Assembly: GCA_944321145.1 (NCBI GenBank) | Contig: CALUKF010000007.1 | Location: 1-64,000 of the forward strand | From: an uncultured Odoribacter sp. | GTDB lineage: Bacteria; Bacteroidota; Bacteroidia; Bacteroidales; Marinifilaceae | Reading direction: 5' to 3' | Length of the DNA: 64,000 bases | Shown: positions 1 to 64,000 of the stretch, piece after piece | How positions within the stretch are numbered: position 1 is the stretch's first letter | How the letters are laid out: each line of letters begins with the position of its first letter | The notes under the pieces: generated by a model | Seen by the model: only the letters and a program-made list of their open reading frames with translations | Databases searched by the model: none | What the model was told of the DNA's origin: nothing | Position numbers and translations under genes: made by a program

Positions 1-124
1 AAACTCAACTTTTCCACTCCAAAAAGGGAGTTCTTCAAATTAATTTCGTAATATTGCACTTGCTGTTTGACTCTGCCAAGAAAGAAAAAAACTAACTATC
101 TATCAGAATATAGACAAAAAGTCC

Positions 125-132
125 TATCTTTG
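125..132 (+). promoter_or_regulatory. Bacteroidetes -7 promoter element
   Basis: The octamer TATCTTTG matches the Bacteroidetes sigma-ABfr -7 consensus TAnnTTTG exactly and lies about 70 nt before the start of the nucleotidyltransferase gene at 203. I see no convincing -33 TTG at the usual distance. The first 124 bases of the window are AT-rich and hold no gene I can support. Confidence 0.5.
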
Positions 133-202
133 CATAATAGGTAATAGATTGCAGATAAAGAAGAAAAGCAGATATTCAGAAACAGAACTAAAACTTTAAG
201 GT

Positions 203-499
203 ATGGAAAGCGGCATGATTTATCAACTCAGGCATTTTTTTAGAGGGCAGCCGATTGAAAAAGCATGGATATTCGGCTCATATTCAAGGAATGAAGAGAC
301 TACGGCAAGCGACATCGATATTTTAGTGCGCTTTGTTAAAGATGCCGATATGACCTTGTTCAAATACGTTGGAATCATTGAAGCCCTTCTGGAATTACTG
401 CACCGAAAAGTAGATTTAGTGGAAGAAGGACAAGTCAAAAGTTTTGCCCAACCCTCTGTCAATAAAGACAAAATTCTGATATATGAGAGAGAAGCCTAA
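203..499 (+). CDS. MNT-type nucleotidyltransferase (MntA-like antitoxin), apparently orphan
   Basis: This 98-residue protein is a minimal nucleotidyltransferase of the pol-beta superfamily. The signature GSYSRNEETTASDIDILV (about residues 25-42) supplies the GS-x9-10-DxD motif that binds nucleotide and metal. In this family small stand-alone MNT proteins act as antitoxins that AMPylate a HEPN ribonuclease toxin encoded just downstream. Here the expected HEPN gene is missing: an ATG overlapping the 3' end (483) opens only an 11-codon frame. The start at 203 is the first ATG and the length is normal for MntA; Met5 (215) is an alternative. It could still be active on another substrate. The family call is firm, the role inferred. 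Confidence 0.85.
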   Translation: MESGMIYQLRHFFRGQPIEKAWIFGSYSRNEETTASDIDILVRFVKDADMTLFKYVGIIEALLELLHRKVDLVEEGQVKSFAQPSVNKDKILIYEREA

Positions 500-518
500 A
501 GCTTTTGCAACTGCTTAA
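483..518 (+). pseudogene. possible remnant of a HEPN toxin start
   Basis: An ATG at 483 overlaps the end of the MNT gene by 17 nt in another frame and encodes MREKPKAFATA before a stop. HEPN (DUF86) toxins paired with MntA commonly overlap the antitoxin gene like this and often begin with M-R-E/D-K. No further HEPN-like frame follows, so this may be the decayed first codons of the lost toxin. The assignment rests on position and four residues and is therefore weak. Confidence 0.25.
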
Positions 519-967
519 AGAAAACATACAGAAACTTTTAACGGAAAACAACCTTTGAAATCATCATAGGTCCAAACAAATAACAAGACTTGGGATTCGC
601 TGGGTGTGAGGCGGATGAGACACGTTTCCGAGACGTATAGACAACGTTTGCCGACGGCAGTAGGGCGTGATGGAAACGTGGGTGATACGTCGCGAAGCAA
701 GCGATGGGCAAGCGTTGTAGGGTGGTTGTGTGAAAGGTACATAAGAATTAGGGAAAAGCGACAAGTGCCGCCAACGGCAGGGTGCCTGTAGCTTTCACTT
801 CGTTTTCAATTCCTTCTCATCCCACAAGGTGCTTGCTGAACGCTTACGCCTCCGCTCGGCGGATAGTCCCGATTGAATTTCCAGCGAAGGCGTAAGCAAG
901 GTGTAAGAAACTTATTCACTGATTAGAGACTAAATCTATAGGAGAACTGCGAGATAAGGCTAGCAGT
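519..967. other. intergenic region without a supported gene
   Basis: About 450 bases between the MNT gene and the end of the minus-strand TlpA-like gene. The short frames here have no recognisable motif, signal peptide or start context. The only structure I can see is the imperfect inverted repeat at 842-897. Confidence 0.6.
842..897. repeat. imperfect inverted repeat, 15-bp arms
   Basis: The arm GCTTACGCCTCCGCT (842-856) pairs with AGCGAAGGCGTAAGC (883-897) with one mismatch across a 26-nt loop. It lies beyond the 3' end of the TlpA-like gene on the minus strand. No U-tract follows on either strand, so it is not a classical intrinsic terminator; it may stabilise a 3' end or be a relic of a small palindromic element. 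Confidence 0.55.
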
Positions 968-2131
968 TTATTCCAAAGTTTCCAACTGCAATTCCAAGGC
1001 ACCGCTGTCATGACCGGAGAAGACGATGGCACCTTGGGGATTGACGAGGAGGAAGGTGGGGATGGCAGTGATGTCGTAGAGGGTGCCGATAGCTTTGGAA
1101 AGCTCAGGAGAGGCGAGGAGTTGCGTCCAGGGGAGCTGTTCTTCGTCCATGGCTTTCTGCCAATCGGCAGGCTTGCTGTCCAGGGAGATGCTGAGGAAAC
1201 GGACACGCTCGCCGTACTGCTTGTACATCTCGCGGAGGTGGGGGAAACTGGCACGGCAAGGACCGCACCACGATGCCCAGAAATCAATGAAGGTATAACC
1301 CTCCGGATTCAGTTGCGACAAAAGAGATTGCTCCTTGCTTTCCGGAGTAAGGACTGTGCCGTCCTCCAAGGGCTTGCCTTGCGCAAAGGCAGATGCATTC
1401 TGCAGGTATTCGCGGAACTCACGGAGCGGGGCACAAGTGTCCTGTGCTTCGGCGAAGAGGGCAGCAAGGTCATTCAGGTATGCCTGGTCGTAAGTAAAGG
1501 GGGCGCGTTTCAATTGTTCCGCCAAATACAGGTTCACGTAGAGGTTGCCGTTGGCACGGATAAAGTCGCGGTTCTGTACTTCCAACTGCCCGCGGGCTGC
1601 GGCGGCTGCTTTGTAGTCGGCAAAATCACCGTTTTCCATGTAGGCTTGCTCACGGGTGCGGATTTCATGGCGCAAAGGGATAGTCTGCTGCTGGTAGGCG
1701 CAGAACACGTCCTGTGCGGGGGAACCTTTCAGGCTGTAATTCTTCTCCTTGCGGATGTCATATTGCCAGAACGAGCGAGGCAGGCTGTCAATGTGAGGCG
1801 TGGTAAAAACAAGGTCGCCGTTCTCTGCAAAGAACTCAATTTCCACGAACTTCACGGCATGGTCATCCTGAATGCCGCGTCGTTCAGCGATGTCGCCGTT
1901 GTTCAGAGAAAGGCGGCAACAGGCGGGATAAGGCAATTTGCCCTGCAGTTCAAAACGTTCGCCGAGGACATAACCACGGGCAATAGCGTTCCAGGTTTCA
2001 CCAACAGGCGTAAGGACTACTTCCGTACTATCCATCGCGCCGGGCACTGTGCCACGCAGTACAAAATGATCTTTGGGCGGCTGACTGCATGCGGCAGCCA
2101 AAAAGAGAAGGGGGATAAGGATTCGTTTCAT
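968..2131 (-). CDS. TlpA-family thiol-disulfide oxidoreductase lipoprotein
   Basis: A 387-residue protein starting with a lipoprotein signal (MKRILIPLLFLAAACSQ, lipobox Cys near residue 15). Residues about 20-240 resemble the DUF4369-type N-terminal region of Bacteroidetes TlpA proteins. The C-terminal 130 residues form a thioredoxin fold with the active site WASWCGPCRASFP and the cis-proline loop AIPTFLL. It should reduce or isomerise disulfides, or handle haem/metal-protein thiols, in the periplasm. It is the last gene of SusCD locus A, 61 nt after the 557-residue thioredoxin-like gene, so it is probably co-transcribed with the importer. The oxidoreductase call is firm; the substrate is unknown. 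Confidence 0.88.
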   Translation of the reverse strand: MKRILIPLLFLAAACSQPPKDHFVLRGTVPGAMDSTEVVLTPVGETWNAIARGYVLGERFELQGKLPYPACCRLSLNNGDIAERRGIQDDHAVKFVEIEFFAENGDLVFTTPHIDSLPRSFWQYDIRKEKNYSLKGSPAQDVFCAYQQQTIPLRHEIRTREQAYMENGDFADYKAAAAARGQLEVQNRDFIRANGNLYVNLYLAEQLKRAPFTYDQAYLNDLAALFAEAQDTCAPLREFREYLQNASAFAQGKPLEDGTVLTPESKEQSLLSQLNPEGYTFIDFWASWCGPCRASFPHLREMYKQYGERVRFLSISLDSKPADWQKAMDEEQLPWTQLLASPELSKAIGTLYDITAIPTFLLVNPQGAIVFSGHDSGALELQLETLE

Positions 2132-2192
2132 GATATCATTGCAAATTTTAAAGTTACACTATAAAGTCAAAGAAAAATTCCAGAAGTGAGCG

Positions 2193-3866
2193 TCAGCGGT
2201 TTCGGGGCTGGAAATCCTGCATCATAAAACGCAGAGAACGGGTCTGCTCGTTTTCCGGAAGGCGGGAAAGCACTTGCTCGCCGACAGCGGCAATGCGTTC
2301 CTGCAATTCGGATTTCCCGGAGGCTTCAAAGCAAGAGAGGGCAAGGACATAGGCGTTCAAATCCTCTGCCGTGAGGGTGGCGGCATCCTGCTCCATGCGG
2401 GCGACAATGGACTCTGCCATGCGCTCACCCTGCTTGGCATAATCTTTAGGCACCTTGCCGTCCGTGCCCCACGACATGCCACGATAGCCAAAGGCACAAG
2501 ACTGCACGGCAGCGGCATTTCCCTCGTCAAGGTAATCCTCCAACAAGCGGGCAAGCTCCTTGGTTTTCTGATGACAAACCAAGTCCGCCAAGCGGAGCAT
2601 ATTGTCCAAATCCGCCTGCGCCTTCACACCAAGGGCGGGCACATCGCGGGCAAGCGTGTCAAAAGGCACATCCCCCTCCTGGTTGTAGCCCATGACATAA
2701 TCGCTGAGGGCATCCCAATAGGCTTCCGTGAGGAGGCGGTCGACCTTGCCGCTCCCGACCTGTTCACGCAATTCGGGAAGGTGCGCCAGCATAAATTGCC
2801 AGATCGGGGAACCAATAACGCAAGCCTCGCCATAATAAATGTTCCAATATTCCGGCTGCAATTTCTCCGTGTCGCTCAAGCGTTCAAGAAGTTCGGCGTA
2901 AATTTTTGCCTCATCGGGGTCGGCGGCATCATTGAGCACCTGCCAGTATGCCACTAGCTGGCGGTTGTCCATATTGCCCTCCGCATAACGGCGTTTCTGG
3001 GCTTCGAGGCTAGTCTCGGCGTTCAAGCCTTGCTCCACGCGGGCGATAAAAGCCTCCAAGTCGTCAGCCCCCACCAGGCGGTGCTGGATGGTGCCGTCCG
3101 GGCGGATAATCAAGAAAGTGGGAAAGGCTCGCACTTCCCATTGCTTGGCGAGCTCCACGCCCTCGCCTTTCTCCATGTCGTACTTCACGCAGACGAAGCG
3201 AGGGTTGAAGTAATCGCCCGCCTCCTTTTGCGGGAAGACCTTTTCCGCCATCTGGCGGCAGGGACCACACCATGAGGTATAACAGTCTACGAAGAGCAAT
3301 TTTCCTTCCGCCTTGGCGGCAGCAAGGGCATCAACGTATGCCAAGTTGCGGAAGTTTGTGCCATCTCCAGAGACAACTCTTTCTTTTTGAAATACAGCCT
3401 GCATACCGCCATCAACGCTGTCAATTACAATCCTTACTATTTCCCGCTCGCCAGGTTCTATTTTTTCGCCCAGCAGATTATATCCCGGTTTGGGGAGTGC
3501 CCATTTCCTGCCGTCAATGGTGTCGATTTCAAAATGACCGGTAGCCAATTTTTTGTTTTGATCTTCCCAACCTGATACAAACCATTCAAAAATGTTTTCT
3601 GAAATCTTGATGTCGCTGCCCCTCTCGACATTCCAAACAAAGCGACCATTTTCCACAAAAAGGTGTTGCTCTAACCGCTCCCCGGCACGAATCCAAATGT
3701 CTTGGTGTTGCCAGATGTATTCCGGATGTTCATTCAAGTCGCCTTTGATTTCCAGAAATACAGAGTCTGCATACTCAGGAAATTTCAAAGGTTCGTCATT
3801 TATAGGAAAAGAAACTATAGTACTTTTCCCTATCATTACCCATATAAAAAGAAGAATTGCGTTCAT
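2193..3866 (-). CDS. thioredoxin-like protein, 557 aa
   Basis: The N-terminus has a hydrophobic stretch (AILLFIWVMIG) that could be a signal anchor. Residues about 30-175 are a beta-rich region I do not recognise. A thioredoxin domain follows (about 180-290) with active site SWCGPCRQM and cis-proline loop VRAFPTFLI. The remaining 270 residues look helical and repeat-like and have no clear family. Such long thioredoxin proteins next to SusCD genes are common in Bacteroidetes; locus B carries a 396-residue counterpart with WCVPC. The gene sits between the FISUMP lipoprotein and the TlpA-like gene on the same strand. Its start at 3866 follows a 148-nt gap containing a hairpin, so it might have its own signals. 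The partner is unknown. Confidence 0.82.
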   Translation of the reverse strand: MNAILLFIWVMIGKSTIVSFPINDEPLKFPEYADSVFLEIKGDLNEHPEYIWQHQDIWIRAGERLEQHLFVENGRFVWNVERGSDIKISENIFEWFVSGWEDQNKKLATGHFEIDTIDGRKWALPKPGYNLLGEKIEPGEREIVRIVIDSVDGGMQAVFQKERVVSGDGTNFRNLAYVDALAAAKAEGKLLFVDCYTSWCGPCRQMAEKVFPQKEAGDYFNPRFVCVKYDMEKGEGVELAKQWEVRAFPTFLIIRPDGTIQHRLVGADDLEAFIARVEQGLNAETSLEAQKRRYAEGNMDNRQLVAYWQVLNDAADPDEAKIYAELLERLSDTEKLQPEYWNIYYGEACVIGSPIWQFMLAHLPELREQVGSGKVDRLLTEAYWDALSDYVMGYNQEGDVPFDTLARDVPALGVKAQADLDNMLRLADLVCHQKTKELARLLEDYLDEGNAAAVQSCAFGYRGMSWGTDGKVPKDYAKQGERMAESIVARMEQDAATLTAEDLNAYVLALSCFEASGKSELQERIAAVGEQVLSRLPENEQTRSLRFMMQDFQPRNR

Positions 3867-3944
3867 ATCATCTATTTAAAATTTAATCTACTGCACATAT
3901 TAAGAAACTACCCCCTAAAGCTTTATCCGGTATGACGGGAGCCG

Positions 3945-3970
3945 CTCGCGCTGCTTTCATGCAGCGCGAG
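3945..3970. repeat. perfect 10-bp hairpin between two locus A genes
   Basis: CTCGCGCTGC (3945-3954) and GCAGCGCGAG (3961-3970) form a perfect 10-bp GC-rich stem with a 6-nt loop. It lies in the 148-nt gap between the FISUMP gene and the thioredoxin-like gene. No T-run follows on the minus strand, so it may be an mRNA stability or attenuation element rather than an efficient terminator. Confidence 0.6.
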
Positions 3971-4014
3971 AGCAAAACAAATGAGTGATTTCATGATGTG
4001 TTTTTGAATTTAAA

Positions 4015-4728
4015 TCAATTTGTGGCATCCCGCACACAACGCACGCGCATCATCGGCACAGACAAGGGATCTGTCGACATGCGGTAAACTTCTGAAGAGT
4101 TGTAATGCAACTTGCGATAGTAAACCCTGCCGTCCTCATCCTGCGTTGAAGTCCAAAAGAAACCTTTTTCCTTCACGAAGCGAACATCCATAGTATATGG
4201 CCTGCCAGAAAATGAAGCATTGCCGGAAAGCTGCAAACCCAATCCGATGCCTTCTTCACCTTGGCGGAGGAGGTCGGCTACGCCTTTGCCCCGCCAACCT
4301 TCATCAGCGGCTTCACCCGGAGACATGCCAAGGGCTATTTCCAATTGCTGCCAATCTTCATCCGTCGGGAGGCGCCAGCCATCGCCCAATGACTCGCACA
4401 CCTCACAGGCAGTCTCCCATTCGTAAAGATTGCCATAACGTGCAAAGTCCTGCTGCTCGGCAGGTGTGCCTTCTTCCGTTCCTGAGAAATACGTTCCTAA
4501 CCAATCCCCGTATTTGTTCAAGTCGTATTCAGCCGCGAAATACGGAATCCCGGCTTTCAGATTGGAAGTCATCCATTCTTGATTGCCAATCCGGACATAA
4601 TGATACACCTCCCCGGTAGAGGCATCCGTCCATTCACCTGTGCTTTCAGGCAAAACTACCGGCAAATCGTCATCACTACATGCAAAACCCAACAGGCTAA
4701 TCGCTAATATAATATACAAGTGTCTCAT
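4015..4728 (-). CDS. FISUMP-domain lipoprotein
   Basis: A 237-residue lipoprotein (signal MRHLYIILAISLLGFACSD). The mature part shows the features of the Fibrobacter succinogenes major paralogous (FISUMP) domain: an early Y-x-x-V-x-I-G-N-Q-E-W-M segment, the central GDGWRLPTDEDWQQLE, a W-T-S-T motif and the terminal RCVRD. The fold is C-lectin-like and found on surface or secreted proteins; no enzymatic activity is established. It lies inside SusCD locus A, 19 nt after the upstream lipoprotein gene, so it is probably a surface accessory of the importer. Locus B has no counterpart. The family call is firm. Confidence 0.85.
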   Translation of the reverse strand: MRHLYIILAISLLGFACSDDDLPVVLPESTGEWTDASTGEVYHYVRIGNQEWMTSNLKAGIPYFAAEYDLNKYGDWLGTYFSGTEEGTPAEQQDFARYGNLYEWETACEVCESLGDGWRLPTDEDWQQLEIALGMSPGEAADEGWRGKGVADLLRQGEEGIGLGLQLSGNASFSGRPYTMDVRFVKEKGFFWTSTQDEDGRVYYRKLHYNSSEVYRMSTDPLSVPMMRVRCVRDATN

Positions 4729-4747
4729 CTTTTTTGCCTTTAAATTG

Positions 4748-5629
4748 TTAGAATTTCATTCCTGCCAAAGCAGTCACTTCTTTTATGATTTCATATTTCT
4801 GCAACACAATGTCATAACGGGAAAACCTTTGATAAACTTCTTCGTCCGTCATGGTCAGGAGGAGATGAATGTAAGATGCTACATCTTCTCCTTGAGTACA
4901 ATAATACTCGTCAGCCCCTGCCGGCACCAAAAAACCAATTTCATAATATTCCTCCATGCTGCTTTCACCATTGTTATATTCATTGTACATGCTGTCCCCC
5001 CATTCATCGATTGCCAAATCATAGAAAGACTGTAAATTTCCTGCGTATTTCAAGGCAATGCCACTGCCAGCCATATTGGCAATCAACATATCCTGCTCCT
5101 CTTCCGTGCCTTCGATTTCCGGCAAGGCAATGATAAAACAACGCAAGGACGTGCAAAAATCTAACGACTGTACAATTATGTCGCCATAACTATCCAAAGT
5201 TGTGATAATACTGTCTACGACCAAAACGGAATAGGGCTTGGTCAAGTTGATTTTCTCCATTCGTTTTGCCAAACCGCTGACAAATTCTGCCCGCTCGCGT
5301 TTTTGATCCATACTTTGGCAATAAACAAAGCGGTAACTCGTATAGCTATCATAACCGGTAAGTTGCCAATTAGGATCAACGGTTTCCGTTCGATAATAAG
5401 GATCGCCCTCGCTGTCGACAGTTAAAAGTTCATGGCTCAAAGTATCGTTGAAAAGGATATAAAATCCATTTTCTTCAAAAAATTCCCTGCGAAGCACGGA
5501 CTCCTCGTCTGTGGCTTCCGGATCAGGAAGGAAATTGTTAATGCTGCCTATCGGGGTCAAGTCATCTTCAGAACATGCCCACAAGGTGCTTGCCGCACAT
5601 AATATCAAGAAGTAATAAATGTGTTTCAT
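4748..5629 (-). CDS. SusCD-associated lipoprotein resembling import-associated metallohydrolase, lacking HExxH
   Basis: A 293-residue lipoprotein (MKHIYYFLILCAASTLWACSE). Its position directly after SusD, its size and the motif FFEENGFYILFNDT match a family of Bacteroidetes lipoproteins annotated as substrate import-associated zinc metallohydrolases. No HExxH is present anywhere in the sequence, so a zinc protease activity is not supported. The paralogous position in locus B (43573-44466) holds a protein of the same kind, also without HExxH. It may be a catalytically dead substrate-binding subunit of the outer-membrane complex. The lipoprotein call is sure; the family link is moderately sure. 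Confidence 0.6.
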   Translation of the reverse strand: MKHIYYFLILCAASTLWACSEDDLTPIGSINNFLPDPEATDEESVLRREFFEENGFYILFNDTLSHELLTVDSEGDPYYRTETVDPNWQLTGYDSYTSYRFVYCQSMDQKRERAEFVSGLAKRMEKINLTKPYSVLVVDSIITTLDSYGDIIVQSLDFCTSLRCFIIALPEIEGTEEEQDMLIANMAGSGIALKYAGNLQSFYDLAIDEWGDSMYNEYNNGESSMEEYYEIGFLVPAGADEYYCTQGEDVASYIHLLLTMTDEEVYQRFSRYDIVLQKYEIIKEVTALAGMKF

Positions 5630-5659
5630 CTTTCTGTGTATTAATGTTTAGATACAAAT

Positions 5660-7849
5660 TCAATAACCTATGGCACTATAATAGGCATCCCCAAATGCTT
5701 CATCGTATTCATCTTTCTCCTCTTGGGTCGCATAGCCTTCATACCAATAAAAATCATCCGTCTCTGCCCAAGCATAGTCGTGCTCTATTTCCCATTGAGC
5801 CATGGCTGCCCCATCTTCCGCGCCTTTCTCAGCAGGGGTTTTCAAAGCATCGGCGTAGCCTTCTTCAAAAGCGGTATTGTATTCATCAAAATTGTAATCC
5901 CTACAATCCCACATGTCATTGTAGCCATCTCCATATTCGTCTCCTGCAGCAAAATCGACACGCCCGGCAGCAAAACCGTCGGCATAGCCAGCCAGCCAAT
6001 CTTCCGATGCCCCTCCCTCATCCGGATAGGCTTCATTATAACCTTCTTCAAAGGCTGCCTCATAAGCATCCCCATAGATATCAAATTGGTCATAATCAGC
6101 ATTATAATAACGATAGTAATTGGGATTGTAATTATCCGGCAAATGCTCCGCACCAACCTCTTTGTCTTCTGCTCCAACTTCCAATCCAGCCCTATAACCA
6201 TCTGCTTGCCCCAATGCTTCAAAATCCAAACCGGCAAACTCGTTATGCACTGTGCCCGGACGGTCAGGACGAGAAACAGAAGAAAGGTCTGGCTGGAAAT
6301 CAGTCACTTCTTTCGGCAACGCCAAAGTATAAGCCGGATCATTTTCAGCCAAGGTATAAACAGTCGTCACATATTCACTTCCTGTCGTAGGATCCGCCTC
6401 TGCGTTGAAATCCGTATAATAATGAGTGATCTCTTTACTATAAGGATATTGGGCATCTACCATATAACGGCGCAAATCAAACCAACGGTGACCTTCCAAA
6501 CAAAGCTCCCGCTCGCGCTCGTCGCGAATAAATTGAACCAATTCGCCACCGGTGCCATAGTTAGCGTTATCCGTCCTCACCCTCCGGCTGCGCAATTGCT
6601 GCAACAAACTGACAGCCTCTCCGCTATTTCCCAATTGGGCTGCAGCCTCTGCCGCATTCAAATAAGCTTCAGCCGTACGCATCAGGAAAAAGTCGCCCAC
6701 CTCGTTGTATTCCCCGGAAGTATATAAATCCGGTCCATCGGCTTTATTAAGCACCCATTCAGGAGAATATACGATGCCATAGACAATGGGATTGATTTGG
6801 CGGATATAAATTCCCCGGCGCAAATCGTTATCGTCTCCTTCCTCACCATACAGATCAACCAGATTTTGCGAGATGCAAAACGTAGGCACGACAAGCGTAT
6901 CCCCCATCAAAGAAGTCCCTTCGTCCATAAAAGTAATAGGTGCCAACACATGCCCTCCCATAGAAAAAATCGTCTCCACAGAAGAGCGGTTAAGAACGCT
7001 GGTTCCGCTTGAAGCGGTGTAAGCATTCAAATCTTCCAAATCCCCCTTGCGTTGCATGACGCTATCCGCATAGTTGTAAGCATTTTGCCAATCCTGCATA
7101 TAAAGGTACACCCGGCTGGTCAATAAAAGTGAAGCAACAATGTCCGCACGATAGGGATGATTCTTTACGTTTGTTTGCCGCAAGCATTCATTGGCAACTT
7201 CCAAGTCTGCCAAAATATAGCCATACACTTCACTCAACGGAGAGCTTTCCCACAAGCGGTCCTCAATCTGAGGTGTCCGTTTGATTGGGATTCCCGGTTC
7301 CGTGGAAGCAGTATTGGGGTCATAGGGACGCGCGTACATATTCACTAACGTAAAATAGTAAATCGCACGCAAAAAATAAGATTCTCCCTTTATCCGGATT
7401 TTTTCCAATTCGTCCTCTTCATCAGCAGCTGATTGCTCATCAATGGAAGCAATAATTTGGTTTACTACATTGATGCGTTTATACAATTCATTCCAATCCC
7501 TATCTTCCGCATTAATCGTCGTCCCCTTATAAGTGCTTCCTACCTGCCGCTGCCAAGTGATGTAGCCAAAATAATCATCCTGAAGATGATAATTGACTTG
7601 CCAGGTCTTCCTAAAAATCTCCAGCTCATCCGTCATAAGATGCAAACATTCCAAGAAATCACTTTCATACGTAGTAGAAGAATACTCATTGAACATCCTG
7701 CCCGGACGCCAATAACCATCCCCGATAAGCAATTCGTCCAAGTCTGTGTAGCTCTCAACTTTGGACAAATCTTGCGAATATTCTTCCAGAAAATTTGTAC
7801 AAGAGGTTGCCAGCACAATCATTAATCCTATGAATATATATTTTTTCAT
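5660..7849 (-). CDS. SusD/RagB-family outer-membrane lipoprotein with Tyr/Gly-rich C-terminal repeat tail
   Basis: A 729-residue SusD-like lipoprotein (signal MKKYIFIGLMIVLATSCTN). The N-terminal TPR-like helices and the C-terminal SusD signature (LCLEGHRWFDLRRY, about residue 455) are clear. SusD proteins cap the SusC barrel and bind substrate at the cell surface. The usual core ends near residue 520; about 200 extra residues follow with repeated AFEEGYNEAY, LAGYADGFAAG, YGDGYNDMW and AFEEGYADAL units. They are very acidic and resemble the G-x3 repeats of Yae1-like proteins. Locus B SusD (477 aa) has no tail. The gene lies 12 nt after susC. The family call is firm; the tail function is unknown. 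Confidence 0.92.
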   Translation of the reverse strand: MKKYIFIGLMIVLATSCTNFLEEYSQDLSKVESYTDLDELLIGDGYWRPGRMFNEYSSTTYESDFLECLHLMTDELEIFRKTWQVNYHLQDDYFGYITWQRQVGSTYKGTTINAEDRDWNELYKRINVVNQIIASIDEQSAADEEDELEKIRIKGESYFLRAIYYFTLVNMYARPYDPNTASTEPGIPIKRTPQIEDRLWESSPLSEVYGYILADLEVANECLRQTNVKNHPYRADIVASLLLTSRVYLYMQDWQNAYNYADSVMQRKGDLEDLNAYTASSGTSVLNRSSVETIFSMGGHVLAPITFMDEGTSLMGDTLVVPTFCISQNLVDLYGEEGDDNDLRRGIYIRQINPIVYGIVYSPEWVLNKADGPDLYTSGEYNEVGDFFLMRTAEAYLNAAEAAAQLGNSGEAVSLLQQLRSRRVRTDNANYGTGGELVQFIRDERERELCLEGHRWFDLRRYMVDAQYPYSKEITHYYTDFNAEADPTTGSEYVTTVYTLAENDPAYTLALPKEVTDFQPDLSSVSRPDRPGTVHNEFAGLDFEALGQADGYRAGLEVGAEDKEVGAEHLPDNYNPNYYRYYNADYDQFDIYGDAYEAAFEEGYNEAYPDEGGASEDWLAGYADGFAAGRVDFAAGDEYGDGYNDMWDCRDYNFDEYNTAFEEGYADALKTPAEKGAEDGAAMAQWEIEHDYAWAETDDFYWYEGYATQEEKDEYDEAFGDAYYSAIGY

Positions 7850-7861
7850 CTTGCCTTGTTT

Positions 7862-10800
7862 TTAAAATGAAACATTCAAACCTATGGAATAGGTCGGACG
7901 GTCGCTCAATTGCACTTCAGCGAAGCCGCTTTGCGTAGGCGTTTGCCCGTCCAATTTTTTAGAGCAAATGGTAAACAGATTACTGCCTGACAAGGTTAAT
8001 TCCAAACGGGACATACCCGTCTTTTTCAATATATTCTCGCCAAACTGATAAGTCAAACTAATGTTGTTGCATTTCAAGTAATTGGAACTTACCACCCTGT
8101 GATTCCCGTAATCATACATTTCCCAAGCATTATTTGCCAAAGGCTGCATATTATCCACAAGAACAGAATAATGGTCTCCATATTTATAATAAGCATCTCC
8201 GTTGCTCTCGCTAATAATTGCCGGAATATTTGTATGCCTTTCGTCACCGGGCTGCTTCCAACGATTCAATTGCATGCGGTTCATATTCCGCTCCGGATAA
8301 ATGACACTCACATCAATGCTTCCATCGCTTGCTGCATCATAAAGTCCAAAAAGCCGAATCTTGCCGCCTAAACTATAAGCAAAACTTCCTGACAAACGGA
8401 AATTCTTATACCGCACACTCGTATTCAATCCTCCGGACATCACAGGCTCACGCCGCCCGGAAGCCTCCAATACTTTAGTATAAGTGTCATACCGGCTCAA
8501 GCCTATTAATTTGTCCTGTTCATCCTCCATATCATCAAAAAGCGGTCCCCCATCCACCGGACTAAGCCCGATAAACTTGTAAGAATAAAATGTGCCTACA
8601 GCTTTTCCTTCAACAACGGCAGTGCCATCCAAATAATCCTGCAATTCATAAGCATTACCATCCGGATCCGTTTCCACTTTATTGATTGTCTTGCTAAAAG
8701 AACTGGACAGCGTCCATCTTACATTCTCATTGTTAATGGGCGAAATCGTGAAAGCAAAGCTATAACCGCTATTATTTACATTGCCTCGGTTCACCGTATA
8801 GGCATTACCGTCAATGCCATTCATGGAAGCAATGGTTTTGGTCATGAAAGCATCTTTCGTATGCTTCAGATAATAAGAGGCTTCCACAGCCAATTTATTC
8901 TGAAACAAAGAAAATTCAAGCCCCAAATTATAAGAACTCGTCTTTTCCCATTTCAATTCCGGATTGGCATTGCGTTCCAATGTTGCACCCTCCTCGTTAA
9001 AATAGGCATCCGTCGGGTGTTTCTTGATAATCATCACAGGAGTCTGGTCTTCCAACATATTGCCTTGGTAGCCAAAAGAAGTTTTTAAACGGATGTAATC
9101 TATCCAATCCCGCCGCAGCCAATTGATTTCTGAAAGATTCCAAGAGGCGGAAGCCGACCAGATAGGCAAGAAACGGTGGTTGCTCTGGTCACCAAAACGG
9201 TTGCTGCCGTCCACACGGGCATTGCCGTTCAACGTAAACCAACCCCGATAACCGTAAGACAAAGAGATGTAGCCTGAAACCGTATTGTTTAAATCATTTG
9301 TCAAGTTTGGCGTATTGGAAGCCATCCAAGTTTTATAATTAGGATAATCATCCAAGTCAATATTATTAACAAAACTCATGCCCCTGTCTGCATAGTAGCC
9401 CCGGCTAATATTTTGATAAGCCTTATATTTGGTTGAACTCATTTCCCAACCGGCACTACCAAAAATATTATGTTGATTGTCTTTTCCAAACGTTTTATTT
9501 GCATTCAATTGCAAACGTACCGTGTAAGAATTATTGCGTGTCTCATTATAATTCAATTCGCCTCCAAAAGGCATCAAGGTATAGCTGTCTTCCCCAGTTT
9601 CTGCAGGTACGCCATATTCTGTTCCACGGAGCGTTGCTGCATAATACGTTTTCTCGCCCCAATAGGTTTCCAATACTGTGTTTGAGGTGCTATAAGACAC
9701 AATCGCATTGGCATTTAGCCAATCCGTAAAATTGAACTGCAAATTGGCATTGACCGTTAATCCATTACCCTCTTGAGTATAAGAACTATTATCCAGTTCA
9801 TTCAATATATTGTAGTTATATTCTTCAGAATTGCTGCCGTCTACCTTTCTTTTGTAATAATAATATTCACCATCATCTCCATAAGCAGGAATTGCCCTGC
9901 TGGTGGTATAAGCATAATTCATCGGCGCAATTTCTTCCGGATAATATTTGCGTTCAGATACGTTGCCATTCATTTGGAAAGAAGCAGTCAGCCACTTGGT
10001 CATATTGACATCCAAATTTAAAGCTGCCGTATAACGCTCATTTTCGTTACCTTTGATAACATCATTATCTTTCGAGTAACCAACAGAAGCATAATAACGT
10101 GCGTCCTCAGAGCCACCGGATACGCTGATCGTATGCTGATGAGAGAAACTGTCTTTGGTCAAAAGCTTGAACCAGTCCGTATTCATAGTTTCAATTTTTG
10201 CCACCTCCCGGTCAAAGTCTGCCGGAGTAATCGCGCCTTGGTAAAGTTGATTCATCAAGCCCTCATAGCCGACCAAATTCACATAATCTGGATAAACGTA
10301 ATGTTCTTCAAATAGTTCACGTGAAAATTGAATGCGCTCTTTGGAATTCATCAGATTGATTTTGCGATCAGTATAACGCGGACGCTGACGGAAAGTGGTA
10401 GTCATACTATATTCCACCACGGGGCGTCCAACCCGTCCTTTTTTGGTAGTAATCACAATCACGCCATTCGCCGCCTTCGTTCCGTAAATAGCAGTAGCAG
10501 CAGCGTCTTTCAAAATATCCAAACGCTCAATGTCCTGCGGGTTCAAGCCGGCAATGGCATTGCCGATGCGGTTGATGTAATCCGGGTCGTTCAACTCTTC
10601 CGGCGCAATATCCACCGGGTCTTGCACAATGATGCCATCCACCACCCAGAGCGGCTCACGGTTTCCAATCAAGGTGGAAGTCCCCCGGATGCGGATGCGC
10701 GGCACGACGCCCACCTCACCGGAATTGCTCATAAACATCAAGTCCGGCACTTGTCCCTCCAGCATCTTATCAATGGAAGTGACGGAAGGAATCATAATAT

Positions 10801-11476
10801 CCTCTGCCCTCACGGACGTCACCGCGCTGGTATTTTTGCGACGGTCTACGACTTGGTAACCGGTAACTACCACCTCATCGATTTCCGTCGCCTCCTCGTG
10901 AAGGGTCACATTAATTTCCTTTTGCCCGGCATAGGCAATTTCCTCCGGGCACATGCCGATAAAGGAGAATACCAAACGGATGTCCTCCACATCGGGGAGG
11001 GTGATGGCAAACTTCCCTTCATGGTCGGTGCTCACGCCCATGGTCGTGCCTTTGATGATGACTGCCACGCCGGGGAGCGGATGCCCCTTCGTGTCGACAA
11101 CTGTTCCGGTCACCCGCTTTTCGTCAGCCTGCTGGCGTGCTTCGTTGCGGATGATGATAAGATTGTCGCGGAAAGTGTAGGTCAAACCGGTGTTCGCAAG
11201 GCATTTGTCGAGGATGCTGCTGAGGGTGGCATCGTTTTCAGCCAGGGTAATCCGGTCTGTCCCCATGAGGTCTTCGGACTGGTAAATGAACATGTAGCCG
11301 CAGAGTTTTTCGATTTGCTGAAAAACCTCAGAAAGCTGGCTGTCATTGACCGTCAAACTGATGCGGGCATTCTGTGCGAACGCGCTCGCGTGGCAAGTCA
11401 GGAAGCCTGCCACCATGCATACTACTAGTAATTTCATTTTTCGCAAAGTGTGTTGCAGTTTTCTTCGTTTCTTCAT
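7862..11476 (-). CDS. SusC/RagA-family TonB-dependent receptor with STN domain (locus A)
   Basis: A 1204-residue outer-membrane receptor. After the signal sequence comes an STN domain (about residues 40-112), the signalling domain that contacts FecR. A CarboxypepD_reg-like domain follows (VTGTVVDTKGHPLPGVAVII, about 120-205), then the TonB plug (AATAIYGTKAANGVIVITTKKG) and a long beta-barrel ending in aromatic GLNVSF. With SusD it should import an oligosaccharide or peptide using TonB energy. The STN domain together with upstream FecR and an ECF sigma indicates trans-envelope regulation. The ATG at 11474-11476 overlaps a plus-strand -7 element that probably drives an antisense RNA. The substrate cannot be told. 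Confidence 0.95.
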   Translation of the reverse strand: MKKRRKLQHTLRKMKLLVVCMVAGFLTCHASAFAQNARISLTVNDSQLSEVFQQIEKLCGYMFIYQSEDLMGTDRITLAENDATLSSILDKCLANTGLTYTFRDNLIIIRNEARQQADEKRVTGTVVDTKGHPLPGVAVIIKGTTMGVSTDHEGKFAITLPDVEDIRLVFSFIGMCPEEIAYAGQKEINVTLHEEATEIDEVVVTGYQVVDRRKNTSAVTSVRAEDIMIPSVTSIDKMLEGQVPDLMFMSNSGEVGVVPRIRIRGTSTLIGNREPLWVVDGIIVQDPVDIAPEELNDPDYINRIGNAIAGLNPQDIERLDILKDAAATAIYGTKAANGVIVITTKKGRVGRPVVEYSMTTTFRQRPRYTDRKINLMNSKERIQFSRELFEEHYVYPDYVNLVGYEGLMNQLYQGAITPADFDREVAKIETMNTDWFKLLTKDSFSHQHTISVSGGSEDARYYASVGYSKDNDVIKGNENERYTAALNLDVNMTKWLTASFQMNGNVSERKYYPEEIAPMNYAYTTSRAIPAYGDDGEYYYYKRKVDGSNSEEYNYNILNELDNSSYTQEGNGLTVNANLQFNFTDWLNANAIVSYSTSNTVLETYWGEKTYYAATLRGTEYGVPAETGEDSYTLMPFGGELNYNETRNNSYTVRLQLNANKTFGKDNQHNIFGSAGWEMSSTKYKAYQNISRGYYADRGMSFVNNIDLDDYPNYKTWMASNTPNLTNDLNNTVSGYISLSYGYRGWFTLNGNARVDGSNRFGDQSNHRFLPIWSASASWNLSEINWLRRDWIDYIRLKTSFGYQGNMLEDQTPVMIIKKHPTDAYFNEEGATLERNANPELKWEKTSSYNLGLEFSLFQNKLAVEASYYLKHTKDAFMTKTIASMNGIDGNAYTVNRGNVNNSGYSFAFTISPINNENVRWTLSSSFSKTINKVETDPDGNAYELQDYLDGTAVVEGKAVGTFYSYKFIGLSPVDGGPLFDDMEDEQDKLIGLSRYDTYTKVLEASGRREPVMSGGLNTSVRYKNFRLSGSFAYSLGGKIRLFGLYDAASDGSIDVSVIYPERNMNRMQLNRWKQPGDERHTNIPAIISESNGDAYYKYGDHYSVLVDNMQPLANNAWEMYDYGNHRVVSSNYLKCNNISLTYQFGENILKKTGMSRLELTLSGSNLFTICSKKLDGQTPTQSGFAEVQLSDRPTYSIGLNVSF

Positions 11477-11483
11477 ACATTTG
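11453..11483 (+). promoter_or_regulatory. plus-strand promoter overlapping the susC start (antisense)
   Basis: TTG at 11453-11455, a 20-nt spacer and TACATTTG at 11476-11483 match the Bacteroidetes -33/-7 consensus well. It reads on the plus strand, opposite to fecR and susC, and its -7 box overlaps the susC start codon. No plus-strand protein gene follows, only a terminator hairpin at 11525-11560, so a short antisense RNA is the natural product. Confidence 0.65.
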
Positions 11484-11489
11484 TGGAAT

Positions 11490-11560
11490 TAAAGTTAATG
11501 ATTGAATTAATTTTATCGCAATTCGGAGAAAGGTTTGAGGGAACCTTTCTCCATTTTTTT
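11490..11560 (+). ncRNA. predicted DonS-like cis-antisense sRNA upstream of susC (locus A)
   Basis: This is a roughly 70-nt transcript from the consensus promoter at 11453-11483 to a perfect hairpin with a T-run at 11525-11560. It is antisense to the fecR-susC intergenic leader. In Bacteroides fragilis, DonS and related antisense RNAs encoded at this position repress SusCD operons. The same arrangement occurs in locus B at about 49584-49663. The exact 5' end is estimated from the -7 box. Confidence 0.6.
11525..11560 (+). terminator. intrinsic terminator, plus strand
   Basis: GGAGAAAGGTT (11525-11535) and AACCTTTCTCC (11542-11552) form a perfect 11-bp stem with a 6-nt loop, followed by ATTTTTTT. 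The T-run is only on the plus strand, opposite to the SusCD operon, so it ends an antisense transcript rather than fecR. Confidence 0.75.
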
Positions 11561-11619
11561 ATTTCAGAGGGCAATTGTTAATGTCACAAAAATGGTTTCA
11601 TAGGCTAATCGTTTTTAAA

Positions 11620-12780
11620 TTATCTGCTTACATAAATTGTCCCGTTGTATTCGCTAAAGCGGATGCCGTAGGTTTCCTCGACACGCTCTAAGATGTCCAT
11701 CACGTTTTCATAGCGTTCGCAATGGATGTGGAAGCGCAGGTCGCGCAAGCGCGGGTCGGTGTAAACCACCTGGAAATCATACCATCGCCCGAGTTTGCGC
11801 AGGATGTCCTCCAAGCGGTCATTGCGGGCGACAAACTTGCCGCTCTTCCATGCCAAGACGGCTTCAAGGTCGGCTTCCCGGATTTGGGTTTCACCGTTTT
11901 CCACGACATAGACAGACTGATAAGACGGACGCAGGATGATTTCCTCCTGCCTGCCGTCAAAACGCTGGGCAACACTGCCGGTCAAAAGGGTGGTCACCAC
12001 CTCTCCGTCATCGGGATAGGCGGAAATATCGAAACTGGTACCCAATACTTGCAATTCCATGTGGTCAGTACGGACGAAGAAAGGCGAAGCCGTGTCACGC
12101 GCCACCTCGAAATAGGCTTCGCCTTTCAAGGACACCTCGCGTTTGCCGGGGGCAAAACGTTCGGGATAGCGCAATTCGCTGCCCGCATTCAGCCACACGC
12201 GGCTGCCGTCGGCAAGGGCAAGCGAAAATTCACAGCCGCCGGGAACCGTGAGGGTATTGTAATGCACTTCCGACTGCAGCAAGATATCCTGCACGGGGAT
12301 GTATTCCAAGCGGGAGGAATCTTGCAGGCGGATATCCACGGCATGATTGCCGGAAACAATGGCTTGCGGCTTGTCGGAAAGGACAAGGCTCTGCCCGTTG
12401 TGAAGGGTCAGGATAGGGCGGTTCTCGCCCGGAAGAGGGATGGAAGCAAGCGTTTCACCTGCCGGCTCTGTGCCCCATTGACGCAAAAATAAAGTACCTG
12501 CCGTCACCGCCACTATAATAATGGCAGCGCATTGGAGCATGCGCCGCAACAATTTGCGGGAACGTAAACGCCGCACAACGCGGACGTATGCCTTTTCTTC
12601 GTTGATATGCTCCCAGCGTCCGCTCCAGCGTGCCCGGAGGGCTGCACCGCCAAGGGCACGAAAGTCTTTCTTCCGTTCCGGATGTGCAGAAAGCCATTCG
12701 CTGAAACGCTTCCGTTCTTCCGGCGTCTGATTTCCAGCGAGGTAATCCGCTATGATTTGTTGTTCATCTTGTTTTTCCAT
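11620..12780 (-). CDS. FecR-family anti-sigma factor (locus A)
   Basis: From the ATG at 12780 the product is 386 residues; the open frame continues upstream, but MEKQDEQQIIADYLAGNQT is the typical FecR start. The N-terminal DUF4880-like cytoplasmic part (about 1-80) binds the ECF sigma factor, a single membrane helix follows (AAIIIVAVTAGTLFL, about 86-103), then the periplasmic FecR domain (SLALADGSRVWLNAGSELRYP, FEVARDTASPFFV) and a C-terminal STN-like DUF4974 domain ending in YGIRFSEYNGTIYVSR. It transmits the SusC signal to the sigma factor. Its cognate sigma gene (13925-14530) is separated from it by an inserted HigBA module. Confidence 0.92.
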   Translation of the reverse strand: MEKQDEQQIIADYLAGNQTPEERKRFSEWLSAHPERKKDFRALGGAALRARWSGRWEHINEEKAYVRVVRRLRSRKLLRRMLQCAAIIIVAVTAGTLFLRQWGTEPAGETLASIPLPGENRPILTLHNGQSLVLSDKPQAIVSGNHAVDIRLQDSSRLEYIPVQDILLQSEVHYNTLTVPGGCEFSLALADGSRVWLNAGSELRYPERFAPGKREVSLKGEAYFEVARDTASPFFVRTDHMELQVLGTSFDISAYPDDGEVVTTLLTGSVAQRFDGRQEEIILRPSYQSVYVVENGETQIREADLEAVLAWKSGKFVARNDRLEDILRKLGRWYDFQVVYTDPRLRDLRFHIHCERYENVMDILERVEETYGIRFSEYNGTIYVSR

Positions 12781-13003
12781 GTTCTTTTTGTGTTTTCTTT
12801 TCCAATTTCGCCGGCATACAATGGCGGCGATTGTCTTCCGACGTCTATAAGACAAACACAAAAAACAGAAAACGGGTGAGTCATTTTCATCACTTTTTTT
12901 GTTAAAAATGGAATTTTTCTTGCGAACCTCTGGGAAACAGCTCGTTACAAATGGGAATATTTCGGGAATTCCAAACCTGAAAACCCCTACCCCGCCAATA
13001 TCC
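12781..13003. other. fecR upstream region
   Basis: This stretch continues the fecR frame without a credible start. On the minus strand I find no exact TAnnTTTG match. In an uninterrupted locus fecR would follow its sigma gene directly; here the hairpin element and HigBA module separate them, so fecR may need a local promoter I cannot identify. Confidence 0.4.
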
Positions 13004-13133
13004 ACTCCTTAGTTGGTCTCTACTTCTCCCACACATCCTCCAGACATAGCCTGCCCTTTCCGTGGTTGGGAGCACGGAAACCTCAGGGCATCTGCGGAGA
13101 AACAGCGAAGCAAGTAGAGAGCAACCAAGGAGT
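13004..13133. repeat. 130-bp palindromic element abutting the antitoxin stop
   Basis: The outer arms 13004-13024 and 13113-13133 are inverted repeats of 21 bp with two mismatches. Inside, TGCCCT pairs with AGGGCA and TTTCCGTG with CACGGAAA around an 8-nt loop, so the whole region can fold into one long hairpin. The right arm ends on the last base of the antitoxin stop codon. There is no T-run on the minus strand. It resembles a MITE-like palindrome or a strong 3'-end structure of the inserted module. Confidence 0.7.
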
Positions 13134-13462
13134 CACCACAAGGCGACTTTTCCCAATTTTCCAAGATCAAGCATCGCGGAGGTCACGCCCAAGGCTTTAA
13201 ACACACGACTCATCGAAGCAAGAGTTATGCTTTTCCCTTTTTCCAATTTAGAAATTTGTGCCCTTTGCACACCAATCCGCTCCCCTAATTGTTCTTGTGT
13301 AAGATGCTGTGCTAAACGAGCTTTACGAATTGCTTCGCCAACATAATAGGATTCCACTTCTGCCTGAAGTTTTGCTTCCATTTCATCCCTTTTCGGAGTT
13401 CCTTTTTTACCCCAAATATCATCCAACAATTCTTCGTGCGTATGAAATTTCATTGCTCCCAT
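13133..13462 (-). CDS. XRE-family HTH antitoxin (HigA-like)
   Basis: A 109-residue protein with a helix-turn-helix of the XRE/Cro type in the C-terminal half (QHLTQEQLGERIGVQRAQISKLEKGK, about residues 53-78; the N-terminal 45 residues probably bind the toxin). It follows the RelE/HigB-type toxin gene by 9 nt, the toxin-first order of higBA modules, and should bind its own promoter and neutralise the toxin. The pair lies between an ECF sigma gene and its FecR partner, an unusual place that points to insertion. Family firm, pairing firm from position. Confidence 0.87.
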   Translation of the reverse strand: MGAMKFHTHEELLDDIWGKKGTPKRDEMEAKLQAEVESYYVGEAIRKARLAQHLTQEQLGERIGVQRAQISKLEKGKSITLASMSRVFKALGVTSAMLDLGKLGKVALW

Positions 13463-13471
13463 ATTATTCTA

Positions 13472-13816
13472 TTATTTTGATTTCTCTGCAAAATATTCTT
13501 TCCTTATTGCTTCTGCTTTTCTAATTTCTTTTAATGGCGTTTTATCCGTTTTCTTGACAAATCCATGTGTTGCCACAACTAAAGTTTCTTCCTCAGTATC
13601 CCAAAATGCCAGAAGCCTGTAACTTATTCCATTATATAAAGTACGAAACTCCCATATATTAGTTCCATCTAATTTTTTAAACAATTCACTATCTATAAAA
13701 TAGATGCTTTTCGAGATATTGTAACCTATTTTATCCCGCGCTTTTTCCGGCAAAGCCTGTATAAAATTCCATGCTTCTTCCGTGTAGATAACTTTAAACC
13801 GTTCATCCATAAACAT
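13472..13816 (-). CDS. RelE/HigB-type toxin (Gp49-like)
   Basis: From the ATG at 13816 the product is 114 residues (MFMDERFKVIYTEEAWNFIQ). The frame is open to 13873, but the -7 promoter box TACCTTTG at 13829-13836 lies inside that extension, so the shorter start is preferred; Met3 (13810) is also possible. The sequence shows the phage-derived Gp49/HigB pattern: WNFIQALPEKARDKIGYNI, then LWEFRTLYNGISYRLLAFWD-like strands (here IWEFRTLYNGISYRLLAF) and a terminal TPLKEIRKAEAIRKEYF helix. This family cleaves mRNA on the ribosome. It is paired with the downstream XRE antitoxin. Confidence 0.87.
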   Translation of the reverse strand: MFMDERFKVIYTEEAWNFIQALPEKARDKIGYNISKSIYFIDSELFKKLDGTNIWEFRTLYNGISYRLLAFWDTEEETLVVATHGFVKKTDKTPLKEIRKAEAIRKEYFAEKSK

Positions 13817-13828
13817 CGTTTTATAGTG

Positions 13829-13836
13829 CAAAGGTA
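13829..13836 (-). promoter_or_regulatory. -7 promoter element of the HigBA module
   Basis: On the minus strand this reads TACCTTTG, an exact TAnnTTTG match, 12 nt before the chosen toxin start codon. A T-rich stretch lies upstream, but no well-spaced -33 TTG is evident. It supports the toxin start at 13816. Confidence 0.6.
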
Positions 13837-13924
13837 CATATTTGTATCCAAAAAACGATACAATCGTGCACAAAATTCACACTTCCACTTTTCTTTTTAT
13901 CACTGAGGGCATTCAAAGCAAAAG

Positions 13925-14530
13925 CTACCTGCAATAATCCCCGGAAATATCGCACAATTCCGGCATCTCCCCGCTTTCTGTCCGAAGCATAAAAAGGAAG
14001 AAAAGATTATCAGGGAATTGCTTGCGGAGAGTTTTCAAGCCACTGCTAAGCAGGCTTTTGACGGTATTGATGGAAATATGGAGTTCATCGGCTGCTTCCT
14101 GGTATTTCCGGTCGCGAAGGATGACAAGGGAGATGACTTTGCGGGTTTGCTCCGGAAGCTGGCGGATGGCTTTGTGGATATCGGCTATCAACTCAGGAGA
14201 GACAGTCCGGGCTTCCTCTTCCGCTACATCATAAAGCAACATGTCTGCCTGGCAAATTTCTTTGCGGTCGCGCTGACGGTTGAGGCAGGCGTGCTTGACA
14301 CAACGGAAAAGCCACGTGGAGAGGGCTTCCGGCGTCACACGCAAGAATACCTTGTCATGAATGAAATCATAGAATACATCCTGCACGATATCTTCCGCCA
14401 AATCACTCTCGCTAAGCATGGTTTCGGCAAACAATACCAACGGCTTATAATAGCGATTGAACAACAACCGACCGCCTTTTTCCATGTCTTTTTGAAAAGA
14501 TGCCAATATTTCTTCATCCGTGCAATACAT
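13925..14530 (-). CDS. ECF RNA polymerase sigma factor (locus A)
   Basis: A 201-residue sigma-70 family ECF factor. Region 2 (FNRYYKPLVLFAETML...DIVQDVFYDFI, about residues 24-60) and region 4 (LPEQTRKVISLVILRDRKYQEAADEL, then HISINTVKSLLSSGLKTLRK, about 120-170) are clear. It should direct RNA polymerase to the SusCD operon when FecR is triggered by the receptor STN domain. Its own promoter is suggested by TAACTTTG at 14553-14560. The expected neighbour FecR is displaced by a 1.1-kb stretch with the HigBA module and a palindrome. The C-terminal 30 residues after region 4 are an uncharacterised tail. Confidence 0.92.
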   Translation of the reverse strand: MYCTDEEILASFQKDMEKGGRLLFNRYYKPLVLFAETMLSESDLAEDIVQDVFYDFIHDKVFLRVTPEALSTWLFRCVKHACLNRQRDRKEICQADMLLYDVAEEEARTVSPELIADIHKAIRQLPEQTRKVISLVILRDRKYQEAADELHISINTVKSLLSSGLKTLRKQFPDNLFFLFMLRTESGEMPELCDISGDYCR

Positions 14531-14552
14531 GCTTTTTCCTGCTTTTTGCTGA

Positions 14553-14560
14553 CAAAGTTA
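14553..14560 (-). promoter_or_regulatory. -7 promoter element of the locus A sigma gene
   Basis: Read on the minus strand this is TAACTTTG, an exact -7 consensus, 22 nt before the sigma start codon. A -33 TTG at the right distance is not evident. Confidence 0.5.
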
Positions 14561-14588
14561 GAAATTTTTCCGAAAAAAAAGCGGTTCA

Positions 14589-15182
14589 TTAAAAATGGCT
14601 CAAAAACAATTGAACCAAACGGGGATTCAATAATGCCGGAAAAATAAAACCGAATATTGCCCCGTAGAAATGGGCAGAATGATTGATATTGTCGCCACCA
14701 CGCCGCGCCATGTATTGGCAATAAGCCAAGTAGAGCACACCGAACACAATACCCGGTATCGGGACAATGGCAAACAGGAGTATCTTATCCCAGGGATTCA
14801 AAAAGATGGCGGAAAACAAGACTGCAGACACCGCACCCGAAGCCCCGATAGAAGCATAGGCGCTGACTTCGCGATAGCGCACAACATCGGCAACCGACGC
14901 AGCTACCATCCCCCCGAAATAAAGCACGAGAAACGCCCAGCCGCCAAAACCCATATAGGAAAAGACCCGCTCGATGTATTCACCGAAAGACCAAAAAGTG
15001 AACATATTTACAAACAGATGCACCCAATCGGCATGAACAAATCCATGGGTCAGCAAACGGTACCATTCCCCGTGGTGCACCATCCGGTAAGGACGCAGCG
15101 ACAAGCGGTCAAACAATTGCCCGTTCTGAAAACAAAGGAACGAGACTACAACCGTAGCAACGGTGATAAGGGTTGTCAGCAT
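14589..15182 (-). CDS. rhomboid-family intramembrane serine protease
   Basis: A 197-residue polytopic membrane protein with about six transmembrane segments. The L1-loop region (HGEWYRLLTHGFVHADWVHLFVNMFTFWSFG) is typical of rhomboids. The catalytic serine is in GASGAVSA (about residue 112) and the catalytic histidine in NHSAHFYGAIFGF near the C-terminus. It should cleave transmembrane substrates within the inner membrane. The start is one base after the stop codon of the agmatinase-family gene, so they are translationally coupled; the functional link between the two is not obvious. Family firm. Confidence 0.93.
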   Translation of the reverse strand: MLTTLITVATVVVSFLCFQNGQLFDRLSLRPYRMVHHGEWYRLLTHGFVHADWVHLFVNMFTFWSFGEYIERVFSYMGFGGWAFLVLYFGGMVAASVADVVRYREVSAYASIGASGAVSAVLFSAIFLNPWDKILLFAIVPIPGIVFGVLYLAYCQYMARRGGDNINHSAHFYGAIFGFIFPALLNPRLVQLFLSHF

Positions 15183-15183
15183 A

Positions 15184-16047
15184 TTACTTAAACTTACAGC
15201 TTAGGAATTGGTATATCAGCTTGGCAGCCAAAAAGTCCGGCGCTTTATTGCAATCATTCGGGCAAAGCTCCACCACATCCAGCCCAATGATATTGTGGCG
15301 TTCGTTGATGAGCTTCAGGATGGTCAATACCTGGCGGTAATTCAACCCGTCCGGTTCCGGTGTTCCGGTCGAAGGCATATAAGCCGGGTCGAGGACATCC
15401 AAATCGATGGTCACATACACATTGTCTGTCAGTTTTTGGGACACTTCGTACATCCAGGCCGTACCGTCTATTTCCTTGATTTCATGAGCATAAAATATAC
15501 GGGACGGATCTATATTATGCTTTTCCTCTATGGCACTGCTCCGGATTCCCACCTGCACAATGTTTGGTGTCAAATCCTTGCCCCGTGCCATCACGCAGGC
15601 ATGATTGTAAGGCGAACCTTCGTATTCATCCCGCATGTCTGAATGGGCATCCAACTGCAAAATGGAAAATTCAGGATACCGCTTTGCCATTGCCCGGAAA
15701 GCCCCCACGCTGACGGAATGTTCTCCGCCAATCAGCACAGGAAATTTCTTGTCGGCAAGGATGGTGTTCATCCGTTGTTCCACTTCGTTCACCATGGCTT
15801 CCGGCAAGGCATTCTCTGTGACCGGATCGAGGGTCGCAATCCCATGCCTGAAAACTTCCGTATCGGTTTCAATATCATAAAATTCCATATTGAACGAGGC
15901 TTCCAGCAGGGCGCGAGGTCCTTTGTCCGCCCCCTTTATCCATGTGCTTGTCCCATCGTATGGCACCGGCAAGATGGCGATGGCAGCATCGGCATATCGG
16001 GTATATTTCTCTTCAAAATCTCCGTAAAGCAGTTTTTCCATTTTCAT
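15184..16047 (-). CDS. speB: agmatinase / arginase-family ureohydrolase
   Basis: A 287-residue cytosolic enzyme of the ureohydrolase superfamily. The binuclear manganese site is complete: GGEHSVS (about residue 113), LQLDAHSDMRDEYEGS (about 131-146) and IDLDVLDPAYMPSTGTPEPDG (about 210-230). The length, the motif spacing and the GTPEPDGL loop fit agmatinase (agmatine to putrescine plus urea) better than arginase, though formiminoglutamase-like activity cannot be excluded. Met3 (16041) is an alternative start. A consensus -7 box at 16079-16086 lies just upstream and the rhomboid gene follows immediately. Confidence 0.9.
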   Translation of the reverse strand: MKMEKLLYGDFEEKYTRYADAAIAILPVPYDGTSTWIKGADKGPRALLEASFNMEFYDIETDTEVFRHGIATLDPVTENALPEAMVNEVEQRMNTILADKKFPVLIGGEHSVSVGAFRAMAKRYPEFSILQLDAHSDMRDEYEGSPYNHACVMARGKDLTPNIVQVGIRSSAIEEKHNIDPSRIFYAHEIKEIDGTAWMYEVSQKLTDNVYVTIDLDVLDPAYMPSTGTPEPDGLNYRQVLTILKLINERHNIIGLDVVELCPNDCNKAPDFLAAKLIYQFLSCKFK

Positions 16048-16078
16048 GTATTTAATTGTATTCGTCTCTTCCTCCGGG

Positions 16079-16086
16079 CAAAATTA
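16079..16086 (-). promoter_or_regulatory. -7 promoter element before the agmatinase gene
   Basis: On the minus strand this reads TAATTTTG, matching TAnnTTTG, about 31 nt before the ATG at 16047. It overlaps the region just after the deaminase stop codon, so agmatinase and rhomboid can be expressed independently of the deaminase gene. Confidence 0.5.
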
Positions 16087-16091
16087 ATGAT

Positions 16092-17396
16092 TTATTTTTT
16101 AATTCGTGCACCCAAAGCTTTCATCTCTTCCACAATGGTATCTTTATCGAGAGTCAAGAGCTGGCGGTTTTTCATCAGCCACTCGCCGCCGACCATGGTC
16201 GAAAGGATGTTTTTGCTGTTCATGGCATAAACAATGGCAGCATATTCATTGTACACGGGCAACATATTGGAGGCTTCGGCATGTACCACAATCAAATCCG
16301 CGCTTTTACCCACCTCCAGAGAGCCGATTTCTGTCTCCAATCCTAAAGCCTTGGCACCGCCGACAGTCGCCATGCGAAGGGCAGTTGCCGCATCGAGGGC
16401 TTCCGGTTCTTGAAAAGCCCCCTTTGCCAACAGGGCAGCAAAACGCATTTCTTCCACCATATCAAGGCTGTTGTTGCTTGCCGCGCCGTCCGTCCCAATG
16501 CCCACAGGGATACCGGCTTGCAGGTAAGCGCTTACCCGGGCAATGCCACTTGCCAATTTCAAGTTGCTTTTCGGGCAATGCGCCAAAGCTGTCCCTGTGT
16601 CTGCCACCAAGCGGATGTCCTCTGCATTGAGCCACACCCCGTGGGCTGCCACAACATTTTTGTCCAACAAACCCAACGAATGAAGATACGCAGCAGGCGT
16701 TTTGCCTGTCCGGGCAAGGCATTCATCCACCTCCCGGCGGGTTTCTGCCAAATGAATCTGTAAACGGACACCAAGCCTGTCAGCCAACCGCTTTGCCGTC
16801 TGCAGTGTTTCCGCCGAGCAGGTATAAGGCGAATGGGCACATACCGCCGGGTGGATGAGAGGGTGCCCCTGCCACCGTTCTGCCAGAGTTTCCGAGAGCG
16901 CAATGCCTTGAGAAAGCGTTTGAAAATCCGGAGTCGGAAAATCAATCAGCGACTCACCCACCACACCGCGCATACCCGCACGCGCTGCCTCCTCGGCTAT
17001 CGCCTGCTCATAAAAATACATGTCGTTGAAACAAGTCGTTCCCGACTTAATCATTTCTACCAATGCCAAGCGTACAGCCAAACGCACATGCTCCTCTGTC
17101 ACCCAACGGGCTTCGGCAGGAAAAATGTGTTCCGTCAACCACTTGTGCAGAGGCAAATCATCGGCATAGCCCCTAAACAGGGTCATCGGCAAATGGGTAT
17201 GGGTATTGACCCAGCCCGGGAGGACAAACATGCCCGCCACATCGGTAATTTCCGCTTCTTCACCGGCAGCGTTCCACCCGCCGGTTGTGATTGCCTTTAT
17301 CCGCCCGTCCTCAATCACAAGAGTGCCGTCCGGGATAATGTCCATGCCCGCATTCAAGGTCAGAATACGGGCATGGGTGATGATTTTCCGTTTCAT
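16092..17396 (-). CDS. amidohydrolase, S-adenosylhomocysteine/5-methylthioadenosine deaminase-like
   Basis: From the ATG at 17396 the product is 434 residues (MKRKIITHARILTLN); a GTG at 17411 would overlap the -7 promoter box. The metal-dependent amidohydrolase motifs are all present: NTHTHLPMTLFRGYADDLPLHKWL, HLAETRREVDECL, AAHGVWL, HCPKSNLKLASGIA and GTDGAASNNSLDM. This pattern matches the MtaD/SAH deaminase branch of the TrzA-like family, which deaminates SAH or MTA to inosyl derivatives; guanine or chlorohydrolase-like activity is less likely. It is preceded by its own promoter, 42 nt downstream of hmuV, so it need not be part of the haem operon. Confidence 0.85.
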   Translation of the reverse strand: MKRKIITHARILTLNAGMDIIPDGTLVIEDGRIKAITTGGWNAAGEEAEITDVAGMFVLPGWVNTHTHLPMTLFRGYADDLPLHKWLTEHIFPAEARWVTEEHVRLAVRLALVEMIKSGTTCFNDMYFYEQAIAEEAARAGMRGVVGESLIDFPTPDFQTLSQGIALSETLAERWQGHPLIHPAVCAHSPYTCSAETLQTAKRLADRLGVRLQIHLAETRREVDECLARTGKTPAAYLHSLGLLDKNVVAAHGVWLNAEDIRLVADTGTALAHCPKSNLKLASGIARVSAYLQAGIPVGIGTDGAASNNSLDMVEEMRFAALLAKGAFQEPEALDAATALRMATVGGAKALGLETEIGSLEVGKSADLIVVHAEASNMLPVYNEYAAIVYAMNSKNILSTMVGGEWLMKNRQLLTLDKDTIVEEMKALGARIKK

Positions 17397-17410
17397 AATA
17401 ACCGTTTTCA

Positions 17411-17418
17411 CAAAAGTA
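17411..17418 (-). promoter_or_regulatory. -7 promoter element before the deaminase gene
   Basis: On the minus strand this is TACTTTTG, an exact TAnnTTTG match, 14 nt before the ATG at 17396. Its position decides against the GTG start at 17411. Confidence 0.5.
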
Positions 17419-17438
17419 GTGAAAATTCCGGTTATCCT

Positions 17439-17762
17439 TTACTCCGGCACATAGATTATTTCACCGTTTTCCAATTCGTATGCAATGCCTACACGCTTGC
17501 CACGGGTTCCGGATTGCTGCTGGTCTTCGGAGGGAGTGTAACGGTTGATTTTCTCGCCTTCCTTCGTAATGATTTCCATGTTTTCCTTTCCCGGATTCTT
17601 TACCATGGTAAAATCCTCCTGGGAAAGCATTTCCGTCATGTTGTAACGGGTCACCAATGCCACCATCAAAGCGACGGCAAACACCATTGCCACATCGAAC
17701 AGATTGGACACCACGCTAATCGGGTCGCTGTCCTCCTCTTTTTTCAATAGATTTCGTTTCAT
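17439..17762 (-). CDS. hmuV: HmuV, DUF2149-family membrane protein
   Basis: A 107-residue protein with one N-terminal membrane helix (LFDVAMVFAVALMVALVTRY, about residues 21-40) and a periplasmic tail with the DUF2149 pattern (GKRVGIAYELENGEIIYVPE at the end). Topology resembles ExbD/MotB-like partners of proton channels. It overlaps the ExbB-like gene by 4 nt and closes the hmuYRSTUV operon. The name follows the Porphyromonas gingivalis operon order; its job there is inferred to be energy coupling for the HmuS machinery, not shown directly by sequence. Confidence 0.85.
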   Translation of the reverse strand: MKRNLLKKEEDSDPISVVSNLFDVAMVFAVALMVALVTRYNMTEMLSQEDFTMVKNPGKENMEIITKEGEKINRYTPSEDQQQSGTRGKRVGIAYELENGEIIYVPE

Positions 17763-18358
17763 GCGCGATTCCGTTTTTCATTCAACACTTCTGCAATAAA
17801 CTCCAAATTGGTCATGTCCTGCAAATACCAACGCTGCTTGACCTGTTGGGTGAGAAAACCTACTGCGCCTGCCACCAAACCAATCACCGTCGTGGCAAAA
17901 GCCACCTGCATGTTGTATGCCATGGAACCAATGTCTCCGGTAGACAAGCCAACCAAGGCAGGTCCCATCGGTATCAGCGTGCCCATCAAGCCAAGGATGG
18001 GACCTAATTTTGTCAGGGTTTTGGAAGTCGCCAAATCCTTATCGGCTTCTATCTCAAAATTGGCAAGAAGACGCTGCACCACAGCGGGATAGTCTTTTGC
18101 CTCCAATATTTTACGCATGTAAGTAACCACCAGTGATTTGCTTTCCGGCAATTTGCTTTCAAAATCATCGATATTTGTCATGCGGAGCGTCTCCAACTGC
18201 TCACGCAACATTTTGTCCGTCTTGCGGATAGAAAGATATTGCCCAAAGAAACTACCCACCAAAAGCAGGGAACGGAAAAACAAAAGAATCAATAACACAA
18301 CGTCAGGAACAAGCAAACCGTTCGAGATCCAAAACATGATATCAGAAATTGTATTCAT
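17759..18358 (-). CDS. hmuU: HmuU, MotA/TolQ/ExbB proton-channel family protein
   Basis: A 199-residue membrane protein with an N-terminal helix and two further helices in the characteristic MotA/TolQ/ExbB arrangement: LTKLGPILGLMGTLIPMGPALVG (about residues 105-130) and MQVAFATTVIGLVAGAVGFLTQ (about 145-170). Proteins of this family form pentameric channels that turn proton flow into mechanical work. With HmuV it probably drives the CobN-like HmuS across the envelope. It lies 5 nt after hmuT and overlaps hmuV by 4 nt. Confidence 0.9.
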   Translation of the reverse strand: MNTISDIMFWISNGLLVPDVVLLILLFFRSLLLVGSFFGQYLSIRKTDKMLREQLETLRMTNIDDFESKLPESKSLVVTYMRKILEAKDYPAVVQRLLANFEIEADKDLATSKTLTKLGPILGLMGTLIPMGPALVGLSTGDIGSMAYNMQVAFATTVIGLVAGAVGFLTQQVKQRWYLQDMTNLEFIAEVLNEKRNRA

Positions 18359-18363
18359 CGGTA

Positions 18364-19062
18364 TTAAATTTTTAAATGTGATTTAAACTTTCTTCTTAAA
18401 ACTCTCATAATTAACCCACAAGCCCCTCCCACAACAAAAATGCCGACACAGCCGAAAAATGCTCCCCAATCCACCGTCGCCACTCCCTCTACTGCCGTCT
18501 GCCCGTTCACGGTGGCAACAATGCCCAAAATGGCAACCAGTGCATTGGTCAGGAAAAGCAATTCCAAGCGCAAATCGGACTCAGGCACCAACCGCAAAAG
18601 CACCCAGCGCCCCAAGGGTACCAACACCAACACAAAAAAAGCAAACCCCACTGCTACCCAATGGAAAGAAATGCCCGGCAAAGCAAAAATCAGTTGCGTC
18701 AAAGTGAAAAACAGCACCGGAAGTACCAATACGCCCGGGAACCAATACAGCACCCGGTACAACCACATCGTGTGCCGCTTGACAGGCGACAGGGTATCCA
18801 CATGCACCCGAAGAAGGCAAAACGCCATTTGCAAAGCCACTTCCACCGTCAAAATCACTGAGGTGTCAAGCATCAATGCCGGGTTATTCAACCAATCGGC
18901 AATCTGCGTTTTGGACTGCTCAATGGCAAACCGCCAAGTCAGCATGACGAAAACGGCTGCGGCAACAGCAGCCACAGCTGTCGCCGTTCGCTTCCAAAAA
19001 GTTTGCTTCAACAGGAAGTTGAATGCCGTTATCAACATCAGTATCAAAACAATCGTACCCAT
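18364..19062 (-). CDS. hmuT: HmuT, polytopic membrane protein of the haem operon
   Basis: A 232-residue protein with about six predicted transmembrane segments and no soluble domain. I recognise it from its invariant place between hmuS and the ExbB-like gene in Bacteroidetes hmuYRSTUV operons rather than from a motif. No catalytic or nucleotide-binding residues are visible. It may form part of the inner-membrane platform with HmuU and HmuV. Start codon 3 nt after the hmuS stop. Confidence 0.78.
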   Translation of the reverse strand: MGTIVLILMLITAFNFLLKQTFWKRTATAVAAVAAAVFVMLTWRFAIEQSKTQIADWLNNPALMLDTSVILTVEVALQMAFCLLRVHVDTLSPVKRHTMWLYRVLYWFPGVLVLPVLFFTLTQLIFALPGISFHWVAVGFAFFVLVLVPLGRWVLLRLVPESDLRLELLFLTNALVAILGIVATVNGQTAVEGVATVDWGAFFGCVGIFVVGGACGLIMRVLRRKFKSHLKI

Positions 19063-19065
19063 CGC

Positions 19066-22000
19066 TTACATCCTGTTTTTACGTCTTTTCCGCATCAACA
19101 CAATCAATCCTGCAAGCACAACCACGACGGCAACCACAATCCACAGGCTGGACACTTGCGTCTCATGCTGTTGGGTCGTCGGATTCAACTCTTCTTTCTT
19201 CATCACCATGCCGTCGGTATTTTCTGCCACCGCCTCGCGGATTTGCGAAATGTTCGCCTGGTATTGCCGTCCGGCTTCCGGGCTGACCTTCGAAGCAATA
19301 AAGTCACGCAACTTGGCATTGTCGCACACGAAACCGGAACACGAAGGTTTGTATTTGTTCACCAACTCGGTATGCAACTGCGAAATGTCGGCTATTTGCT
19401 GTTCGCTCGCCTGCCACATGCCCTTGCGCACTGTCTCCAGCATCACGGCGGTCATCTCCTCCAACGCAGCAGGATTCTTCTCCTCAAAGTATTCCTGTAT
19501 GCCCAAATCAAATTTGTCCTTCACGTAGACATTGTATATCTCATCCCACAATTCCTTGTCTATGGCTTTCGGTTTCATGACATTCCAGCCGTAAGTGTTA
19601 CGCACAATCTCAGAAAACGTAGCTGCCGACGAAGCATCCCCTTTCATTTTTTCTTTGATGTAAGCAGGATTGAAAATCGTGGTGCGCGACTCTACTCCGA
19701 TAGCCTCCTTCACTTCCTGCATCCGGTTGTTATTACGGTTGCGGTAATCGCTGAAATAAGCATCTGGGTCTTTGCCCGTCACATTCCGGACAGCAAGGTT
19801 CATACCGCCCATAAATACATACACAAAGTCTAAACTCAACGCCCCCCACGTGTTGCTCTGGCGAGGCTGAATGACCACATCCGTGCGGGTCAATGCCGCC
19901 TCGAAAGCAAATTGCCGGAAAGCCTCCCAATTTTTCTCGCTCCCGTAATAAGCCCCCATGTTGTTGAGATACGTATTGGCAATCTCCTCCTCGCTCTCCC
20001 AACGGTCTCCGGCTTCTACCATGCCTGTAATGCCGGTGCCGTAACCGCCATTCGCTCCTCCGAACACACGGAAAGATGCCATCTCACGGGCATCTTTTGG
20101 GGAAACGCCCTGTTCCATCAAAGCCCACTCGGACTCTACAACGCCTGCTGCCACCATATTCTCATATTCATCCCCTTGTGCGGCAGCCGCCATCTCCACT
20201 GCCCGGTTCACCAAGAACAGACGGGAAGCCGCCAAGTCGCGCAATTGCCCCGAAGTCTGCACCACTACGTCAATGCGTGGGCGTCCCAGTTCCTTGGACG
20301 GTATTAAGCGCAGGTCGCTCACCCTGCCGAAAGCATCGCGAATGGGTTCCACCCCCAACATATACAACACTTGGGCAATGGTCGCACCGCCTGTTTCAAT
20401 AAATTCACCTGCCCACAACGTATAACTCACTTTCTTGGGATACTCGCCATCATGGCGTTTGCGGTACATGTCGATGGTGCTCTTTGCCAACTGCACGCCT
20501 TTTTCCCACGCGGCTTCCGTCGGCGTCTCCTCTGCGTTGATGGCAAACATATTCCGACCGGTCGGCAAAGTATTCGGGTTTACAATCGGGTCGCCCCCCG
20601 GCGAAGGAGAAGTATAGCCGCCAGCCAAAGCATTCACGAGGCTTGCCAATTCCTGCTCCGGGCTTTCCTCCAATTGCTTTTTATACAAACCGATATTCTT
20701 GACTGTCCGCTCGACCTCCAAAATGGCAAGCGCCTTATTGATTTCCTCTTTTGAATATTCTTTCTGCCGGCGATTGCCCATCTGCTGCATCATGGCAGAC
20801 ATGCCTCCCTTCGGTGCCTGCCCGGCTTGCTGCGGCTTGCCGGCGGGAGCCTCCCCTTTGATGGCTCTTGCCATCTTCATGGCGGCATCAGCGTCAATGC
20901 CCATCTTGCCGGCAACAGACACAATTTCCGCCGAGTCCATCTTTTTCACCATTTCCACCATGGCTTTCGGCATCTTGCCGTGCTTGCCCTTCATGCCTTT
21001 CACATCGGGATGCCCGGCAGGCATCCCCTTCCCGTCAAGCCCAGGCTTCGTTGCGGTTTCTTTCGCAACCGGGGCATTCCCTGCTTCCCCGCCGCTCTCC
21101 TGCATCGCCATCATCATTGCCATCATGCCTTGCGGGGCATTGCGTGCCTTGTCGATTTCATGGGCTTCTGCCAATTCTTCTGCCGTGATCCCGGCAATGC
21201 GGCAAATCTCAGCATCTGTGACTTCCTTCGGGTTGGCAAGCCGCTGCGCCACCAACCGGCGGGCAGGCTCCACATACCGCTCCGTAAACAGCGATTTATG
21301 CTTTTGCACCCGCTCATCCGCCTTGCCACGCATTTTGTCCAGAGCCAACATGCTATAAGCAATCGGCTCGGTCGCCATAGAATAGACAGAAGAAACAATG
21401 CGCTCTTTCTCGTAGGGCACGCCCATCGTGTAAAGCTGTCCGGTTATCTTTTCTGTTGCCAGTTCCTCGGCAAAATTTTCCACTCGTAAAATTTCCTCCT
21501 CGGTATAAGGCACAGACAATAGGCTGTCCAAACCCAGTTCCCGATGGATGCCCATCTGCACCGTCAGCCTCTTTACCTCCAAGGCTGCCTGATTCAGTTC
21601 TTCCTGCGTAACTGGTTTCTCAGCTGCCAATTTGGTATTGTAAACCTTCACTTTCTCCATCAGGTCGCGGTAAATTCCCCGCACGCTGCTCTCTAAGAAA
21701 GGCGGCGTCAAGTAGCTTTGCAACCCAGCGTATGAACGGCGTTTGGCAATCATGCCTTCGCCCACATTGCCAATAGAATAAACGTAAAAATGCGGGACAG
21801 CCCCCACCAGCCGGTCAGGCCAATCGTTGCTGCAAAGCGCCACTTGTTTTTTGGGCGTAAATTCCAAACTGCCATGCGTACCGAAATGAATCAAGGCATC
21901 TGCCTTAAAGCCATACTGCATCCACAAATAAGAGGCTATGTAAGTATGTGGCGGCGCGGCATGGGTTCCATGCACAATTTGAAAAGCATTGTCCCCTGCC

Positions 22001-23481
22001 CCTGCGGCATTCTGCGGCATCACCACCACGTTCCCGAATTGCAGGCGGGCAACCCCCAATTTGCCGTCGGAAGTCGACATGTAATGCCCGGGAAAGTCCC
22101 CATTGGCAGCCACCACCTCGGCATATTTCTCCGGGCGCAAAGCTTTTTGCACCCACGACTCATATTGTTCTTTCGTAATCAACTCCGGATGCCCGCTCTT
22201 CATGAAAGCGTCAAAAGCCCCCTCGGCATAAGTTCCGAACACAGCCCCCTGCGACATAATCATCTGCTCAAATTCCTTCGCCGTGGCGGGAAGCCCCTCT
22301 ACCTTGTAGCCTTCTGCTTTCAGACGGCAGAGCAAGTTATAAAGCGACGGCGCCACCTCCATCCCTGCGGCAGTCATTGCGTTCTGCCCGGGACCTTTGT
22401 AGTAATAAATCGCCACCCGCTTCTCGCTGTTCGGCTTCTCTTTCAAAGCCAGGTAATTGTTTACATTCTGCACAAAAGTCTCCAACCGTTCCGGCACAGC
22501 AAACGAATGCCGCAAACCTTCCTCGTCTTCGTATTGCGCAAAAAGGGCAAACGTGCGGATTGCCCCGTCGATTTCAGGCGTGACGACGCTCTGCGACAGG
22601 AAGCCTCCGGACATGCCCATCGGGTCGTTCTCCCAATCCTCCACCAGAGAGTGAATGGTCAAAGGGGCAAAAAGCAGGATGTTTTTCCGTTCCAAGAACT
22701 CCACCACCTTGTCCCCCAAACGCCCGTGCGCCATATTGATGACCGCATCCGGGTCGATTTCTTCCATGAAAGGCAAAAGCTTCCGCATTGTAGAAATCGG
22801 ATACACATTGTGCCCCGCCTTTTCCAAGGCTGCAATCAGCCCCGTCGCGTCCGCCATCTGCCCGGTCACGACAATCTTGTGCCCGTCCTCTTTGTACAAA
22901 CCATTCGAGCGCAAAAATGCCTCGTAATCCGCCACCGTAGTGAACTCCATCTCGTCCTCGGGATTCTCTACGCCTGCATGGTAAAGGATGTCCCACGGAC
23001 GTTCCACCGGTTCTTCTATTTCCGGAATGGAAGAGACTTTCCCGTCAATCTCTTTGCGAATGTAATTCAACAGGTTGCGGTAGTTCTTCCGTCCCCCGCC
23101 CAAATAAGCTGCCACCCGCCCAATGTGCTCTTCCTCCAGGCTGCATATATTGTTCGCCGGATTGGTTGCCATCGTTGTATAAACGGGAATGCCCTTGTCG
23201 GCAGCCCGTTGGATTTGGGCTCGTTCTTCTTCCACCACCCGCAATCCCATGCCATTGACGAACACCATGTCATAGCGGGTCAGTTCGTCCAGCCGGTCGG
23301 TTGGCACATCGGCAACTTTCACCTTGGGGTTGTCGTTCGCCTTGGCTATCGCTCCCATACTAATGGTCTGGAAGTTCACAAAAGCCACCTTCGTCGTGCC
23401 AAACCACGCATTGTAGCCCCACACGCCAAGCGCTGCCACCAGGGCTACAATACACGCAATTACCATTTTCTTCTTCATCAT
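19066..23481 (-). CDS. hmuS: HmuS, CobN-like haem dechelatase / chelatase-family protein
   Basis: A 1471-residue CobN/BchH-superfamily protein anchored at both ends: an N-terminal helix (MVIACIVALVAALGVWGY) and a C-terminal helix (LWIVVAVVVVLAGLIVLM) before a basic tail. Chelatase-family blocks are evident, such as HFGTHGSLEFTPKKQVALCSNDWPD and VYFNPAY-like segments. It belongs to the HmuS branch, for which iron removal from haem has been reported, rather than cobaltochelatase for B12 synthesis: the neighbours are hmuY/R/T/U/V. Residues about 780-905 form a low-complexity Met-, Gly- and Lys-rich insertion (e.g. GMPAGHPDVKGMKGKHGKM) that interrupts the fold. It is 22 nt downstream of hmuR. Confidence 0.9.
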   Translation of the reverse strand: MMKKKMVIACIVALVAALGVWGYNAWFGTTKVAFVNFQTISMGAIAKANDNPKVKVADVPTDRLDELTRYDMVFVNGMGLRVVEEERAQIQRAADKGIPVYTTMATNPANNICSLEEEHIGRVAAYLGGGRKNYRNLLNYIRKEIDGKVSSIPEIEEPVERPWDILYHAGVENPEDEMEFTTVADYEAFLRSNGLYKEDGHKIVVTGQMADATGLIAALEKAGHNVYPISTMRKLLPFMEEIDPDAVINMAHGRLGDKVVEFLERKNILLFAPLTIHSLVEDWENDPMGMSGGFLSQSVVTPEIDGAIRTFALFAQYEDEEGLRHSFAVPERLETFVQNVNNYLALKEKPNSEKRVAIYYYKGPGQNAMTAAGMEVAPSLYNLLCRLKAEGYKVEGLPATAKEFEQMIMSQGAVFGTYAEGAFDAFMKSGHPELITKEQYESWVQKALRPEKYAEVVAANGDFPGHYMSTSDGKLGVARLQFGNVVVMPQNAAGAGDNAFQIVHGTHAAPPHTYIASYLWMQYGFKADALIHFGTHGSLEFTPKKQVALCSNDWPDRLVGAVPHFYVYSIGNVGEGMIAKRRSYAGLQSYLTPPFLESSVRGIYRDLMEKVKVYNTKLAAEKPVTQEELNQAALEVKRLTVQMGIHRELGLDSLLSVPYTEEEILRVENFAEELATEKITGQLYTMGVPYEKERIVSSVYSMATEPIAYSMLALDKMRGKADERVQKHKSLFTERYVEPARRLVAQRLANPKEVTDAEICRIAGITAEELAEAHEIDKARNAPQGMMAMMMAMQESGGEAGNAPVAKETATKPGLDGKGMPAGHPDVKGMKGKHGKMPKAMVEMVKKMDSAEIVSVAGKMGIDADAAMKMARAIKGEAPAGKPQQAGQAPKGGMSAMMQQMGNRRQKEYSKEEINKALAILEVERTVKNIGLYKKQLEESPEQELASLVNALAGGYTSPSPGGDPIVNPNTLPTGRNMFAINAEETPTEAAWEKGVQLAKSTIDMYRKRHDGEYPKKVSYTLWAGEFIETGGATIAQVLYMLGVEPIRDAFGRVSDLRLIPSKELGRPRIDVVVQTSGQLRDLAASRLFLVNRAVEMAAAAQGDEYENMVAAGVVESEWALMEQGVSPKDAREMASFRVFGGANGGYGTGITGMVEAGDRWESEEEIANTYLNNMGAYYGSEKNWEAFRQFAFEAALTRTDVVIQPRQSNTWGALSLDFVYVFMGGMNLAVRNVTGKDPDAYFSDYRNRNNNRMQEVKEAIGVESRTTIFNPAYIKEKMKGDASSAATFSEIVRNTYGWNVMKPKAIDKELWDEIYNVYVKDKFDLGIQEYFEEKNPAALEEMTAVMLETVRKGMWQASEQQIADISQLHTELVNKYKPSCSGFVCDNAKLRDFIASKVSPEAGRQYQANISQIREAVAENTDGMVMKKEELNPTTQQHETQVSSLWIVVAVVVVLAGLIVLMRKRRKNRM

Positions 23482-23502
23482 CTTTTATTGATTTAGTGTT
23501 TT

Positions 23503-25743
23503 CTACAATTTAAACAGGTCGGCAAAGTTGATGCCTAAGGTTCCCACGACCTCTATGCCGCGTTGTGGCACAACGGACGAATCCGATGCCCCGTTTTTCG
23601 CCTTCAAGTTCAAGATATTGTCAAATGCCAAGGTAAAACGGAAACCACGCGGGAAACGCGCTCCTAAATTGAAGTCTACCGTCGTATAAGCATAACGCGG
23701 CGTCAGGACGTATGCGCCCTCGCTGTTCTTGTACCACACATCCACCTTTGACAGCCAACGACCGTTCAGGGAAGCATTGGCTTTCACTTTGCCCCATTGG
23801 CGGGCGTAACTGCTCGTGAAAGTCAGGCTGTGCGGACGGAATACAGAAGTATTATATCCGTCTTCCTCCTCATGGCTGTTCACGTAGGAATAGGAACCAT
23901 TGAAACGGAAACCACAATCCAAACGCACTTGTGCCATCACGTCGATACCCGACTTCTCGCTGCTCTCATGATTATAATACTTCTGGGCGGCATCGCCATC
24001 CTCGTCTTCAAAATCGCCCAAGTAAATCTCATTCTCATACTTCGTGTAATACCCCGATACTGAGCCGTTAAATACACCCCGTGTATACTCTAACGACAAC
24101 GTGCCCTGATGGCTCTTCTCTGGCTCCAAGTCCGTATTGCCGTAAATCATGAAACCGAAACCGCCCATCGGGAAGGAAGAATACAATTCTTTCAGCGTCG
24201 GAATGCGGAAGCCCATCCCGTAATTGCCCCGCAAGGCAAAATCCCCGAAACGCCACATCAGCGACACCTTTGGGCTGGCATGGAAACCGTAATCGGAATG
24301 GCAATCGGAGCGCACTCCCACCAAAATATTAAAAAAATCCGTTATCTTCCAATCCTCCTGTAAATACAACACGTAAGTCTGCTGGCTATGCTCAACGTCT
24401 CCCTCCAAACTAAACCAATAATGATTCATTTTTTGCGCGTTCACCTCTATGCCCGCAGTCAGGAGATGTCGCCCAAACTCCCCGGTATAATTCAACCGTA
24501 CCGTATGCGACAAATCTTCCATTATCGTTTTAGAGGCATCATCCCGAGGGTACACTTCCTTTTTGATGTAATCGTCCAACAAATACGACAGCGACAAATT
24601 CTGCCGCTCATTGAACACATAATAAAGCCTCGGGTTTAGCGTCCATCCTTCGAAACGATTCTCAATGCCCGTCTGCTCGTATGGGTTCAACTGGTTGTTC
24701 CGGTAATAGCTCCCGGTCATGTCCAACTTGAAATTGTCTGTAAAAGAATAACCGAGGCGTTCGCTCACAGACCATTTGTCAAAACCCAGAACCTCGGTAG
24801 AACTCGCATCCGCCGTATCACGCACAATGGAATCCTGCCCGTGAATGTCCGTATAGTGATACTCCGTAACCTGTCCCTCCTTGTCATCCACCTGGTAAGC
24901 ATCCCGCCGACTATATGAAAAAGTCGTATAAGAAGAATACCTGCTCCCTTTTGTGCCTACCGATGCCGAGTATTTCATCTCATCTTTCGTCCCCCAGCGG
25001 GCACTCACATCAGCCGAAAAAGGACGCTCCGCGTTCTTCGTAATAATGTTCACCACCCCACCCATGGCTTGCGAACCATAGAGGGTGGACATCGCGCCTT
25101 TCACCACCTCGATACGGGCAATGTTGTCCACATCGATGCGGTCGAAATCAATGTTATTGCTCGCGCCCTCGCCCGCAATGCGTTCCCCGTCCATGAGGAA
25201 AAGCACATAGCCGCCTGCCGCCCCTTGGAACTGCAATTCCGGCAAATTGGAGCCATGCGCAATCCCAAACTGCAAGCCCGGCAATGCCAACTCCAGGAGC
25301 GTCTGGAAATCAATCGGGTTGATTTGCTCTATCTCGCGTGCCGAAATGACCTGCGTCAGCACCGGCGCCTCCTTCAGCGGCTTCGGCGTCCGCGTGCCCG
25401 TAATCACCACTTCGTCCAGCGAATTGACGGACGGCTCCAGCCGGATGGTCAGCACCTTGTCCTCCTGCCCGTCCCAAGTATATTCCTGTGGTTTGTACCC
25501 CGTAAAACTAAAACGTAAAACCTGCCGTCCCGACTTGCGAAGCGACAGCACAAACTCGCCGTTGGCATTCGTGCCCGCGCCAATCGTGCTGCCCTTCACC
25601 CACACAGAAGCACCCGGCAAGGGTGCTCCCGTTTCATCCAATACTACTCCCCGGATAGTGGCGACTACCGCAGAGGAAGTCTCTTCTTCCGCACTGGCTG
25701 CAAAAGCCAGTAAAGAGAAACATATCAATAGTATCTTCCGCAT
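23503..25743 (-). CDS. hmuR: HmuR, TonB-dependent haem receptor
   Basis: A 746-residue outer-membrane receptor: signal peptide, a CarboxypepD_reg-like domain (IRGVVLDETGAPLPGASVWV, about 28-110), a TonB plug (VVITGTRTPKPLKEAP..., about 112-240) and a 22-strand type barrel ending in NFADLFKL. In P. gingivalis HmuR, haem uptake depends on YRAP and NPDL motifs; the matching places here read GFRIPTLKELY and GNTDLEPEKS, so both are altered. The gene follows hmuY by 22 nt and precedes hmuS by 21 nt. Haem specificity is taken mainly from the operon. Confidence 0.9.
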   Translation of the reverse strand: MRKILLICFSLLAFAASAEEETSSAVVATIRGVVLDETGAPLPGASVWVKGSTIGAGTNANGEFVLSLRKSGRQVLRFSFTGYKPQEYTWDGQEDKVLTIRLEPSVNSLDEVVITGTRTPKPLKEAPVLTQVISAREIEQINPIDFQTLLELALPGLQFGIAHGSNLPELQFQGAAGGYVLFLMDGERIAGEGASNNIDFDRIDVDNIARIEVVKGAMSTLYGSQAMGGVVNIITKNAERPFSADVSARWGTKDEMKYSASVGTKGSRYSSYTTFSYSRRDAYQVDDKEGQVTEYHYTDIHGQDSIVRDTADASSTEVLGFDKWSVSERLGYSFTDNFKLDMTGSYYRNNQLNPYEQTGIENRFEGWTLNPRLYYVFNERQNLSLSYLLDDYIKKEVYPRDDASKTIMEDLSHTVRLNYTGEFGRHLLTAGIEVNAQKMNHYWFSLEGDVEHSQQTYVLYLQEDWKITDFFNILVGVRSDCHSDYGFHASPKVSLMWRFGDFALRGNYGMGFRIPTLKELYSSFPMGGFGFMIYGNTDLEPEKSHQGTLSLEYTRGVFNGSVSGYYTKYENEIYLGDFEDEDGDAAQKYYNHESSEKSGIDVMAQVRLDCGFRFNGSYSYVNSHEEEDGYNTSVFRPHSLTFTSSYARQWGKVKANASLNGRWLSKVDVWYKNSEGAYVLTPRYAYTTVDFNLGARFPRGFRFTLAFDNILNLKAKNGASDSSVVPQRGIEVVGTLGINFADLFKL

Positions 25744-25765
25744 AGTATGTGTCTGTCAGGCTAAA

Positions 25766-26776
25766 TCATTTCACTTCCTCATAATCAAAGCAAGCTGCCG
25801 TCTTGCCCATCGAATTGTAAGCTGTGAACTTCATCTTCCACACCTTGCCGTTTACACTGACTACAAAACAATTCGAGTTCAACTCGTAGGTATAGGGAGG
25901 CATGCTGCCCGTCGGCGTGGCAATCACCCAATTCGCCAGTTCCGGATTCAACACCACATCTTGGTAGCCCACAAAACCGCTCATCATATTCGACATATCC
26001 GCAATCACCTCTCCCATCTCATCAGCCACCAAGCCGCTCTCCGCATCCGCCATTGTCACCGCATCCAAATCCGTCTTGCTCAATTCCTTGGCACTTCCTC
26101 CATTCGTGCGGATATCATACTTGTGCACGGCTATGTCCCATTGGAAAGGCAAAGCCGCCTCCGCTGCCGCATCCACCTCATACGTATAACTGCCCGTTAC
26201 CGTCGACGTGTATGCCGCCGTTATATCCATCGGCATCGCGCCCGGCTGAATGGCAAAAGTCAAGTTCACCGCATCGCCTTCCTTCGTGCCAATAGTCCCC
26301 GATACAGCAAATTTATAAATAGTCTCGCCTACCAAGGTTTCTTGCTTCCCCCCGCTCAACGTCCAAACCCCATTCTCCAATTTGGCTTCCGCGCGCGTGG
26401 TCAAAGTAAACGGCTCAACCTCTTCCCCGCTCATCGACATCGTCAAATCCATGGCAGAGACTTCCACGCTGTCCGCATTGACACGGGTAATGGAAACGCT
26501 GACATCCTCCAAATTCACGTAGTCGGCAAACATCCCGCTGCCTTTCAAGGTACCCGTGTACAAGCCCGTCACGGCACCTTCCTCCTTATTAATCGGCAAA
26601 GTCTGCGTCGTGCCCGTCTCGAAATCAAAATAAGTCCACGCCTCATAATCATCGGCAACCACCTTGGCTTCGCTATTCGCGCCGCCACCGCCGTTTCCGC
26701 CGTTATTGTCATCACAAGCTGTAAATAAACCTCCGAACATCATCAGAGCTGCTAAAATCAATTGGTTACTTTTCAT
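25766..26776 (-). CDS. hmuY: HmuY-family haem-binding lipoprotein with N-terminal calycin-like domain
   Basis: A 336-residue lipoprotein (lipobox FGGLFTACDD). Residues about 40-190 form a calycin-like beta domain (GLYTGTLKGSGMFADYVNLE...SGTIGTKEGDAVNLTFAIQPG). The C-terminal 135 residues carry the HmuY domain (FQWDIAVHKYDIRTNGG, then CFVVSVNGKVWKMKFTAYNSMGKTAACFDYE). P. gingivalis HmuY is only about 216 residues, so this is a two-domain fusion. It should capture haem at the cell surface and pass it to HmuR. It is the first gene of the operon, with a good promoter at 26834-26864. Confidence 0.88.
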   Translation of the reverse strand: MKSNQLILAALMMFGGLFTACDDNNGGNGGGGANSEAKVVADDYEAWTYFDFETGTTQTLPINKEEGAVTGLYTGTLKGSGMFADYVNLEDVSVSITRVNADSVEVSAMDLTMSMSGEEVEPFTLTTRAEAKLENGVWTLSGGKQETLVGETIYKFAVSGTIGTKEGDAVNLTFAIQPGAMPMDITAAYTSTVTGSYTYEVDAAAEAALPFQWDIAVHKYDIRTNGGSAKELSKTDLDAVTMADAESGLVADEMGEVIADMSNMMSGFVGYQDVVLNPELANWVIATPTGSMPPYTYELNSNCFVVSVNGKVWKMKFTAYNSMGKTAACFDYEEVK

Positions 26777-26833
26777 CGCTAATTCTATTTAATGTTATTT
26801 TTCTATTTCGCTTTCTTGTTATTTAGAACGAAG

Positions 26834-26864
26834 CAAAATTACACCTTGTCCCCACGCCCCTCAA
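26834..26864 (-). promoter_or_regulatory. promoter of the hmuYRSTUV operon
   Basis: On the minus strand TTG (26864-26862), a 20-nt spacer and TAATTTTG (26841-26834) match the Bacteroidetes -33/-7 consensus. The -7 box ends about 58 nt before the hmuY start codon. I could not identify a Fur-type operator with confidence. Confidence 0.6.
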
Positions 26865-26930
26865 TACCCAAAAATGATGAATTAATACCCCCGACTGGCA
26901 ACAAGTAGGTATCCGCCCCCTCCCACCGGG

Positions 26931-27124
26931 TTTATGGCAGTTCCTCCACCCAATTTCTCCGATTTATGGCAGTTTACCACCTCAATTTTAACAGACTTAT
27001 GGCAGTTTACTATGTCCATTTTAACAGTTTTATGGCAGTTTGTAGTCTCATTTTTTCCGATATATGGCAGTTTGTATTCGATTTTTTCTGTACCTTTGTG
27101 CTGTAAATAGTTGATTTATGGCAG
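26931..27124 (+). repeat. iteron-like array of TTTATGGCAG units before the AAA ATPase gene
   Basis: The motif T(T/A)TATGGCAG(T)TT occurs at 26931, 26963, 26996, 27029 and 27061, i.e. at intervals of 32, 33, 33 and 32 bp. A sixth copy at 27115-27124 contains the start codon itself (TTT ATG GCA G). Between copies a second partly conserved piece, CAATTTTAACAGA-like, recurs. The last spaced copy supplies the -33 region of the promoter. The spacing is close to three helical turns, as for cooperative protein-binding sites, or it reflects tandem duplication of a 33-bp leader. Confidence 0.8.
27071..27098 (+). promoter_or_regulatory. promoter of the AAA/DUF4143 gene
   Basis: TTTG at 27071-27074, a 16-nt spacer and TACCTTTG at 27091-27098 form a Bacteroidetes-type promoter, 20 nt before the start codon. 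The -33 box is part of the fifth TATGGCAGTTTG repeat, so a protein bound to the array would compete with or help RNA polymerase. Confidence 0.6.
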
Positions 27125-28416
27125 ATAAAAGACTGATAGAACAAGTATTGACCGAACAGTTTCAAGAACTGCACGAGTTAGAAAGAAAAACATTCTGCCC
27201 AAGGAAGGAAGAAACCTTGGTGGAACTGGACAGCAGCATGGCACAAGTGGTCATTGGCGTAAGAAGGAGCGGAAAATCCACCTTCTGCTACAACATCTTG
27301 CGCAAGCACCGCAAAGAATTTGCCTATGCCAACTTCGACGACGAACGTTTCAGCGACTTGAAAGCTGCCGACCTCAACCCCCTCCTGGAAGTGCTTTATA
27401 AAATATACGGCAACTTCAAATACCTCTTCTTAGATGAAATCCAGAACGTCACGGGCTGGCATCTTTTTGTCAACCGCCTGCTCCGGCAAGGAATGCATGT
27501 CCTAATCACAGGCTCAAACGCCAAACTCCTAAGCGGAGAGCTCGCCACACACCTCACGGGCAGATACGAACAAATTGAACTCTACCCCTTCTCATTTGCA
27601 GAATATTGCACCTACAAGGGGATAGACACCCAAAGCGTCACCACCAAATCAGAAGCCTTCCGGCGGGCTGCCTTCGACGACTACTTGCACTCGGGAGGCT
27701 TCCCCGAATTGCTGCACACCCAAAACAGGACACGCTACATCACCACCTTGGTGGACAACATCCTGAAACGGGACATCGAACAACGCCACAAAATCAGATA
27801 CGCCAGGACTTTTGAGCAATTATCTAACCATCTCCTCAACATAGCCCCCGCCATCATCGTAGAAAACGAGTTGGCGGTCCTCTTCGGTCTGAAGTCGCAT
27901 CACACGCTGAGCAACTACGTGGACTTCCTGAAGCAAGCCTACTTGTTGTCCGGCGTACAGCGCTATTCGACCAAAAGCAAACTCCGCATCCGCGACGAAA
28001 AGGTCTACCCGATAGATGTCGCCCTGATGGACGCGAGGGCAGACGCCTTTGCCGCACAGAATCTCGGCTGGCGGCTCGAAACTTTAGTCTATATCGAACT
28101 GCAAAGACGCAACACCCCGATAAACCGGGATATTTACTATTACAAAAGTGCCGACGGCTATGAAGCCGACTTTGTAGTCTGCAAAGGCAATGCCGTGGAA
28201 GAAATCTACCAAGTCTGTTACGACCTCAACAAAGAGAAAACCCGTAAAAGAGAACTAAGGGGCTTGCTTACCGCCTCCCAAGAAACGCGGTGCAACAACC
28301 TCTTCCTCATCACCGATTACCAAAGGGAAGAAGTAGAAACAGAGGGCAAAACCATAAAAATCCTGCCGGCTTACGAATGGCTATTGCAGTCAGACATCAT
28401 ATTTTCCGCAGGATAG
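27118..28416 (+). CDS. AAA ATPase with DUF4143 domain
   Basis: A 432-residue protein with an N-terminal AAA_14 P-loop domain: Walker A GVRRSGKST (about residues 43-51) and Walker B FLDEIQNV (about 104-111), plus the sensor-like ITGSNAKLL. The C-terminal DUF4143 region contains YYYKSADGYEADFVV (about 340-355), which resembles the core of PD-(D/E)xK nucleases seen in this family. These ATPases are widespread in Bacteroidales and of unknown role; links to toxin-like or mobile functions have been suggested. The ATG lies within the last copy of the upstream repeat. Immediately downstream, starting within a base of the stop codon, is the promoter of a HigBA-like module. Confidence 0.9.
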   Translation: MADKRLIEQVLTEQFQELHELERKTFCPRKEETLVELDSSMAQVVIGVRRSGKSTFCYNILRKHRKEFAYANFDDERFSDLKAADLNPLLEVLYKIYGNFKYLFLDEIQNVTGWHLFVNRLLRQGMHVLITGSNAKLLSGELATHLTGRYEQIELYPFSFAEYCTYKGIDTQSVTTKSEAFRRAAFDDYLHSGGFPELLHTQNRTRYITTLVDNILKRDIEQRHKIRYARTFEQLSNHLLNIAPAIIVENELAVLFGLKSHHTLSNYVDFLKQAYLLSGVQRYSTKSKLRIRDEKVYPIDVALMDARADAFAAQNLGWRLETLVYIELQRRNTPINRDIYYYKSADGYEADFVVCKGNAVEEIYQVCYDLNKEKTRKRELRGLLTASQETRCNNLFLITDYQREEVETEGKTIKILPAYEWLLQSDIIFSAG

Positions 28417-28447
28417 TTGCATAGTTGTACAACTTCATTTATCTTTG
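28417..28447 (+). promoter_or_regulatory. promoter of the second HigBA module
   Basis: TTG at 28417-28419 follows the ATPase stop codon directly; after 20 nt comes TATCTTTG at 28440-28447. The toxin ATG is only 4 nt past the -7 box, so the transcript would begin at or within a few bases of the start codon. Confidence 0.65.
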
Positions 28448-28451
28448 TCCC

Positions 28452-28793
28452 ATGAGAAAAATAATTGCATACAAGCACTACTACACGGAGTTCATGGCAA
28501 AGTTGTCCGTGCCGGAACAAACGAAAATCAGAAGGGCATTGTCCCTTTTTGAAGTGGAAGACAAAATGCCAAGCCACTATATAAAATTCATTCGCGACGG
28601 CATTTATGAATTCCGGGTAAATTTTGGTAACAATGAATTCAGGCTACTCTTCATCTATGATGGAGACACGATTGTAGTGTTATTCAATTGTTTCAAGAAA
28701 AAGACGCAGAAAACGCCCGAAAACGAAATAAGAAAAGCGATCAGACTAAAAAATGAATACTATGAAGAACAGCAGCAACATCTACGACGTTAG
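28452..28793 (+). CDS. RelE/ParE-superfamily toxin (HigB-like)
   Basis: A 113-residue protein starting MRKIIAYKHYYTEFMAKLS. The N-terminal helices, the central YIKFIRDGIYEFRVNFGNNEFRLLFIYDG strands and the terminal KKKTQKTPENEIRKAIRLKNEYYEE helix are typical of Bacteroidetes type II RelE/HigB-like toxins, probable ribosome-dependent mRNA nucleases. The ATG at 28452 fits homologues I know; the promoter at 28417-28447 leaves almost no leader, so the mRNA may be leaderless. The antitoxin gene overlaps its 3' end by 41 nt. Confidence 0.88.
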   Translation: MRKIIAYKHYYTEFMAKLSVPEQTKIRRALSLFEVEDKMPSHYIKFIRDGIYEFRVNFGNNEFRLLFIYDGDTIVVLFNCFKKKTQKTPENEIRKAIRLKNEYYEEQQQHLRR

Positions 28794-29058
28794 TGCCGAA
28801 TTGGAAAGAGAATTAGGAGCGATTGGCACCCCGGAAAGGGAAGCCAACACCAATAAAGCTTGGGAAGAATATAACGCCCAAATACTGCTTGACGCCCGCA
28901 AAAAAGCAGGACTTACGCAATCAGAGCTGGCAAAACGCATCGGTGCTGACAAAAGTTACATTTCCAGAATAGAAAGAGGAATAACCATCCCCACGGTTTC
29001 CACACTCTACCGCCTTGTTGCAGCCATGGGGTTGGCAATTGAATTGCGCCCATTATAA
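28753..29058 (+). CDS. XRE-family HTH antitoxin
   Basis: A 101-residue protein with a C-terminal XRE helix-turn-helix (ARKKAGLTQSELAKRIGADKSY, then ISRIERG, about residues 50-78). It overlaps the toxin gene by 41 nt in another frame; Met4 (28762) is another possible start. It should neutralise the toxin and repress the shared promoter. A strong hairpin at 29063-29095 follows at once; its T-run favours the opposite strand, but the stem may also end this transcript. Confidence 0.88.
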   Translation: MNTMKNSSNIYDVSAELERELGAIGTPEREANTNKAWEEYNAQILLDARKKAGLTQSELAKRIGADKSYISRIERGITIPTVSTLYRLVAAMGLAIELRPL

Positions 29059-29062
29059 AAAC

Positions 29063-29095
29063 AGCCCGCCGCCCGGGTATGCCGGGCAGCGGGCT
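29063..29095 (-). terminator. intrinsic terminator of the OmpA-family gene, possibly bidirectional
   Basis: AGCCCGCCGCCCGG (29063-29076) and CCGGGCAGCGGGCT (29082-29095) form a 14-bp stem with one G-U-type mismatch and a 5-nt loop. On the minus strand it is followed by GTTTTTAT, fitting termination after the OmpA gene. It lies 4 nt past the antitoxin stop, so it serves the convergent transcripts. Confidence 0.8.
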
Positions 29096-29120
29096 TGCTG
29101 CTAAATGTATGTGATTGGGA

Positions 29121-30239
29121 TTATTCCGTAACACAGATGGCAACGCGGTTCTGGGCAGAGGAGCCGAAAGGCTGCACCGTGTCGCCCTTGGCGTCTACCG
29201 TGATGCGTGCCCCGTCGATGCCTGCAGCTTTCAGGACGGCTGCCACCGCTTCTGCACGCTTCTGGGAGAGCGTCTGGTTGTAACGCGGGTTGCCGGTTTC
29301 CTTGTCGGCATAACCCGTTATCGTGACTTTTGCCTCCGCATTCTCCTTCAAGTAGGTTGCCAATGCCTCAATCTTTGACTTCTCACCCTCGCGGATGACA
29401 GAAGAATTGAGCGCAAAGAACACATCCTGCTGCATCGGTTCCGGCTTCTTCACTTCCACCGGCACTGCCTTTTCCACCGGCTTAGGCTCCGGCTGGGGTT
29501 CCGGTTGCGGCTGCGCTTTCGGGGCAGGAGGAGGAACCACCACGGGTGCCGGCTCTGCCTTCTTTGCATGTCCCTTGCCGAAACGAATGGTCACGCCTGC
29601 CAGCAAGTTGAATTGCCAGTCCGCATTCCCTGCCTTCTTGGAATTGAAATGGTCGGACAACACGTTGGCATTCCCTTCGAGGTTAAACGCCACCGCTTCG
29701 CAAATCCGGAAGTCCATGCCCAAACCCATGCGCCCCACACCAAAGAAACGGCTGCCGTCCCACAGGTAAGGCAGGTCGTTCCCGGCATCTGCCAGCGCCT
29801 GTGCCCCGTCGTTATTAAAGCCCACAGCACCGCCCACGCCGGCAAACAGGTAAGGATTCCAGAACCGGCGGTAATTGAACCCGCCAATCCAATTGCCCAA
29901 ATCCACCACGGCATCCGCGCCCAACTGCAAATAGTTAAAGTCGTAATCCGTCCGCGGAGCCACCCACGAGCCTTTGCCTTGCCAGCCGCTCAGCCCGAAA
30001 CGCAAGCCCCACACCGGCGAAAACCGGTAGCCTGCCTGCAAAGCCGCTGCGGGAGAAGTCAGTTTTCCGAAATCATTCTCACCCAACGTGTACCCCGCTC
30101 CCCCTTGCACCCGCATAAACCAATGCGGTCGGAAGGTGACCGTCTCGTCGTGCTTGTCTGTCGTTCCCTCCTTTTGAGCGAACGCTGCCGTTGCCCCCGC
30201 TACGAGCGCAACAGCCAAAATCATTCTCTTTACGTTCAT
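29121..30239 (-). CDS. OmpA-family outer-membrane protein
   Basis: A 372-residue protein: signal peptide (MNVKRMILAVALVAGATAAFAQ), an N-terminal eight-stranded beta-barrel (about 25-225), a Pro/Glu-Lys linker (VVVPPPAPKAQPQPEPQPEP, about 235-265) and a C-terminal OmpA peptidoglycan-binding domain (FFALNSSVIREGEKSKIEALATYL, ITGYADKETGNPRYNQTLSQKRAEAV). It anchors the outer membrane to peptidoglycan and is usually abundant in Bacteroidetes. A hairpin separates it from the upstream large lipoprotein gene, so it may be transcribed independently or by read-through. Confidence 0.92.
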   Translation of the reverse strand: MNVKRMILAVALVAGATAAFAQKEGTTDKHDETVTFRPHWFMRVQGGAGYTLGENDFGKLTSPAAALQAGYRFSPVWGLRFGLSGWQGKGSWVAPRTDYDFNYLQLGADAVVDLGNWIGGFNYRRFWNPYLFAGVGGAVGFNNDGAQALADAGNDLPYLWDGSRFFGVGRMGLGMDFRICEAVAFNLEGNANVLSDHFNSKKAGNADWQFNLLAGVTIRFGKGHAKKAEPAPVVVPPPAPKAQPQPEPQPEPKPVEKAVPVEVKKPEPMQQDVFFALNSSVIREGEKSKIEALATYLKENAEAKVTITGYADKETGNPRYNQTLSQKRAEAVAAVLKAAGIDGARITVDAKGDTVQPFGSSAQNRVAICVTE

Positions 30240-30265
30240 AATTGTATGTTTTTTGATTTATGGAA

Positions 30266-30296
30266 AATAGCCGGAGAGAAAATCCCCCCGGCTATT
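30266..30296 (-). terminator. hairpin terminator after the large lipoprotein gene
   Basis: AATAGCCGG (30266-30274) pairs with CCGGCTATT (30288-30296), loop 13 nt. On the minus strand the stem is followed by TTCC after ATTT, a short U-rich tail. It follows the lipoprotein stop by 19 nt and is probably a partial terminator before the OmpA gene. Confidence 0.5.
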
Positions 30297-30314
30297 CTTT
30301 CTTCAAATTATCGA

Positions 30315-33290
30315 TTAGTTACCTTGAGTTGCAACTACGTCAACCAATACATATTCGATAACCTCGCCCCACTTGTAAACCACTTTCACCGGAACATTCA
30401 ACTGGAATGCACCAACAGCTGCACCGTTGTTCTTCAAAGTCAACTGTCCGTAGTTCTCCAAGTCAGCTGCACTTGTCGGATAAGCAAGTTTACCTTCCGT
30501 TGCTGTCAATACCAAGTTCTTGGTTACAGTTTCCAACTTCGTAGAATTGATGTCACCACCATCCAATGAAGTGTAGATCGGGTACTTCTCATCAGCATAG
30601 TCACCAGCCAAAGCCACAATCTGCGTTACTTGGTAGTATTTGTAGAAGTTTACAGGACTGAATGCAAAGTCTTCATTTCTCCAGTCAATCAAACTGATCA
30701 AATCCATGATATTGATAGTAGAACCATTGGTCTTAGCATCTTCCAATACTGCAGGATCATCAGCCTTCACGATATCAACCGGACGCAAGAAGTAAGCCTT
30801 GAACTCTCCATTGTTAACGAGCGGATATGCCAACTCACAACCATTCGTAACCTTGATGTTCATCAATGCGTAGAAGGAAGCTTCACCCAATTCATCATGA
30901 GCAGCTCTATTCAACAAGTCTTTTGCAAACAAATTGCTTGAATAAGTTACAACATTGTTTGAAGTTTCTGATAAAGTAGCAACAGTCTCAGTCGTAGTAC
31001 CGTTAGTTGCAGACAATGTCTTTCCGTCAGTACTTACGCTAAGTACATATTCTGCTCCGCTCAAACCAGTTACCTTGCGGTCTTTGTTCTTGTCAGAGAA
31101 GATAAATGCATACTTCAATGTAGCAGGAGCAAAGTCTGTAAACTCTTTGTCTACATCAATAGTAATTGTGTTGCCTCTGAACGTATTGAACAAATCAGTT
31201 ACGAAATTACACTTGTTTTCCTTGTCAACAACTTCCACATTCAAGCGTACATAGTCCTTGCCGTCGTTGCCCCAGTATTCGTCAATCTTGTCGCCTACTT
31301 CAGCAGCTTCCGGATGTTTAACGGTCGCTTTCAACGTGATAACTACATCTTCACGTCCCTTAGCAGTATAAACGGCTTTCGCTTCAAATACATCGCCATC
31401 CTTAGCAGCCTTCAACTCTGCGTCAGAAATAGTCCACTTAACGATGGTAGTCTCATCTGCAATCTCGTCCACTACTTCCTCAACCGTACCGTCTCCATTT
31501 GCATTCGTGCCATCGAATTTATAGATAGCATGGAAATCATCCTTGCTCAAGCCTAGCTTGTTGTAGATTTCAGTATTCATGAACTCAACAGTTACAGCCT
31601 TAGTTACAGCGTTGCAGCCCCAATTGATTGTACCGAAATCAAGCGTAGTCTCCATACCTTCAGAAGTACCGCGAACAATTAACAATTTAATCCAACCAAC
31701 ATTGGCAACCTCATCCGGATTAGCCATGTTGTAAAGCTCTACGCGAACCAACGGCATACGACCGATAGCAGCAGCACCAGATTCCTGATATACTTTCGTT
31801 GTAATCTCACCAGTCTTTTCGTCAACGTCGAAGAACTCGTTCTGCGGAGTTTGGTTGTCCCCAGTAATGTAGTTAGAAGCAACAAAGCGGATATCCAAGC
31901 CCAATGCGTTTAACTCTTCTCTTGTAAAGAACTTGTCTTTAGCGCAGCAAGCTACCAATACATTATTTTCATAATCTTTTTCAGTATAGTGCGCAACTAC
32001 ATAGTCTTCCAGTTTTACTTTCTGAGAATTGTCATAGAGCACAGTGATTACTTGCGGAGATACAGCATTTACATCAACACCGTCAATAGCGTCCTGAGCC
32101 TTTCCGCTTGCAGTACCCCACAAATGCCCTTTACCTTCCTTAAAGTCACCAGTATACTTCTCCACATCAGCAGAAGCCAAACGGAAATCCGTAATCGTCG
32201 TGTTGAAAATAGCGGCATAATCAGAAGTAATCACATGCTCAGCAGCCTCTTCCTCCTCAGCGTTCGGATCTACCACAACAGCCTGTACTGAAACAACAGA
32301 AATTTCTTCATCCTTAGAACCAGCTAATTTGTCCCCATCAACAGAGAAAGTGAGTTGCAACATTTGTTCGTCACCAACTTTCACCAGTTCCTTGTTTTCT
32401 AATTTTGCACCCAACTCATTGGCAGCCTTCGTATGCACATACTCTTTGTTATCCGTAACAAAGCGAACTTCCTTGATGCTGGTCAAATCAATATTGGACG
32501 GATTGATGTGGTAACGGGCAACAATCTTAGCCGGAATTTCAAGGCTTGCAATCTTATCCTTATCGTCAGCAGCTGCCTTGCTCCAAACCTCACCAGTAGT
32601 AGTCGGCTTCTCATCAGAAACGATTTGATCCCAATCAGCCGTCTTGATGTAGCGGGCTTTCATTGCCTCTACGCCATTCAAATAAGCCTGCGGCTCAAAT
32701 ACCATGCTCTTCAAAAGACCGGCTTCAATCATCAAATTAACTGTCGGCTGGTCGCCATAAGTAATAGCATAACCAATTACAGCACCTGCAGCATTTTTAA
32801 TTTCAACAATCTGCAAAGCAGGAGCTTCCGGAACAGCCGGGAGCGTTACCTCAGTTGCAGTTTCACCGTAATAAACTTTGCCATCCTTTACCGTCAAGAG
32901 AGCAGGATTGAAAGCTTCTACTTTTTCCTGTTTAACCACCACAGTTTGCGCAGTACCTTCGCTGGGTGTCAAAGTAAGCTCAAATCCGCCTTCGGCTTCT
33001 TTTCCGCTCAGAGTATAAGTTACATTGCCATCTCCAATAGGACAGATCACCGCCTCGCCATCAGAAGGAGTAATGGTCAATATTCCCTTCTCTTCGTCAA
33101 AAGTCACTGATTTCACATAAGCCAATTCCCCAAATTGCTCTGACAATTGGCTAAGTGTTGTTTCTAATGCGTCTACACGCTCATTCAGACCATCAATGTC
33201 ATCATCGTAGTCTTTACAACTCGTCATAGACACCGACAGTCCCAATACCATACACATCAGAATGTGTAAAAATTTAGTTGTCTGTTTCAT
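30315..33290 (-). CDS. large surface lipoprotein with N-terminal coiled coil
   Basis: A 991-residue lipoprotein (signal ending in VSMTSCKDYDDD). Just after the lipid anchor is a short coiled coil (IDGLNERVDALETTLSQLSEQFGEL), then small beta domains (GDGEAVICPIGDGNV-like, SGKEAEGGFELTLTPSEGT) as in proteins with the PL29-lyase N-terminal type domain. The rest is beta-rich, repetitive and acidic, with no catalytic motif I recognise. The coding sequence uses a biased codon set (many GTT, GCA, AAG, AAC) unlike flanking genes, as for a highly expressed envelope protein. A leader of about 540 nt precedes it. It may be an S-layer-like or structural cell-surface protein; that is inference. Confidence 0.7.
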   Translation of the reverse strand: MKQTTKFLHILMCMVLGLSVSMTSCKDYDDDIDGLNERVDALETTLSQLSEQFGELAYVKSVTFDEEKGILTITPSDGEAVICPIGDGNVTYTLSGKEAEGGFELTLTPSEGTAQTVVVKQEKVEAFNPALLTVKDGKVYYGETATEVTLPAVPEAPALQIVEIKNAAGAVIGYAITYGDQPTVNLMIEAGLLKSMVFEPQAYLNGVEAMKARYIKTADWDQIVSDEKPTTTGEVWSKAAADDKDKIASLEIPAKIVARYHINPSNIDLTSIKEVRFVTDNKEYVHTKAANELGAKLENKELVKVGDEQMLQLTFSVDGDKLAGSKDEEISVVSVQAVVVDPNAEEEEAAEHVITSDYAAIFNTTITDFRLASADVEKYTGDFKEGKGHLWGTASGKAQDAIDGVDVNAVSPQVITVLYDNSQKVKLEDYVVAHYTEKDYENNVLVACCAKDKFFTREELNALGLDIRFVASNYITGDNQTPQNEFFDVDEKTGEITTKVYQESGAAAIGRMPLVRVELYNMANPDEVANVGWIKLLIVRGTSEGMETTLDFGTINWGCNAVTKAVTVEFMNTEIYNKLGLSKDDFHAIYKFDGTNANGDGTVEEVVDEIADETTIVKWTISDAELKAAKDGDVFEAKAVYTAKGREDVVITLKATVKHPEAAEVGDKIDEYWGNDGKDYVRLNVEVVDKENKCNFVTDLFNTFRGNTITIDVDKEFTDFAPATLKYAFIFSDKNKDRKVTGLSGAEYVLSVSTDGKTLSATNGTTTETVATLSETSNNVVTYSSNLFAKDLLNRAAHDELGEASFYALMNIKVTNGCELAYPLVNNGEFKAYFLRPVDIVKADDPAVLEDAKTNGSTINIMDLISLIDWRNEDFAFSPVNFYKYYQVTQIVALAGDYADEKYPIYTSLDGGDINSTKLETVTKNLVLTATEGKLAYPTSAADLENYGQLTLKNNGAAVGAFQLNVPVKVVYKWGEVIEYVLVDVVATQGN

Positions 33291-33464
33291 TTGAATTTAA
33301 GTTTAAATTTAAAGTAATAGTTTTCGATTTTGTTTTTTGTTTTTTGCTAATTCCTTTTTGTTTTTCTCATTATTTACCGTGTCCTTTTTACATCATAATT
33401 TTTAGTTTATTGGTTTATTATTTTCTTATTGTCCTATTTTCATCCCTGTATACCTTCGATTTCC

Positions 33465-33680
33465 TTCCGAAGAAGAAAGTTCGCCCCTCCCCAAGGCATG
33501 TGTATGTGTATGTATTTGTGTATATATTGGCTGTGCGTACATCAACGGATTAACTCGCTGATAGCCACAAGAAAGACGGAGAGGGGCTACCTTCATAAAA
33601 TCGAAAACGACTAAAAAAAACGTAGAATTAAATAGAGGCATATTCCGGTTGAAAAATGGGCTTTCAACCGGTCTTTTTTT
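33465..33680 (+). ncRNA. possible antisense RNA to the lipoprotein leader
   Basis: A plus-strand transcript is suggested by TTG-N19-TACCTTCG (33429-33458; one mismatch to the -7 consensus) and by the strong plus-strand terminator at 33645-33680. It would be antisense to the long leader of the 991-residue lipoprotein gene. The promoter is weaker than those of the two SusC-linked candidates, so confidence is low. Confidence 0.3.
33645..33680 (+). terminator. intrinsic terminator, plus strand, with no coding gene upstream
   Basis: CCGGTTGAAA (33645-33654) and TTTCAACCGG (33662-33671) form a perfect 10-bp stem with a 7-nt loop, followed by TCTTTTTTT. It points in the plus direction, where no protein gene precedes it, so it implies a non-coding transcript or is a relic. 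Confidence 0.7.
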
Positions 33681-33837
33681 AGACCCCATAAGCATCTCTG
33701 CTCCAATATGTAACATCTTCTTTAGCATATTACTTTTCCTTTTCTAAAATCGCCTTAAAAACCAACGATTTTAATCCTACGTTTTTTTCGTCACTAAACT
33801 AATTCATTTCCTTGAAATTACTCTTAGTTTCCGTCTG

Positions 33838-33867
33838 CAAATATATAGTTTTTTTCATTACCACAAA
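33838..33867 (-). promoter_or_regulatory. promoter of the large lipoprotein gene
   Basis: On the minus strand TTTG (33867-33864), an 18-nt spacer and TATATTTG (33845-33838) match the consensus. It would give a leader of about 540 nt before the ATG at 33290. No other TAnnTTTG match on the minus strand lies closer to the gene. Confidence 0.5.
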
Positions 33868-33986
33868 AATAAATTGCGATTTTTTATTGCAAAGATTTAT
33901 TTTCTCGCTGATTTTTTCCTTTCCGCCTGCCTTTCAGCCCTTTCCCATTTCCGGGGCTATACCTATATATATAAAATAAAAGCGGG

Positions 33987-34592
33987 CTATTCCTCGGGCA
34001 GCAGCACCTGTGCCCATTCCGGAACGGCGGAGACATATTTCTTTTTCATCAAGCCGTTGCTCAGGCGGAACTGCAATTGGGCATCCTCTCCATCCACGGA
34101 ATTGTCATAAATATAAAGGCGGTCGACAACAGACGCCACCGTCTTGCAGTTGGCAATCGACTTATAATAGCGCGACACGATTTTGGTGATGGGTACATCA
34201 TGCCCGCCTTTCATCACCCGGTTGGCAATCCGTGCCGCATTGATGGAAGGGTGTGTCGTAGAAATAAAAAACAAACGAATGAAAAAACCGGCAGCCTTTG
34301 CCCGAAGGATAAAATCCACCTTGTCATCGCCTGACATAACAGTCTCAAACACAAAACTCCGATGATTTTGGAGGCATTTTTCCCGAAGCGCGGCACAATA
34401 ATTGGCTGCTTTCAAAACGGCTTCCGGAGAATTCCAGTCGCCAAACTTATACTTTGCCACCTCATCCGGATTAATATATAAGGTGCCTTCTGCCCACTCG
34501 TGGCGTAAAAACTTTTCCGTCACAGACGTCTTTCCAGACCCGTTGGGACCTGCAATAATAATCATCTCCGGGAAATGCTCACCCCCTGCCAT
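33987..34592 (-). CDS. zeta-toxin-family P-loop kinase
   Basis: A 201-residue protein with Walker A IIIAGPNGSGKTSVTEKFL (about residues 11-28), a DEVAKY segment after the second strand, FVFETVMSG (about 78-86) and RVMKGGHDVP as an arginine/LID motif. This is the zeta toxin / UDP-N-acetylglucosamine kinase-like family; members phosphorylate UNAG or other small molecules. The start at 34592 overlaps the small upstream gene by 14 nt, typical of a toxin-antitoxin pair. Met10 is a possible shorter start. Toxicity is inferred from family and context. Confidence 0.85.
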   Translation of the reverse strand: MAGGEHFPEMIIIAGPNGSGKTSVTEKFLRHEWAEGTLYINPDEVAKYKFGDWNSPEAVLKAANYCAALREKCLQNHRSFVFETVMSGDDKVDFILRAKAAGFFIRLFFISTTHPSINAARIANRVMKGGHDVPITKIVSRYYKSIANCKTVASVVDRLYIYDNSVDGEDAQLQFRLSNGLMKKKYVSAVPEWAQVLLPEE

Positions 34593-34794
34593 GGACCACG
34601 CGATTTATTTGTTCTGCCCACCGCGCCTGCTTGATGGCAATATCGCGAAGCATAGCGGCAAGGTAGGCTTCCGTGGCTCGTCGGTTGCTAATCCTTGCCT
34701 CTTCCGCCACCTCTTTCATGATTTGGCTCAACATCTCGTCCGTCGGTTCTTGGAAAGGACTGAAACGATATGAATTCAATTCTTTTTCAGACAT
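34579..34794 (-). CDS. small antitoxin-like partner of the zeta toxin
   Basis: From the ATG at 34794 the product is 71 residues (MSEKELNSYRFSPFQEP...). The frame is open further upstream, but the promoter box at 34820-34827 lies within that extension. The protein is charged and mainly helical (EMLSQIMKEVAEEARISNRRATEAYLAAMLRDI), as for the small antitoxins that precede zeta-type kinases in Bacteroidetes. It overlaps the kinase gene by 14 nt. No DNA-binding motif is evident. Confidence 0.75.
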   Translation of the reverse strand: MSEKELNSYRFSPFQEPTDEMLSQIMKEVAEEARISNRRATEAYLAAMLRDIAIKQARWAEQINRVVHGRG

Positions 34795-34819
34795 TGCGTT
34801 ATAGTTTGGTAACCTGTTG

Positions 34820-34827
34820 CAAATATA
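34820..34827 (-). promoter_or_regulatory. -7 promoter element of the zeta module
   Basis: On the minus strand this is TATATTTG, an exact -7 match, 25 nt before the antitoxin ATG. A TTTTTTG tract about 16 nt further upstream (34850-34844) can serve as -33. Confidence 0.55.
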
Positions 34828-34920
34828 GGGAATTTTATTGAGACAAAAAATTCCCCCAATCATTTTTCCGAAATAAAGCCCTTTGAAATGAATCGCGCCG
34901 TCCCAAACCATTTCCGCCAA

Positions 34921-35241
34921 TACCCCGCACCTGTCCCGTACCCGTGCAAAACAGGGTCAGAAGCTATATTTGAGTTACACTTAACTTACACTTGAGTTAC
35001 ATTTCATTTAGAGATAAACCTATTCTCAACCTATTATAAACCTATTCTCATCCTATTCCAATATAATAAGAATAGGTCAAAGATGGGTTTTCATATAAAT
35101 GTCCTGTAACTGGAATGTAACTTATGTGTAACGCAAATCATACTTATTTATAGCCCTTGGACAGGTGCAGGGCATGCCTTGAAGCACAACCCATCCAACT
35201 GAGAATGGCGGGAAGAAGGGGGTTATTGTCAGAATTTTTAC
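34921..35241. other. divergent intergenic region with short repeats
   Basis: No protein gene is supported. The stretch contains repeated (A)CTTACACTTGAGTTAC-like pieces at about 34972-35010, the direct repeat at 35016-35057 and the small inverted pair CCTATTC/GAATAGG. It separates the zeta module from ridA. Confidence 0.5.
35016..35057. repeat. two direct repeats of 20 bp
   Basis: AAACCTATTCTCAACCTATT (35016-35035) and AAACCTATTCTCATCCTATT (35038-35057) differ at one base and are 22 bp apart (two helical turns). Each unit itself contains two CCTATT half-sites. This could be an operator in the ridA/zeta intergenic region or a simple tandem duplication. Confidence 0.65.
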
Positions 35242-35249
35242 TATCTTTG
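35242..35249 (+). promoter_or_regulatory. -7 promoter element of ridA
   Basis: TATCTTTG is an exact -7 consensus, 35 nt before the ridA ATG. The nearest TTG (35226-35228) is only 13 nt upstream, so the -33 region is doubtful. Confidence 0.55.
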
Positions 35250-35284
35250 CGGGCAAAGAAACTGATTATTTTAAATAGAATATC

Positions 35285-35662
35285 ATGAAAAAAGTTATCA
35301 ATTCACCGAAAGCTCCGAAAGCAATCGGACCTTACAGCCAAGCTATTGAGGCTAATGGCTTTCTCTACATCAGTGGGCAACTTCCTGTGGACGTGAATAC
35401 GGGAAAAATTGTCGAGGGCGGCATCCAGGCACAAACGGAACAGTCGCTGAAAAACATCGGCTATATTCTTGAAGAAGCCGGCTTGAGCTATGCAAATGTC
35501 GTTAAAACGACCTGCCTTCTGAGCGATATTGCCAACTTTGCTGCCATGAACGAAGTGTATGCCAAATATTTCACTTCCGAATGCCCGGCGCGTGCGGCTT
35601 TCGCAGTGAAAGACCTGCCGATGGGAGCACAAGTGGAAATCGAAGTGGTAGCTGCCAGATAA
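35285..35662 (+). CDS. ridA: RidA-family enamine/imine deaminase
   Basis: A 125-residue protein of the YjgF/YER057c/UK114 family with the expected length. The motifs NSPKAPKAIGPYSQAIEANGF, FLYISGQLP and ECPARAAFAVKDLPMGAQVEIEVVA are present; the arginine in PARAAF is the catalytic residue that binds the substrate carboxylate. It hydrolyses reactive 2-aminoacrylate and related enamines/imines made by PLP enzymes. Monocistronic, ending just before a palindromic element shared with the convergent ribF gene. Confidence 0.95.
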   Translation: MKKVINSPKAPKAIGPYSQAIEANGFLYISGQLPVDVNTGKIVEGGIQAQTEQSLKNIGYILEEAGLSYANVVKTTCLLSDIANFAAMNEVYAKYFTSECPARAAFAVKDLPMGAQVEIEVVAAR

Positions 35663-35691
35663 GGGAAGCCTACCGGTTCGATAAAAAACGG

Positions 35692-35855
35692 GGCTGTGCT
35701 AAAATGCCTTTTTTATCATACTCCCTCCCCCCTTCGGGGTACTCCCTCTACCTTAGAGGGAGAGTTTAAAATACCTGATATTCAACTCCTCCTCTAAGAT
35801 AGAGGAGGTGGCTGCGAAGCAGACGGAGGAGTATGGCAGACATTTTAGCACAGCC
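35692..35855. repeat. MITE-like palindromic element between ridA and ribF
   Basis: The 164-bp element is bounded by perfect 15-bp inverted repeats, GGCTGTGCTAAAATG (35692-35706) and CATTTTAGCACAGCC (35841-35855). The arms continue imperfectly inward (CATACTCC.../...GGAGTATG). Two inner hairpins have perfect 9-bp stems: CTCCCTCTA/TAGAGGGAG (35742-35762) and CCTCCTCTA/TAGAGGAGG (35788-35808). It sits exactly between two convergent genes, where it could also act as a bidirectional terminator. The architecture fits a non-autonomous miniature element. Confidence 0.8.
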
Positions 35856-35891
35856 TCGTTTTTGCATCCTTGCGAAGCCGGTTGCAGGCTT

Positions 35892-36827
35892 CTATCCTTG
35901 CAGCGCAAGCAGGCGTGCGGCTTCTTGGCGGTCGCATTGCAGTTGGGAGGCAAGTTCGGCAAGGTTCTCGAATTTGCGTTCCCCACGGATGTGGGCAAGC
36001 AAGGCGATGCGGATGTCCTCGCCGTATATTTCACGGTTGAAATCAAAGATATTGACCTCGATGCGGGTCTCGCCGGAACGGCTGACGGTGGGGCGCGTGC
36101 CGATGTTCAACATGCCGCCGTAGCGTTGCCCGCCGACAAATACCTGCACGGCATAAACTCCGGAAACCGGCAAGAGCTTCCGGGCATCGTCCAAAGCGAC
36201 GTTGGCTGTGGGGAATCCCATGCCGCGCCCGATTTTGTCGCCAGCCACGACTTTCCCCCGCAGGGAATAGGCATAGCCCAGGAACTCGTTCACACAGGAG
36301 ATGTCGCCCCTCTGCAGGGCATTGCGGATTTTCGTGGAACTGATGTTGATTTTGTGTTCTTCGTAGACTTCTTCCTGTTCCAGGTAAAAATGATAGGAGG
36401 CTGCCAGGGTTTTCAACTTTTCAAAAGTGCCTTCGCGGTTTTTCCCGAAACGATGGTCATAGCCAATGACCAGCCCTTTCATGCCAATCTGCCCGACCAG
36501 CAAGTCGCGCACAAAGTCTGTGTATTCGAGGTCTGCCAGCGAGTGCGTGAAGGGAAGGATGATTAAGTGCCCGACGCCTAAGGTTTCCAATATCCCGATT
36601 TTCTCTTCCAACGTGGTCAAAAGCCCGACGTGCTTTTCCTGCGGGTAGAGCACTTCGCGGGGATGCGGTTCAAAACTGATAATCACCGACTGCCCGCCCA
36701 GGCGTTCTGCCACCCGCTTCAATGAAAGGATGACTTGCACATGCCCTTTGTGCACGCCGTCGAAACTGCCAATCGTCACTACAGGATTGGAGATATGCAA
36801 GTTTTCTATGCCGTAATGTAGTTCCAT
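35892..36827 (-). CDS. ribF: bifunctional riboflavin kinase / FAD synthetase
   Basis: From the ATG at 36827 (MELHYGIENLHISNP) the product is 311 residues, normal for RibF; the open frame upstream is not likely translated because it crosses the promoter at 36847-36874. The N-terminal FAD synthetase domain has TIGSFDGVHKGHVQVI, GYDHRFGKNREG and ISSTKIRNAL. The C-terminal riboflavin kinase domain has GRGMGFPTANVAL and RIEVNIFDFNREIYGEDI. It makes FMN and FAD. Convergent with ridA. Confidence 0.95.
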   Translation of the reverse strand: MELHYGIENLHISNPVVTIGSFDGVHKGHVQVILSLKRVAERLGGQSVIISFEPHPREVLYPQEKHVGLLTTLEEKIGILETLGVGHLIILPFTHSLADLEYTDFVRDLLVGQIGMKGLVIGYDHRFGKNREGTFEKLKTLAASYHFYLEQEEVYEEHKINISSTKIRNALQRGDISCVNEFLGYAYSLRGKVVAGDKIGRGMGFPTANVALDDARKLLPVSGVYAVQVFVGGQRYGGMLNIGTRPTVSRSGETRIEVNIFDFNREIYGEDIRIALLAHIRGERKFENLAELASQLQCDRQEAARLLALQG

Positions 36828-36846
36828 TTGTTTCCGTATAACCGTG

Positions 36847-36874
36847 CAAAAATACAACAAAAACGGGAAGACAA
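36847..36874 (-). promoter_or_regulatory. promoter of ribF
   Basis: On the minus strand TTG (36874-36872), a 17-nt spacer and TATTTTTG (36854-36847) fit the consensus, 19 nt before the ATG at 36827. The -33 box overlaps the T-run of the nrdJ terminator. Confidence 0.6.
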
Positions 36875-36876
36875 AA

Positions 36877-36927
36877 AGCCAAAGCCGGAGGAAGTCGGAA
36901 ATTTCCCGCACTTCCCCGGCTTTGGCT
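36877..36927 (-). terminator. intrinsic terminator of nrdJ
   Basis: AGCCAAAGCCGG (36877-36888) and CCGGCTTTGGCT (36916-36927) form a perfect 12-bp stem that extends further with GGAAGT/ACTTCC pairing. On the minus strand it is followed by TTTTTG. It lies just past the original nrdJ stop (36952). Confidence 0.8.
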
Positions 36928-36951
36928 CTTCATTTTAACCCACAAGGCACA

Positions 36952-39490
36952 TCAACCGCACTTGGAGGTGCCGCAAGTTTTGCAAATCAGGCAGCCCTCT
37001 TGGTACACTACCGGAGAACCGCAATGCTCGCAGCGTTCGCCTGTCGCCTCGGTGCCGTTCGGGATGTACTTCTTCAACGCACGCTCCACACCGTTTTTTC
37101 CAAGTATTGATGTTTTCGTTGTCGAATTCCATGGAAGCCACCACCTCCACCGCCTGGTGGACAGGCATTCCGTGGCGCAAGACTCCGGAAATCAATTTCG
37201 CATAGTTCCAATATTCCTTATTGAACTTGTAGGACAGCCCCTCAACCGTGGTCTTGAAACCGCGCTTGTTCTGGAATTGGAAGTCATAACGCGACTTGCC
37301 GTACTCGTCGTAATGCTTCACAATCTTGCCCGACGTCACGGTTTTGGGCAGCATGATGCCCTCGTCGTCATCTGCAATACCGGTGAAAATCTCGTAAGGA
37401 CGCCCGTTATACAGACCGATGAAAGCAATCCATTTCTCTTTGTTGTTCTGGAAACGCACGACATCGGCATCCAATTCAATCGGGCGTTTGGAGGGCATTT
37501 CTTCCTGCACTTCGGGCTTTTTGTCCTTGTTGGAAACCAGGACGCCCGCACGGGAACCATCGCGATAAACCGTACAGCCCTTGCAACCGCTCTTCCATGC
37601 CTCGATGTACAGCTTGCCGACCAATTCCTCCGTAACGTCCGAAGGCAGGTTGACGGTCACGCTGATGGAATGGTCTACCCATTTCTGCACCTGCCCCTGC
37701 ATGCGCACTTTTGCCACCCAGTCGATGTCATTGGAGGTCGCTTTATAATAAGGAGACTGCTGTACCAATTGGTCAACCTCCTCATTGGTGTAATTTTTAG
37801 CAGTGTCATAGCCGTTCACCCGCATCCATTCGGCAAACTTGTGGTGGAAGACGATAAACTCTTCATAGCTGTCGCCGGACTCGTCCACAAAGTCGATGTG
37901 CACGTTCTGGTCATTGGGGTTCACCTTCCGACGACGCTTGTACACGGGAAGGAAAACCGGCTCAATGCCCGAAGTCGTCTGGGTCATCAGGCTGGTGGTG
38001 CCTGTCGGGGCAATGGTCAGGCAGGCGATGTTCCGCCGCCCGTATTTCACCATGTCGGCATACATGTCCGGAGCCGCTTCTTTCAGGCGCAGGATAAAAG
38101 GATTGTTTTCTTCGCGACGGGTATCGTAAATCTTGAAACTGCCCCGGTCTTTTGCCAAATAAACCGAAGCCCGGTACGCCTCCACCGCCAGGGTTTTCTG
38201 CACTTCCACGGCAAAATCGATGGCTTCGTCGCTCCCATAACGCAAGCCCAAAGCTGCCAGCATGTCGCCTTCTGCCGTGATGCCCACGCCGGTGCGCCGC
38301 CCCTCGTTGGCTTTCTGTTTGATTTTCTCCCACAAACGGATTTCTACGCCTTTCAATTCATCGCTTTCCGGGTCGGCATGAATCTTCGCCAAAATGGCGT
38401 CGATTTTTTCCAATTCCAAATCAATGATGTCATCCATGATGCGCTGTGCAATCGCCACGTGCTCCTTGAACAAGGGGAAATCAAAACGAGCGTCCTTGGA
38501 AAAAGGATGCTGCACGTAGGAATAGAGGTTGATTGCCAACAAGCGGCAGGAGTCATACGGGCACAAAGGAATCTCGCCGCAAGGGTTCGTGGACACCGTG
38601 CGGTAGCCCAAATCGGCATAACAATCCGGCACGCTCTCCCGGATAATCGTATCCCAGAACAGGATGCCCGGTTCGGCAGACTTCCAAGCATTGTGTACAA
38701 TCTTGTTCCACAAGTCACGGGCTTTTATGGTCTTGGTGTACATCGGGTTTTCAGAAAACACCGGGTACTTCTGCACATACTCCTCGTCATTGATTACCGC
38801 ACGCATGAACTCGTCGTCGATTTTCACGGAGACATTGGCGCCCGTCACTTTTCCTTCGGTCATCTTGGCATCGATAAAACTCTCAGAATCTGGGTGGTTG
38901 ATGGACACGCTCAACATCAATGCCCCGCGGCGGCCGTCCTGTGCCACCTCGCGCGTGGAATTGGAATAACGCTCCATGAAAGGCACAATGCCCGTAGAAG
39001 TCAGAGCTGAGTTCTTCACCGGCGAGCCTTTCGGGCGGATGTGCGACAGGTCATGCCCCACGCCGCCGCGCCGCTTCATCAATTGCACCTGCTCCTGGTC
39101 GATTTTCATGACCCCGCCGTAAGAATCCGACGGTCCCTCATTCCCGATAACAAAACAATTGGAAAGCGACGCAATCTGAAAATCATTGCCAATCCCCGTC
39201 ATCGGACCGCCCTGCGGAACAATGTATTTGAAATCACGCAGCACTTCGAATATGGCATCCTCGCTCAACGGGTTCGGGTAACGGTTGTCAATCCGGGCTA
39301 TTTCCCTTGCCAAACGACGATGCATGTCATCCGGATTCTTCTCGAAAATATTGCCGTAAGAATCCTTCAATGCGTACTTGTTCACCCACACGCGGGCAGC
39401 CAGCTCGTCCCCTTTGAAATACTCCAAAGAACTTTGAAACGCCTCGTCCTGCGTATAAGTCTTTCCATTTTTTGTTACATTTTCATTCAT
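36952..39490 (-). CDS. nrdJ: adenosylcobalamin-dependent (class II) ribonucleotide reductase, 3' frameshift
   Basis: Residues 1-797 are an intact class II reductase: SLSNCFVIGNEGPSDSYGG, MKRRGGVGHDLS, STNPCGEIPLCPYDSCRL and PTGTTSLMTQTTSGIEPVF are visible. It makes deoxyribonucleotides using coenzyme B12. At a run of six A (minus strand; 37094-37099) the frame shifts. As it stands the reading continues to a stop at 36935 with an unrelated tail (RCGACVEEVHPERHRG...). With five A it would read on through GVERALKKYIPNG, then CEHCGSP and CLICKTCGTSKCG to a stop at 36952 (845 residues). The lost part is the Cys-rich tail thought to relay reducing power. It may be a sequencing error, a real mutation or slippage. 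Promoter at 39532-39564. Confidence 0.92.
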
Positions 39491-39531
39491 AGTGTGTTAT
39501 CTAATTTTTACTTTCTTGCTTTTCAACCACA

Positions 39532-39564
39532 CAAAGATATGGAAAATATATACGTCGCAGACAA
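39532..39564 (-). promoter_or_regulatory. promoter of nrdJ
   Basis: On the minus strand TTG (39564-39562), a 22-nt spacer and TATCTTTG (39539-39532) fit the consensus, about 42 nt before the ATG. I see no cobalamin riboswitch or NrdR-box pair in this short leader. Confidence 0.55.
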
Positions 39565-39726
39565 CTTTCCGAGGACTATTTTCTGGCAAGTTTCCCGTTT
39601 TTACAACTCAAACACCTATGAATTAATCAAATAAAAAGTTACTAACACCACAAAAATTCACCAAAACAACAATTTACATATAGATAAAAATGGAACAAAC
39701 AAGCATTTTAACGTTTTTGTTCGTCT

Positions 39727-40260
39727 TTAGAGATTCAACTCCAGCAGTTCCTTCGGAATACGGGCTTTGAGCCTCGTCTCCTCCCAATCCACCTCGTCAA
39801 TATAGGCTTCCGACAAGGGCAAAAGCACCTCGGTGCCCAAAATAGAAACCGTCAGCACCACGTTCCCCGAATAATCCACCACGTCCGTCACCACCCCTTC
39901 CTTGCCGGAAACCGCATCCTCCACCACGAAATCCACCAAGCCGAAAACATCCAACGCCTCCTCCACATCCACCTCCTCCAGCGCTGCCCGCTCCAAAAGG
40001 ACATCGCACCCCACCAAACGCTCCGCCCCTGCCAAGGTATCCACGTAATCAAACTTCACAATATAAGAGACGTGGTTGCGGGTCGTCAAGCCGTCCTCGG
40101 CAATAAAAAAGGGAACCGGCGCCCCTTCCAACAGAAGGAACACCGGTCTATCCGCATATCGTTCGAGCAGATCGCTGTCGGCAGCCACCACCACTGCGCC
40201 TTGCAGACCGTGGGTTTTCGTAACTTTGCCTGCCTTGATGCAATCTTCTTCCTTGACCAT
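39727..40260 (-). CDS. rimM: ribosome maturation factor RimM
   Basis: From the ATG at 40260 (MVKEEDCIKAGKVTKTHGL) the product is 177 residues, the usual length; the longer frame upstream is antisense-like Leu/Pro sequence inside rpsP. The N-terminal RimM barrel (AGKVTKTHGLQGAVVV) and the C-terminal PRC-barrel (GLVDFVVEDAV...VLTVSILGTEVLLPLSEAYIDEVDWEE) are clear. It helps assemble the 30S head by binding S19. It follows rpsP by 10 nt, the conserved rpsP-rimM order. Confidence 0.95.
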   Translation of the reverse strand: MVKEEDCIKAGKVTKTHGLQGAVVVAADSDLLERYADRPVFLLLEGAPVPFFIAEDGLTTRNHVSYIVKFDYVDTLAGAERLVGCDVLLERAALEEVDVEEALDVFGLVDFVVEDAVSGKEGVVTDVVDYSGNVVLTVSILGTEVLLPLSEAYIDEVDWEETRLKARIPKELLELNL

Positions 40261-40270
40261 ACGCCTGGAA

Positions 40271-40861
40271 TTATTCAGCAGCAGGTGCCTCGGCAGCTTC
40301 GGCAGCCACTTCGGCTTCAGCGGCAGGAGCAGCAGCTTCGGCAGCAGCCTCTGCGGCAGCGGCAGCTTCTTCTGCCTTCTTGGCAGCCTCGGCAGCAGCC
40401 AGTTCAGCCCGCTTCTTTGCAATCACTTCTTCTTTTGCGGCACGCACTTTGGACTCAGCCTCCAAGCGCACTTTTGCAGCGGCGTCGCCCTCTTGTGCCA
40501 ACTTCTGAATCTTAGCCTGCACTTTTGCCTCTTTTTCTTTCATCCAAGCCTCAAACTTGGCTTCAGCCGTAGCCTCATCGAAAGCGCCTTTCTTCACGCC
40601 TCCCAGCAAATGCTTCTTCAACAGCACGCCCTTATAGGACAAAATCCGCTGTGCCGTTTCCGTCGGCTGGGCTCCCACCATCAACCAATGCAATGCCCGG
40701 TCGAATTTGAGGGTAATGGTTGCTGGATTCGTGTTCGGGTCATAAGTCCCGATTTTTTCAATGAACTTGCCATCGCGTGGCGCCCGGCTGTCTGCTACCA
40801 CTACATGGTAGAATGGACGTCCTTTCCGTCCGTGTCTTGCTAATCTAATTCTTGTAGCCAT
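40271..40861 (-). CDS. rpsP: 30S ribosomal protein S16 with long Ala/Glu-rich tail
   Basis: The first 85 residues are canonical S16 ([57 protein letters not shown]). The remaining 110 residues form a charged helix ending in an Ala/Glu-rich low-complexity tail. Bacteroidetes S16 proteins are usually longer than the E. coli protein (82 aa), so the extension is a lineage trait, though the alanine-rich end here is long. First gene of the rpsP-rimM operon. Confidence 0.96.
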
Positions 40862-40908
40862 TTTTTTGATTTAAAAAATTAATACTGTCCTATACCCGAT
40901 AGGAGCCG

Positions 40909-40916
40909 CAAAGTTA
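40909..40916 (-). promoter_or_regulatory. -7 promoter element of rpsP-rimM
   Basis: On the minus strand this reads TAACTTTG, an exact -7 consensus, 47 nt before the rpsP start. No clear -33 TTG at the usual distance. Confidence 0.5.
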
Positions 40917-41089
40917 ATACAAAATCTTGAAATAAAGCCACTCTTTGAAGTGATTTTTCTTCCGGATGGTTTGAACGCAGGCATCCTGCGGTATTTTTTA
41001 ATCCATAACGTCGCAAATTCTGCGTCAAAATTAGCAATAAAATGCCGCATAACCAATAGGGCAAACAAAAACTCCCCCAGATAAAACAG

Positions 41090-41116
41090 CCCGCCGTGCC
41101 GGCAAGGCACGGCGGG
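41090..41116 (-). terminator. intrinsic terminator at the end of SusCD locus B
   Basis: CCCGCCGTGCC (41090-41100) and GGCACGGCGGG (41106-41116) form a perfect 11-bp stem with a 5-nt loop. On the minus strand CTGTTTTAT follows. It lies 35 nt after the stop of the last locus B gene. Confidence 0.8.
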
Positions 41117-41151
41117 ACATATCAACCAATCGCACAACATCAAGCTCGAAG

Positions 41152-42342
41152 TTATTCTCCGAGTTCTAAAAACTCTTTCAGTTCCTCCATCACCTTTAAT
41201 TTCTCTTTTCCTTTGGCAATCACTCCATCCAAACTTGCCTTGCTTCCCGGCTCCAATCTATTTTGATAGGCAATCAGCCTGTTCACGCAATTTTGCACCC
41301 GCCGTTGGTCTGTTATATATTTGATTAGATATTGGTAAACAGCTTCCCTGTACCATACGACATCAATGATGAAATTGCAATCCTCGAATGTGGTAAAGTA
41401 AGAATAAACCCTATTTACGTCGTGATTAAGAAGCGCTTGCACCACCAGCAGGTCGGCAGCCTTTTGGGTGAATCCTTTCACGGGATATTGGGTCAATTCC
41501 AACAGTTGGTTCACTTTCTGCTTTAAGACCCGCACCGTATCGGCATTTTTTTCATTCCAAAAGTCCATTTCCTGCATCGTCTTGAAAATGCTTGAATTCA
41601 GCAAATTGACCTCAAAATTCATAATGTCATACAGCACATTCTCCAATCTATAGTAATCTTTTTCCACTTGTGCAAATTCATCCAAATGCTCCACGACGAA
41701 ACGGTATTCCGGACTATAGGGATCCCGGTAAATGAACAGCCTTACCATGTCCCAAATGTCTTGATTCAGCAAACTGTCGATGGGAAATGAAGCCGCATAA
41801 TCCCCTGCAACTTTTTCATATACCTTTTGATTTCCCATGCTCTCCAGCATCCACAAATACCTCTTCATGAAGTCCAAATCCCTTTCCCCTTGTTGATACT
41901 TTTGCTCCAATTCGTACAGGGGCATGCCTGCCAAACCTTCCTTCAGGGTGCCCAACAAGTCATCCGCCTCCCTTGCTCCTCTGATTACCTGCAAAAGATT
42001 CCCTTCGGCATCAATGACAAACATGGTCGGAACAGCAGATATCCTATTGGGATACAAGGCTGTAAATGCCTTCCCGTTCTCCTGTTCAATGTCGTATTTC
42101 GCGCAGACAAAGTTTGCTTCCAAATACTCGCTCACCTCTTTCTGGGGAAACACCTCATTCATCAAATGCTTGCAAGGAACGCACCAAGAGGCATAGCAAT
42201 CTACAAACACCATCTTGTCGGCTTTCTTGGCTTTTTTCATCACCTTTTCCCAAGGCTCATTGTCCAGGAACAACGCCTTGTTCTGTGCAAACGCGCCTAA
42301 CGCAATCAGGCTAAATATAAATGCAACTACTATCTTTTTCAT
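41152..42342 (-). CDS. thioredoxin-family protein with WCVPC active site (locus B)
   Basis: From the ATG at 42342 (MKKIVVAFIFSLIALGAFAQ) the product is 396 residues with a clear signal peptide; a TTG six bases upstream is also possible. The thioredoxin domain occupies about residues 22-145 with FVDCYASWCVPCKHLM and the cis-proline loop ISAVPTMFVID. The C-terminal 250 residues are helical and unassigned. It is the locus B counterpart of the 557-residue protein of locus A but lacks its N-terminal beta domain. Probably a periplasmic thiol-disulfide protein acting on the imported substrate or on the importer. Confidence 0.85.
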   Translation of the reverse strand: MKKIVVAFIFSLIALGAFAQNKALFLDNEPWEKVMKKAKKADKMVFVDCYASWCVPCKHLMNEVFPQKEVSEYLEANFVCAKYDIEQENGKAFTALYPNRISAVPTMFVIDAEGNLLQVIRGAREADDLLGTLKEGLAGMPLYELEQKYQQGERDLDFMKRYLWMLESMGNQKVYEKVAGDYAASFPIDSLLNQDIWDMVRLFIYRDPYSPEYRFVVEHLDEFAQVEKDYYRLENVLYDIMNFEVNLLNSSIFKTMQEMDFWNEKNADTVRVLKQKVNQLLELTQYPVKGFTQKAADLLVVQALLNHDVNRVYSYFTTFEDCNFIIDVVWYREAVYQYLIKYITDQRRVQNCVNRLIAYQNRLEPGSKASLDGVIAKGKEKLKVMEELKEFLELGE

Positions 42343-42379
42343 ATCCAATTATTCTTACAAGTTTATAAACAACATCAAA

Positions 42380-43561
42380 TCAATATCCTATAATTTCTTT
42401 TAGCGGCTCGTCGATGGGCATGTGAGTCCCAATCAGACGGGCAGCAATCTTTCCCTCCGGGTCGATCAGAATCTTGGTGGGGAACATGTGCAGGTTATAA
42501 ATCTCGGACAAGTCACACTTGTTGCCCGGCTCATTATTAAACACCTGCGTCCACGTCATGCCATCTTCCTGAATGGCTTTCTCCCAAATCTTCCAAGCCT
42601 TTTCCAAATCTTTATTCCGCTCGCATCCTACGCCCACAAACACCACATCGTCCTTGTACTTTTCGTAAAGTTCTTTCAGATGCGGGTGGGAAGCCCGGCA
42701 GGAGCCGCACCAACTTCCCCAGAAATCGAGCAACACATATTTGCCCCGGTGCTGGGAAAGGCGGAACAGCTTGCCGTCCAATTGCTTCTTGGTGAAATCG
42801 GGAGCCATTGCACCGATACGGGCTTGCCGTCCTTTCTCCAACTCCGCCTTCAACCTCTTCCCGTATTCATTGTTCTGCAAGGCAGGCGGCATCTTCTCAA
42901 ACACTTCCTCCACATCATTGGCATCCAGATAGATAAAACTCTTCCACAGTTCCAATTCCGCCTGGTAGCTGTCCGGATTCGCCTTGGCGAATTTAATCAA
43001 TTTGCGATTCTGTGCCACTGAGTTCTGTATTAATACGTCGTCATTGTTGTAAATGCTGCCGCCCGCTATCGTGCTGTCTATTTCCAATTGCTTAAATTCC
43101 CACTCTTCCGGTTCAAGCAATTCATAATTCAAGCGGATGAAATCCCGGAAACACGGGTCTCCTTGCAGATAAGTCAGCCGGGCAGGCTTCCCCCGTTCCA
43201 CTTTTGCAGAAACCCGGGCAACATCCCCCGGCACCAGCAACAAATCCAACTTCGGGTACAATGCCTTCCCGTATGCCGTGGTCGCGCCCAATTCCGGAGC
43301 TACGACTTTCACGAAACAGAACACCGTATCCCGGATGGGCAGCTTGAGTTCCACCCTTTGCTGCTCAAAAGGCAAGGTGTCCGGACGTATTTCCAGCACA
43401 TTGTTCCCGCTGAGAAGGATTTGCCCGCTTTCCACGCCAGGCAAATCGATTTTCACGGTGCATGAATCGCTGGGCACCGTTTTCCCCTGCCCCATTGCAA
43501 ACAAGGGAGCCGCCAATGCCCATAACACGATTCCTAAAACTATTCTACCATTCATGTCCAT
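42380..43561 (-). CDS. TlpA-family disulfide reductase with WCGSC active site (locus B)
   Basis: A 393-residue exported protein (MNGRIVLGIVLWALAAPLFAMGQ). A DUF4369-like beta region (about 30-230) precedes a TlpA/AhpC-TSA thioredoxin domain (about 250-390): APDFTKKQLDGKLFRL, LLDFWGSWCGSCRASHPHLKELYEKY and the cis-proline loop LHMFPTKILIDPEG. The dipeptide between the cysteines (Gly-Ser) differs from the CGPC and CVPC of its neighbours, so its redox potential probably differs too. It starts 12 nt after the lipoprotein gene and is co-transcribed with the SusCD genes. Confidence 0.87.
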   Translation of the reverse strand: MDMNGRIVLGIVLWALAAPLFAMGQGKTVPSDSCTVKIDLPGVESGQILLSGNNVLEIRPDTLPFEQQRVELKLPIRDTVFCFVKVVAPELGATTAYGKALYPKLDLLLVPGDVARVSAKVERGKPARLTYLQGDPCFRDFIRLNYELLEPEEWEFKQLEIDSTIAGGSIYNNDDVLIQNSVAQNRKLIKFAKANPDSYQAELELWKSFIYLDANDVEEVFEKMPPALQNNEYGKRLKAELEKGRQARIGAMAPDFTKKQLDGKLFRLSQHRGKYVLLDFWGSWCGSCRASHPHLKELYEKYKDDVVFVGVGCERNKDLEKAWKIWEKAIQEDGMTWTQVFNNEPGNKCDLSEIYNLHMFPTKILIDPEGKIAARLIGTHMPIDEPLKEIIGY

Positions 43562-43572
43562 TGCAAAGCCAA

Positions 43573-44466
43573 TTATTCACACATTAGATTCCCAATCTCT
43601 TGCAAATCCACATCATAATTCTCAATGAAATGCGTGCGCAAGATGTCATATTTCTCCTTGACCAAGGGCCACTCCAAATCGCTTGCCCACTCTTCCGCAG
43701 ACCGGGTCAGCATGCACCCGATAAACGCGCTTAAATCCGAGTCGTCATCAATGGTATTGGAAGGCCAACCCAATTGCATATACCAGTAAGTAGGTCCCGC
43801 GCTGTTGTATCCTTCAAGGAACCCCCTCGCCCGGGCATAGTCCGGGGAGGTCTCATCGACTGAAACTGCTACGCTGGTATAATCGCTGACTTCAAAAAAT
43901 TCCTCCGGGTATTCGATTTTTTCTTGACGCTTCAGGAAAGACCAAAACGACACCTGCAAGTCATTCTTAAAAGTCCGCAACTCCTCTTGGGTCAAGTCCT
44001 TCAACTTTTCATCGCACTTGCCCACCATAAACGAATAGTTTCCGGAGTGCACGGTTTTCTCTGAATCAACTTCTCCCGTTGCAGCATTTAACCTTTCAAT
44101 CTTCTTGGTTAAGAAAATCTGGTAAGGCAAGGTCTGTTGGTTGAACGATTCAGGATAAGCCTTAAACCATATCTTATCCAAGAAGTCCATCATGTCTTCG
44201 ACATATTTAGGGTCAGGAGATTGGTAAATTACCAAACCTCGTTCTATACCAGTATCGTAATACACGTCCTTCTCCGTATAGTCATATAAAACATACGTCC
44301 CGTATTTTTCGTACATCTCCACAATGCGGTCATCCGCCTCAGATTCGCCTTGCGGCAATTCGTAATCCGGGGTCAACGGCTCTATGTCCTTGATTGCCGG
44401 ATCTTCTGCACATCCCACGCACCATCCAAGCAACAGCATCGGCAAATATTGTATCAACTTTTTCAT
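43573..44466 (-). CDS. SusCD-associated lipoprotein, metallohydrolase-like but lacking HExxH (locus B)
   Basis: From the ATG at 44466 the product is 297 residues with a lipoprotein signal (MKKLIQYLPMLLLGWCVGCAE); an ATG at 44478 adds four residues. The segment IVEMYEKYGTYVLYDYTE resembles the start of the import-associated zinc metallohydrolase lipoproteins that follow SusD genes. No HExxH is present. It matches the 293-residue locus A protein in position and general plan. It may bind substrate as a non-catalytic surface subunit. Lipoprotein sure, family moderate. Confidence 0.6.
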   Translation of the reverse strand: MKKLIQYLPMLLLGWCVGCAEDPAIKDIEPLTPDYELPQGESEADDRIVEMYEKYGTYVLYDYTEKDVYYDTGIERGLVIYQSPDPKYVEDMMDFLDKIWFKAYPESFNQQTLPYQIFLTKKIERLNAATGEVDSEKTVHSGNYSFMVGKCDEKLKDLTQEELRTFKNDLQVSFWSFLKRQEKIEYPEEFFEVSDYTSVAVSVDETSPDYARARGFLEGYNSAGPTYWYMQLGWPSNTIDDDSDLSAFIGCMLTRSAEEWASDLEWPLVKEKYDILRTHFIENYDVDLQEIGNLMCE

Positions 44467-44485
44467 ATCATATTCCATTTATAGA

Positions 44486-45919
44486 TTAATCCTTCAATTC
44501 TCCTACCCTCTTCGGTTCATAAGCCGAAGCGTTTTGCTCCAATTGGATGTTGTTCTTAATCGCCTCAGACGGGATAGGCAGCGTATAAAGCGGGTCTTTC
44601 TCCTGCAGCGTATAAGTCATCCAAGCGTCTTTCCCGTATTGCTTGTAATCGTGCGTGATGGCAGGCATCCCGTAGCGGCGCAAATCAAACCAGCGGTGCC
44701 CCTCGAAGCACAATTCCGCGTAGCGTTCCGTGCGTATCTCGTCCAGCAATTGGGCTTCATCTGTGATATTCACGTCCTCATAATCCACAATGCGGTTGCG
44801 CCGCAACTCGTTCAAGTCAGTCAGAGCCAAGGTGTTTTTGTTTGCCTGTTCCGACAGCACGTATGCCTCTGCCCGGTTCAGATAAGCTTCCGAAATGCGA
44901 ATGGTATTGGTCGGCGTCGTTCCGTAATTTGATATCTTGCATATAGCTTCCTCATACACTATTTCATCCTCGTACTCATCATAAGTACAGAACCAGAATA
45001 TCTCCCTCCGGTCTGACTTTCCTGCAAAGCACTCCATCAAACTGCTTGAAGGTGCCAAGATGATTCCGTCATACACTTCTCCGGCATCTCCGTACACCCA
45101 CTCCACTTCGCTGTTGTCATACGAGTACATCGTAAATCCCCCCTTTTCTGCCAATTTCGTGTAATCCGTCAAGCCCTCTGCCGACTCGATGGCTCGGCTT
45201 GCCGCAGTGACGGCATCGTCATAGCGTTCCATGAAGAGGTACACCCGCGACAGGATGATGTCCACCGTCGTGCTGTTGATGCGGTAATCTCCCCGCGTCT
45301 TGGGAAGCTGGTTGAACAGTTCGGAGGAGGTTTCCAAATCTTCCACGATTTGCTCGTAGACTTCCCCCACCGTGTTGCGCTTCATCCCGTTCTCCACCAA
45401 CGCTGCCGTCAGCTTCAAGGGCACCCCCAGGGCTTCTTTGTTGTAATTGTAAGGCTCGCCAAACAGGTTCACCAGGAAGAAGTAATAGAATCCCCTCAAC
45501 CCCAAGGCTTCCGCCTTCACCCGGTCTCGGGTCTCTTGGTCGCCTCTGGCACCGTCAATTCCGTCCAATACGGCATTCACGCCCATAATCAAGGCGTAAG
45601 CATCTGCGTATGCCGAATTGATCATGGTTTCCGTCTCCCACATGTCCGGTTGCCAAGTAAAAACGCCTTCCACTTCCATCGAGTAAGAATAATCGTCTCC
45701 CCAGTCAAACACATCGCTGCGGAGTTGGGTCTCGTCGCTCAGCACAAACAGCATTTGCCAAATATCGGAGTATCCCATATAATTCAAGACCAATTCGCTG
45801 TAATCATACACCGTTTCAGGAATCACCTCGTCCTGCGAACTTTCCTTCAGGAAATTCGAGCAACCCGACATTCCCAAGCCCGCTACGAAGACCAATATAA
45901 ATAATCTCAGTCGTTTCAT
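44486..45919 (-). CDS. SusD/RagB-family lipoprotein (locus B)
   Basis: A 477-residue SusD-like lipoprotein (signal ending GLGMSGCSN). TPR-like helices (VYLFMERYDDAVTAASRAI), the SusD N-terminal region around GFYYFFLVNLFGEPYN and the C-terminal ELCFEGHRWFDLRRYGMP are present. It ends close to the core (PIPSEAIKNNIQLEQN...), without the Tyr/Gly tail seen in locus A. It should bind substrate on top of the adjacent SusC barrel. The gene starts 24 nt after susC. Confidence 0.93.
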   Translation of the reverse strand: MKRLRLFILVFVAGLGMSGCSNFLKESSQDEVIPETVYDYSELVLNYMGYSDIWQMLFVLSDETQLRSDVFDWGDDYSYSMEVEGVFTWQPDMWETETMINSAYADAYALIMGVNAVLDGIDGARGDQETRDRVKAEALGLRGFYYFFLVNLFGEPYNYNKEALGVPLKLTAALVENGMKRNTVGEVYEQIVEDLETSSELFNQLPKTRGDYRINSTTVDIILSRVYLFMERYDDAVTAASRAIESAEGLTDYTKLAEKGGFTMYSYDNSEVEWVYGDAGEVYDGIILAPSSSLMECFAGKSDRREIFWFCTYDEYEDEIVYEEAICKISNYGTTPTNTIRISEAYLNRAEAYVLSEQANKNTLALTDLNELRRNRIVDYEDVNITDEAQLLDEIRTERYAELCFEGHRWFDLRRYGMPAITHDYKQYGKDAWMTYTLQEKDPLYTLPIPSEAIKNNIQLEQNASAYEPKRVGELKD

Positions 45920-45943
45920 GTTATTTTCTTTATGCGTTTACTA

Positions 45944-48900
45944 TTAAAACATTATTTGCAGGGACAAAGAGGTCGTCCGGCGCGTTGGCCAATCTCCTGT
46001 CTCCGGGTCTAATCCGTCCCACTTCTTGTCCGATACCCACATAAACGGGTTGCTCATGCTTGCCGACAGGGAGAGGTACCCCAACCCCGCTTTGTCCAAC
46101 CACTCTCCCGTAAAGTCATACGACAAAGAAAGGGAACGGCAACGGATAAAGTCCGTATTCGCCACCCGGATGTCAGACAGGTTGTACATGGCATAGCAAT
46201 TCTCCCGCTGCTCCGTGGAAGTCTTGGTTTCCGGCAAATAAATCTCTTCATCTTGCGTATAGCTGGGCAGCGTGGGGTAAATCGTCTGGTCTCCCGGTTG
46301 CCGCCAGCGGTTCATCAATTTGCGGGATACGTTCTGCTCCGGACGGGGCAACCCCGAACCGTTACCGCTTCCGCTTTCTGCAGGATACAAGTTCGGTAAC
46401 CGGTTGTGCCCGCCCCATTGCACGGCGAACAAAGCCGACAGGGAGAGTTGCTTGTACTTGAACATCATGTTCAACCCGCCGGAGAAATCAGGCGTGAACT
46501 TCCCGGTCTCCACCAAAAAGTCTTTGGGGCTGTCAGCATTTTCATATTCGATATCCATGTGTTTGAACGTTGGCATCCCCGTTTCATCGTCCAAGCCCGC
46601 AAATTCGTATGAATAGAACGTAGAATAAGGACGTCCGTCCACCACGGCAGAGCCGTTCAGATAATCATCCAGCGTATTGATACGTTCGTTCTTGTCCACC
46701 GTATTGTTGGTCACCGACGTATTCAGTGAAAGTTGCCACGTGAAATCCTTTGTCCGCACAGGCACCAAATTAATCACAAAATCATAACCGTTATTTTTCA
46801 TCGTGGAGCCGGAAACCACGCCGTTCTCCATGCCGTTCTCGAAAGGAATGTTCCGTGAAGAAAGCACATAGCTGGTCTTGCGGAAGTAGTTGAACGTGAA
46901 GTTCAGCCGCCCTTTCAGGAACGAAGCGTCCAACCCGAAGTTCCACGTCTTCGTCTTCTCCCAGCCCAAATTCGGATAAGGCAGGAACTTTATCGCCAAT
47001 CCGTAATCGCCATACTGTTTGAGATACGACTCCGTCGCAATCAGATTCGGCGACACGGAAGTCACCGCATTCCCCTGGTACCCGTAGGAGCCGTAAATGT
47101 CCAAATTGTTCAGCCACCATGTAGCCGCCCAGAAAGGCTCGCTCGCCACCCTCCACTTGAAGCCTGCCGACCACGTCGGTTGGAAGCGTTTGTTCTTGTC
47201 TTGCCCGAAGCGGTTGGACGCATCCACGCGGGCACTGAAGTTCAGCACGTAACGGTCATCATACGTGTACACGGCAGAACCGTATTCGCTCAACTGGTTC
47301 TCTACCCGGTTGACGACCGTGTGCGACCCGTTCACGATGTCGCTATTATCCATCGTCATGCCATAGGTGCTTTCATGTTCGGCAGGAGGCAGGACGAAAG
47401 ATTCCCCTCGGGTGGGCATGTACCCGTACCGCGTGTTGGTCTCCCCCTTCGTTTTGGTGGAATTGGTCTCAATACCCAGCTGCAATACCAACCGGTGTAC
47501 ATCCTTGATTGAACAGTCGTACACCAGGCTGTTTCTCACGGAGATGCCTTGGGTATTGGTCAATGTCGTTTCCAGCAACCCGCCCATGGGAAGCGGCGAA
47601 CATCCTGCTTCCTCGCTGTTTGCCGAATATTCCCCGTACTCATACCCGCGGATGCTGCTGATGTAGAACGAAGGCTCGTCTGCCCATTGCTTGGTGTCGG
47701 CAGAAGAAGAGGAGAAAGAGAACATCCCTTGGTAAGTCAATCCCTTCAAAAACTCCCACTGCACGTCCAGCGTCGTGCCCCACGTGCGGGTGCGGTTTTC
47801 GCTCGCCGTATTGTCCATTTCATTCAAAATGTTGTAATTGTAAATGGTGCCACCCGTAACGTAGCTCGCACTGCCTTTCTTTTCGTGGTAATACAACGAG
47901 CCGTCCTCATTGTAAGCCGGAATCGCCCGTGACGTATTGTAAGCATAATTGAACGGGTCAACGCCGTAAGCAAACCCCTTCACCTCGCGCAGGCTTGCAT
48001 TCAGCAGGAAAGACACCTGCACCTTGTCCCAAAGCTGCAAACTCGTGTTGGAGGAAGCCGTGAAGTTCGTCGAACTGTTGCCCCTTGCCTCTCCGTTTTC
48101 CTGTGAATATCCCAACGAAATGCGGTTCTGTATCTTCTCCGAGCCGCCGCTGATGCCCAAATGGTGGGAATGGTTGAACGTGTTGCGGAACAGGATGTCA
48201 AACCAGTCCGTATTTGTCCGTGCCATACGTTCATACTCTTTGTTCATCTCTTCCAACGTGATTTCCCCGTTAAACAATTTCTGTTCCAACCCGTAGTAAC
48301 CCATCGGGAGGATAAATGAACTTGACTGATATTGCTTCCGTTCCTCATGTATCTCCCGTTGGAACTGCATGTGCTCCGCCGAGTTCATCAGGTCGTACAG
48401 CCCGTACCGGGGACGTTGCCCGATGGTGAAATCGCCGCTGTAGCTGAGTTGGATTCTCCCGACCTGCGCCTTCTTCGTCGTGATGACAATCACCCCGTTT
48501 GCTGCCTGCGAACCGTAAATTGCCGTTGCCGAAGCGTCTTTCAGCACCGTGATAGACTCAATGTCGCGGGGATTCAGCCATGAAATCGCGTTCCCTGCCA
48601 GCTCCGTGATATCGTCCGCATCCGTGGAAAACTTGAAATTGTCATCCGAATTGAACGGCTGCGGGTCGCGCTGGATTACGCCGTCCACCACCCACAGCGG
48701 CTCCTGACTGCCCAGCAGCGTCGAGGTGCCCCGCACCCGGATTTTGGGCGTCGCGCCCACCATCCCCGTCTGGTTCTGCACCAACATGCCTGGCACCACG
48801 CCCTGCAACATCTGGTCAATCGACGACACGCCTGCCATCATGATGTCCTCCGCCTTCACCGTCGTCGCCGCGCCCGTGTAATTTCCTTTCGACACATTGC

Positions 48901-49570
48901 CGTATCCCGTCACCACCACCTCGTTCATCTCTTGGATATCTTCTTTCAGCACCACATTGATAGTCTCCTTCCCTGCATATTTCACCACCTGCGTCTCGAA
49001 CCCCACAAACGAGAATGCCAGCGAAAAAGCCTCGTCCCCCAGCACCGGGACTGTCAAGGCATAATGCCCGTCCACATCCGTCGCCGTCCCGATAGTCACC
49101 CCGACCTCGTCTTCTTGCACTAATACGGTCACTCCCGGCAATGGCTGGTGCTTGGGGTCACGCACAATGCCCCGCACTTGGACAGCCTTAATTTCCTCTC
49201 CCTTCGCCTCCTTCTTCTTGATAATAATGTAATTGTCATCATACTGCCACTCAAACGGCTGCCCGGCGAAGAGCTTCTTCAGTGCCTCCTCCACCGTCCC
49301 GTTCGCGACGTGCAGCGTCACGGGCGACAACCCCTTCAGCTGCTCCGTGTTGTACATGAAATTGAGCCCCGTCTGCTCCTTGATTTGCTGGAAGACAAGC
49401 GAAATGTCCGCCTGCTCCACGTTGATACTCACTTTCTGTTCCTGGGCGGCAAGCGTGAGAGGCGTGAAAATCACCGCTATCCACGCAATTGCCAGCGTCC
49501 GGCAGAAAAATCTTGTCTTTTTTCGCCATTTTTTAGGCGAAGAAATGCCCATTGTGTTGGTTTTCTCCAT
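45944..49570 (-). CDS. SusC/RagA-family TonB-dependent receptor with STN domain (locus B)
   Basis: A 1208-residue receptor with the same order as locus A: signal region, STN domain (ISLVFQQIKEQTGLNFMYNT..., about residues 50-115), CarboxypepD_reg-like domain (VRGIVRDPKHQPLPGVTVLV, about 130-215), plug (ATAIYGSQAANGVIVITTKKA) and barrel ending in LSLQIMF. It is a TonB-powered importer that signals through FecR. The start codon (49568-49570) overlaps a plus-strand -7 box of a probable antisense RNA. The substrate is unknown. Confidence 0.95.
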   Translation of the reverse strand: MEKTNTMGISSPKKWRKKTRFFCRTLAIAWIAVIFTPLTLAAQEQKVSINVEQADISLVFQQIKEQTGLNFMYNTEQLKGLSPVTLHVANGTVEEALKKLFAGQPFEWQYDDNYIIIKKKEAKGEEIKAVQVRGIVRDPKHQPLPGVTVLVQEDEVGVTIGTATDVDGHYALTVPVLGDEAFSLAFSFVGFETQVVKYAGKETINVVLKEDIQEMNEVVVTGYGNVSKGNYTGAATTVKAEDIMMAGVSSIDQMLQGVVPGMLVQNQTGMVGATPKIRVRGTSTLLGSQEPLWVVDGVIQRDPQPFNSDDNFKFSTDADDITELAGNAISWLNPRDIESITVLKDASATAIYGSQAANGVIVITTKKAQVGRIQLSYSGDFTIGQRPRYGLYDLMNSAEHMQFQREIHEERKQYQSSSFILPMGYYGLEQKLFNGEITLEEMNKEYERMARTNTDWFDILFRNTFNHSHHLGISGGSEKIQNRISLGYSQENGEARGNSSTNFTASSNTSLQLWDKVQVSFLLNASLREVKGFAYGVDPFNYAYNTSRAIPAYNEDGSLYYHEKKGSASYVTGGTIYNYNILNEMDNTASENRTRTWGTTLDVQWEFLKGLTYQGMFSFSSSSADTKQWADEPSFYISSIRGYEYGEYSANSEEAGCSPLPMGGLLETTLTNTQGISVRNSLVYDCSIKDVHRLVLQLGIETNSTKTKGETNTRYGYMPTRGESFVLPPAEHESTYGMTMDNSDIVNGSHTVVNRVENQLSEYGSAVYTYDDRYVLNFSARVDASNRFGQDKNKRFQPTWSAGFKWRVASEPFWAATWWLNNLDIYGSYGYQGNAVTSVSPNLIATESYLKQYGDYGLAIKFLPYPNLGWEKTKTWNFGLDASFLKGRLNFTFNYFRKTSYVLSSRNIPFENGMENGVVSGSTMKNNGYDFVINLVPVRTKDFTWQLSLNTSVTNNTVDKNERINTLDDYLNGSAVVDGRPYSTFYSYEFAGLDDETGMPTFKHMDIEYENADSPKDFLVETGKFTPDFSGGLNMMFKYKQLSLSALFAVQWGGHNRLPNLYPAESGSGNGSGLPRPEQNVSRKLMNRWRQPGDQTIYPTLPSYTQDEEIYLPETKTSTEQRENCYAMYNLSDIRVANTDFIRCRSLSLSYDFTGEWLDKAGLGYLSLSASMSNPFMWVSDKKWDGLDPETGDWPTRRTTSLSLQIMF

Positions 49571-49577
49571 AATTTTG
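49570..49577 (+). promoter_or_regulatory. plus-strand -7 element overlapping the susC start (locus B)
   Basis: TAATTTTG matches TAnnTTTG on the plus strand, antisense to susC, in the same position relative to the start codon as in locus A. The nearest TTG (49552-49554) is 15 nt upstream, shorter than ideal. Confidence 0.5.
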
Positions 49578-49583
49578 TGATTA

Positions 49584-49663
49584 TAAAATTGTGATTTGAT
49601 ATGGATGCCTCAAACATCCGTTTGCGAGCCGCGAGTTGTTGGAGCAACTTGCGGTTTACTTTT
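49584..49663 (+). ncRNA. predicted DonS-like cis-antisense sRNA upstream of susC (locus B)
   Basis: A transcript of about 80 nt is predicted from the -7 box at 49570-49577 to a hairpin, CCGCGAGTTG/CAACTTGCGG (49629-49654, one mismatch), followed by TTTACTTTT. It lies in the fecR-susC gap on the opposite strand, as in locus A, and a small GGATG/CATCC hairpin (about 49604-49620) precedes the terminator. The 5' end is estimated. Confidence 0.5.
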
Positions 49664-49675
49664 AGTCATCTGCTC

Positions 49676-50812
49676 TCAGGGCGCATACACGGTCACGCTC
49701 TCCCCCTTCACGCCGAAAAGCACGGTGCCCGTCGACTCCATCCGCTCCAACCCCTCCTCAAACGAGTCGTTCCGGTCGAGAATCCCCGAAAACCACACCT
49801 CCTTCGCCCCTTCCGTGGCATAGAACACATGCAGCCCGTACCACGACGCCAGCCGCTCCATGATGTCCTCCACGCGTGCATTGTCAAACACAAACTCCCC
49901 GTCCTTCCACGCAATGTACGCATACGGCGACACGTCGCTCACCGCAATGCCGCTCCCCTCCCCGCCGTATTCCGCCAGCTGCCTCGGCTTCAGCACCGCC
50001 TCCTCGCCCGTCTCCCGCACGCGCACACCCACCTTCCCTTCGACGAGCACCGTCTGGATGTTCGTCTCAGAATAAGCGTTCACGTTAAATTCCGTACCGT
50101 ACACCTTTACCTCCACCCCGTATGCCTCCACGAGGAACGGGTGCGTCCCGTCATGCGCCACGTCGAAATATGCCTCTCCCCACAGCTCCACCTTCCGCTC
50201 CTTCCCTTGGAACCGCTCCGGATAACGGATGACCGTCTGTTCGTTCACCCACACCCGCGTCCCGTCCGCCAGTGTCAGCTGGTAAGCCCCGCCTGCAGGC
50301 GTCCGCAGCGTGTTCAGCCGCTCCTCCGCCGTGCTGCCTGCTCCGGCAACCGCTACAGCCGTATAATCCAGCCCCCTCGCCGTGTCGTAAGGAATCCCCT
50401 CCCCGGCAGTTCCCCCGCCCTGCGGGTCTATGAACAACTGCTCGCCGCTCGCCAGCGTCAGCTCCACCAGCTTCCGGGGAGCCTCCACCTCCGCCGCCGG
50501 GACGCCTCCCGTCCGGAACAAATCCCCGCCAACGATGGCAAGGACGGCAACGGCAGCCGCCGCTGCGCACCAACCTGCAATCCTGCGGCGGAGCTTCCGC
50601 CCGTTCCCCCGCCGTTGCAAACGCGGCATCTCCGCCGGTTGCGCCTCATGCCCCTTCTGTGCCGACAGCACTTTCCGGATGAGAGCCAACTCGTCTACCA
50701 GCTCCTCGTGCCCCGGCTCCGCCAGCCACGCCCGGGCTTCCTCCTCGGGCACTTCCTCCCGGTGGTTCAGCAGCCGTATGGCAAATTCAATATCTTCGTT
50801 CGTGTAATTCAT
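49676..50812 (-). CDS. FecR-family anti-sigma factor (locus B)
   Basis: From the ATG at 50812 (MNYTNEDIEFAIRLLNHREE) the product is 378 residues. The N-terminal cytoplasmic region, a membrane helix (IAGWCAAAAAVAVLAIVGG, about 83-102), the FecR domain (YQLTLADGTRVWVNEQTVIRYP, AYFDVAHDGTHPFLV) and the C-terminal DUF4974 domain (ARVEDIMERLASWYGLHVFY) are all present. It holds the adjacent ECF sigma factor inactive until the SusC STN domain signals. It lies 74 nt after the sigma gene, the ordinary arrangement that locus A has lost. Confidence 0.93.
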   Translation of the reverse strand: MNYTNEDIEFAIRLLNHREEVPEEEARAWLAEPGHEELVDELALIRKVLSAQKGHEAQPAEMPRLQRRGNGRKLRRRIAGWCAAAAAVAVLAIVGGDLFRTGGVPAAEVEAPRKLVELTLASGEQLFIDPQGGGTAGEGIPYDTARGLDYTAVAVAGAGSTAEERLNTLRTPAGGAYQLTLADGTRVWVNEQTVIRYPERFQGKERKVELWGEAYFDVAHDGTHPFLVEAYGVEVKVYGTEFNVNAYSETNIQTVLVEGKVGVRVRETGEEAVLKPRQLAEYGGEGSGIAVSDVSPYAYIAWKDGEFVFDNARVEDIMERLASWYGLHVFYATEGAKEVWFSGILDRNDSFEEGLERMESTGTVLFGVKGESVTVYAP

Positions 50813-50886
50813 AATGCAATATTTCATCTTTTGTCCATAACACAACCTACCCCCCGGAATGGGTGACAGCAAAATCAAAAAAAATT

Positions 50887-51450
50887 TCAGGATTTCCACG
50901 CAAAAACGAGCAGCGACATCATATCCCTCTGTGCGTCATCGTCTTCCGCATTTGTCAATTCCGCCCTCAAAAATGACAATCCCCGCGCCAGGTGCGTCTT
51001 CAGCGAATTGACGGTGATGCCCATCTCGTCGGCAGCCGCCTGGTATCTCTTCCCCTCCACGACGCACTTCACGATGGCTTCCCGCTGCTTCTCCGACAGC
51101 TCCCCCATCTTCACCCTCAGCCGCTCCTCCCGGCTCTCGATGGTGCGCCAATCCTCCGCCACATGCTCCATCCAGGCGGCGATTTCCTGCTCGTTGTCCT
51201 CCTGCACGCGCTTGTGCTTCAGGTGGTTCAACGCCCGGTTGCGCGCCAGCGTGAGCAGGTACGCCTTCACGGGGTACGAGGCATCGATGCGCTCCCGGTT
51301 GTCCCACAGGATGACAAACACGTCCTGCGCAATGTCCTTCGCCGCCTCCCCGTCGTTCACATACCCCGCCACGAACTGCACGACATTCCCGAAGTACGTC
51401 GTGTACAGGCGGCTGAATGCGCCCTCGTCCAAAGCAGGCTTCTTGTCCAT
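50887..51450 (-). CDS. ECF RNA polymerase sigma factor (locus B)
   Basis: From the ATG at 51450 (MDKKPALDEGAFSRLYTTYF) the product is 187 residues. Region 2 (DGEAAKDIAQDVFVILWDNRE, about 33-55) and region 4 (LSEKQREAIVKCVVEGKRYQ, AADEMGITVNSLKTHLARGL, about 115-165) fit an ECF factor of the Bacteroidetes SusCD-linked class. The longer open frame upstream crosses a -7 promoter element at 51477-51484 and is not used. It should activate the susCD operon of locus B. Confidence 0.93.
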   Translation of the reverse strand: MDKKPALDEGAFSRLYTTYFGNVVQFVAGYVNDGEAAKDIAQDVFVILWDNRERIDASYPVKAYLLTLARNRALNHLKHKRVQEDNEQEIAAWMEHVAEDWRTIESREERLRVKMGELSEKQREAIVKCVVEGKRYQAAADEMGITVNSLKTHLARGLSFLRAELTNAEDDDAQRDMMSLLVFAWKS

Positions 51451-51476
51451 ACGTGCAAACGGTGTTAATATTTCCG

Positions 51477-51484
51477 CAAAAATA
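51477..51484 (-). promoter_or_regulatory. -7 promoter element of the locus B sigma gene
   Basis: On the minus strand this is TATTTTTG, an exact -7 match, 26 nt before the ATG at 51450. No well-spaced -33 TTG is seen. Confidence 0.45.
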
Positions 51485-51896
51485 CTTTTTTCCTGTGAAA
51501 AATATCCCTCCTCCCGGCAATTATTTTTTATCCATCCGCATGCAGCCGCATGCACCGAGCCGGCGGTTGCCTGCAATGGGGGATAATCTTCGTGCCGGCA
51601 TGCCGGGATGCCCGTGTGCAGGGCTTGTGTTGCTCTATAGTTACTCCTTGGTTCACACATCCTTACCACTAAGTTCCCATATGCTTCCCATATCTGAGGA
51701 TATGGCAGGTATATGGGAACCTACGGGCAACCTTGTGGGAGACTACCAGCAACCATAGAGCAACCTGCCGGCAAATCATGTGATATAAATGAACAGCCGA
51801 CCCCCTCCGGGGCGCTTCCCCGGAAGCGGGGAAAGAGCCGGGCGGGGGAGGAGAAAAAAATCGGGGCGGGGATGCGGGGATTTGGCGGGGATTGCG
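51485..51896. other. divergent intergenic region with nested inverted repeats
   Basis: No protein gene is supported. It holds the upstream part of the locus B sigma promoter, the nested palindrome at 51629-51764, and a purine-rich G-stretch (about 51795-51895) marking the start of the GC-rich block. Confidence 0.5.
51629..51764. repeat. nested palindromic element
   Basis: The outer arms GTTGCTCTAT (51629-51638) and ATAGAGCAAC (51755-51764) are perfect inverted repeats. Inside are GTTCCCATAT/ATATGGGAAC (51673-51682/51711-51720) and CCATATC/GATATGG (51688-51694/51699-51705). The whole can fold as one branched hairpin. The left arm is followed by AGTTACTCCTTGGTTCACAC, which resembles the left arm of the palindrome at 13004, so both may belong to one dispersed family. 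Confidence 0.65.
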
Positions 51897-51904
51897 TATC
51901 TTTG
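51897..51904 (+). promoter_or_regulatory. -7 promoter element of the DUF4923 gene
   Basis: TATCTTTG is an exact -7 consensus, 28 nt before the ATG at 51933. It also shows that the longer open frame starting at 51789 is not the gene start. Confidence 0.6.
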
Positions 51905-51932
51905 GAGGGTGAAATTTAAAAAGGGATTTACG

Positions 51933-52544
51933 ATGAAAAGATGGATATTGATAGCGGCGGCGCTGGTGCTGGGCGCGACGGAAGGACAGGCGCAGAGCCT
52001 GAAGGATTTGCTGAACTCACAGGTGGTGAAGGACGTGGTGACGTCGGTGACGGGAGGACGGAAGCTGACGGCGGCGAACCTCACGGGGACGTGGCGGTAT
52101 GTGAACCCGGCGTTGCAGCTGAAGCACGACGGGGCGCTGATGAACGTGGCGGGGACGGCGGCTACGTCGGAGCTGGAAGGGAAGCTGAAGGATTTCCTCG
52201 CGCGGGCGGGGGTGCAGGAGGGGCTGTTCGGATATGTGTTTGCGGAGGACAGCACGTTCACGAGCGAGCTGAAGGGGATGAAGCTGAAGGGGACATACGA
52301 GGCGCACGAAGCGGAGGGGACGGTGACGCTGCGGTATAAGGTGGCGAAGTGGGACGCGCTGTCGCTGACGGCGGACGTGGTGCTGACGGGCGAGCGGCTG
52401 ACGCTGTTGTTCGAGGCGGACAAGCTGCTGGATTTCCTGGCAAAGGTGAGCTCCATCTCCGGCGGGACGGTGATGCAGGCGGTGAACAAGCTAGCGACGA
52501 CGTACGAAGGGCTGATGCTCGGATTTGATTTGGAAAAGGAATAA
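51933..52544 (+). CDS. DUF4923-family exported protein
   Basis: From the ATG at 51933 (MKRWILIAAALVLGATEGQAQ, a signal peptide) the product is 203 residues. The sequence SLKDLLNSQVVKDVVTSVTGGRKLTAANLTGTW and the later LFEADKLLDFLAKVSS and LATTYEGLMLGFDL match the DUF4923 family, lipocalin-like periplasmic or outer-membrane-associated proteins of unknown function common in Bacteroidales. Codons end mostly in G and the sequence is far more G-rich than the genes before 48 kb. The next gene follows 13 nt downstream. Confidence 0.85.
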   Translation: MKRWILIAAALVLGATEGQAQSLKDLLNSQVVKDVVTSVTGGRKLTAANLTGTWRYVNPALQLKHDGALMNVAGTAATSELEGKLKDFLARAGVQEGLFGYVFAEDSTFTSELKGMKLKGTYEAHEAEGTVTLRYKVAKWDALSLTADVVLTGERLTLLFEADKLLDFLAKVSSISGGTVMQAVNKLATTYEGLMLGFDLEKE

Positions 52545-52551
52545 AGGAGGG
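52544..52551 (+). promoter_or_regulatory. strong Shine-Dalgarno sequence
   Basis: AAAGGAGG ends about 6-7 nt before the ATG at 52558. Such a perfect anti-16S match is rare in this window, where most starts have A-rich leaders, and it fixes the start of the histidine phosphatase gene. Confidence 0.55.
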
Positions 52552-52557
52552 AGAGGC

Positions 52558-53079
52558 ATGGAACAGGTGAGGTTGTATCTGACAAGGCACGGGGAGACGC
52601 TGGAGAACCGGCGGCACGTCCTGCAGGGGCAGTTGCCGGGGACGCTGTCGGACACGGGGTTGCGGCAGGCGGAGGAGCTAGCGCAGCGGATGGAGGGGGT
52701 GGCGCTGGACGCGGTGGTGGCGAGCGACCTGGCACGGAGCGTGCGGACGGCGGAGGCGGTGGCACGGCGGAAAGGGCTGGCGGTGGACGTGACGCCGCTG
52801 CTGAGGGAGATGGACTGGGGGGTGTACACGGGGCAGGCGTTGGTGGACGTGGATTGGATGCACCTGCCGGAGAGCGTGGAGCAGGTGGAGGCGTTGTACC
52901 GGCGGGCAGGGGAGTTTCTGGCGTACATCAAGAAGAAATATGCCGGGCAGCGGGTGCTGGCAGTGGGGCACGGGGCGTTCAACCGGGCGGTGATGTGCCG
53001 CTACGAGGGGCGCGAGCCGTTTGACATGGTGGGGATGCCCATCATGGAGAATACGGCAGTGGCGGAACTGGTATATTGA
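52558..53079 (+). CDS. histidine phosphatase-family protein
   Basis: From the ATG at 52558 (MEQVRLYLTRHGETLENRR) the product is 173 residues, after an AAAGGAGG ribosome-binding site. The phosphoglycerate-mutase-like motifs are complete: LTRHGET (catalytic His), SDLARSVRTAE, LREMDWGVYTG and VGHGAFNRAVM (second His). It could be a GpmB/PhoE-like phosphatase or alpha-ribazole phosphatase; the dedicated cobC-like gene lies at 55965-56492, so a general phosphatase is favoured here. It starts 13 nt after the DUF4923 gene and shares its G-rich codon use. Confidence 0.87.
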   Translation: MEQVRLYLTRHGETLENRRHVLQGQLPGTLSDTGLRQAEELAQRMEGVALDAVVASDLARSVRTAEAVARRKGLAVDVTPLLREMDWGVYTGQALVDVDWMHLPESVEQVEALYRRAGEFLAYIKKKYAGQRVLAVGHGAFNRAVMCRYEGREPFDMVGMPIMENTAVAELVY

Positions 53080-53115
53080 CGGGAAGAAGGTATATAAACG
53101 AAATACGATAATGGC

Positions 53116-55962
53116 ATGATTGGGGGCATGACAACAACCGGAAGAGCAATGGGCGCAGGGCGCATGGGGGCATGCCTCCGGATGATGTGGAGAATTATCA
53201 GTTTGTCTTTCATTTTGTTATATTCAAATGTGGTTTGCCAAGGGGCGGAAGCTGCCCCTTGGTTTTCGTATGCCACGGAGGGAGACACGGTGCGGGTGAC
53301 GGGGACGGTGGTGGGGGAAGAACCGGGAGAGCGGCTGCCGGGGGCGTATGTGTATGTGGGCGAGGAGCGGCGGCTGGCGGCGAGCACGGACACGGCGGGG
53401 GTGTTCCGCCTTGCCTTGCCTGCGGCGAGGGAGGTGGTGCTGTCGGTGTCGTACGTGGGGTATGAGACGTTTTCGGGGCTGTTCCGCCTGGAGGAGGACA
53501 GGGATTTGGGGGAGATACGGCTGCGGTCGGTGACGCTGGACGAGGTGGTGGTGCGGGAGCGGATGCCGGTGACGGTGAGGCGGGGGGACACAACGGTGTA
53601 CAACGCAGGGGCGGTGAAGGTGGCTCCCGACGCCGACCTGGAGGCATTGGTGCGGAAATTCCCCGGGCTGGAGGTGGTGGACGGGCGAATCATGGCAAAC
53701 GGGAAGGAAGTGGTGAAGATATACATCGACGGGCAGGAGTATGCGCTGGGGAATCCGGCGGAAGTGCTGCGGAACCTGCCGGCGAAGCTGGTGGAGCGGA
53801 TGGCGGTGTATGACGAGATGAGCCGGATGGCGGAACTGGGGGGCTTCGACGACGGGACACGCTACCGGGTGCTGAATTTCGAGACGGTAGACCCGGAGCG
53901 GACGAAGGTGTTCGGCTCGGCAGCGGCGGGATATGGGATGGCCTTGCCGCCGGCGAGGACGTTCGAGGAGCACAATTACCAGGCGGGGGCACGGGGGAAT
54001 GTGTTTTCGCCCAAGCATAAATGGACGGCAAGCGGGATGCTGGGCAACCGGGGCATGAGCGGGACGCTGCCGGAAGCACGGCGTGCGCCGGAACGGGGAC
54101 GGGCACGGAACGGGACGGTGTTCGCGAACGTGTCGTCGTCGCTGAAGGAAGGGACGGACTTGACGGGAAGCTACAATTATTCGGGAGAGAACGGGTATTC
54201 GGCATCGCTGTCACGGGAGGAGTATTTCCCCACGGAGCAATACGACACACGGGTGTACGGGAGCGAGCAGCATGCTTGGCAGAAGGGCGCAAACCACCGG
54301 GCGTCGGTGGATGTGTCGGTGGACAAGGCTCCGGACGGGGGGCTGACGGTGTCGGGAACGGTGCAGCGGTCGCGCACGGAGGGGCGGAACCTGTCGTTCG
54401 GGGAGAACCTGGAGGACGGGGACACGGTGAACGTGTCGGCGGTGTCGGCAGAGAACCGGAGCCGCTCGACGAACGTGACGGGCAGCCTGATGTGGGTGAG
54501 GAATTTCGGGACGGACGGCAGGATGCTCTCGGTGAGCGGCGGGGGCGGGTATTCGCAGTCGGCAACGGACAGCCGGACGAACAGCCGGGAGCGGGCTGTG
54601 GACGAGGCGGGAGCGGTGTCGGACACGGCACGCCACCTGCTGAACCACAGCGGAAACAGGGGATGGGACTGGAACGTGGGGGTGGACTGGTCGGAGCCGC
54701 TGGCAGAGGCATGGCATTTGGACGTGCGCTACGGTTACCGGATGAACACCGACCGGAGGGAGCAGGAAAGCCGGGTGTTCCGTGACGAGGCATTCACCGT
54801 GGCAGCGGGGGTGGACACGGCACAGACGAATGACCTGCGGAACAGCTACCGCGTGCACAGCGGCGGGGCGAGCGTGAATTACATGTCGGGGCGGTGGATG
54901 TGCGTGGGCGGCATGGACATGAGCTACACACGGATGGACAACCGGTACCGGTATATCGGGCGGGGAGATTCGGTGATGGTGAGCCGGTATGTGGACGTGA
55001 TGCCGGCACTGCGGTTCAATTATTCGCTGGAAGACAAGGGAAGCCTGAGCCTGAATTATTCGGGCAGCTCGTCGTCGCCGAATGCGGCGCAACTGCAAGA
55101 CGTGCTGACGGTGGAGAGCCCGCTGTCGGTGACGCAGGGGAATCCGGAATTGCGGAAGTCGTTCCGGCATTCGGTGGACTTCTATGCCTTCCTGTTCAAC
55201 CCGGAGAACTACCGTTCGTGCAATGTGATGTGCATGGTTTCGCAGACGTTCCACACGATGGCGACGGACACGTGGGTGATGGAACGCGACACGGTGGTGA
55301 AGGGGTATGCGCTCTCGCGTGGGGCGCAGTTGCGCATGCCGGTGAACCTGGAGGGGGAATGGAGCTTCTCGGCAAGCGGAGGCTATGCCTTCCCATGGGA
55401 GAAGGCAAAGTTGCAATTCCACGTGAACGGAGGATACAGCTTCTCACGGACGCCGTCGGTGTATGACCATGTGCGGAACATGAGCCACGCACATACGGCG
55501 AATGCGTCGGTGCGGGTGTCGGCGAATATCTCTGAATACGTAGATTTCTCGGTAGCTTCGTCGTCGGGGGCGACGTTCTCACGCAACACGGAGACGGCAA
55601 ATGCCCGTTCGTTCAACGAGACGCTGGACGTGGATTTCCGTTGGGAGTGCGCCGAGGGGGCATTGCGGGGGTACTACTTGCAAGCTGCCTACAACGGGCA
55701 GTTCTACCTCACGTGGCAAGGAGGCACGCGGACTTCGCAACCGGAGCATCTGCTGAGTGCGACGGTGGGCAAGAAGTTCGGACGGGAGAACCGTTGGAAC
55801 GTCTCGTTGTCGTGCGAGGACATCCTGCAGAACCGGCGGACGATGAACTTCTCGTTGGGCGACCTCTCCTCCACTACTAGCTATTCAATGATGCCGTCCG
55901 CCTGCGTGATGGTAGGCATCAGTTACCGCTTCGACAACATCGGGCAGGGCGGAGAGGAGTAA
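53116..55962 (+). CDS. outer-membrane beta-barrel protein with carboxypeptidase-regulatory-like domain
   Basis: The 948-residue frame has several Met codons before the signal sequence MMWRIISLSFILLYSNVVCQGAEA; the true start may be 53164 or 53182. Next come a CarboxypepD_reg-like domain (VRVTGTVVGEEPGERLPGAYVYV, about 60-140) and a plug-like region (ADLEALVRKFPGLEVVDGRIMANG...), then a large barrel. This is the outer-membrane beta-barrel family related to TonB-dependent receptors; no SusD partner is near. The coding strand is extremely G-rich. It ends 2 nt before the convergent cobC-like gene. The ligand is unknown. Confidence 0.85.
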   Translation: MIGGMTTTGRAMGAGRMGACLRMMWRIISLSFILLYSNVVCQGAEAAPWFSYATEGDTVRVTGTVVGEEPGERLPGAYVYVGEERRLAASTDTAGVFRLALPAAREVVLSVSYVGYETFSGLFRLEEDRDLGEIRLRSVTLDEVVVRERMPVTVRRGDTTVYNAGAVKVAPDADLEALVRKFPGLEVVDGRIMANGKEVVKIYIDGQEYALGNPAEVLRNLPAKLVERMAVYDEMSRMAELGGFDDGTRYRVLNFETVDPERTKVFGSAAAGYGMALPPARTFEEHNYQAGARGNVFSPKHKWTASGMLGNRGMSGTLPEARRAPERGRARNGTVFANVSSSLKEGTDLTGSYNYSGENGYSASLSREEYFPTEQYDTRVYGSEQHAWQKGANHRASVDVSVDKAPDGGLTVSGTVQRSRTEGRNLSFGENLEDGDTVNVSAVSAENRSRSTNVTGSLMWVRNFGTDGRMLSVSGGGGYSQSATDSRTNSRERAVDEAGAVSDTARHLLNHSGNRGWDWNVGVDWSEPLAEAWHLDVRYGYRMNTDRREQESRVFRDEAFTVAAGVDTAQTNDLRNSYRVHSGGASVNYMSGRWMCVGGMDMSYTRMDNRYRYIGRGDSVMVSRYVDVMPALRFNYSLEDKGSLSLNYSGSSSSPNAAQLQDVLTVESPLSVTQGNPELRKSFRHSVDFYAFLFNPENYRSCNVMCMVSQTFHTMATDTWVMERDTVVKGYALSRGAQLRMPVNLEGEWSFSASGGYAFPWEKAKLQFHVNGGYSFSRTPSVYDHVRNMSHAHTANASVRVSANISEYVDFSVASSSGATFSRNTETANARSFNETLDVDFRWECAEGALRGYYLQAAYNGQFYLTWQGGTRTSQPEHLLSATVGKKFGRENRWNVSLSCEDILQNRRTMNFSLGDLSSTTSYSMMPSACVMVGISYRFDNIGQGGEE

Positions 55963-55964
55963 AG

Positions 55965-56492
55965 TCACAAGTCGAGGGTGAGCATGCCGCCGTAAGGAAA
56001 GTCGGCTGCAAAAGCCTCTTGGGGCGGGCAGATGCCGGCATAGATTTGGGCACAAGCGATGACGCCCCGGTGGGTGAAAGCGGCAACGCTCCGGGCGGGA
56101 AGGCGGCGCACTTCGTCAAGGAAGGCAGCGACACGGCGGCACTGCCCGTCAAAACTCTCGGCACCTCCGGCAGGGAGGTGAATCCAATCGTCGAACCAGT
56201 CTTGCAGGCGGGGGTCGGCAATCTTGTCCCAAGGCTGCATTTCCCAGTCGCCAAAGTTCATCTCCTTAAGGCGGGCATCGGGCAAGGCATCGGGATAGCC
56301 GCAAGCCGCAGCAAGCAGGCGGCAACGGGTGAGGGGGCTGGTGTAAACCGCATCGAAAACGGCACCGGCAAGACGCTCACGCACAAGGCGGGCTTCGTCG
56401 GGAAAGGTCGGGGCAAGGGGCACGTCCGTCCAGCCGTAGCACGTGCCGGAGGGCACATCGACCTTCGTGTGGCGGATGAGGGTTATCTTCAT
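55965..56492 (-). CDS. cobC: alpha-ribazole phosphatase-like histidine phosphatase
   Basis: From the ATG at 56492 (MKITLIRHTKVDVPSGTCYG) the product is 175 residues. The motifs RHTKVDVPSG, CYGWTDVPLA, YTSPLTRCRLLAAACG, EMNFGDWEM and FTHRGVI are typical of CobC, which dephosphorylates alpha-ribazole-5'-phosphate (or cobalamin phosphate) in the last steps of B12 synthesis. It overlaps cobS by 4 nt, is the last gene of the cobU-T-S-C operon, and converges on the beta-barrel gene with only a 2-nt gap. Confidence 0.9.
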   Translation of the reverse strand: MKITLIRHTKVDVPSGTCYGWTDVPLAPTFPDEARLVRERLAGAVFDAVYTSPLTRCRLLAAACGYPDALPDARLKEMNFGDWEMQPWDKIADPRLQDWFDDWIHLPAGGAESFDGQCRRVAAFLDEVRRLPARSVAAFTHRGVIACAQIYAGICPPQEAFAADFPYGGMLTLDL

Positions 56493-57229
56493 AGGTTGAA
56501 AGCAATGACAGTTCCTAAATAATACGCCTGTTCCGTGAGCAGCACGGCGGCACCGCAACAGTCGCCGGTGTAGCCGTTGATTTTGCGCTTGAAATAAAAA
56601 CGCAAGCCCAGGGAAACGAGCAACGCCGGCAACAAGCCCCAAAACGACGAAGCAAGAAAATAAAGGGCGACGGCACAACCTGCCGTGATGAGGTTGAAAC
56701 GGACGTAGTTCAGGCGATTGTAGAGCACCTTGGTTTTGCTCGTTTCCTCCGTGCGGGCATAGGGCAGGGAGTCAATCATGGCTGCGGTCATGAGCTTCGA
56801 GAGCACGTCGGCAGCCAGGATGGATGCCGCCCAAGAGCCGGGAGGAAGCGAGTAGAGCAGCGAGACGTAGAGCAGGAAGTAAGCAATCAGCCCGATGACG
56901 CCGTAGCTGCCGATGTGGGAATCCTTCATGATGCGGAGGCGGCTCTCGCGGTCGTGACCGCCGCCGAAACCGTCGAAGAAGTCTGCCAGCCCGTCCTCGT
57001 GGAGAGCTCCCGTCAGGAGCAGGCGGGCTGCTACTGCCAAGACGCAGGCAGGGAGAAGCGGCAGGACTTGCGCCGAGAGCCAAAGCACGCCCCACGTCAC
57101 CGCTCCGGTCAGGAAACCCACCATGCTCCAGCAGTGCAGGATGTCGCGATAGTAGCGTTTATCCACCTGCACCACCCGCCACAAGGGCAAGCGGGTGAAC
57201 ATCATCAAGGCTGCCAAGAGGGTACGCAT
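56489..57229 (-). CDS. cobS: adenosylcobinamide-GDP ribazoletransferase
   Basis: A 246-residue polytopic membrane protein. The CobS signature ALHEDGLADFFDGFGGGHDRESRL (first twenty residues of it about 80-100), followed by KDSHIGSYGVIGL, is complete. It joins adenosylcobinamide-GDP and alpha-ribazole (phosphate) to make cobalamin at the inner membrane. The order cobU-cobT-cobS-cobC with 4-nt gaps or overlaps indicates one operon. Length normal. Confidence 0.95.
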   Translation of the reverse strand: MRTLLAALMMFTRLPLWRVVQVDKRYYRDILHCWSMVGFLTGAVTWGVLWLSAQVLPLLPACVLAVAARLLLTGALHEDGLADFFDGFGGGHDRESRLRIMKDSHIGSYGVIGLIAYFLLYVSLLYSLPPGSWAASILAADVLSKLMTAAMIDSLPYARTEETSKTKVLYNRLNYVRFNLITAGCAVALYFLASSFWGLLPALLVSLGLRFYFKRKINGYTGDCCGAAVLLTEQAYYLGTVIAFNL

Positions 57230-57233
57230 GGGC

Positions 57234-58268
57234 TTAAAAATATTTGGTTACCTCGGCATCCCGGAAACTGTTCATCTCATTGATCATCCGAATGGCAGAG
57301 TCAATGATGGGGTAGGAACAGATGGCGCCGGTGCCTTCGCCGAGCCGCAAGCCCAAGCAGAGCAAGGGACGGGCATGCAGGTAATCCAACAGGAGCTTAT
57401 GCCCCGATTCGTCGCCTTGGTGCCCGAAGATGCAGTATTCAAGCATTTCAGGATAAAGGCGTGACGCAGCAAGGACGCAGGCTGTCATGATGAATCCGTC
57501 GACGATGATGGGGATGTGGCATTCCGCAGCCCGAAGCATGCCGCCGACTGCCGCCACCATCTCATAACCCCCGAACCACCGCATGATGTCGGCAGGGCTG
57601 TGGTCGCCCGTGTACTTCTCCATCGCCTGGCGGAGCACCTCGTATTTGTGGGCAATGCCTTTGGCATCCCAACCGCTGCCTGCCCCTACGCATTCCTTGA
57701 GGGGGATGCCCGTGAAGAACGCCATCCAGAGGGAGGAGGCGGAAGTGTTCGCCATGCCCAATTCGCCGAAACTGACGATGTTGGTGCCTTCGCTGCGCAC
57801 AAGGTCGACGATTTCCGCACCGATGCGGAGGGCGGTCTCGTATTCTTCGGGTGTCATGGCAGGCTCGTAGAGGTAGTTGCGCGTGCTTTTCCGTATCTTG
57901 CGCTGAATCAGACCGGGCAGGTCGCCGAAATCGGCATTCACGCCGACATCCACAATCTTCACGCCGAAATGGTGTTGGCGGGCAAACATATTGACACCGC
58001 CCCCGCCACGGGTGAAGTTGTATGTCTGCTGGGCAGTGACTTCCGGAGCAGAAAAGCTGACGCCTTCCACGACGATGCCGTGGTCAGCGGCAAAGACGAT
58101 GTTCTGCGGATGCTCCAAACGGGGCGAGAGGGTTTGCTGTATGGTGCCGATTTGCACGGCGAGTTCCTCCAACCTGCCCAAAGAACCTTTGGGCTTGGCG
58201 AGGTTATCGATTTTGTCCTGCAAGGCAGGAACAATGGATTTATCGGGTGCTGTAATGTGAAAAACCAT
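57234..58268 (-). CDS. cobT: nicotinate-nucleotide-dimethylbenzimidazole phosphoribosyltransferase
   Basis: A 344-residue cytosolic enzyme. The features [38 protein letters not shown]-like [11 protein letters not shown], and [14 protein letters not shown] (with the catalytic glutamate) are characteristic of CobT. It activates the lower ligand base by transferring phosphoribose from NaMN. It lies 8 nt after cobU and 4 nt before cobS. Together with the other genes it allows lower-ligand attachment or remodelling of salvaged corrinoids. Confidence 0.95.
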
Positions 58269-58276
58269 GATAAGTA

Positions 58277-58825
58277 TTATTTGTTAAAGTTGATATCTGT
58301 TTGCGGCAAAACGCCCTTGACGGCAAGCGGACAACCGGACACCATGAATACGACCCGGTCGGCTTTGGCAGCAATGTATTGGTTGATGCCCCCTTGCAAG
58401 TCGGCGAAACGCCGTTGGGTGAGGTGTTCAGAGGTGCCGCCCATGCCGATCTCGTTGGTCACAAAGATGTAGGTGGCATCGTGGGACGTGAACCGGTCGA
58501 ACTCAGCCTGCAACTGCTGCAAGGAAAGCTCCACATCCGATGCGTTGTCAAAGAAGAAGTTGGTCGCCCAAAGCGTCACGCAATCCACAACAACGACGCG
58601 CCCCGTAAGGTCGTGGCGGCTGATTTCCTTCTCCTCCTCAAGGTTCGTCCATCGGCTGCCCCGCTGGGCTTTGTGCCGCTCAATGCGGAGGCGGTACTCG
58701 TCGTCCCACACCCTCGACGTGGCAAGGTAAACGGGATTTTCCGCCCGCTGCAACGCAAGACGCTGGGCATAATCGCTTTTTCCTGACCGTTGCCCCCCGG
58801 TGACCAATATGATTTCTCTCTCCAT
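58277..58825 (-). CDS. cobU: adenosylcobinamide kinase / adenosylcobinamide-phosphate guanylyltransferase
   Basis: From the ATG at 58825 ([20 protein letters not shown]) the product is 182 residues, the normal size. The P-loop GGQRSGKS, the guanylylated-histidine segment [13 protein letters not shown] and the VTNEIGMGG loop mark CobU, which phosphorylates adenosylcobinamide and adds GMP. It is the first gene of the cobUTSC operon; a near-consensus -7 box lies at 58847-58854. I see no riboswitch in front of it; the riboswitch at 59381 faces the other way. Confidence 0.94.
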
Positions 58826-58846
58826 AGGCTGAAAAATTTGACCGCG

Positions 58847-58854
58847 TAAAGATA
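58847..58854 (-). promoter_or_regulatory. -7-like promoter element of cobUTSC
   Basis: On the minus strand this reads TATCTTTA, one mismatch from TAnnTTTG, 21 nt before the cobU ATG. Confidence 0.4.
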
Positions 58855-59277
58855 GGGAATTTTGGAGAAAAACGGATGAAGGAAACGAGCGATTTTCCTT
58901 GCAGGAAACGCCGACCGCAGCCGGCTCCCTGTGGATCAACCGCAACAGCATCTACCACATGAACCTGACACTGATTCACAAAGAAACAAAGACACAGAGC
59001 AAGGCAGGAGAAGAAAAACACTCGTGGTTCCCATCATCCCCCCGGACAAATAAAAGGAGCTTGTGTCGGCAGGTTGGCAACCTTTCACAGGCAGGGAATC
59101 CCTATCCCCTCCCTACCTCCTCCCTACCCTTTCTCCACACCTTTACCGCTGCTGCCGGGCAGCTGTTGCGCTCCCCATCGCAACAGCAACCTCACACCCT
59201 CGAAACAGCAGCGAAACAGCTCCGGACAAAAGCAGGGCTGGAAGCTTCCCTTTTCAGCCGCCGCCTTGCTCCGCAGA
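58855..59277. other. divergent cob/btu intergenic region
   Basis: No protein gene is supported. It contains a hairpin with a perfect 9-bp stem, GCTGTTGCG/CGCAACAGC (59162-59170/59179-59187), and a C/T-rich stretch around 59105-59150. Beyond it lie the repeats and promoter of btuFCD. Confidence 0.5.
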
Positions 59278-59359
59278 TTCCTCCCGATTTTGTCAAAAAC
59301 AAGTCCTGTTTTCCTCCCGATTTTATCATTTTTACCTACATTATTCCTCCCGATTTTAT
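59278..59359 (+). repeat. three tandem copies of TTCCTCCCGATTTTATCA before the btu promoter
   Basis: The 18-bp motif TTCCTCCCGATTTT(A/G)TCA occurs at 59278, 59311 and 59342, i.e. at 33- and 31-bp intervals. The last copy abuts the -33 region of the promoter with its -7 box at 59368-59375. The arrangement is the same as the TTTATGGCAG array before the gene at 27118, with a different motif. Confidence 0.75.
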
Positions 59360-59367
59360 CAAATTGT

Positions 59368-59375
59368 CGTATCTT
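59368..59375 (+). promoter_or_regulatory. -7 promoter element of the btuFCD transcript
   Basis: TATCTTTG is an exact -7 consensus placed just before the cobalamin riboswitch, as expected for a transcript that begins with the aptamer. A good -33 TTG is absent; the third tandem repeat occupies that place. Confidence 0.65.
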
Positions 59376-59380
59376 TGCCC

Positions 59381-59542
59381 TCCGAATCGGTATCGCCTTC
59401 GGGCGAGCAAGGGAATCCGGTGGGAATCCGGAGCTGTCCCCGCAGCTGTAAAGCCATGACCGCCCGCAGGGGCGGGTCTTTCCAAACAACCCACTGATGT
59501 GTTTTCGGGAAGGGGGAAAGGCGGCAAGCCAGAAAACCTGCC
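59381..59542 (+). promoter_or_regulatory. cobalamin riboswitch
   Basis: The conserved aptamer pieces appear in order: AAGGGAATCCGGTG, GGAATCCGGAGCTGTCCCCG, CAGCTGTAA, then an internal GC-rich hairpin (CCGCCCGCAGGGGCGGG), the B12-box-like CCCACTGATGTG, and GGCAAGCCAGAAAACCTGCCG at the 3' end. It lies 41 nt before the substrate-binding protein gene of the B12 transporter. When adenosylcobalamin or methylcobalamin binds, expression of btuFCD should fall, probably by hiding the translation start, as no clear terminator follows. Confidence 0.92.
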
Positions 59543-59583
59543 GAGAAAATGAATGGATAAAGTAACTTTCGGAGGAAAAGAAA

Positions 59584-60732
59584 ATGAGAGCACACACATA
59601 TTTTTTGAGGGCAGCCGCCATGGTTTGCTTGGTATTGGCAGTGATGTCCTGCCGTTCAGACCGGAAAAAACAGGCGGGAGGCACGTCCGTCGTGAAGGAC
59701 ACCACGCTGGACATCCGTTATGCCCAAGGCTTTTGGTTGGAAGCCCGGGAGGGGTATCGCCTCTTGCATATCAAAGACCCGCAGAAAAAGACAGCAGCGG
59801 AATATACTTTTGCCCTGCGCGAACGGGGCACAAAACCTGCCATCCCCAAAGGGCTTACAGTGCTCGACCTGCCGATGGAACGGTTTATTTGCATGACTTC
59901 CCTGCAATTGTCGAGCTTCATCAAGCTGGAAGCGACAGAGAAAGTCGTGGGCATCACCAGCACCCGTTACCTCGCCAACGAGCAGATGAACCGCCAGTTG
60001 GAAGAGGGAACGACCCGCAAAATCGGCATCGAAGGCAATTTCGATACGGAAATCATCATGAACCTTGCCCCCGAAGTGATTCTGATTTCCCCCTTCAAGG
60101 AAGGAGGATACGATGTGATGAAAGAGGTAGGCATTCCGCTCTTGCCGCATCTGGGGTACAAAGAGACGACGCCCCTCGGGCAGGCGGAATGGCTCAAGTT
60201 GGTGGGGTTATTGACGGGCGAACCCGACAAGGCAATGCAAATTTTCGCACAAATTGAGCAACGGTACAACACGCTCAAGGCTCTGGCGGCAAACGTGGCG
60301 GAACGTCCCGTCGTCCTGAGCGGGGAAATCCACGGTGGAAACTGGTATGCCGTGGGCGGCAAAAGTTTCCTGGCGGAGATATTCAAGGATGCGGGGGCGG
60401 ATTATGTGTTCAAGGATGACCCCCGTTCCGGCGGCATTTACCTGGATTTCGAGACCGTGTACAACCAGGCGGACAAACCCCGCTATTGGCGCATCCTCAA
60501 CAATTATCCGGGGAAATACACGTACGAAGTGCTGAAGGCGCAGGATGAGCGCTATGCGGATTTCAAAGCTTTCCGCGAACGGGGCGTCATTTACTGCAAC
60601 ATGCGCGAGAGGGCATATTACGAGAACATGCCGATGGAGCCGGATTTGTTGCTGGCGGATTTCATCAAGGTATTCCACCCGTCGCTGTTGCCGGACTACG
60701 AACCGGTGTATTATCGTTTATTGAAAGAATAA
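59584..60732 (+). CDS. btuF: ABC transporter substrate-binding lipoprotein, BtuF-like
   Basis: A 382-residue lipoprotein (signal ending LVLAVMSCRSD). The two-lobed periplasmic binding fold of the FepB/BtuF class is indicated by MTSLQLSSFIKLEATEKVVGI, IIMNLAPEVILISPFKEGG and the C-terminal EPDLLLADFIKVFHPSLLPDY. It should pass corrinoid to BtuC; the riboswitch directly upstream makes a corrinoid far likelier than a siderophore. First gene of the btuFCD operon, 6 nt before btuC. Confidence 0.92.
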   Translation: MRAHTYFLRAAAMVCLVLAVMSCRSDRKKQAGGTSVVKDTTLDIRYAQGFWLEAREGYRLLHIKDPQKKTAAEYTFALRERGTKPAIPKGLTVLDLPMERFICMTSLQLSSFIKLEATEKVVGITSTRYLANEQMNRQLEEGTTRKIGIEGNFDTEIIMNLAPEVILISPFKEGGYDVMKEVGIPLLPHLGYKETTPLGQAEWLKLVGLLTGEPDKAMQIFAQIEQRYNTLKALAANVAERPVVLSGEIHGGNWYAVGGKSFLAEIFKDAGADYVFKDDPRSGGIYLDFETVYNQADKPRYWRILNNYPGKYTYEVLKAQDERYADFKAFRERGVIYCNMRERAYYENMPMEPDLLLADFIKVFHPSLLPDYEPVYYRLLKE

Positions 60733-60738
60733 CCTGCT

Positions 60739-61782
60739 ATGCGACGCCCTTTAAAAAATACCGTCCTTGCGTTGGCAATCCTACTCTCAGTGGTGCTGTT
60801 CATGTTCCTGAACATTGCGCTGGGCTCGGTGAGCATCCCCCTGCCTGCCGTCTGGGACATTCTGACCGGGACAGGGGAGGCGCCTGCCAATTGGACGAAC
60901 ATCATTTGGAAATCGCGTTTCCCGCAGGTGCTGACGGCATTGGTAGCAGGGGCGGGACTTTCCATCAGCGGCTTGCAGATGCAGACTGTATTCAAAAATC
61001 CGCTGGCAGACCCCTCGGTGCTGGGCATCAGTTCCGGCGCAAGCCTGGGGGTGGCACTGGTGGTGCTGATGTCCGGCACCATCGGGGGCATTGCGCTGAG
61101 CCAAGCGGGCATTCTGGGGGAAGTCGCCCTCACCGTGGCAGCGATTGCAGGCGCGATGGCAGTCATGGCGCTTATCGTCCTGGCTTCGCACAAGGTGAAA
61201 GGCAACGTCACGCTCCTGATTATCGGCGTCATGATTGGCTATCTGGCGAATGCCATCATCGGCATTTTGAAGTATTTCAGCGTGGAGGAGGACGTGAAGG
61301 CGTATGTCATTTGGGGGCTGGGCAGCTTTTCGCGTGTTTCCGGCGACCAGATGGGCATTTTTACGAGTATCATGGCAGTGCTGATTCCCCTGTCCATGCT
61401 GTCGGTCAAGACGCTGAACCTCCTGCTTCTCGGCGACGGCTATGCCCGCAATTTGGGATTGAACATCAAGCGGGCACGCATTTTAGTCATCCTTTCGGCA
61501 GGCGTGCTGACAGCCATTGTGACGGCTTATTGCGGTCCCATCGCCTTTCTGGGCTTGGCGGTGCCGCATCTGTGCCGCATGGTTTTCCAAACGTCCGACC
61601 ACCGCGTGCTGATGCCCGCCTCCGTATTGATGGGGGCATCGCTTGCCTTGATGTGCAACCTGCTGGCGCGTATGCCGGGCTTGGAGGGGGCACTCCCCGT
61701 CAATTCCGTCACGGCACTGATTGGCGCGCCGATTGTAGCATCTGTCCTGTTCCGTAAACGTAAAAGCGATTTGAACGAATGA
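60739..61782 (+). CDS. btuC: B12 ABC transporter permease
   Basis: A 347-residue FecCD/BtuC-type permease with about ten membrane helices. The family patterns SRFPQVLTALVAGAGLSISG, NPLADPSVLGISSGASLGV and GPIAFLGLAVPHLCRM are present, the last being part of the coupling region that contacts the ATPase. It forms the channel for corrinoid entry through the inner membrane. It overlaps btuD by 4 nt (ATGA). Confidence 0.93.
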   Translation: MRRPLKNTVLALAILLSVVLFMFLNIALGSVSIPLPAVWDILTGTGEAPANWTNIIWKSRFPQVLTALVAGAGLSISGLQMQTVFKNPLADPSVLGISSGASLGVALVVLMSGTIGGIALSQAGILGEVALTVAAIAGAMAVMALIVLASHKVKGNVTLLIIGVMIGYLANAIIGILKYFSVEEDVKAYVIWGLGSFSRVSGDQMGIFTSIMAVLIPLSMLSVKTLNLLLLGDGYARNLGLNIKRARILVILSAGVLTAIVTAYCGPIAFLGLAVPHLCRMVFQTSDHRVLMPASVLMGASLALMCNLLARMPGLEGALPVNSVTALIGAPIVASVLFRKRKSDLNE

Positions 61783-62783
61783 GCAAGACACCGACCCTCA
61801 TATTACAGCAGCTCTCCATCGGGTACCGGGGGAAAAACAGCCACAAGACGGTGGCTGCAGGAATTTCCGGCGCCATTTGCAGTGGGGAACTGACCTGCCT
61901 GTTGGGCACGAACGGGGTGGGCAAATCCACCCTGTTGCGCACGCTTTCGGCTTTCCAGCCCCCCTTGGAGGGCAACATCCTGCTGCAAGGCAAACCCTTG
62001 GCGAAATACAAGGACAAAGCCCTGTCCACCCTCGTCAGCGTGGTGCTCACGGAGAAATGCGACATCCGCAACATGACCGTCCGCGAGCTGGTCGGCATGG
62101 GGCGCAGCCCGTACACCGGTTTCTGGGGCAGGCTCAGCCACGAGGACTTGGCTGTGGTGGACGCCGCCATCGACCGGGTCAACATCCGACCTTTGGCAGA
62201 ACGCATGTTGCACACGCTGAGCGACGGAGAACGCCAGAAGGCGATGATTGCCAAAGCCCTGGCGCAAGAAACCCCGGTGATTATCCTGGACGAACCGACG
62301 GCATTCCTCGACTTCCCGAGCAAGGTGGAAATCATGCAGTTGCTCCACCGGCTGACCCGTGAGGCAGGCAAAACCATCTTCCTTTCCACCCACGACTTGG
62401 AGTTGGCACTCCAGATTGCCGACAAGATTTGGCTGATGGACAGGAACAAGGGCATCGTCGCAGGCACCCCCGAAGACCTCGCGCTCGACGGGCACCTCAG
62501 CGGTTTCTTTGCCAGCAAAGGCATCGCTTTCGACATGGAGACGGGGTTGTTCCGCATCACCAACAACTACCGCCATGCAGTGCGCCTTGCGGGACACGGC
62601 TACCGCTATTCCTTGGTGCGCAAAGCCCTCCAACGCAATGAGATTCTGGCAAACCGCCACGTGGAATCGGACATTTGCATCGAAACGGGCGAAGGCTTCA
62701 TCCTCTGCCACCCTGCAGCCCCTCCCCGCCCCTGCGCTTCCATCGAAGAATTGCTGGAAGCACTGTCCGCCGCTTTGGACTGA
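61779..62783 (+). CDS. btuD: B12 ABC transporter ATP-binding protein with C-terminal extension
   Basis: A 334-residue ATPase: Walker A LLGTNGVGKST (about residue 44), signature LSDGERQK (about 148), Walker B VIILDEPTAFLD and H-loop STHDLE. About 80 residues follow the ATPase core (YRHAVRLAGHGYRYSLVRKAL..., ending SIEELLEALSAALD), as in related Bacteroidetes transport ATPases; their role is unknown. It powers BtuCF. Translationally coupled to btuC. Confidence 0.93.
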   Translation: MSKTPTLILQQLSIGYRGKNSHKTVAAGISGAICSGELTCLLGTNGVGKSTLLRTLSAFQPPLEGNILLQGKPLAKYKDKALSTLVSVVLTEKCDIRNMTVRELVGMGRSPYTGFWGRLSHEDLAVVDAAIDRVNIRPLAERMLHTLSDGERQKAMIAKALAQETPVIILDEPTAFLDFPSKVEIMQLLHRLTREAGKTIFLSTHDLELALQIADKIWLMDRNKGIVAGTPEDLALDGHLSGFFASKGIAFDMETGLFRITNNYRHAVRLAGHGYRYSLVRKALQRNEILANRHVESDICIETGEGFILCHPAAPPRPCASIEELLEALSAALD

Positions 62784-62804
62784 GGCTTCGTGCAAGCGCA
62801 AAAA

Positions 62805-62832
62805 AGCCACGGTGATGGCAGAAACCGTGGCT
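62805..62832. repeat. hairpin after btuD
   Basis: AGCCACGG (62805-62812) pairs with CCGTGGCT (62825-62832), loop 12 nt. The adjoining T-run is on the minus strand, so by the usual rule it would stop minus-strand transcription, though no minus gene precedes it. It may still help end btuFCD mRNA. Confidence 0.45.
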
Positions 62833-63010
62833 TCAGAAAGAAAACGTTAATCAATAAAATGAATCATTCGACAACGACGTAAAGGTAAGTGCTTTCCTCC
62901 AATGGGGAAATCCCCATAAATGGGTATTTTTCCCCGGTTGCCCCCGAGATTGAAAAAGCAATTTTCCCCTTGCCAAATTAGAAAAATCTGCCTAACTTGC
63001 GCTTTCAAAT

Positions 63011-63250
63011 ATGGGAATGCCTATGAGCACTGATAAAAAGACTTTGGCTTTCATCGGATGGCTTGCTCTCCTCGCCATTGCCCTCTGGACGGACAAGCCC
63101 GCCCAAAAGCAAAGGCGTGCCCAAACCCCGCTGCTGTGCGACACGCTCCCCGGCAAACCGCAACCCGACACGCCCTACCCCGTGGAATATCCCCCATCCC
63201 CTTGCGACACCGTGCCGGCAGATAGCTGCAAGGGAAGATTGACAGATTGA
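63011..63250 (+). CDS. small hypothetical membrane protein
   Basis: A 79-residue frame (Met5 at 63023 is an alternative start) with one probable membrane helix (LAFIGWLALLAIALW, about residues 12-26) and a Pro-rich tail with three Cys. No family is recognised. It is on the same strand as btuFCD and 46 nt upstream of the TonB-like gene. Prediction depends on length and the hydrophobic segment only. Confidence 0.4.
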   Translation: MGMPMSTDKKTLAFIGWLALLAIALWTDKPAQKQRRAQTPLLCDTLPGKPQPDTPYPVEYPPSPCDTVPADSCKGRLTD

Positions 63251-63296
63251 CAGATTCACAAACAAAAAATAATTGCATTACCCAAAATAAAGAGCC

Positions 63297-63767
63297 ATGA
63301 AACTAAAACTTATCACAATCATGATTGCGCTGCTATGGAGAGGAATGGCAGACGTATGCTATGGACAGGAGACGGAACTGAAAGATACGAACGATATTTC
63401 ATCCAGGCTTTCCAAACGTATATTTCCGAACGACAGCCTGAAAGGAGAAGAAATATACATGATTGTAGACAGCATGCCGTCATTTCTGGATTATGATAAC
63501 CCATTTGAAGCCAAGCAATGGATTCGGAAAAAATTCTACGAACTATACCCAATGGGCTGCGAGATTTATACGAAAGTTTTTGTGGAATTTATTGTTGAAA
63601 AGGATGGGTCGTTGAGCAATGTAAGGGTTGTCAAAGGAAAATATGAAGAGATCAATGAGGTAGCGGTGCGTCTAGTAAAGCTAATGCCCAAATGGAATCC
63701 GGGCAAACAGGATGGGAAACCTGTACGGGTTAGTTTTATCCTTCCCATTACTTTTGATTTCTTTTAG
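63297..63767 (+). CDS. exported protein with TonB C-terminal domain
   Basis: A 156-residue protein with a signal peptide (MKLKLITIMIALLWRGMADVCYG). Its C-terminal half (KVFVEFIVEKDGSLSNVRVV, then EVAVRLVKLMPKWNPGKQDGKPVRVSFILPITF) matches the TonB_C fold: the V-K-G-(D/E)-x-L-x(2)-A-x-R-(V/L)-hx-x(2)-P-x-W-x-P-G type. It lacks the N-terminal membrane anchor and proline linker of a true TonB, so it is a stand-alone TonB-like domain, possibly modulating TonB-dependent uptake. The sequence is AT-richer than its neighbours. Confidence 0.8.
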   Translation: MKLKLITIMIALLWRGMADVCYGQETELKDTNDISSRLSKRIFPNDSLKGEEIYMIVDSMPSFLDYDNPFEAKQWIRKKFYELYPMGCEIYTKVFVEFIVEKDGSLSNVRVVKGKYEEINEVAVRLVKLMPKWNPGKQDGKPVRVSFILPITFDFF

Positions 63768-63790
63768 CAAATATGATATAAATACAGACC

Positions 63791-64000
63791 ATGATTACAA
63801 AGATGATAGAGCGGAGGACGATCCGCAAATACCGGCAGGAGGAAGTGCCGGAGAGCCTGGTAGAGGAATTGTTGAGGGTGGCAGTAAGGGCATCGAACAC
63901 AGGGAATATGCAGTTGTACAGCGTAATTGAGACACGGGACGAAGCGGAGAAAGCACGGCTGCAAGAGGCGCATTTCGGGCAACCGATGGTGACGGAAGCC
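63791..64000 (+). CDS. nitroreductase family protein, 5' part only
   Basis: The ATG at 63791 opens a frame that runs off the window (70 codons visible): MITKMIERRTIRKYRQEEVP, then a helix and RVAVRASNTGNMQLYSVI. The R-R-(T/S)-(I/V)-R-x-(Y/F) start and the A-S-N-T-G-N-M-Q segment are the FMN-contacting elements of NfsA/NfnB-type nitroreductases. Its length and the rest of the active site are outside the window. Confidence 0.85.
   Translation, partial: MITKMIERRTIRKYRQEEVPESLVEELLRVAVRASNTGNMQLYSVIETRDEAEKARLQEAHFGQPMVTEA

What the first reader, a model, noticed from the sequence alone, without database searches (positions are those of the whole stretch)
11453..11560. Consensus antisense promoter and terminator between fecR and susC (locus A)
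The plus strand carries TTG-N20-TACATTTG, whose -7 box overlaps the susC start codon, followed after about 70 nt by a perfect 11-bp hairpin and seven T. No protein gene lies on that strand. Established knowledge: DonS-type antisense RNAs in Bacteroides fragilis occupy this position and repress SusCD operons. Inference: this is such an RNA in another Bacteroidales, acting on the susC leader.
Basis: partly seen in the sequence, partly recalled or inferred. Interest (0 to 1): 0.85.

Follow-up and report, generated by a model that had tools for sequence, protein, structure and literature searches.

The report
Antisense RNA gene at susC start
A tiny RNA gene lies backwards across the start of a nutrient-importer gene (susC), using that gene's own start codon as part of its promoter; the same arrangement recurs at most susC genes of its type in this genome and in distant relatives, so it is very probably a real, selected off-switch rather than noise, of a kind (DonS-type antisense RNA) already described in Bacteroides.

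Summary
In detail: + strand TACATTTG (11476-11483) overlaps the susC ATG. An 11-bp hairpin (11525-11552) plus seven T ends a predicted ~73-nt antisense RNA. Of 49 TAnnTTTG boxes in the window it is the only one followed by a strong terminator. The TTG "-33" is not supported: no such element is conserved among 87 equivalents. In this genome 39 of 51 susC genes carry the box at the same base, against 3 of 156 other genes. Of these, 32 of 39 have an antisense terminator, against 1 of 39 on the sense strand, and 37 of 39 lie behind fecR. In the closest ortholog the leader is 92% identical, the susC coding sequence 77%, and the sequence beyond the terminator 55%. The geometry recurs in Butyricimonas synergistica, Sanguibacteroides, Bacteroides congonensis and Pedobacter, but not in the Muribaculaceae, Alistipes or Porphyromonadaceae samples. 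Most likely it is a cis-acting, cognate-specific antisense RNA covering the susC ribosome-loading region. That it is transcribed and represses is inferred. New member of a known kind; the fixed start-codon geometry and phylum-wide reach are the new part.

The parts
11476..11483 (+). antisense -7 box TACATTTG (sigma-ABfr type TAnnTTTG), overlapping the susC start codon
   Evidence: the same base register in 35/51 susC genes exactly, 39/51 allowing a one-base shift or an alternative in-frame ATG
11453..11455 (+). TTG proposed as -33 element; not supported
   Evidence: present, but CAA/CAAA at this spacing is not enriched in 87 equivalent promoters
11488..11560 (+). predicted antisense RNA, about 73 nt (start uncertain by a few bases): A/U-rich 5' part, weak 5' stem-loop, terminator hairpin
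   Evidence: fold z = -6.1; leader 73/79 identical in ortholog L128; class median 78.5 nt
11525..11552 (+). terminator hairpin, 11 bp perfect stem
   Evidence: hairpin kept in the ortholog despite changes in the stem
11554..11560 (+). T7 tract of the intrinsic terminator
7862..11476 (-). susC (RagA/SusC-type TonB-dependent transporter with STN signalling domain), the cognate target
5660..7849 (-). susD
11620..13005 (-). fecR anti-sigma regulator
13925..14530 (-). ECF-type sigma factor
49570..49577 (+). second copy of the module in this window: antisense -7 box TAATTTTG on the start codon of susC 45944..49570, behind fecR 49676..50899
49629..49654 (+). antisense hairpin of the second copy (-16.2 kcal/mol) followed by an interrupted T tract TTTACTTTTA

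Best explanation
The locus is a cis-encoded antisense RNA gene of the DonS-like, SusC-associated kind. A primary-sigma (TAnnTTTG) promoter whose -7 box is built into the susC start codon makes an RNA of about 73 nt that begins about 12 nt upstream of the susC ATG and stops at an intrinsic terminator in the fecR-susC spacer. It is fully complementary to the A/U-rich leader where ribosomes load. While FecR holds the ECF sigma factor and little susC mRNA is made, the antisense RNA would pair with leaky susC mRNA, block translation and/or expose it to decay, and antisense polymerase at the start codon may add interference. On induction, ECF-driven transcription through the element would titrate the RNA and run over its promoter, giving a thresholded switch. 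Shown by sequence: anatomy, recurrence, strand specificity, link to fecR, conservation. Inferred: transcription, repression, switch behaviour.
For: The box sits at the identical base in 39/51 own susC genes against 3/156 control genes, p = 6.5e-28. The two n positions of TAnnTTTG vary while C-7, A-6 to A-4 and T-1 are strongly conserved over all 51 genes, the signature of a promoter box on the other strand. Antisense terminators: 32/39 box-bearing, 1/12 box-less, 1/39 on the sense strand, 8% of shuffles; 37/39 with relaxed T tracts, against 8/39 sense. FecR upstream in 37/39; four of the six FecR-linked genes without a full box have spacers of 55 nt or less. Ortholog leader 92% identical, falling to 55% beyond the terminator, susC CDS 77%. 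Antisense 5' ends bind their own leader at -33 kcal/mol, other leaders at -7.8, shuffles at -7.3, so cognate-specific. Recurs with fecR and terminators in Butyricimonas synergistica, Sanguibacteroides, Bacteroides and Pedobacter. Precedent: DonS represses in B. fragilis, and B. thetaiotaomicron has 32 PUL-associated asRNAs, some verified by northern blot (PMC7366714, PMC10994844).
Against: No expression data for this organism. No conserved -33 element. Conservation of the leader could also reflect sense-strand translation signals. In B. thetaiotaomicron some asRNA-PUL pairs correlate positively rather than negatively (PMC10994844). The sense promoter of susC was not found, so the overlap of asRNA and mRNA is assumed.
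Confidence: 0.8

Rival explanations
1. Transcriptional interference only: the antisense promoter matters because RNA polymerase bound at, or firing from, the susC start codon blocks sense transcription or its elongation; the short RNA is a by-product cut off by the terminator to protect fecR.
For: The box is fixed on the start codon while RNA length and hairpin sequence vary widely (40-126 nt). Terminators often end at the fecR stop codon.
Against: The 5' part of the RNA is 96% identical in the ortholog (48/50) and the hairpin is kept. The RNA covers the ribosome-loading region. Does not exclude a mixed mechanism.
Confidence: 0.2
2. The CAAAnnTATG motif is a sense-strand signal: a translation-initiation element, or a target site for a trans-acting sRNA of the FopS type.
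For: FopS sRNAs bind near susC start codons in B. thetaiotaomicron (PMC11697453). A-rich starts are common in Bacteroidota. A weak FopS model alignment spans the locus (16.1 bits).
Against: Other genes lack the motif (3/156). The two inner positions vary, unlike a pairing site. The motif goes with antisense but not sense terminators. FopS (RF04319) has no match over its cut-off in this genome.
Confidence: 0.07
3. The hairpin is the terminator of the upstream sigma-fecR operon or a leader structure of susC mRNA, and the promoter-like box is coincidence.
For: It lies directly downstream of fecR.
Against: On the sense strand the hairpin is preceded by A7 and not followed by U; sense terminators occur in 1/39 box-bearing leaders against 32/39 antisense. 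Box and terminator co-occur.
Confidence: 0.03
4. Spurious antisense transcription without function (pervasive transcription in an A+T-rich region).
For: Most antisense start sites in B. thetaiotaomicron give weak, possibly spurious transcripts (PMC7366714).
Against: Fixed register, terminator coupling, link to fecR and conservation across genera and orders are not expected of noise.
Confidence: 0.05

Closest known systems
DonS and the PUL-associated cis-antisense RNAs of Bacteroides fragilis and B. thetaiotaomicron (Cao et al. 2016, cited in PMC7366714, PMC10994844 and PMC9723704)
   Same: Short antisense RNA divergent from susC; in this class a TAnnTTTG box and an intrinsic terminator; class size (median 78.5 nt predicted) close to the reported 78-128 nt.
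   Different: Here predicted at about 73 nt; other families (Odoribacteraceae-like, Pedobacter); nearly every fecR-linked susC of this genome has one; -7 box fixed on the susC start codon (whether DonS itself shares this was not tested, the 2016 paper not being held); no carbohydrate enzyme among the downstream genes examined.
FopS sRNAs (Rfam RF04319)
   Same: Short, TAnnTTTG-driven, terminator-ended RNAs that act at susC start regions.
   Different: FopS are trans-acting multicopy RNAs sharing a seed; these are cis-encoded with cognate-specific 5' ends; the locus scores 16.1 bits against a cut-off of 56.

Membership tests
DonS-type PUL-associated antisense RNA | cis-encoded on the strand opposite susC, overlapping its 5' region | tested here: met
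   37/39 genome-wide
DonS-type PUL-associated antisense RNA | length 78-128 nt (PMC7366714) | tested here: inconclusive
   about 73 nt predicted, start site uncertain by a few bases; class 40-126 nt, median 78.5
DonS-type PUL-associated antisense RNA | sigma-ABfr promoter: -7 TAnnTTTG | tested here: met
   TACATTTG 11476-11483
DonS-type PUL-associated antisense RNA | sigma-ABfr promoter: -33 TTTG | tested here: not met
   GTTG here; no enrichment at this spacing in 87 promoters. [quoted passage not shown]
DonS-type PUL-associated antisense RNA | Rho-independent terminator | tested here: met
DonS-type PUL-associated antisense RNA | expressed as a discrete RNA and represses the cognate susC | not testable with these tools
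   no expression or genetic data for this organism
DonS-type PUL-associated antisense RNA | target operon is a glycan-utilisation locus | tested here: inconclusive
   susC/susD present, but the further downstream genes scanned are Fib_succ_major and thioredoxin-like plus one with no Pfam hit; no carbohydrate enzyme among them
DonS-type PUL-associated antisense RNA | sequence or covariance homology to DonS | not tested
   DonS sequence and 2016 paper not available; no Rfam family above cut-off here
FopS sRNA (RF04319) | match to the Rfam covariance model | tested here: not met
   16.1 bits against gathering 56; none over cut-off in the genome

The most novel reading that the evidence does not exclude
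An old, phylum-wide regulatory module: in fecR/ECF-controlled susC genes across Bacteroidota, from gut Bacteroidales to soil Pedobacter, the start codon itself doubles as the -7 box of a dedicated cognate antisense RNA, so that dozens of nutrient transporters in one cell each carry a private RNA brake in fixed register.
Probability: 0.6. Interest if true: 0.72.

Novelty: new member of a known kind. Interest (0 to 1): 0.58.

Why it matters
It has been open whether PUL-associated antisense RNAs of Bacteroides are functional or noise; in B. thetaiotaomicron their expression correlates both ways with their targets (PMC10994844). A fixed promoter register on the start codon, coupled terminators, the link to fecR and recurrence in distant orders show selection on the whole set. 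They also give a sequence rule (CAAAnnTATG plus an antisense terminator) that lets anyone list these RNAs in a genome and test them by mutating one box.

Tried and rejected
Rfam scans of the locus and of 20 Bacteroides congonensis leaders gave no known sRNA family. -33 TTTG element: not conserved. Conserved sense promoter for susC in the leaders: only fecR-coding and A/T-rich words came up. Cross-talk among paralogous antisense RNAs through their A/U-rich 5' ends: non-cognate pairing about equals shuffles. FopS-type trans sRNA: none over cut-off. Peptide-coding small RNA: the 27-codon ORF is interrupted in the ortholog (reading). DonS primary paper: not held. Literature on antisense RNAs in Butyricimonas: nothing relevant.

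Full report
**The observation.** The genes around it are ECF sigma factor (13925-14530), fecR (11620-13005), susC with STN, plug and CarboxypepD-like domains (7862-11476) and susD (5660-7849), all on the minus strand. Of 49 TAnnTTTG boxes on both strands of the window, only this one is followed within 130 nt by a hairpin of -9 kcal/mol or better with a T tract. The predicted RNA 11488-11560 folds at -24.5 kcal/mol, z = -6.1.

**Recurrence in the same genome.** The genome (3.15 Mb) has 56 SusC homologs. I fetched the starts and could read 51 start codons. CAAAnnTATG, that is TAnnTTTG on the other strand with its TA on T-1/A+1, occurs exactly in 35. It occurs in 39 if a one-base shift or an alternative in-frame ATG is allowed. 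Over all 51 genes the two n positions vary while C-7, A-6 to A-4 and T-1 are strongly conserved, as expected of a promoter box and not of a continuous translation or pairing site.

**Coupled terminators.** Antisense intrinsic terminators 25-130 nt from the ATG occur in 32 of 39 box-bearing leaders and in 1 of 12 without the box; that one, L076, has five of the six box bases. They occur in 1 of 39 on the sense strand and in 32 of 390 shuffles. With interrupted T tracts allowed the count is 37 of 39, against 8 of 39 sense and 2 of 12 box-less. The terminator often ends at the fecR stop codon, so the RNA gene fills the spacer.

**Link to fecR.** 37 of 39 box-bearing susC genes have FecR immediately upstream, against 6 of 12 without the box (p = 0.001). 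Four of those six have spacers of 30-55 nt, too short for the element; the others are L053 (98 nt) and L076 (71 nt, near-perfect box).

**Conservation of this locus.** The closest ortholog held (genome G001, locus L128) is 73/79 identical over the leader -80 to -1 and 48/50 over -50 to -1. It is only 31/56 beyond the terminator and 77% in the susC coding sequence. Its hairpin is kept although the stem sequence has changed. Conservation stops at the terminator because G001 carries an extra ORF (about 160 codons, no Pfam match) between fecR and the element; antisense gene and susC have stayed together.

**Reach.** Among STN-sized susC genes sampled: Butyricimonas synergistica 16/20, Sanguibacteroides 15/20 and Bacteroides congonensis 7/20 carry the box, with antisense terminators in nearly all. 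Pedobacter frigidisoli, of another order, has 5/15, all five with fecR and an antisense terminator. Muribaculaceae 0/8 (five with fecR), Alistipes 0/5 and Porphyromonadaceae FC4 0/9 lack it. Relatives of this very SusC in Muribaculaceae, Prevotella, Sphingobacterium, Mucilaginibacter and Chitinophaga lack it too, so it follows lineage and regulatory setting, not the transporter sequence. Predicted RNA lengths over 72 loci are 40-126 nt, median 78.5.

**What is not supported.** The -33 TTTG element is not conserved: CAAA or CAA is no commoner at 19-21 nt than elsewhere in 87 promoters. PMC7366714 reports that the -33 motif could likewise not be identified in Flavobacterium johnsoniae. A CGA triplet at +12 of the coding sequence (22 of 87) is unexplained.

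**Mechanism.** The RNA would start about 12 nt upstream of the ATG and be complementary to the A/U-rich leader. Pairing energies make each RNA specific to its own susC (cognate -33, non-cognate -7.8, shuffled -7.3 kcal/mol). With FecR/ECF control upstream, the simplest role is a brake on leaky susC expression, overrun on induction. Base-pairing and interference in cis cannot be told apart by sequence. In B. fragilis DonS negatively affects its target, and B. thetaiotaomicron has 32 such RNAs, some anti-correlated and some positively correlated with their targets (PMC7366714, PMC10994844).

**Rivals.** FopS-type pairing sites were considered because FopS binds susC starts (PMC11697453); the genome has no FopS match over cut-off and the motif is not built like a pairing site. 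A sense terminator of fecR is excluded as a general reading by strand asymmetry.

**Verdict.** The added value is the fixed start-codon register, the near-saturation of fecR-linked susC genes in one genome, and the reach to Pedobacter.

Noticed in passing
window 13133-13873 (-): A HigB/HigA-like pair (Gp49 family 13472-13873; HTH_3 protein 13133-13462) sits between the ECF sigma factor and fecR, splitting the usual sigma-fecR pair.
   Followed up: partly
window 49570-49654 (+): A second instance of the module in the window: box TAATTTTG on the susC start codon at 49570 and an antisense hairpin at 49629-49654 with an interrupted T tract.
   Followed up: yes
own-genome and related susC genes, coding positions +12 to +14: CGA is strongly favoured at codon 5 of box-bearing susC genes (22 of 87, no other offset above 7); on the antisense strand this is TCG about 11 nt upstream of the -7 box. 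Unexplained; possibly an extra promoter element.
   Followed up: partly
L128 (genome G001), between fecR and susC: An ORF of about 160 codons with a signal-peptide-like start and no Pfam match is inserted between fecR and the antisense RNA/susC block in the closest ortholog.
   Followed up: partly
window 968-5629 (-): Genes downstream of this susCD encode a Fib_succ_major protein and thioredoxin/TlpA-like proteins, suggesting a substrate other than a polysaccharide.
   Followed up: no
window 59371-59559 (+): Cobalamin riboswitch (Rfam RF00174, 79.9 bits).
   Followed up: no
own-genome locus L078 (G000:C47): An N-terminal susC fragment with the antisense box, apparently a broken susC; the box is still present.
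   Followed up: no

Follow-up and report, generated by a model that had tools for sequence, protein, structure and literature searches.

A predicted cis-antisense RNA with its promoter box on the susC start codon in FecR-linked loci of an uncultured Odoribacter

Genes and elements of locus B

The window, that is, the whole stretch of 64,000 nucleotides of uncultured Odoribacter DNA analysed here, contains two SusCD loci, referred to as A and B. At locus B, genes for an ECF-type sigma factor, a FecR anti-sigma protein, an STN-type SusC and a SusD follow one another on the minus strand (Table 1), with a gap of 105 nt between fecR and susC. Its neighbours are genes for thioredoxin-like proteins and a weak match to a metallopeptidase, with no obvious glycan enzymes. 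In an Rfam scan of the window no family was assigned to the locus, and the sole match at curated score was a cobalamin riboswitch elsewhere (RF00174, 79.9 bits, 59371-59559, plus strand). A 991-residue open reading frame at 30315-33290 on the minus strand is without a Pfam match at E 0.001.

Table 1. Coordinates of the genes and of the observed and predicted elements of loci A and B in the window
Feature	Position	Strand	Details
ECF-type sigma factor gene (regions 2 and 4)	50887-51669	-	start codon provisional
fecR anti-sigma gene (FecR, FecR_C)	49676-50812	-	start codon CAT 50810-50812; stop 49676-49678
Intrinsic terminator	49626-49665	+	14-bp stem 49626-49657, core 49629-49654; T-rich tail TTTACTTTTAG
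Core hairpin	49629-49654		stem CCGCGAGTTG 49629-49638, loop TTGGAG 49639-49644, stem CAACTTGCGG 49645-49654; tail TTTACTTTTAG 49655-49665
First stem-loop of predicted RNA	49601-49621	+	7 bp, 7-nt loop; from folding
Predicted cis-antisense RNA, ~80 nt	49584-49663	+	5' end +/- 3 nt, placed from the -7 box
-7 promoter box TAATTTTG of predicted antisense RNA	49570-49577	+	first base is the last base of the susC CAT
susC start codon, locus B	49568-49570		CAT on +; ATG 49570-49568 on -
susC, locus B	45944-49570	-	STN, CarboxypepD_reg-like, Plug, TonB-dependent barrel
susD, locus B	44486-45919	-
Antisense -7 box TACATTTG, locus A	11476-11483	+	first base is the last base of the susC CAT
Predicted antisense RNA, locus A	11489-11561	+	terminator hairpin 11525-11552 and T-run at the end

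The plus strand of the gap carries what appears to be a small transcription unit directed against susC. Its -7 box is an exact match to TAnnTTTG, the -7 consensus of sigma-ABfr, the primary sigma factor of Bacteroidetes (PMC7366714). As a point against the antisense reading, no enrichment of a -33 TTTG box was detected upstream in 95 aligned promoters, though a -33 motif was likewise not identifiable in Flavobacterium johnsoniae (PMC7366714). The hairpin was called as an intrinsic terminator on the plus strand only, its stem being extended to 14 pairs. The plus-strand fold reaches -27.7 kcal/mol (z -3.85), with none of 200 shuffles equally good, and is more stable than that of the minus strand (-19.7 kcal/mol, z -2.83). 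Within the core stem, a single pair reads G.U on the plus strand and A.C on the minus strand. The T-tail is broken up (TTTACTTTT), which also counts against the antisense reading.

The initial annotation had described a plus-strand sequence overlapping the susC start codon, a 10-bp hairpin with a T-rich tail in the fecR-susC gap, and the same arrangement in locus A. All three were recovered, the 10-bp hairpin now forming the core of the longer stem, and locus A showing TACATTTG on its susC CAT and a hairpin GGAGAAAGGTTT..AACCTTTCTCC followed by a T-run. The predicted 5' end of the RNA lies about 14 nt before the ATG, so it is the promoter and not the RNA that overlaps the start codon.

Recurrence of the box and the terminator

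The assembly contains 50 FecR matches, and the regions downstream of them were read gap by gap in the direction of susC. Nearly all gaps follow a common order, in which the fecR stop codon is followed by an A-run, a GC-rich hairpin, an AT-rich stretch and CAAANNT-ATG; on the opposite strand the same gaps present CAT-AnnTTTG, the hairpin and a T-run finishing at the fecR stop codon. The motif CAAANNTA stands at the ATG in 38 of the 44 fecR loci with SusC next, and in 38 of the 40 whose gap is at least 45 nt, the latter count covering sense CAAANNTATG or the form shifted by 1 nt. As start codon, the in-frame ATG fitting the motif best was chosen from within 100 nt, background genes being handled identically. 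An antisense terminator is present in 33 of the 38 motif-bearing loci versus 23% of dinucleotide shuffles (p 8e-17), and sense-strand terminators were found in 10 of the 44 fecR-susC loci.

The genome background for these motif counts was 460 kb of the same genome, where CAAANNT precedes an in-frame ATG in 8 of 303 long ORFs, seven of the eight being FecR-linked SusC genes. The motif is thus carried by 1 of ~295 other genes versus 38 of 40 long-gap loci (Fisher 1.6e-44), counts that are not fully independent because most loci are paralogs. Five SusC genes lacking a FecR-type leader (L095, L096, L098-L100) are without it, and two STN-type SusC genes separate from fecR (L097, L102) have it. At L027 and L102 (G000:C13, ~13570-17300) an M16-peptidase-like gene lies between fecR and the STN susC; similar hairpin leaders precede both genes, and the -7 box is kept only ahead of susC.

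An unguided scan of both strands of the 460 kb (921 kb of strand) returned 405 TAnnTTTG boxes and 91 strong terminators, which combine into 12 box-plus-terminator units. Five of these overlap an ATG, all of them at FecR-linked susC starts, and both window loci are among the five. This agrees with the initial annotation that chance is an unlikely source of the arrangement; of its further argument from two independent occurrences, the recurrence stands, whereas strict independence does not, the modules being paralogous.

The presence of the motif depends on the length of the gap. Across 15 or so genomes it occurs in 1 of 24 loci with a gap below 45 nt, too small for the predicted RNA, and in 102 of 133 with longer gaps (Fisher 9e-12), a comparison that includes a few non-SusC neighbours on both sides. 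Short-gap susC genes often retain an N-terminal extension of the same kind as their long-gap relatives. Their true start is therefore probably the first ATG, and translation probably does not require the motif. This in-frame extension was seen in most STN-type SusC proteins of L002-L051, whose second Met and ordinary signal peptide come after ~20 residues.

Beyond this genome, the box is found in most long-gap loci of Butyricimonas and other Bacteroidales. The nearest named relatives of SusC B belong to Butyricimonas (60-63% identity), and their loci retain the box and a hairpin of different sequence; loss of the hairpin in close relatives, named by the initial annotation as a refuting outcome, was looked for and did not occur there or in other relatives. 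In one Butyricimonas MAG locus (L109, FecR 57% identical) the stem of locus B is retained as CCGCAGGTTG/CAACCTGCGG. The same design, with longer gaps, occurs in a Parabacteroides MAG and several further Bacteroidales families.

Some side observations concern these relatives. The terminator loop of locus B reads TTGGAG (L010, window 49639-49644) where L109 has CTCCAA on the same strand between retained stems, and it looks as if the loop had been flipped relative to its Butyricimonas counterpart. Two Butyricimonas genomes (G001 and G002, with L072 and L074) contain 126 and 106 FecR matches, an unusually large number of FecR/ECF modules. In the Chitinophaga SusC relatives L075-L080, which have no exact TAnnTTTG at the ATG, a perfect hairpin CCGTCACGG..CCGTGACGG is kept ~100 nt ahead of susC, and in most of them an A-run (a T-run on the antisense strand) precedes it.

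Strand of the hairpin and competing explanations

Strand preference was examined with a strand-symmetric hairpin finder. Among the mismatches in stems, 58 form G.U on the antisense strand and 18 on the sense strand; the antisense bias persists after composition correction (p 0.006). The covariance model R2, built on an alignment (A1) of 35 hairpins from other genomes only, gave 12 matches in this genome. Eleven of them lie in or beside FecR-susC leaders, each in the antisense direction, and the twelfth (C27:5342) is an ordinary gene-end terminator. The hairpin of locus B is matched at 49629-49662 with 25.1 bits, rank 2 in the 460 kb, where the model also finds locus A, weakly. Covariation counts on A1 were set aside as partly circular, its sequences having been selected as hairpins.

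Taken together, the motif and the hairpin, their recurrence and conservation, and the bias in strand make it likely that the locus encodes an ~80-nt plus-strand cis-antisense RNA, which probably silences susC before FecR/ECF-sigma induction. The locus-specific antisense RNAs proposed by the initial annotation, whose transcription is predicted, are supported as the best reading.

An unlikely but serious alternative is that an antisense transcript is made and acts only by transcriptional interference, by shielding fecR, or not at all, with no RNA-RNA pairing. In B. thetaiotaomicron, transcription from the antisense strand is frequently weak and may be spurious (PMC7366714), and some antisense-PUL pairs of this species correlate positively (PMC10994844), so repression is not to be presumed at each locus. 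Against this, silencing by DonS in B. fragilis is reported in later accounts (PMC11697453, PMC10994844), and the shape and position of the terminator are conserved across families. The loops are also larger than those of ordinary terminators: 6-7 nt loops occur in 35 of 82 antisense terminators, drawn from this genome and its relatives and including window 49626-49657, versus 6 of 54 ordinary terminators of the genome. The conserved terminator and larger loops suggest selection on the RNA itself, and from its size the enlarged loop may have a role in loop-loop pairing. Size is the only loop feature that stands out. A YUNR (U-turn) signature was rejected as too weak (35% of sense loops versus 15% of shuffles and 20% of ordinary terminators). 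The antisense terminator loops often finish in CAA.

It is considerably less probable that the elements serve the sense strand, with CAAANNTATG belonging to an ECF-dependent promoter of susC and the hairpin acting as a stabiliser or attenuator in the susC mRNA leader. Motif and hairpin are indeed absent together where fecR and susC resemble one operon, and the hairpin folds on the sense strand too. Such a promoter would nevertheless place the start of transcription inside the gene, yet the short-gap siblings often keep the N-terminal extension, and both the T-runs on the antisense side of the hairpin and the G.U bias point to the other strand. ECF-specific promoters should moreover vary among paralogs, but the box is identical everywhere and equals the primary-sigma consensus. 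Finally, that CAAANNT is a translation signal of SusC mRNAs, with TAnnTTTG as its by-product, is very improbable: Bacteroidetes starts are A-rich upstream and the genome background prefers A at -4 to -7, but other genes almost entirely lack the motif, short-gap SusC genes of the same family start without it, L024 and L031 retain CAAANNTA despite an ATG 1 nt further on, and the antisense terminator would be left unexplained.

Proposed action of the RNA and comparison with known systems

For the antisense RNA of locus B the following course can be proposed. The primary sigma factor would initiate transcription near 49584, about 7 nt past the -7 box that overlaps the susC start codon, and the transcript would terminate in the T-tail around 49663, shortly ahead of the stop codon of fecR. 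The predicted RNA, which is assumed to overlap the susC mRNA, would be complementary along its entire length to the leader of susC, at about -14 to -95 relative to the ATG, and not to coding sequence, and the paired stretch would take in the AT-rich region by the ATG where ribosomes presumably load. Pairing with leaky susC mRNA could then block ribosome access or cause decay, and convergent transcription through the shared leader may contribute. The susC gene and the downstream susD of the operon would in this way be kept silent until FecR releases the ECF sigma factor. No other predicted RNA in this genome shares more than 8 consecutive bases with the predicted RNA of locus B, which is encoded in its own leader, and for these reasons its action should be locus-specific.

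A broader and more tentative proposal, which we regard as possible though doubtful, is that such an RNA, with its box on the start codon, forms a standard third layer, next to sigma and anti-sigma factor, of essentially every Bacteroidales ECF/FecR/STN-SusC module that has its own leader. This would amount to ~40 locus-specific RNAs here and perhaps about 100 in some Butyricimonas, with the enlarged loops serving sense-antisense recognition.

Among antisense systems in general, the plasmid cis-antisense RNAs with kissing loops, of the CopA and Hok/Sok type, combine stem-loops and exposed loops with a fully complementary leader. Unlike these, the loci described here involve no replication or toxin gene, and loop recognition is suggested by loop size only. 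Closer in function is the FopS sRNA family of B. thetaiotaomicron, whose members are likewise small RNAs tied to PUL regulation and some of which are antisense (PMC11697453). FopS RNAs are, however, paralogous and mostly intergenic (PMC11697453), whereas those predicted here are cis-encoded and locus-specific.

The closest relatives are DonS and the other PUL-associated cis-antisense RNAs of Bacteroides, which are 78-128 nt long and divergent to a susC homologue (Cao et al. 2016, as cited in PMC7366714 and PMC10994844). According to the same two secondary accounts, primary-sigma promoters are common among Bacteroides cis-antisense RNAs, and lowering of susC has been proposed or shown. Fifteen PULs with such RNAs are listed for B. 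fragilis (PMC9723704), and 32 such RNAs, with negative and positive correlations, for B. thetaiotaomicron (PMC10994844). As in the DonS type, the predicted unit lies opposite a susC homologue at its 5' end, with STN-type SusC followed by SusD; by their predicted ends, the RNA of locus B (80 nt) falls within the DonS range and that of locus A (73 nt) slightly under it. The differences are that the host is outside Bacteroides, that the RNA is here predicted from sequence, and that locus B has thioredoxin-like genes and a weak peptidase match in place of obvious glycan enzymes.

The idea is not new in kind, antisense RNAs of the DonS type being already known for susC genes from experiments (PMC7366714, PMC10994844). 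Among the papers searched, in which DonS was represented by later accounts, none states a fixed overlap between box and start codon or a dependence on gap length. The promoter-on-start-codon geometry and the almost universal association with the ECF-sigma/FecR/STN-SusC module may be new. The lists of PUL-associated antisense RNAs compiled so far by RNA-seq come from two Bacteroides species. The loci described here provide a rule by which such RNAs can be predicted from sequence, namely a -7 box fixed at the start codon of susC together with an antisense terminator ahead of the fecR stop. Both are present if the fecR-susC gap has room for the RNA and lost if it does not, so that the class can be tested throughout Bacteroidales with no need for RNA-seq of each species. 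This rule ties the class to ECF/FecR transport modules and not to glycan use as such, and, compared with the DonS accounts cited above, it adds a box that is fixed on the start codon and near-universal among long-gap FecR loci.
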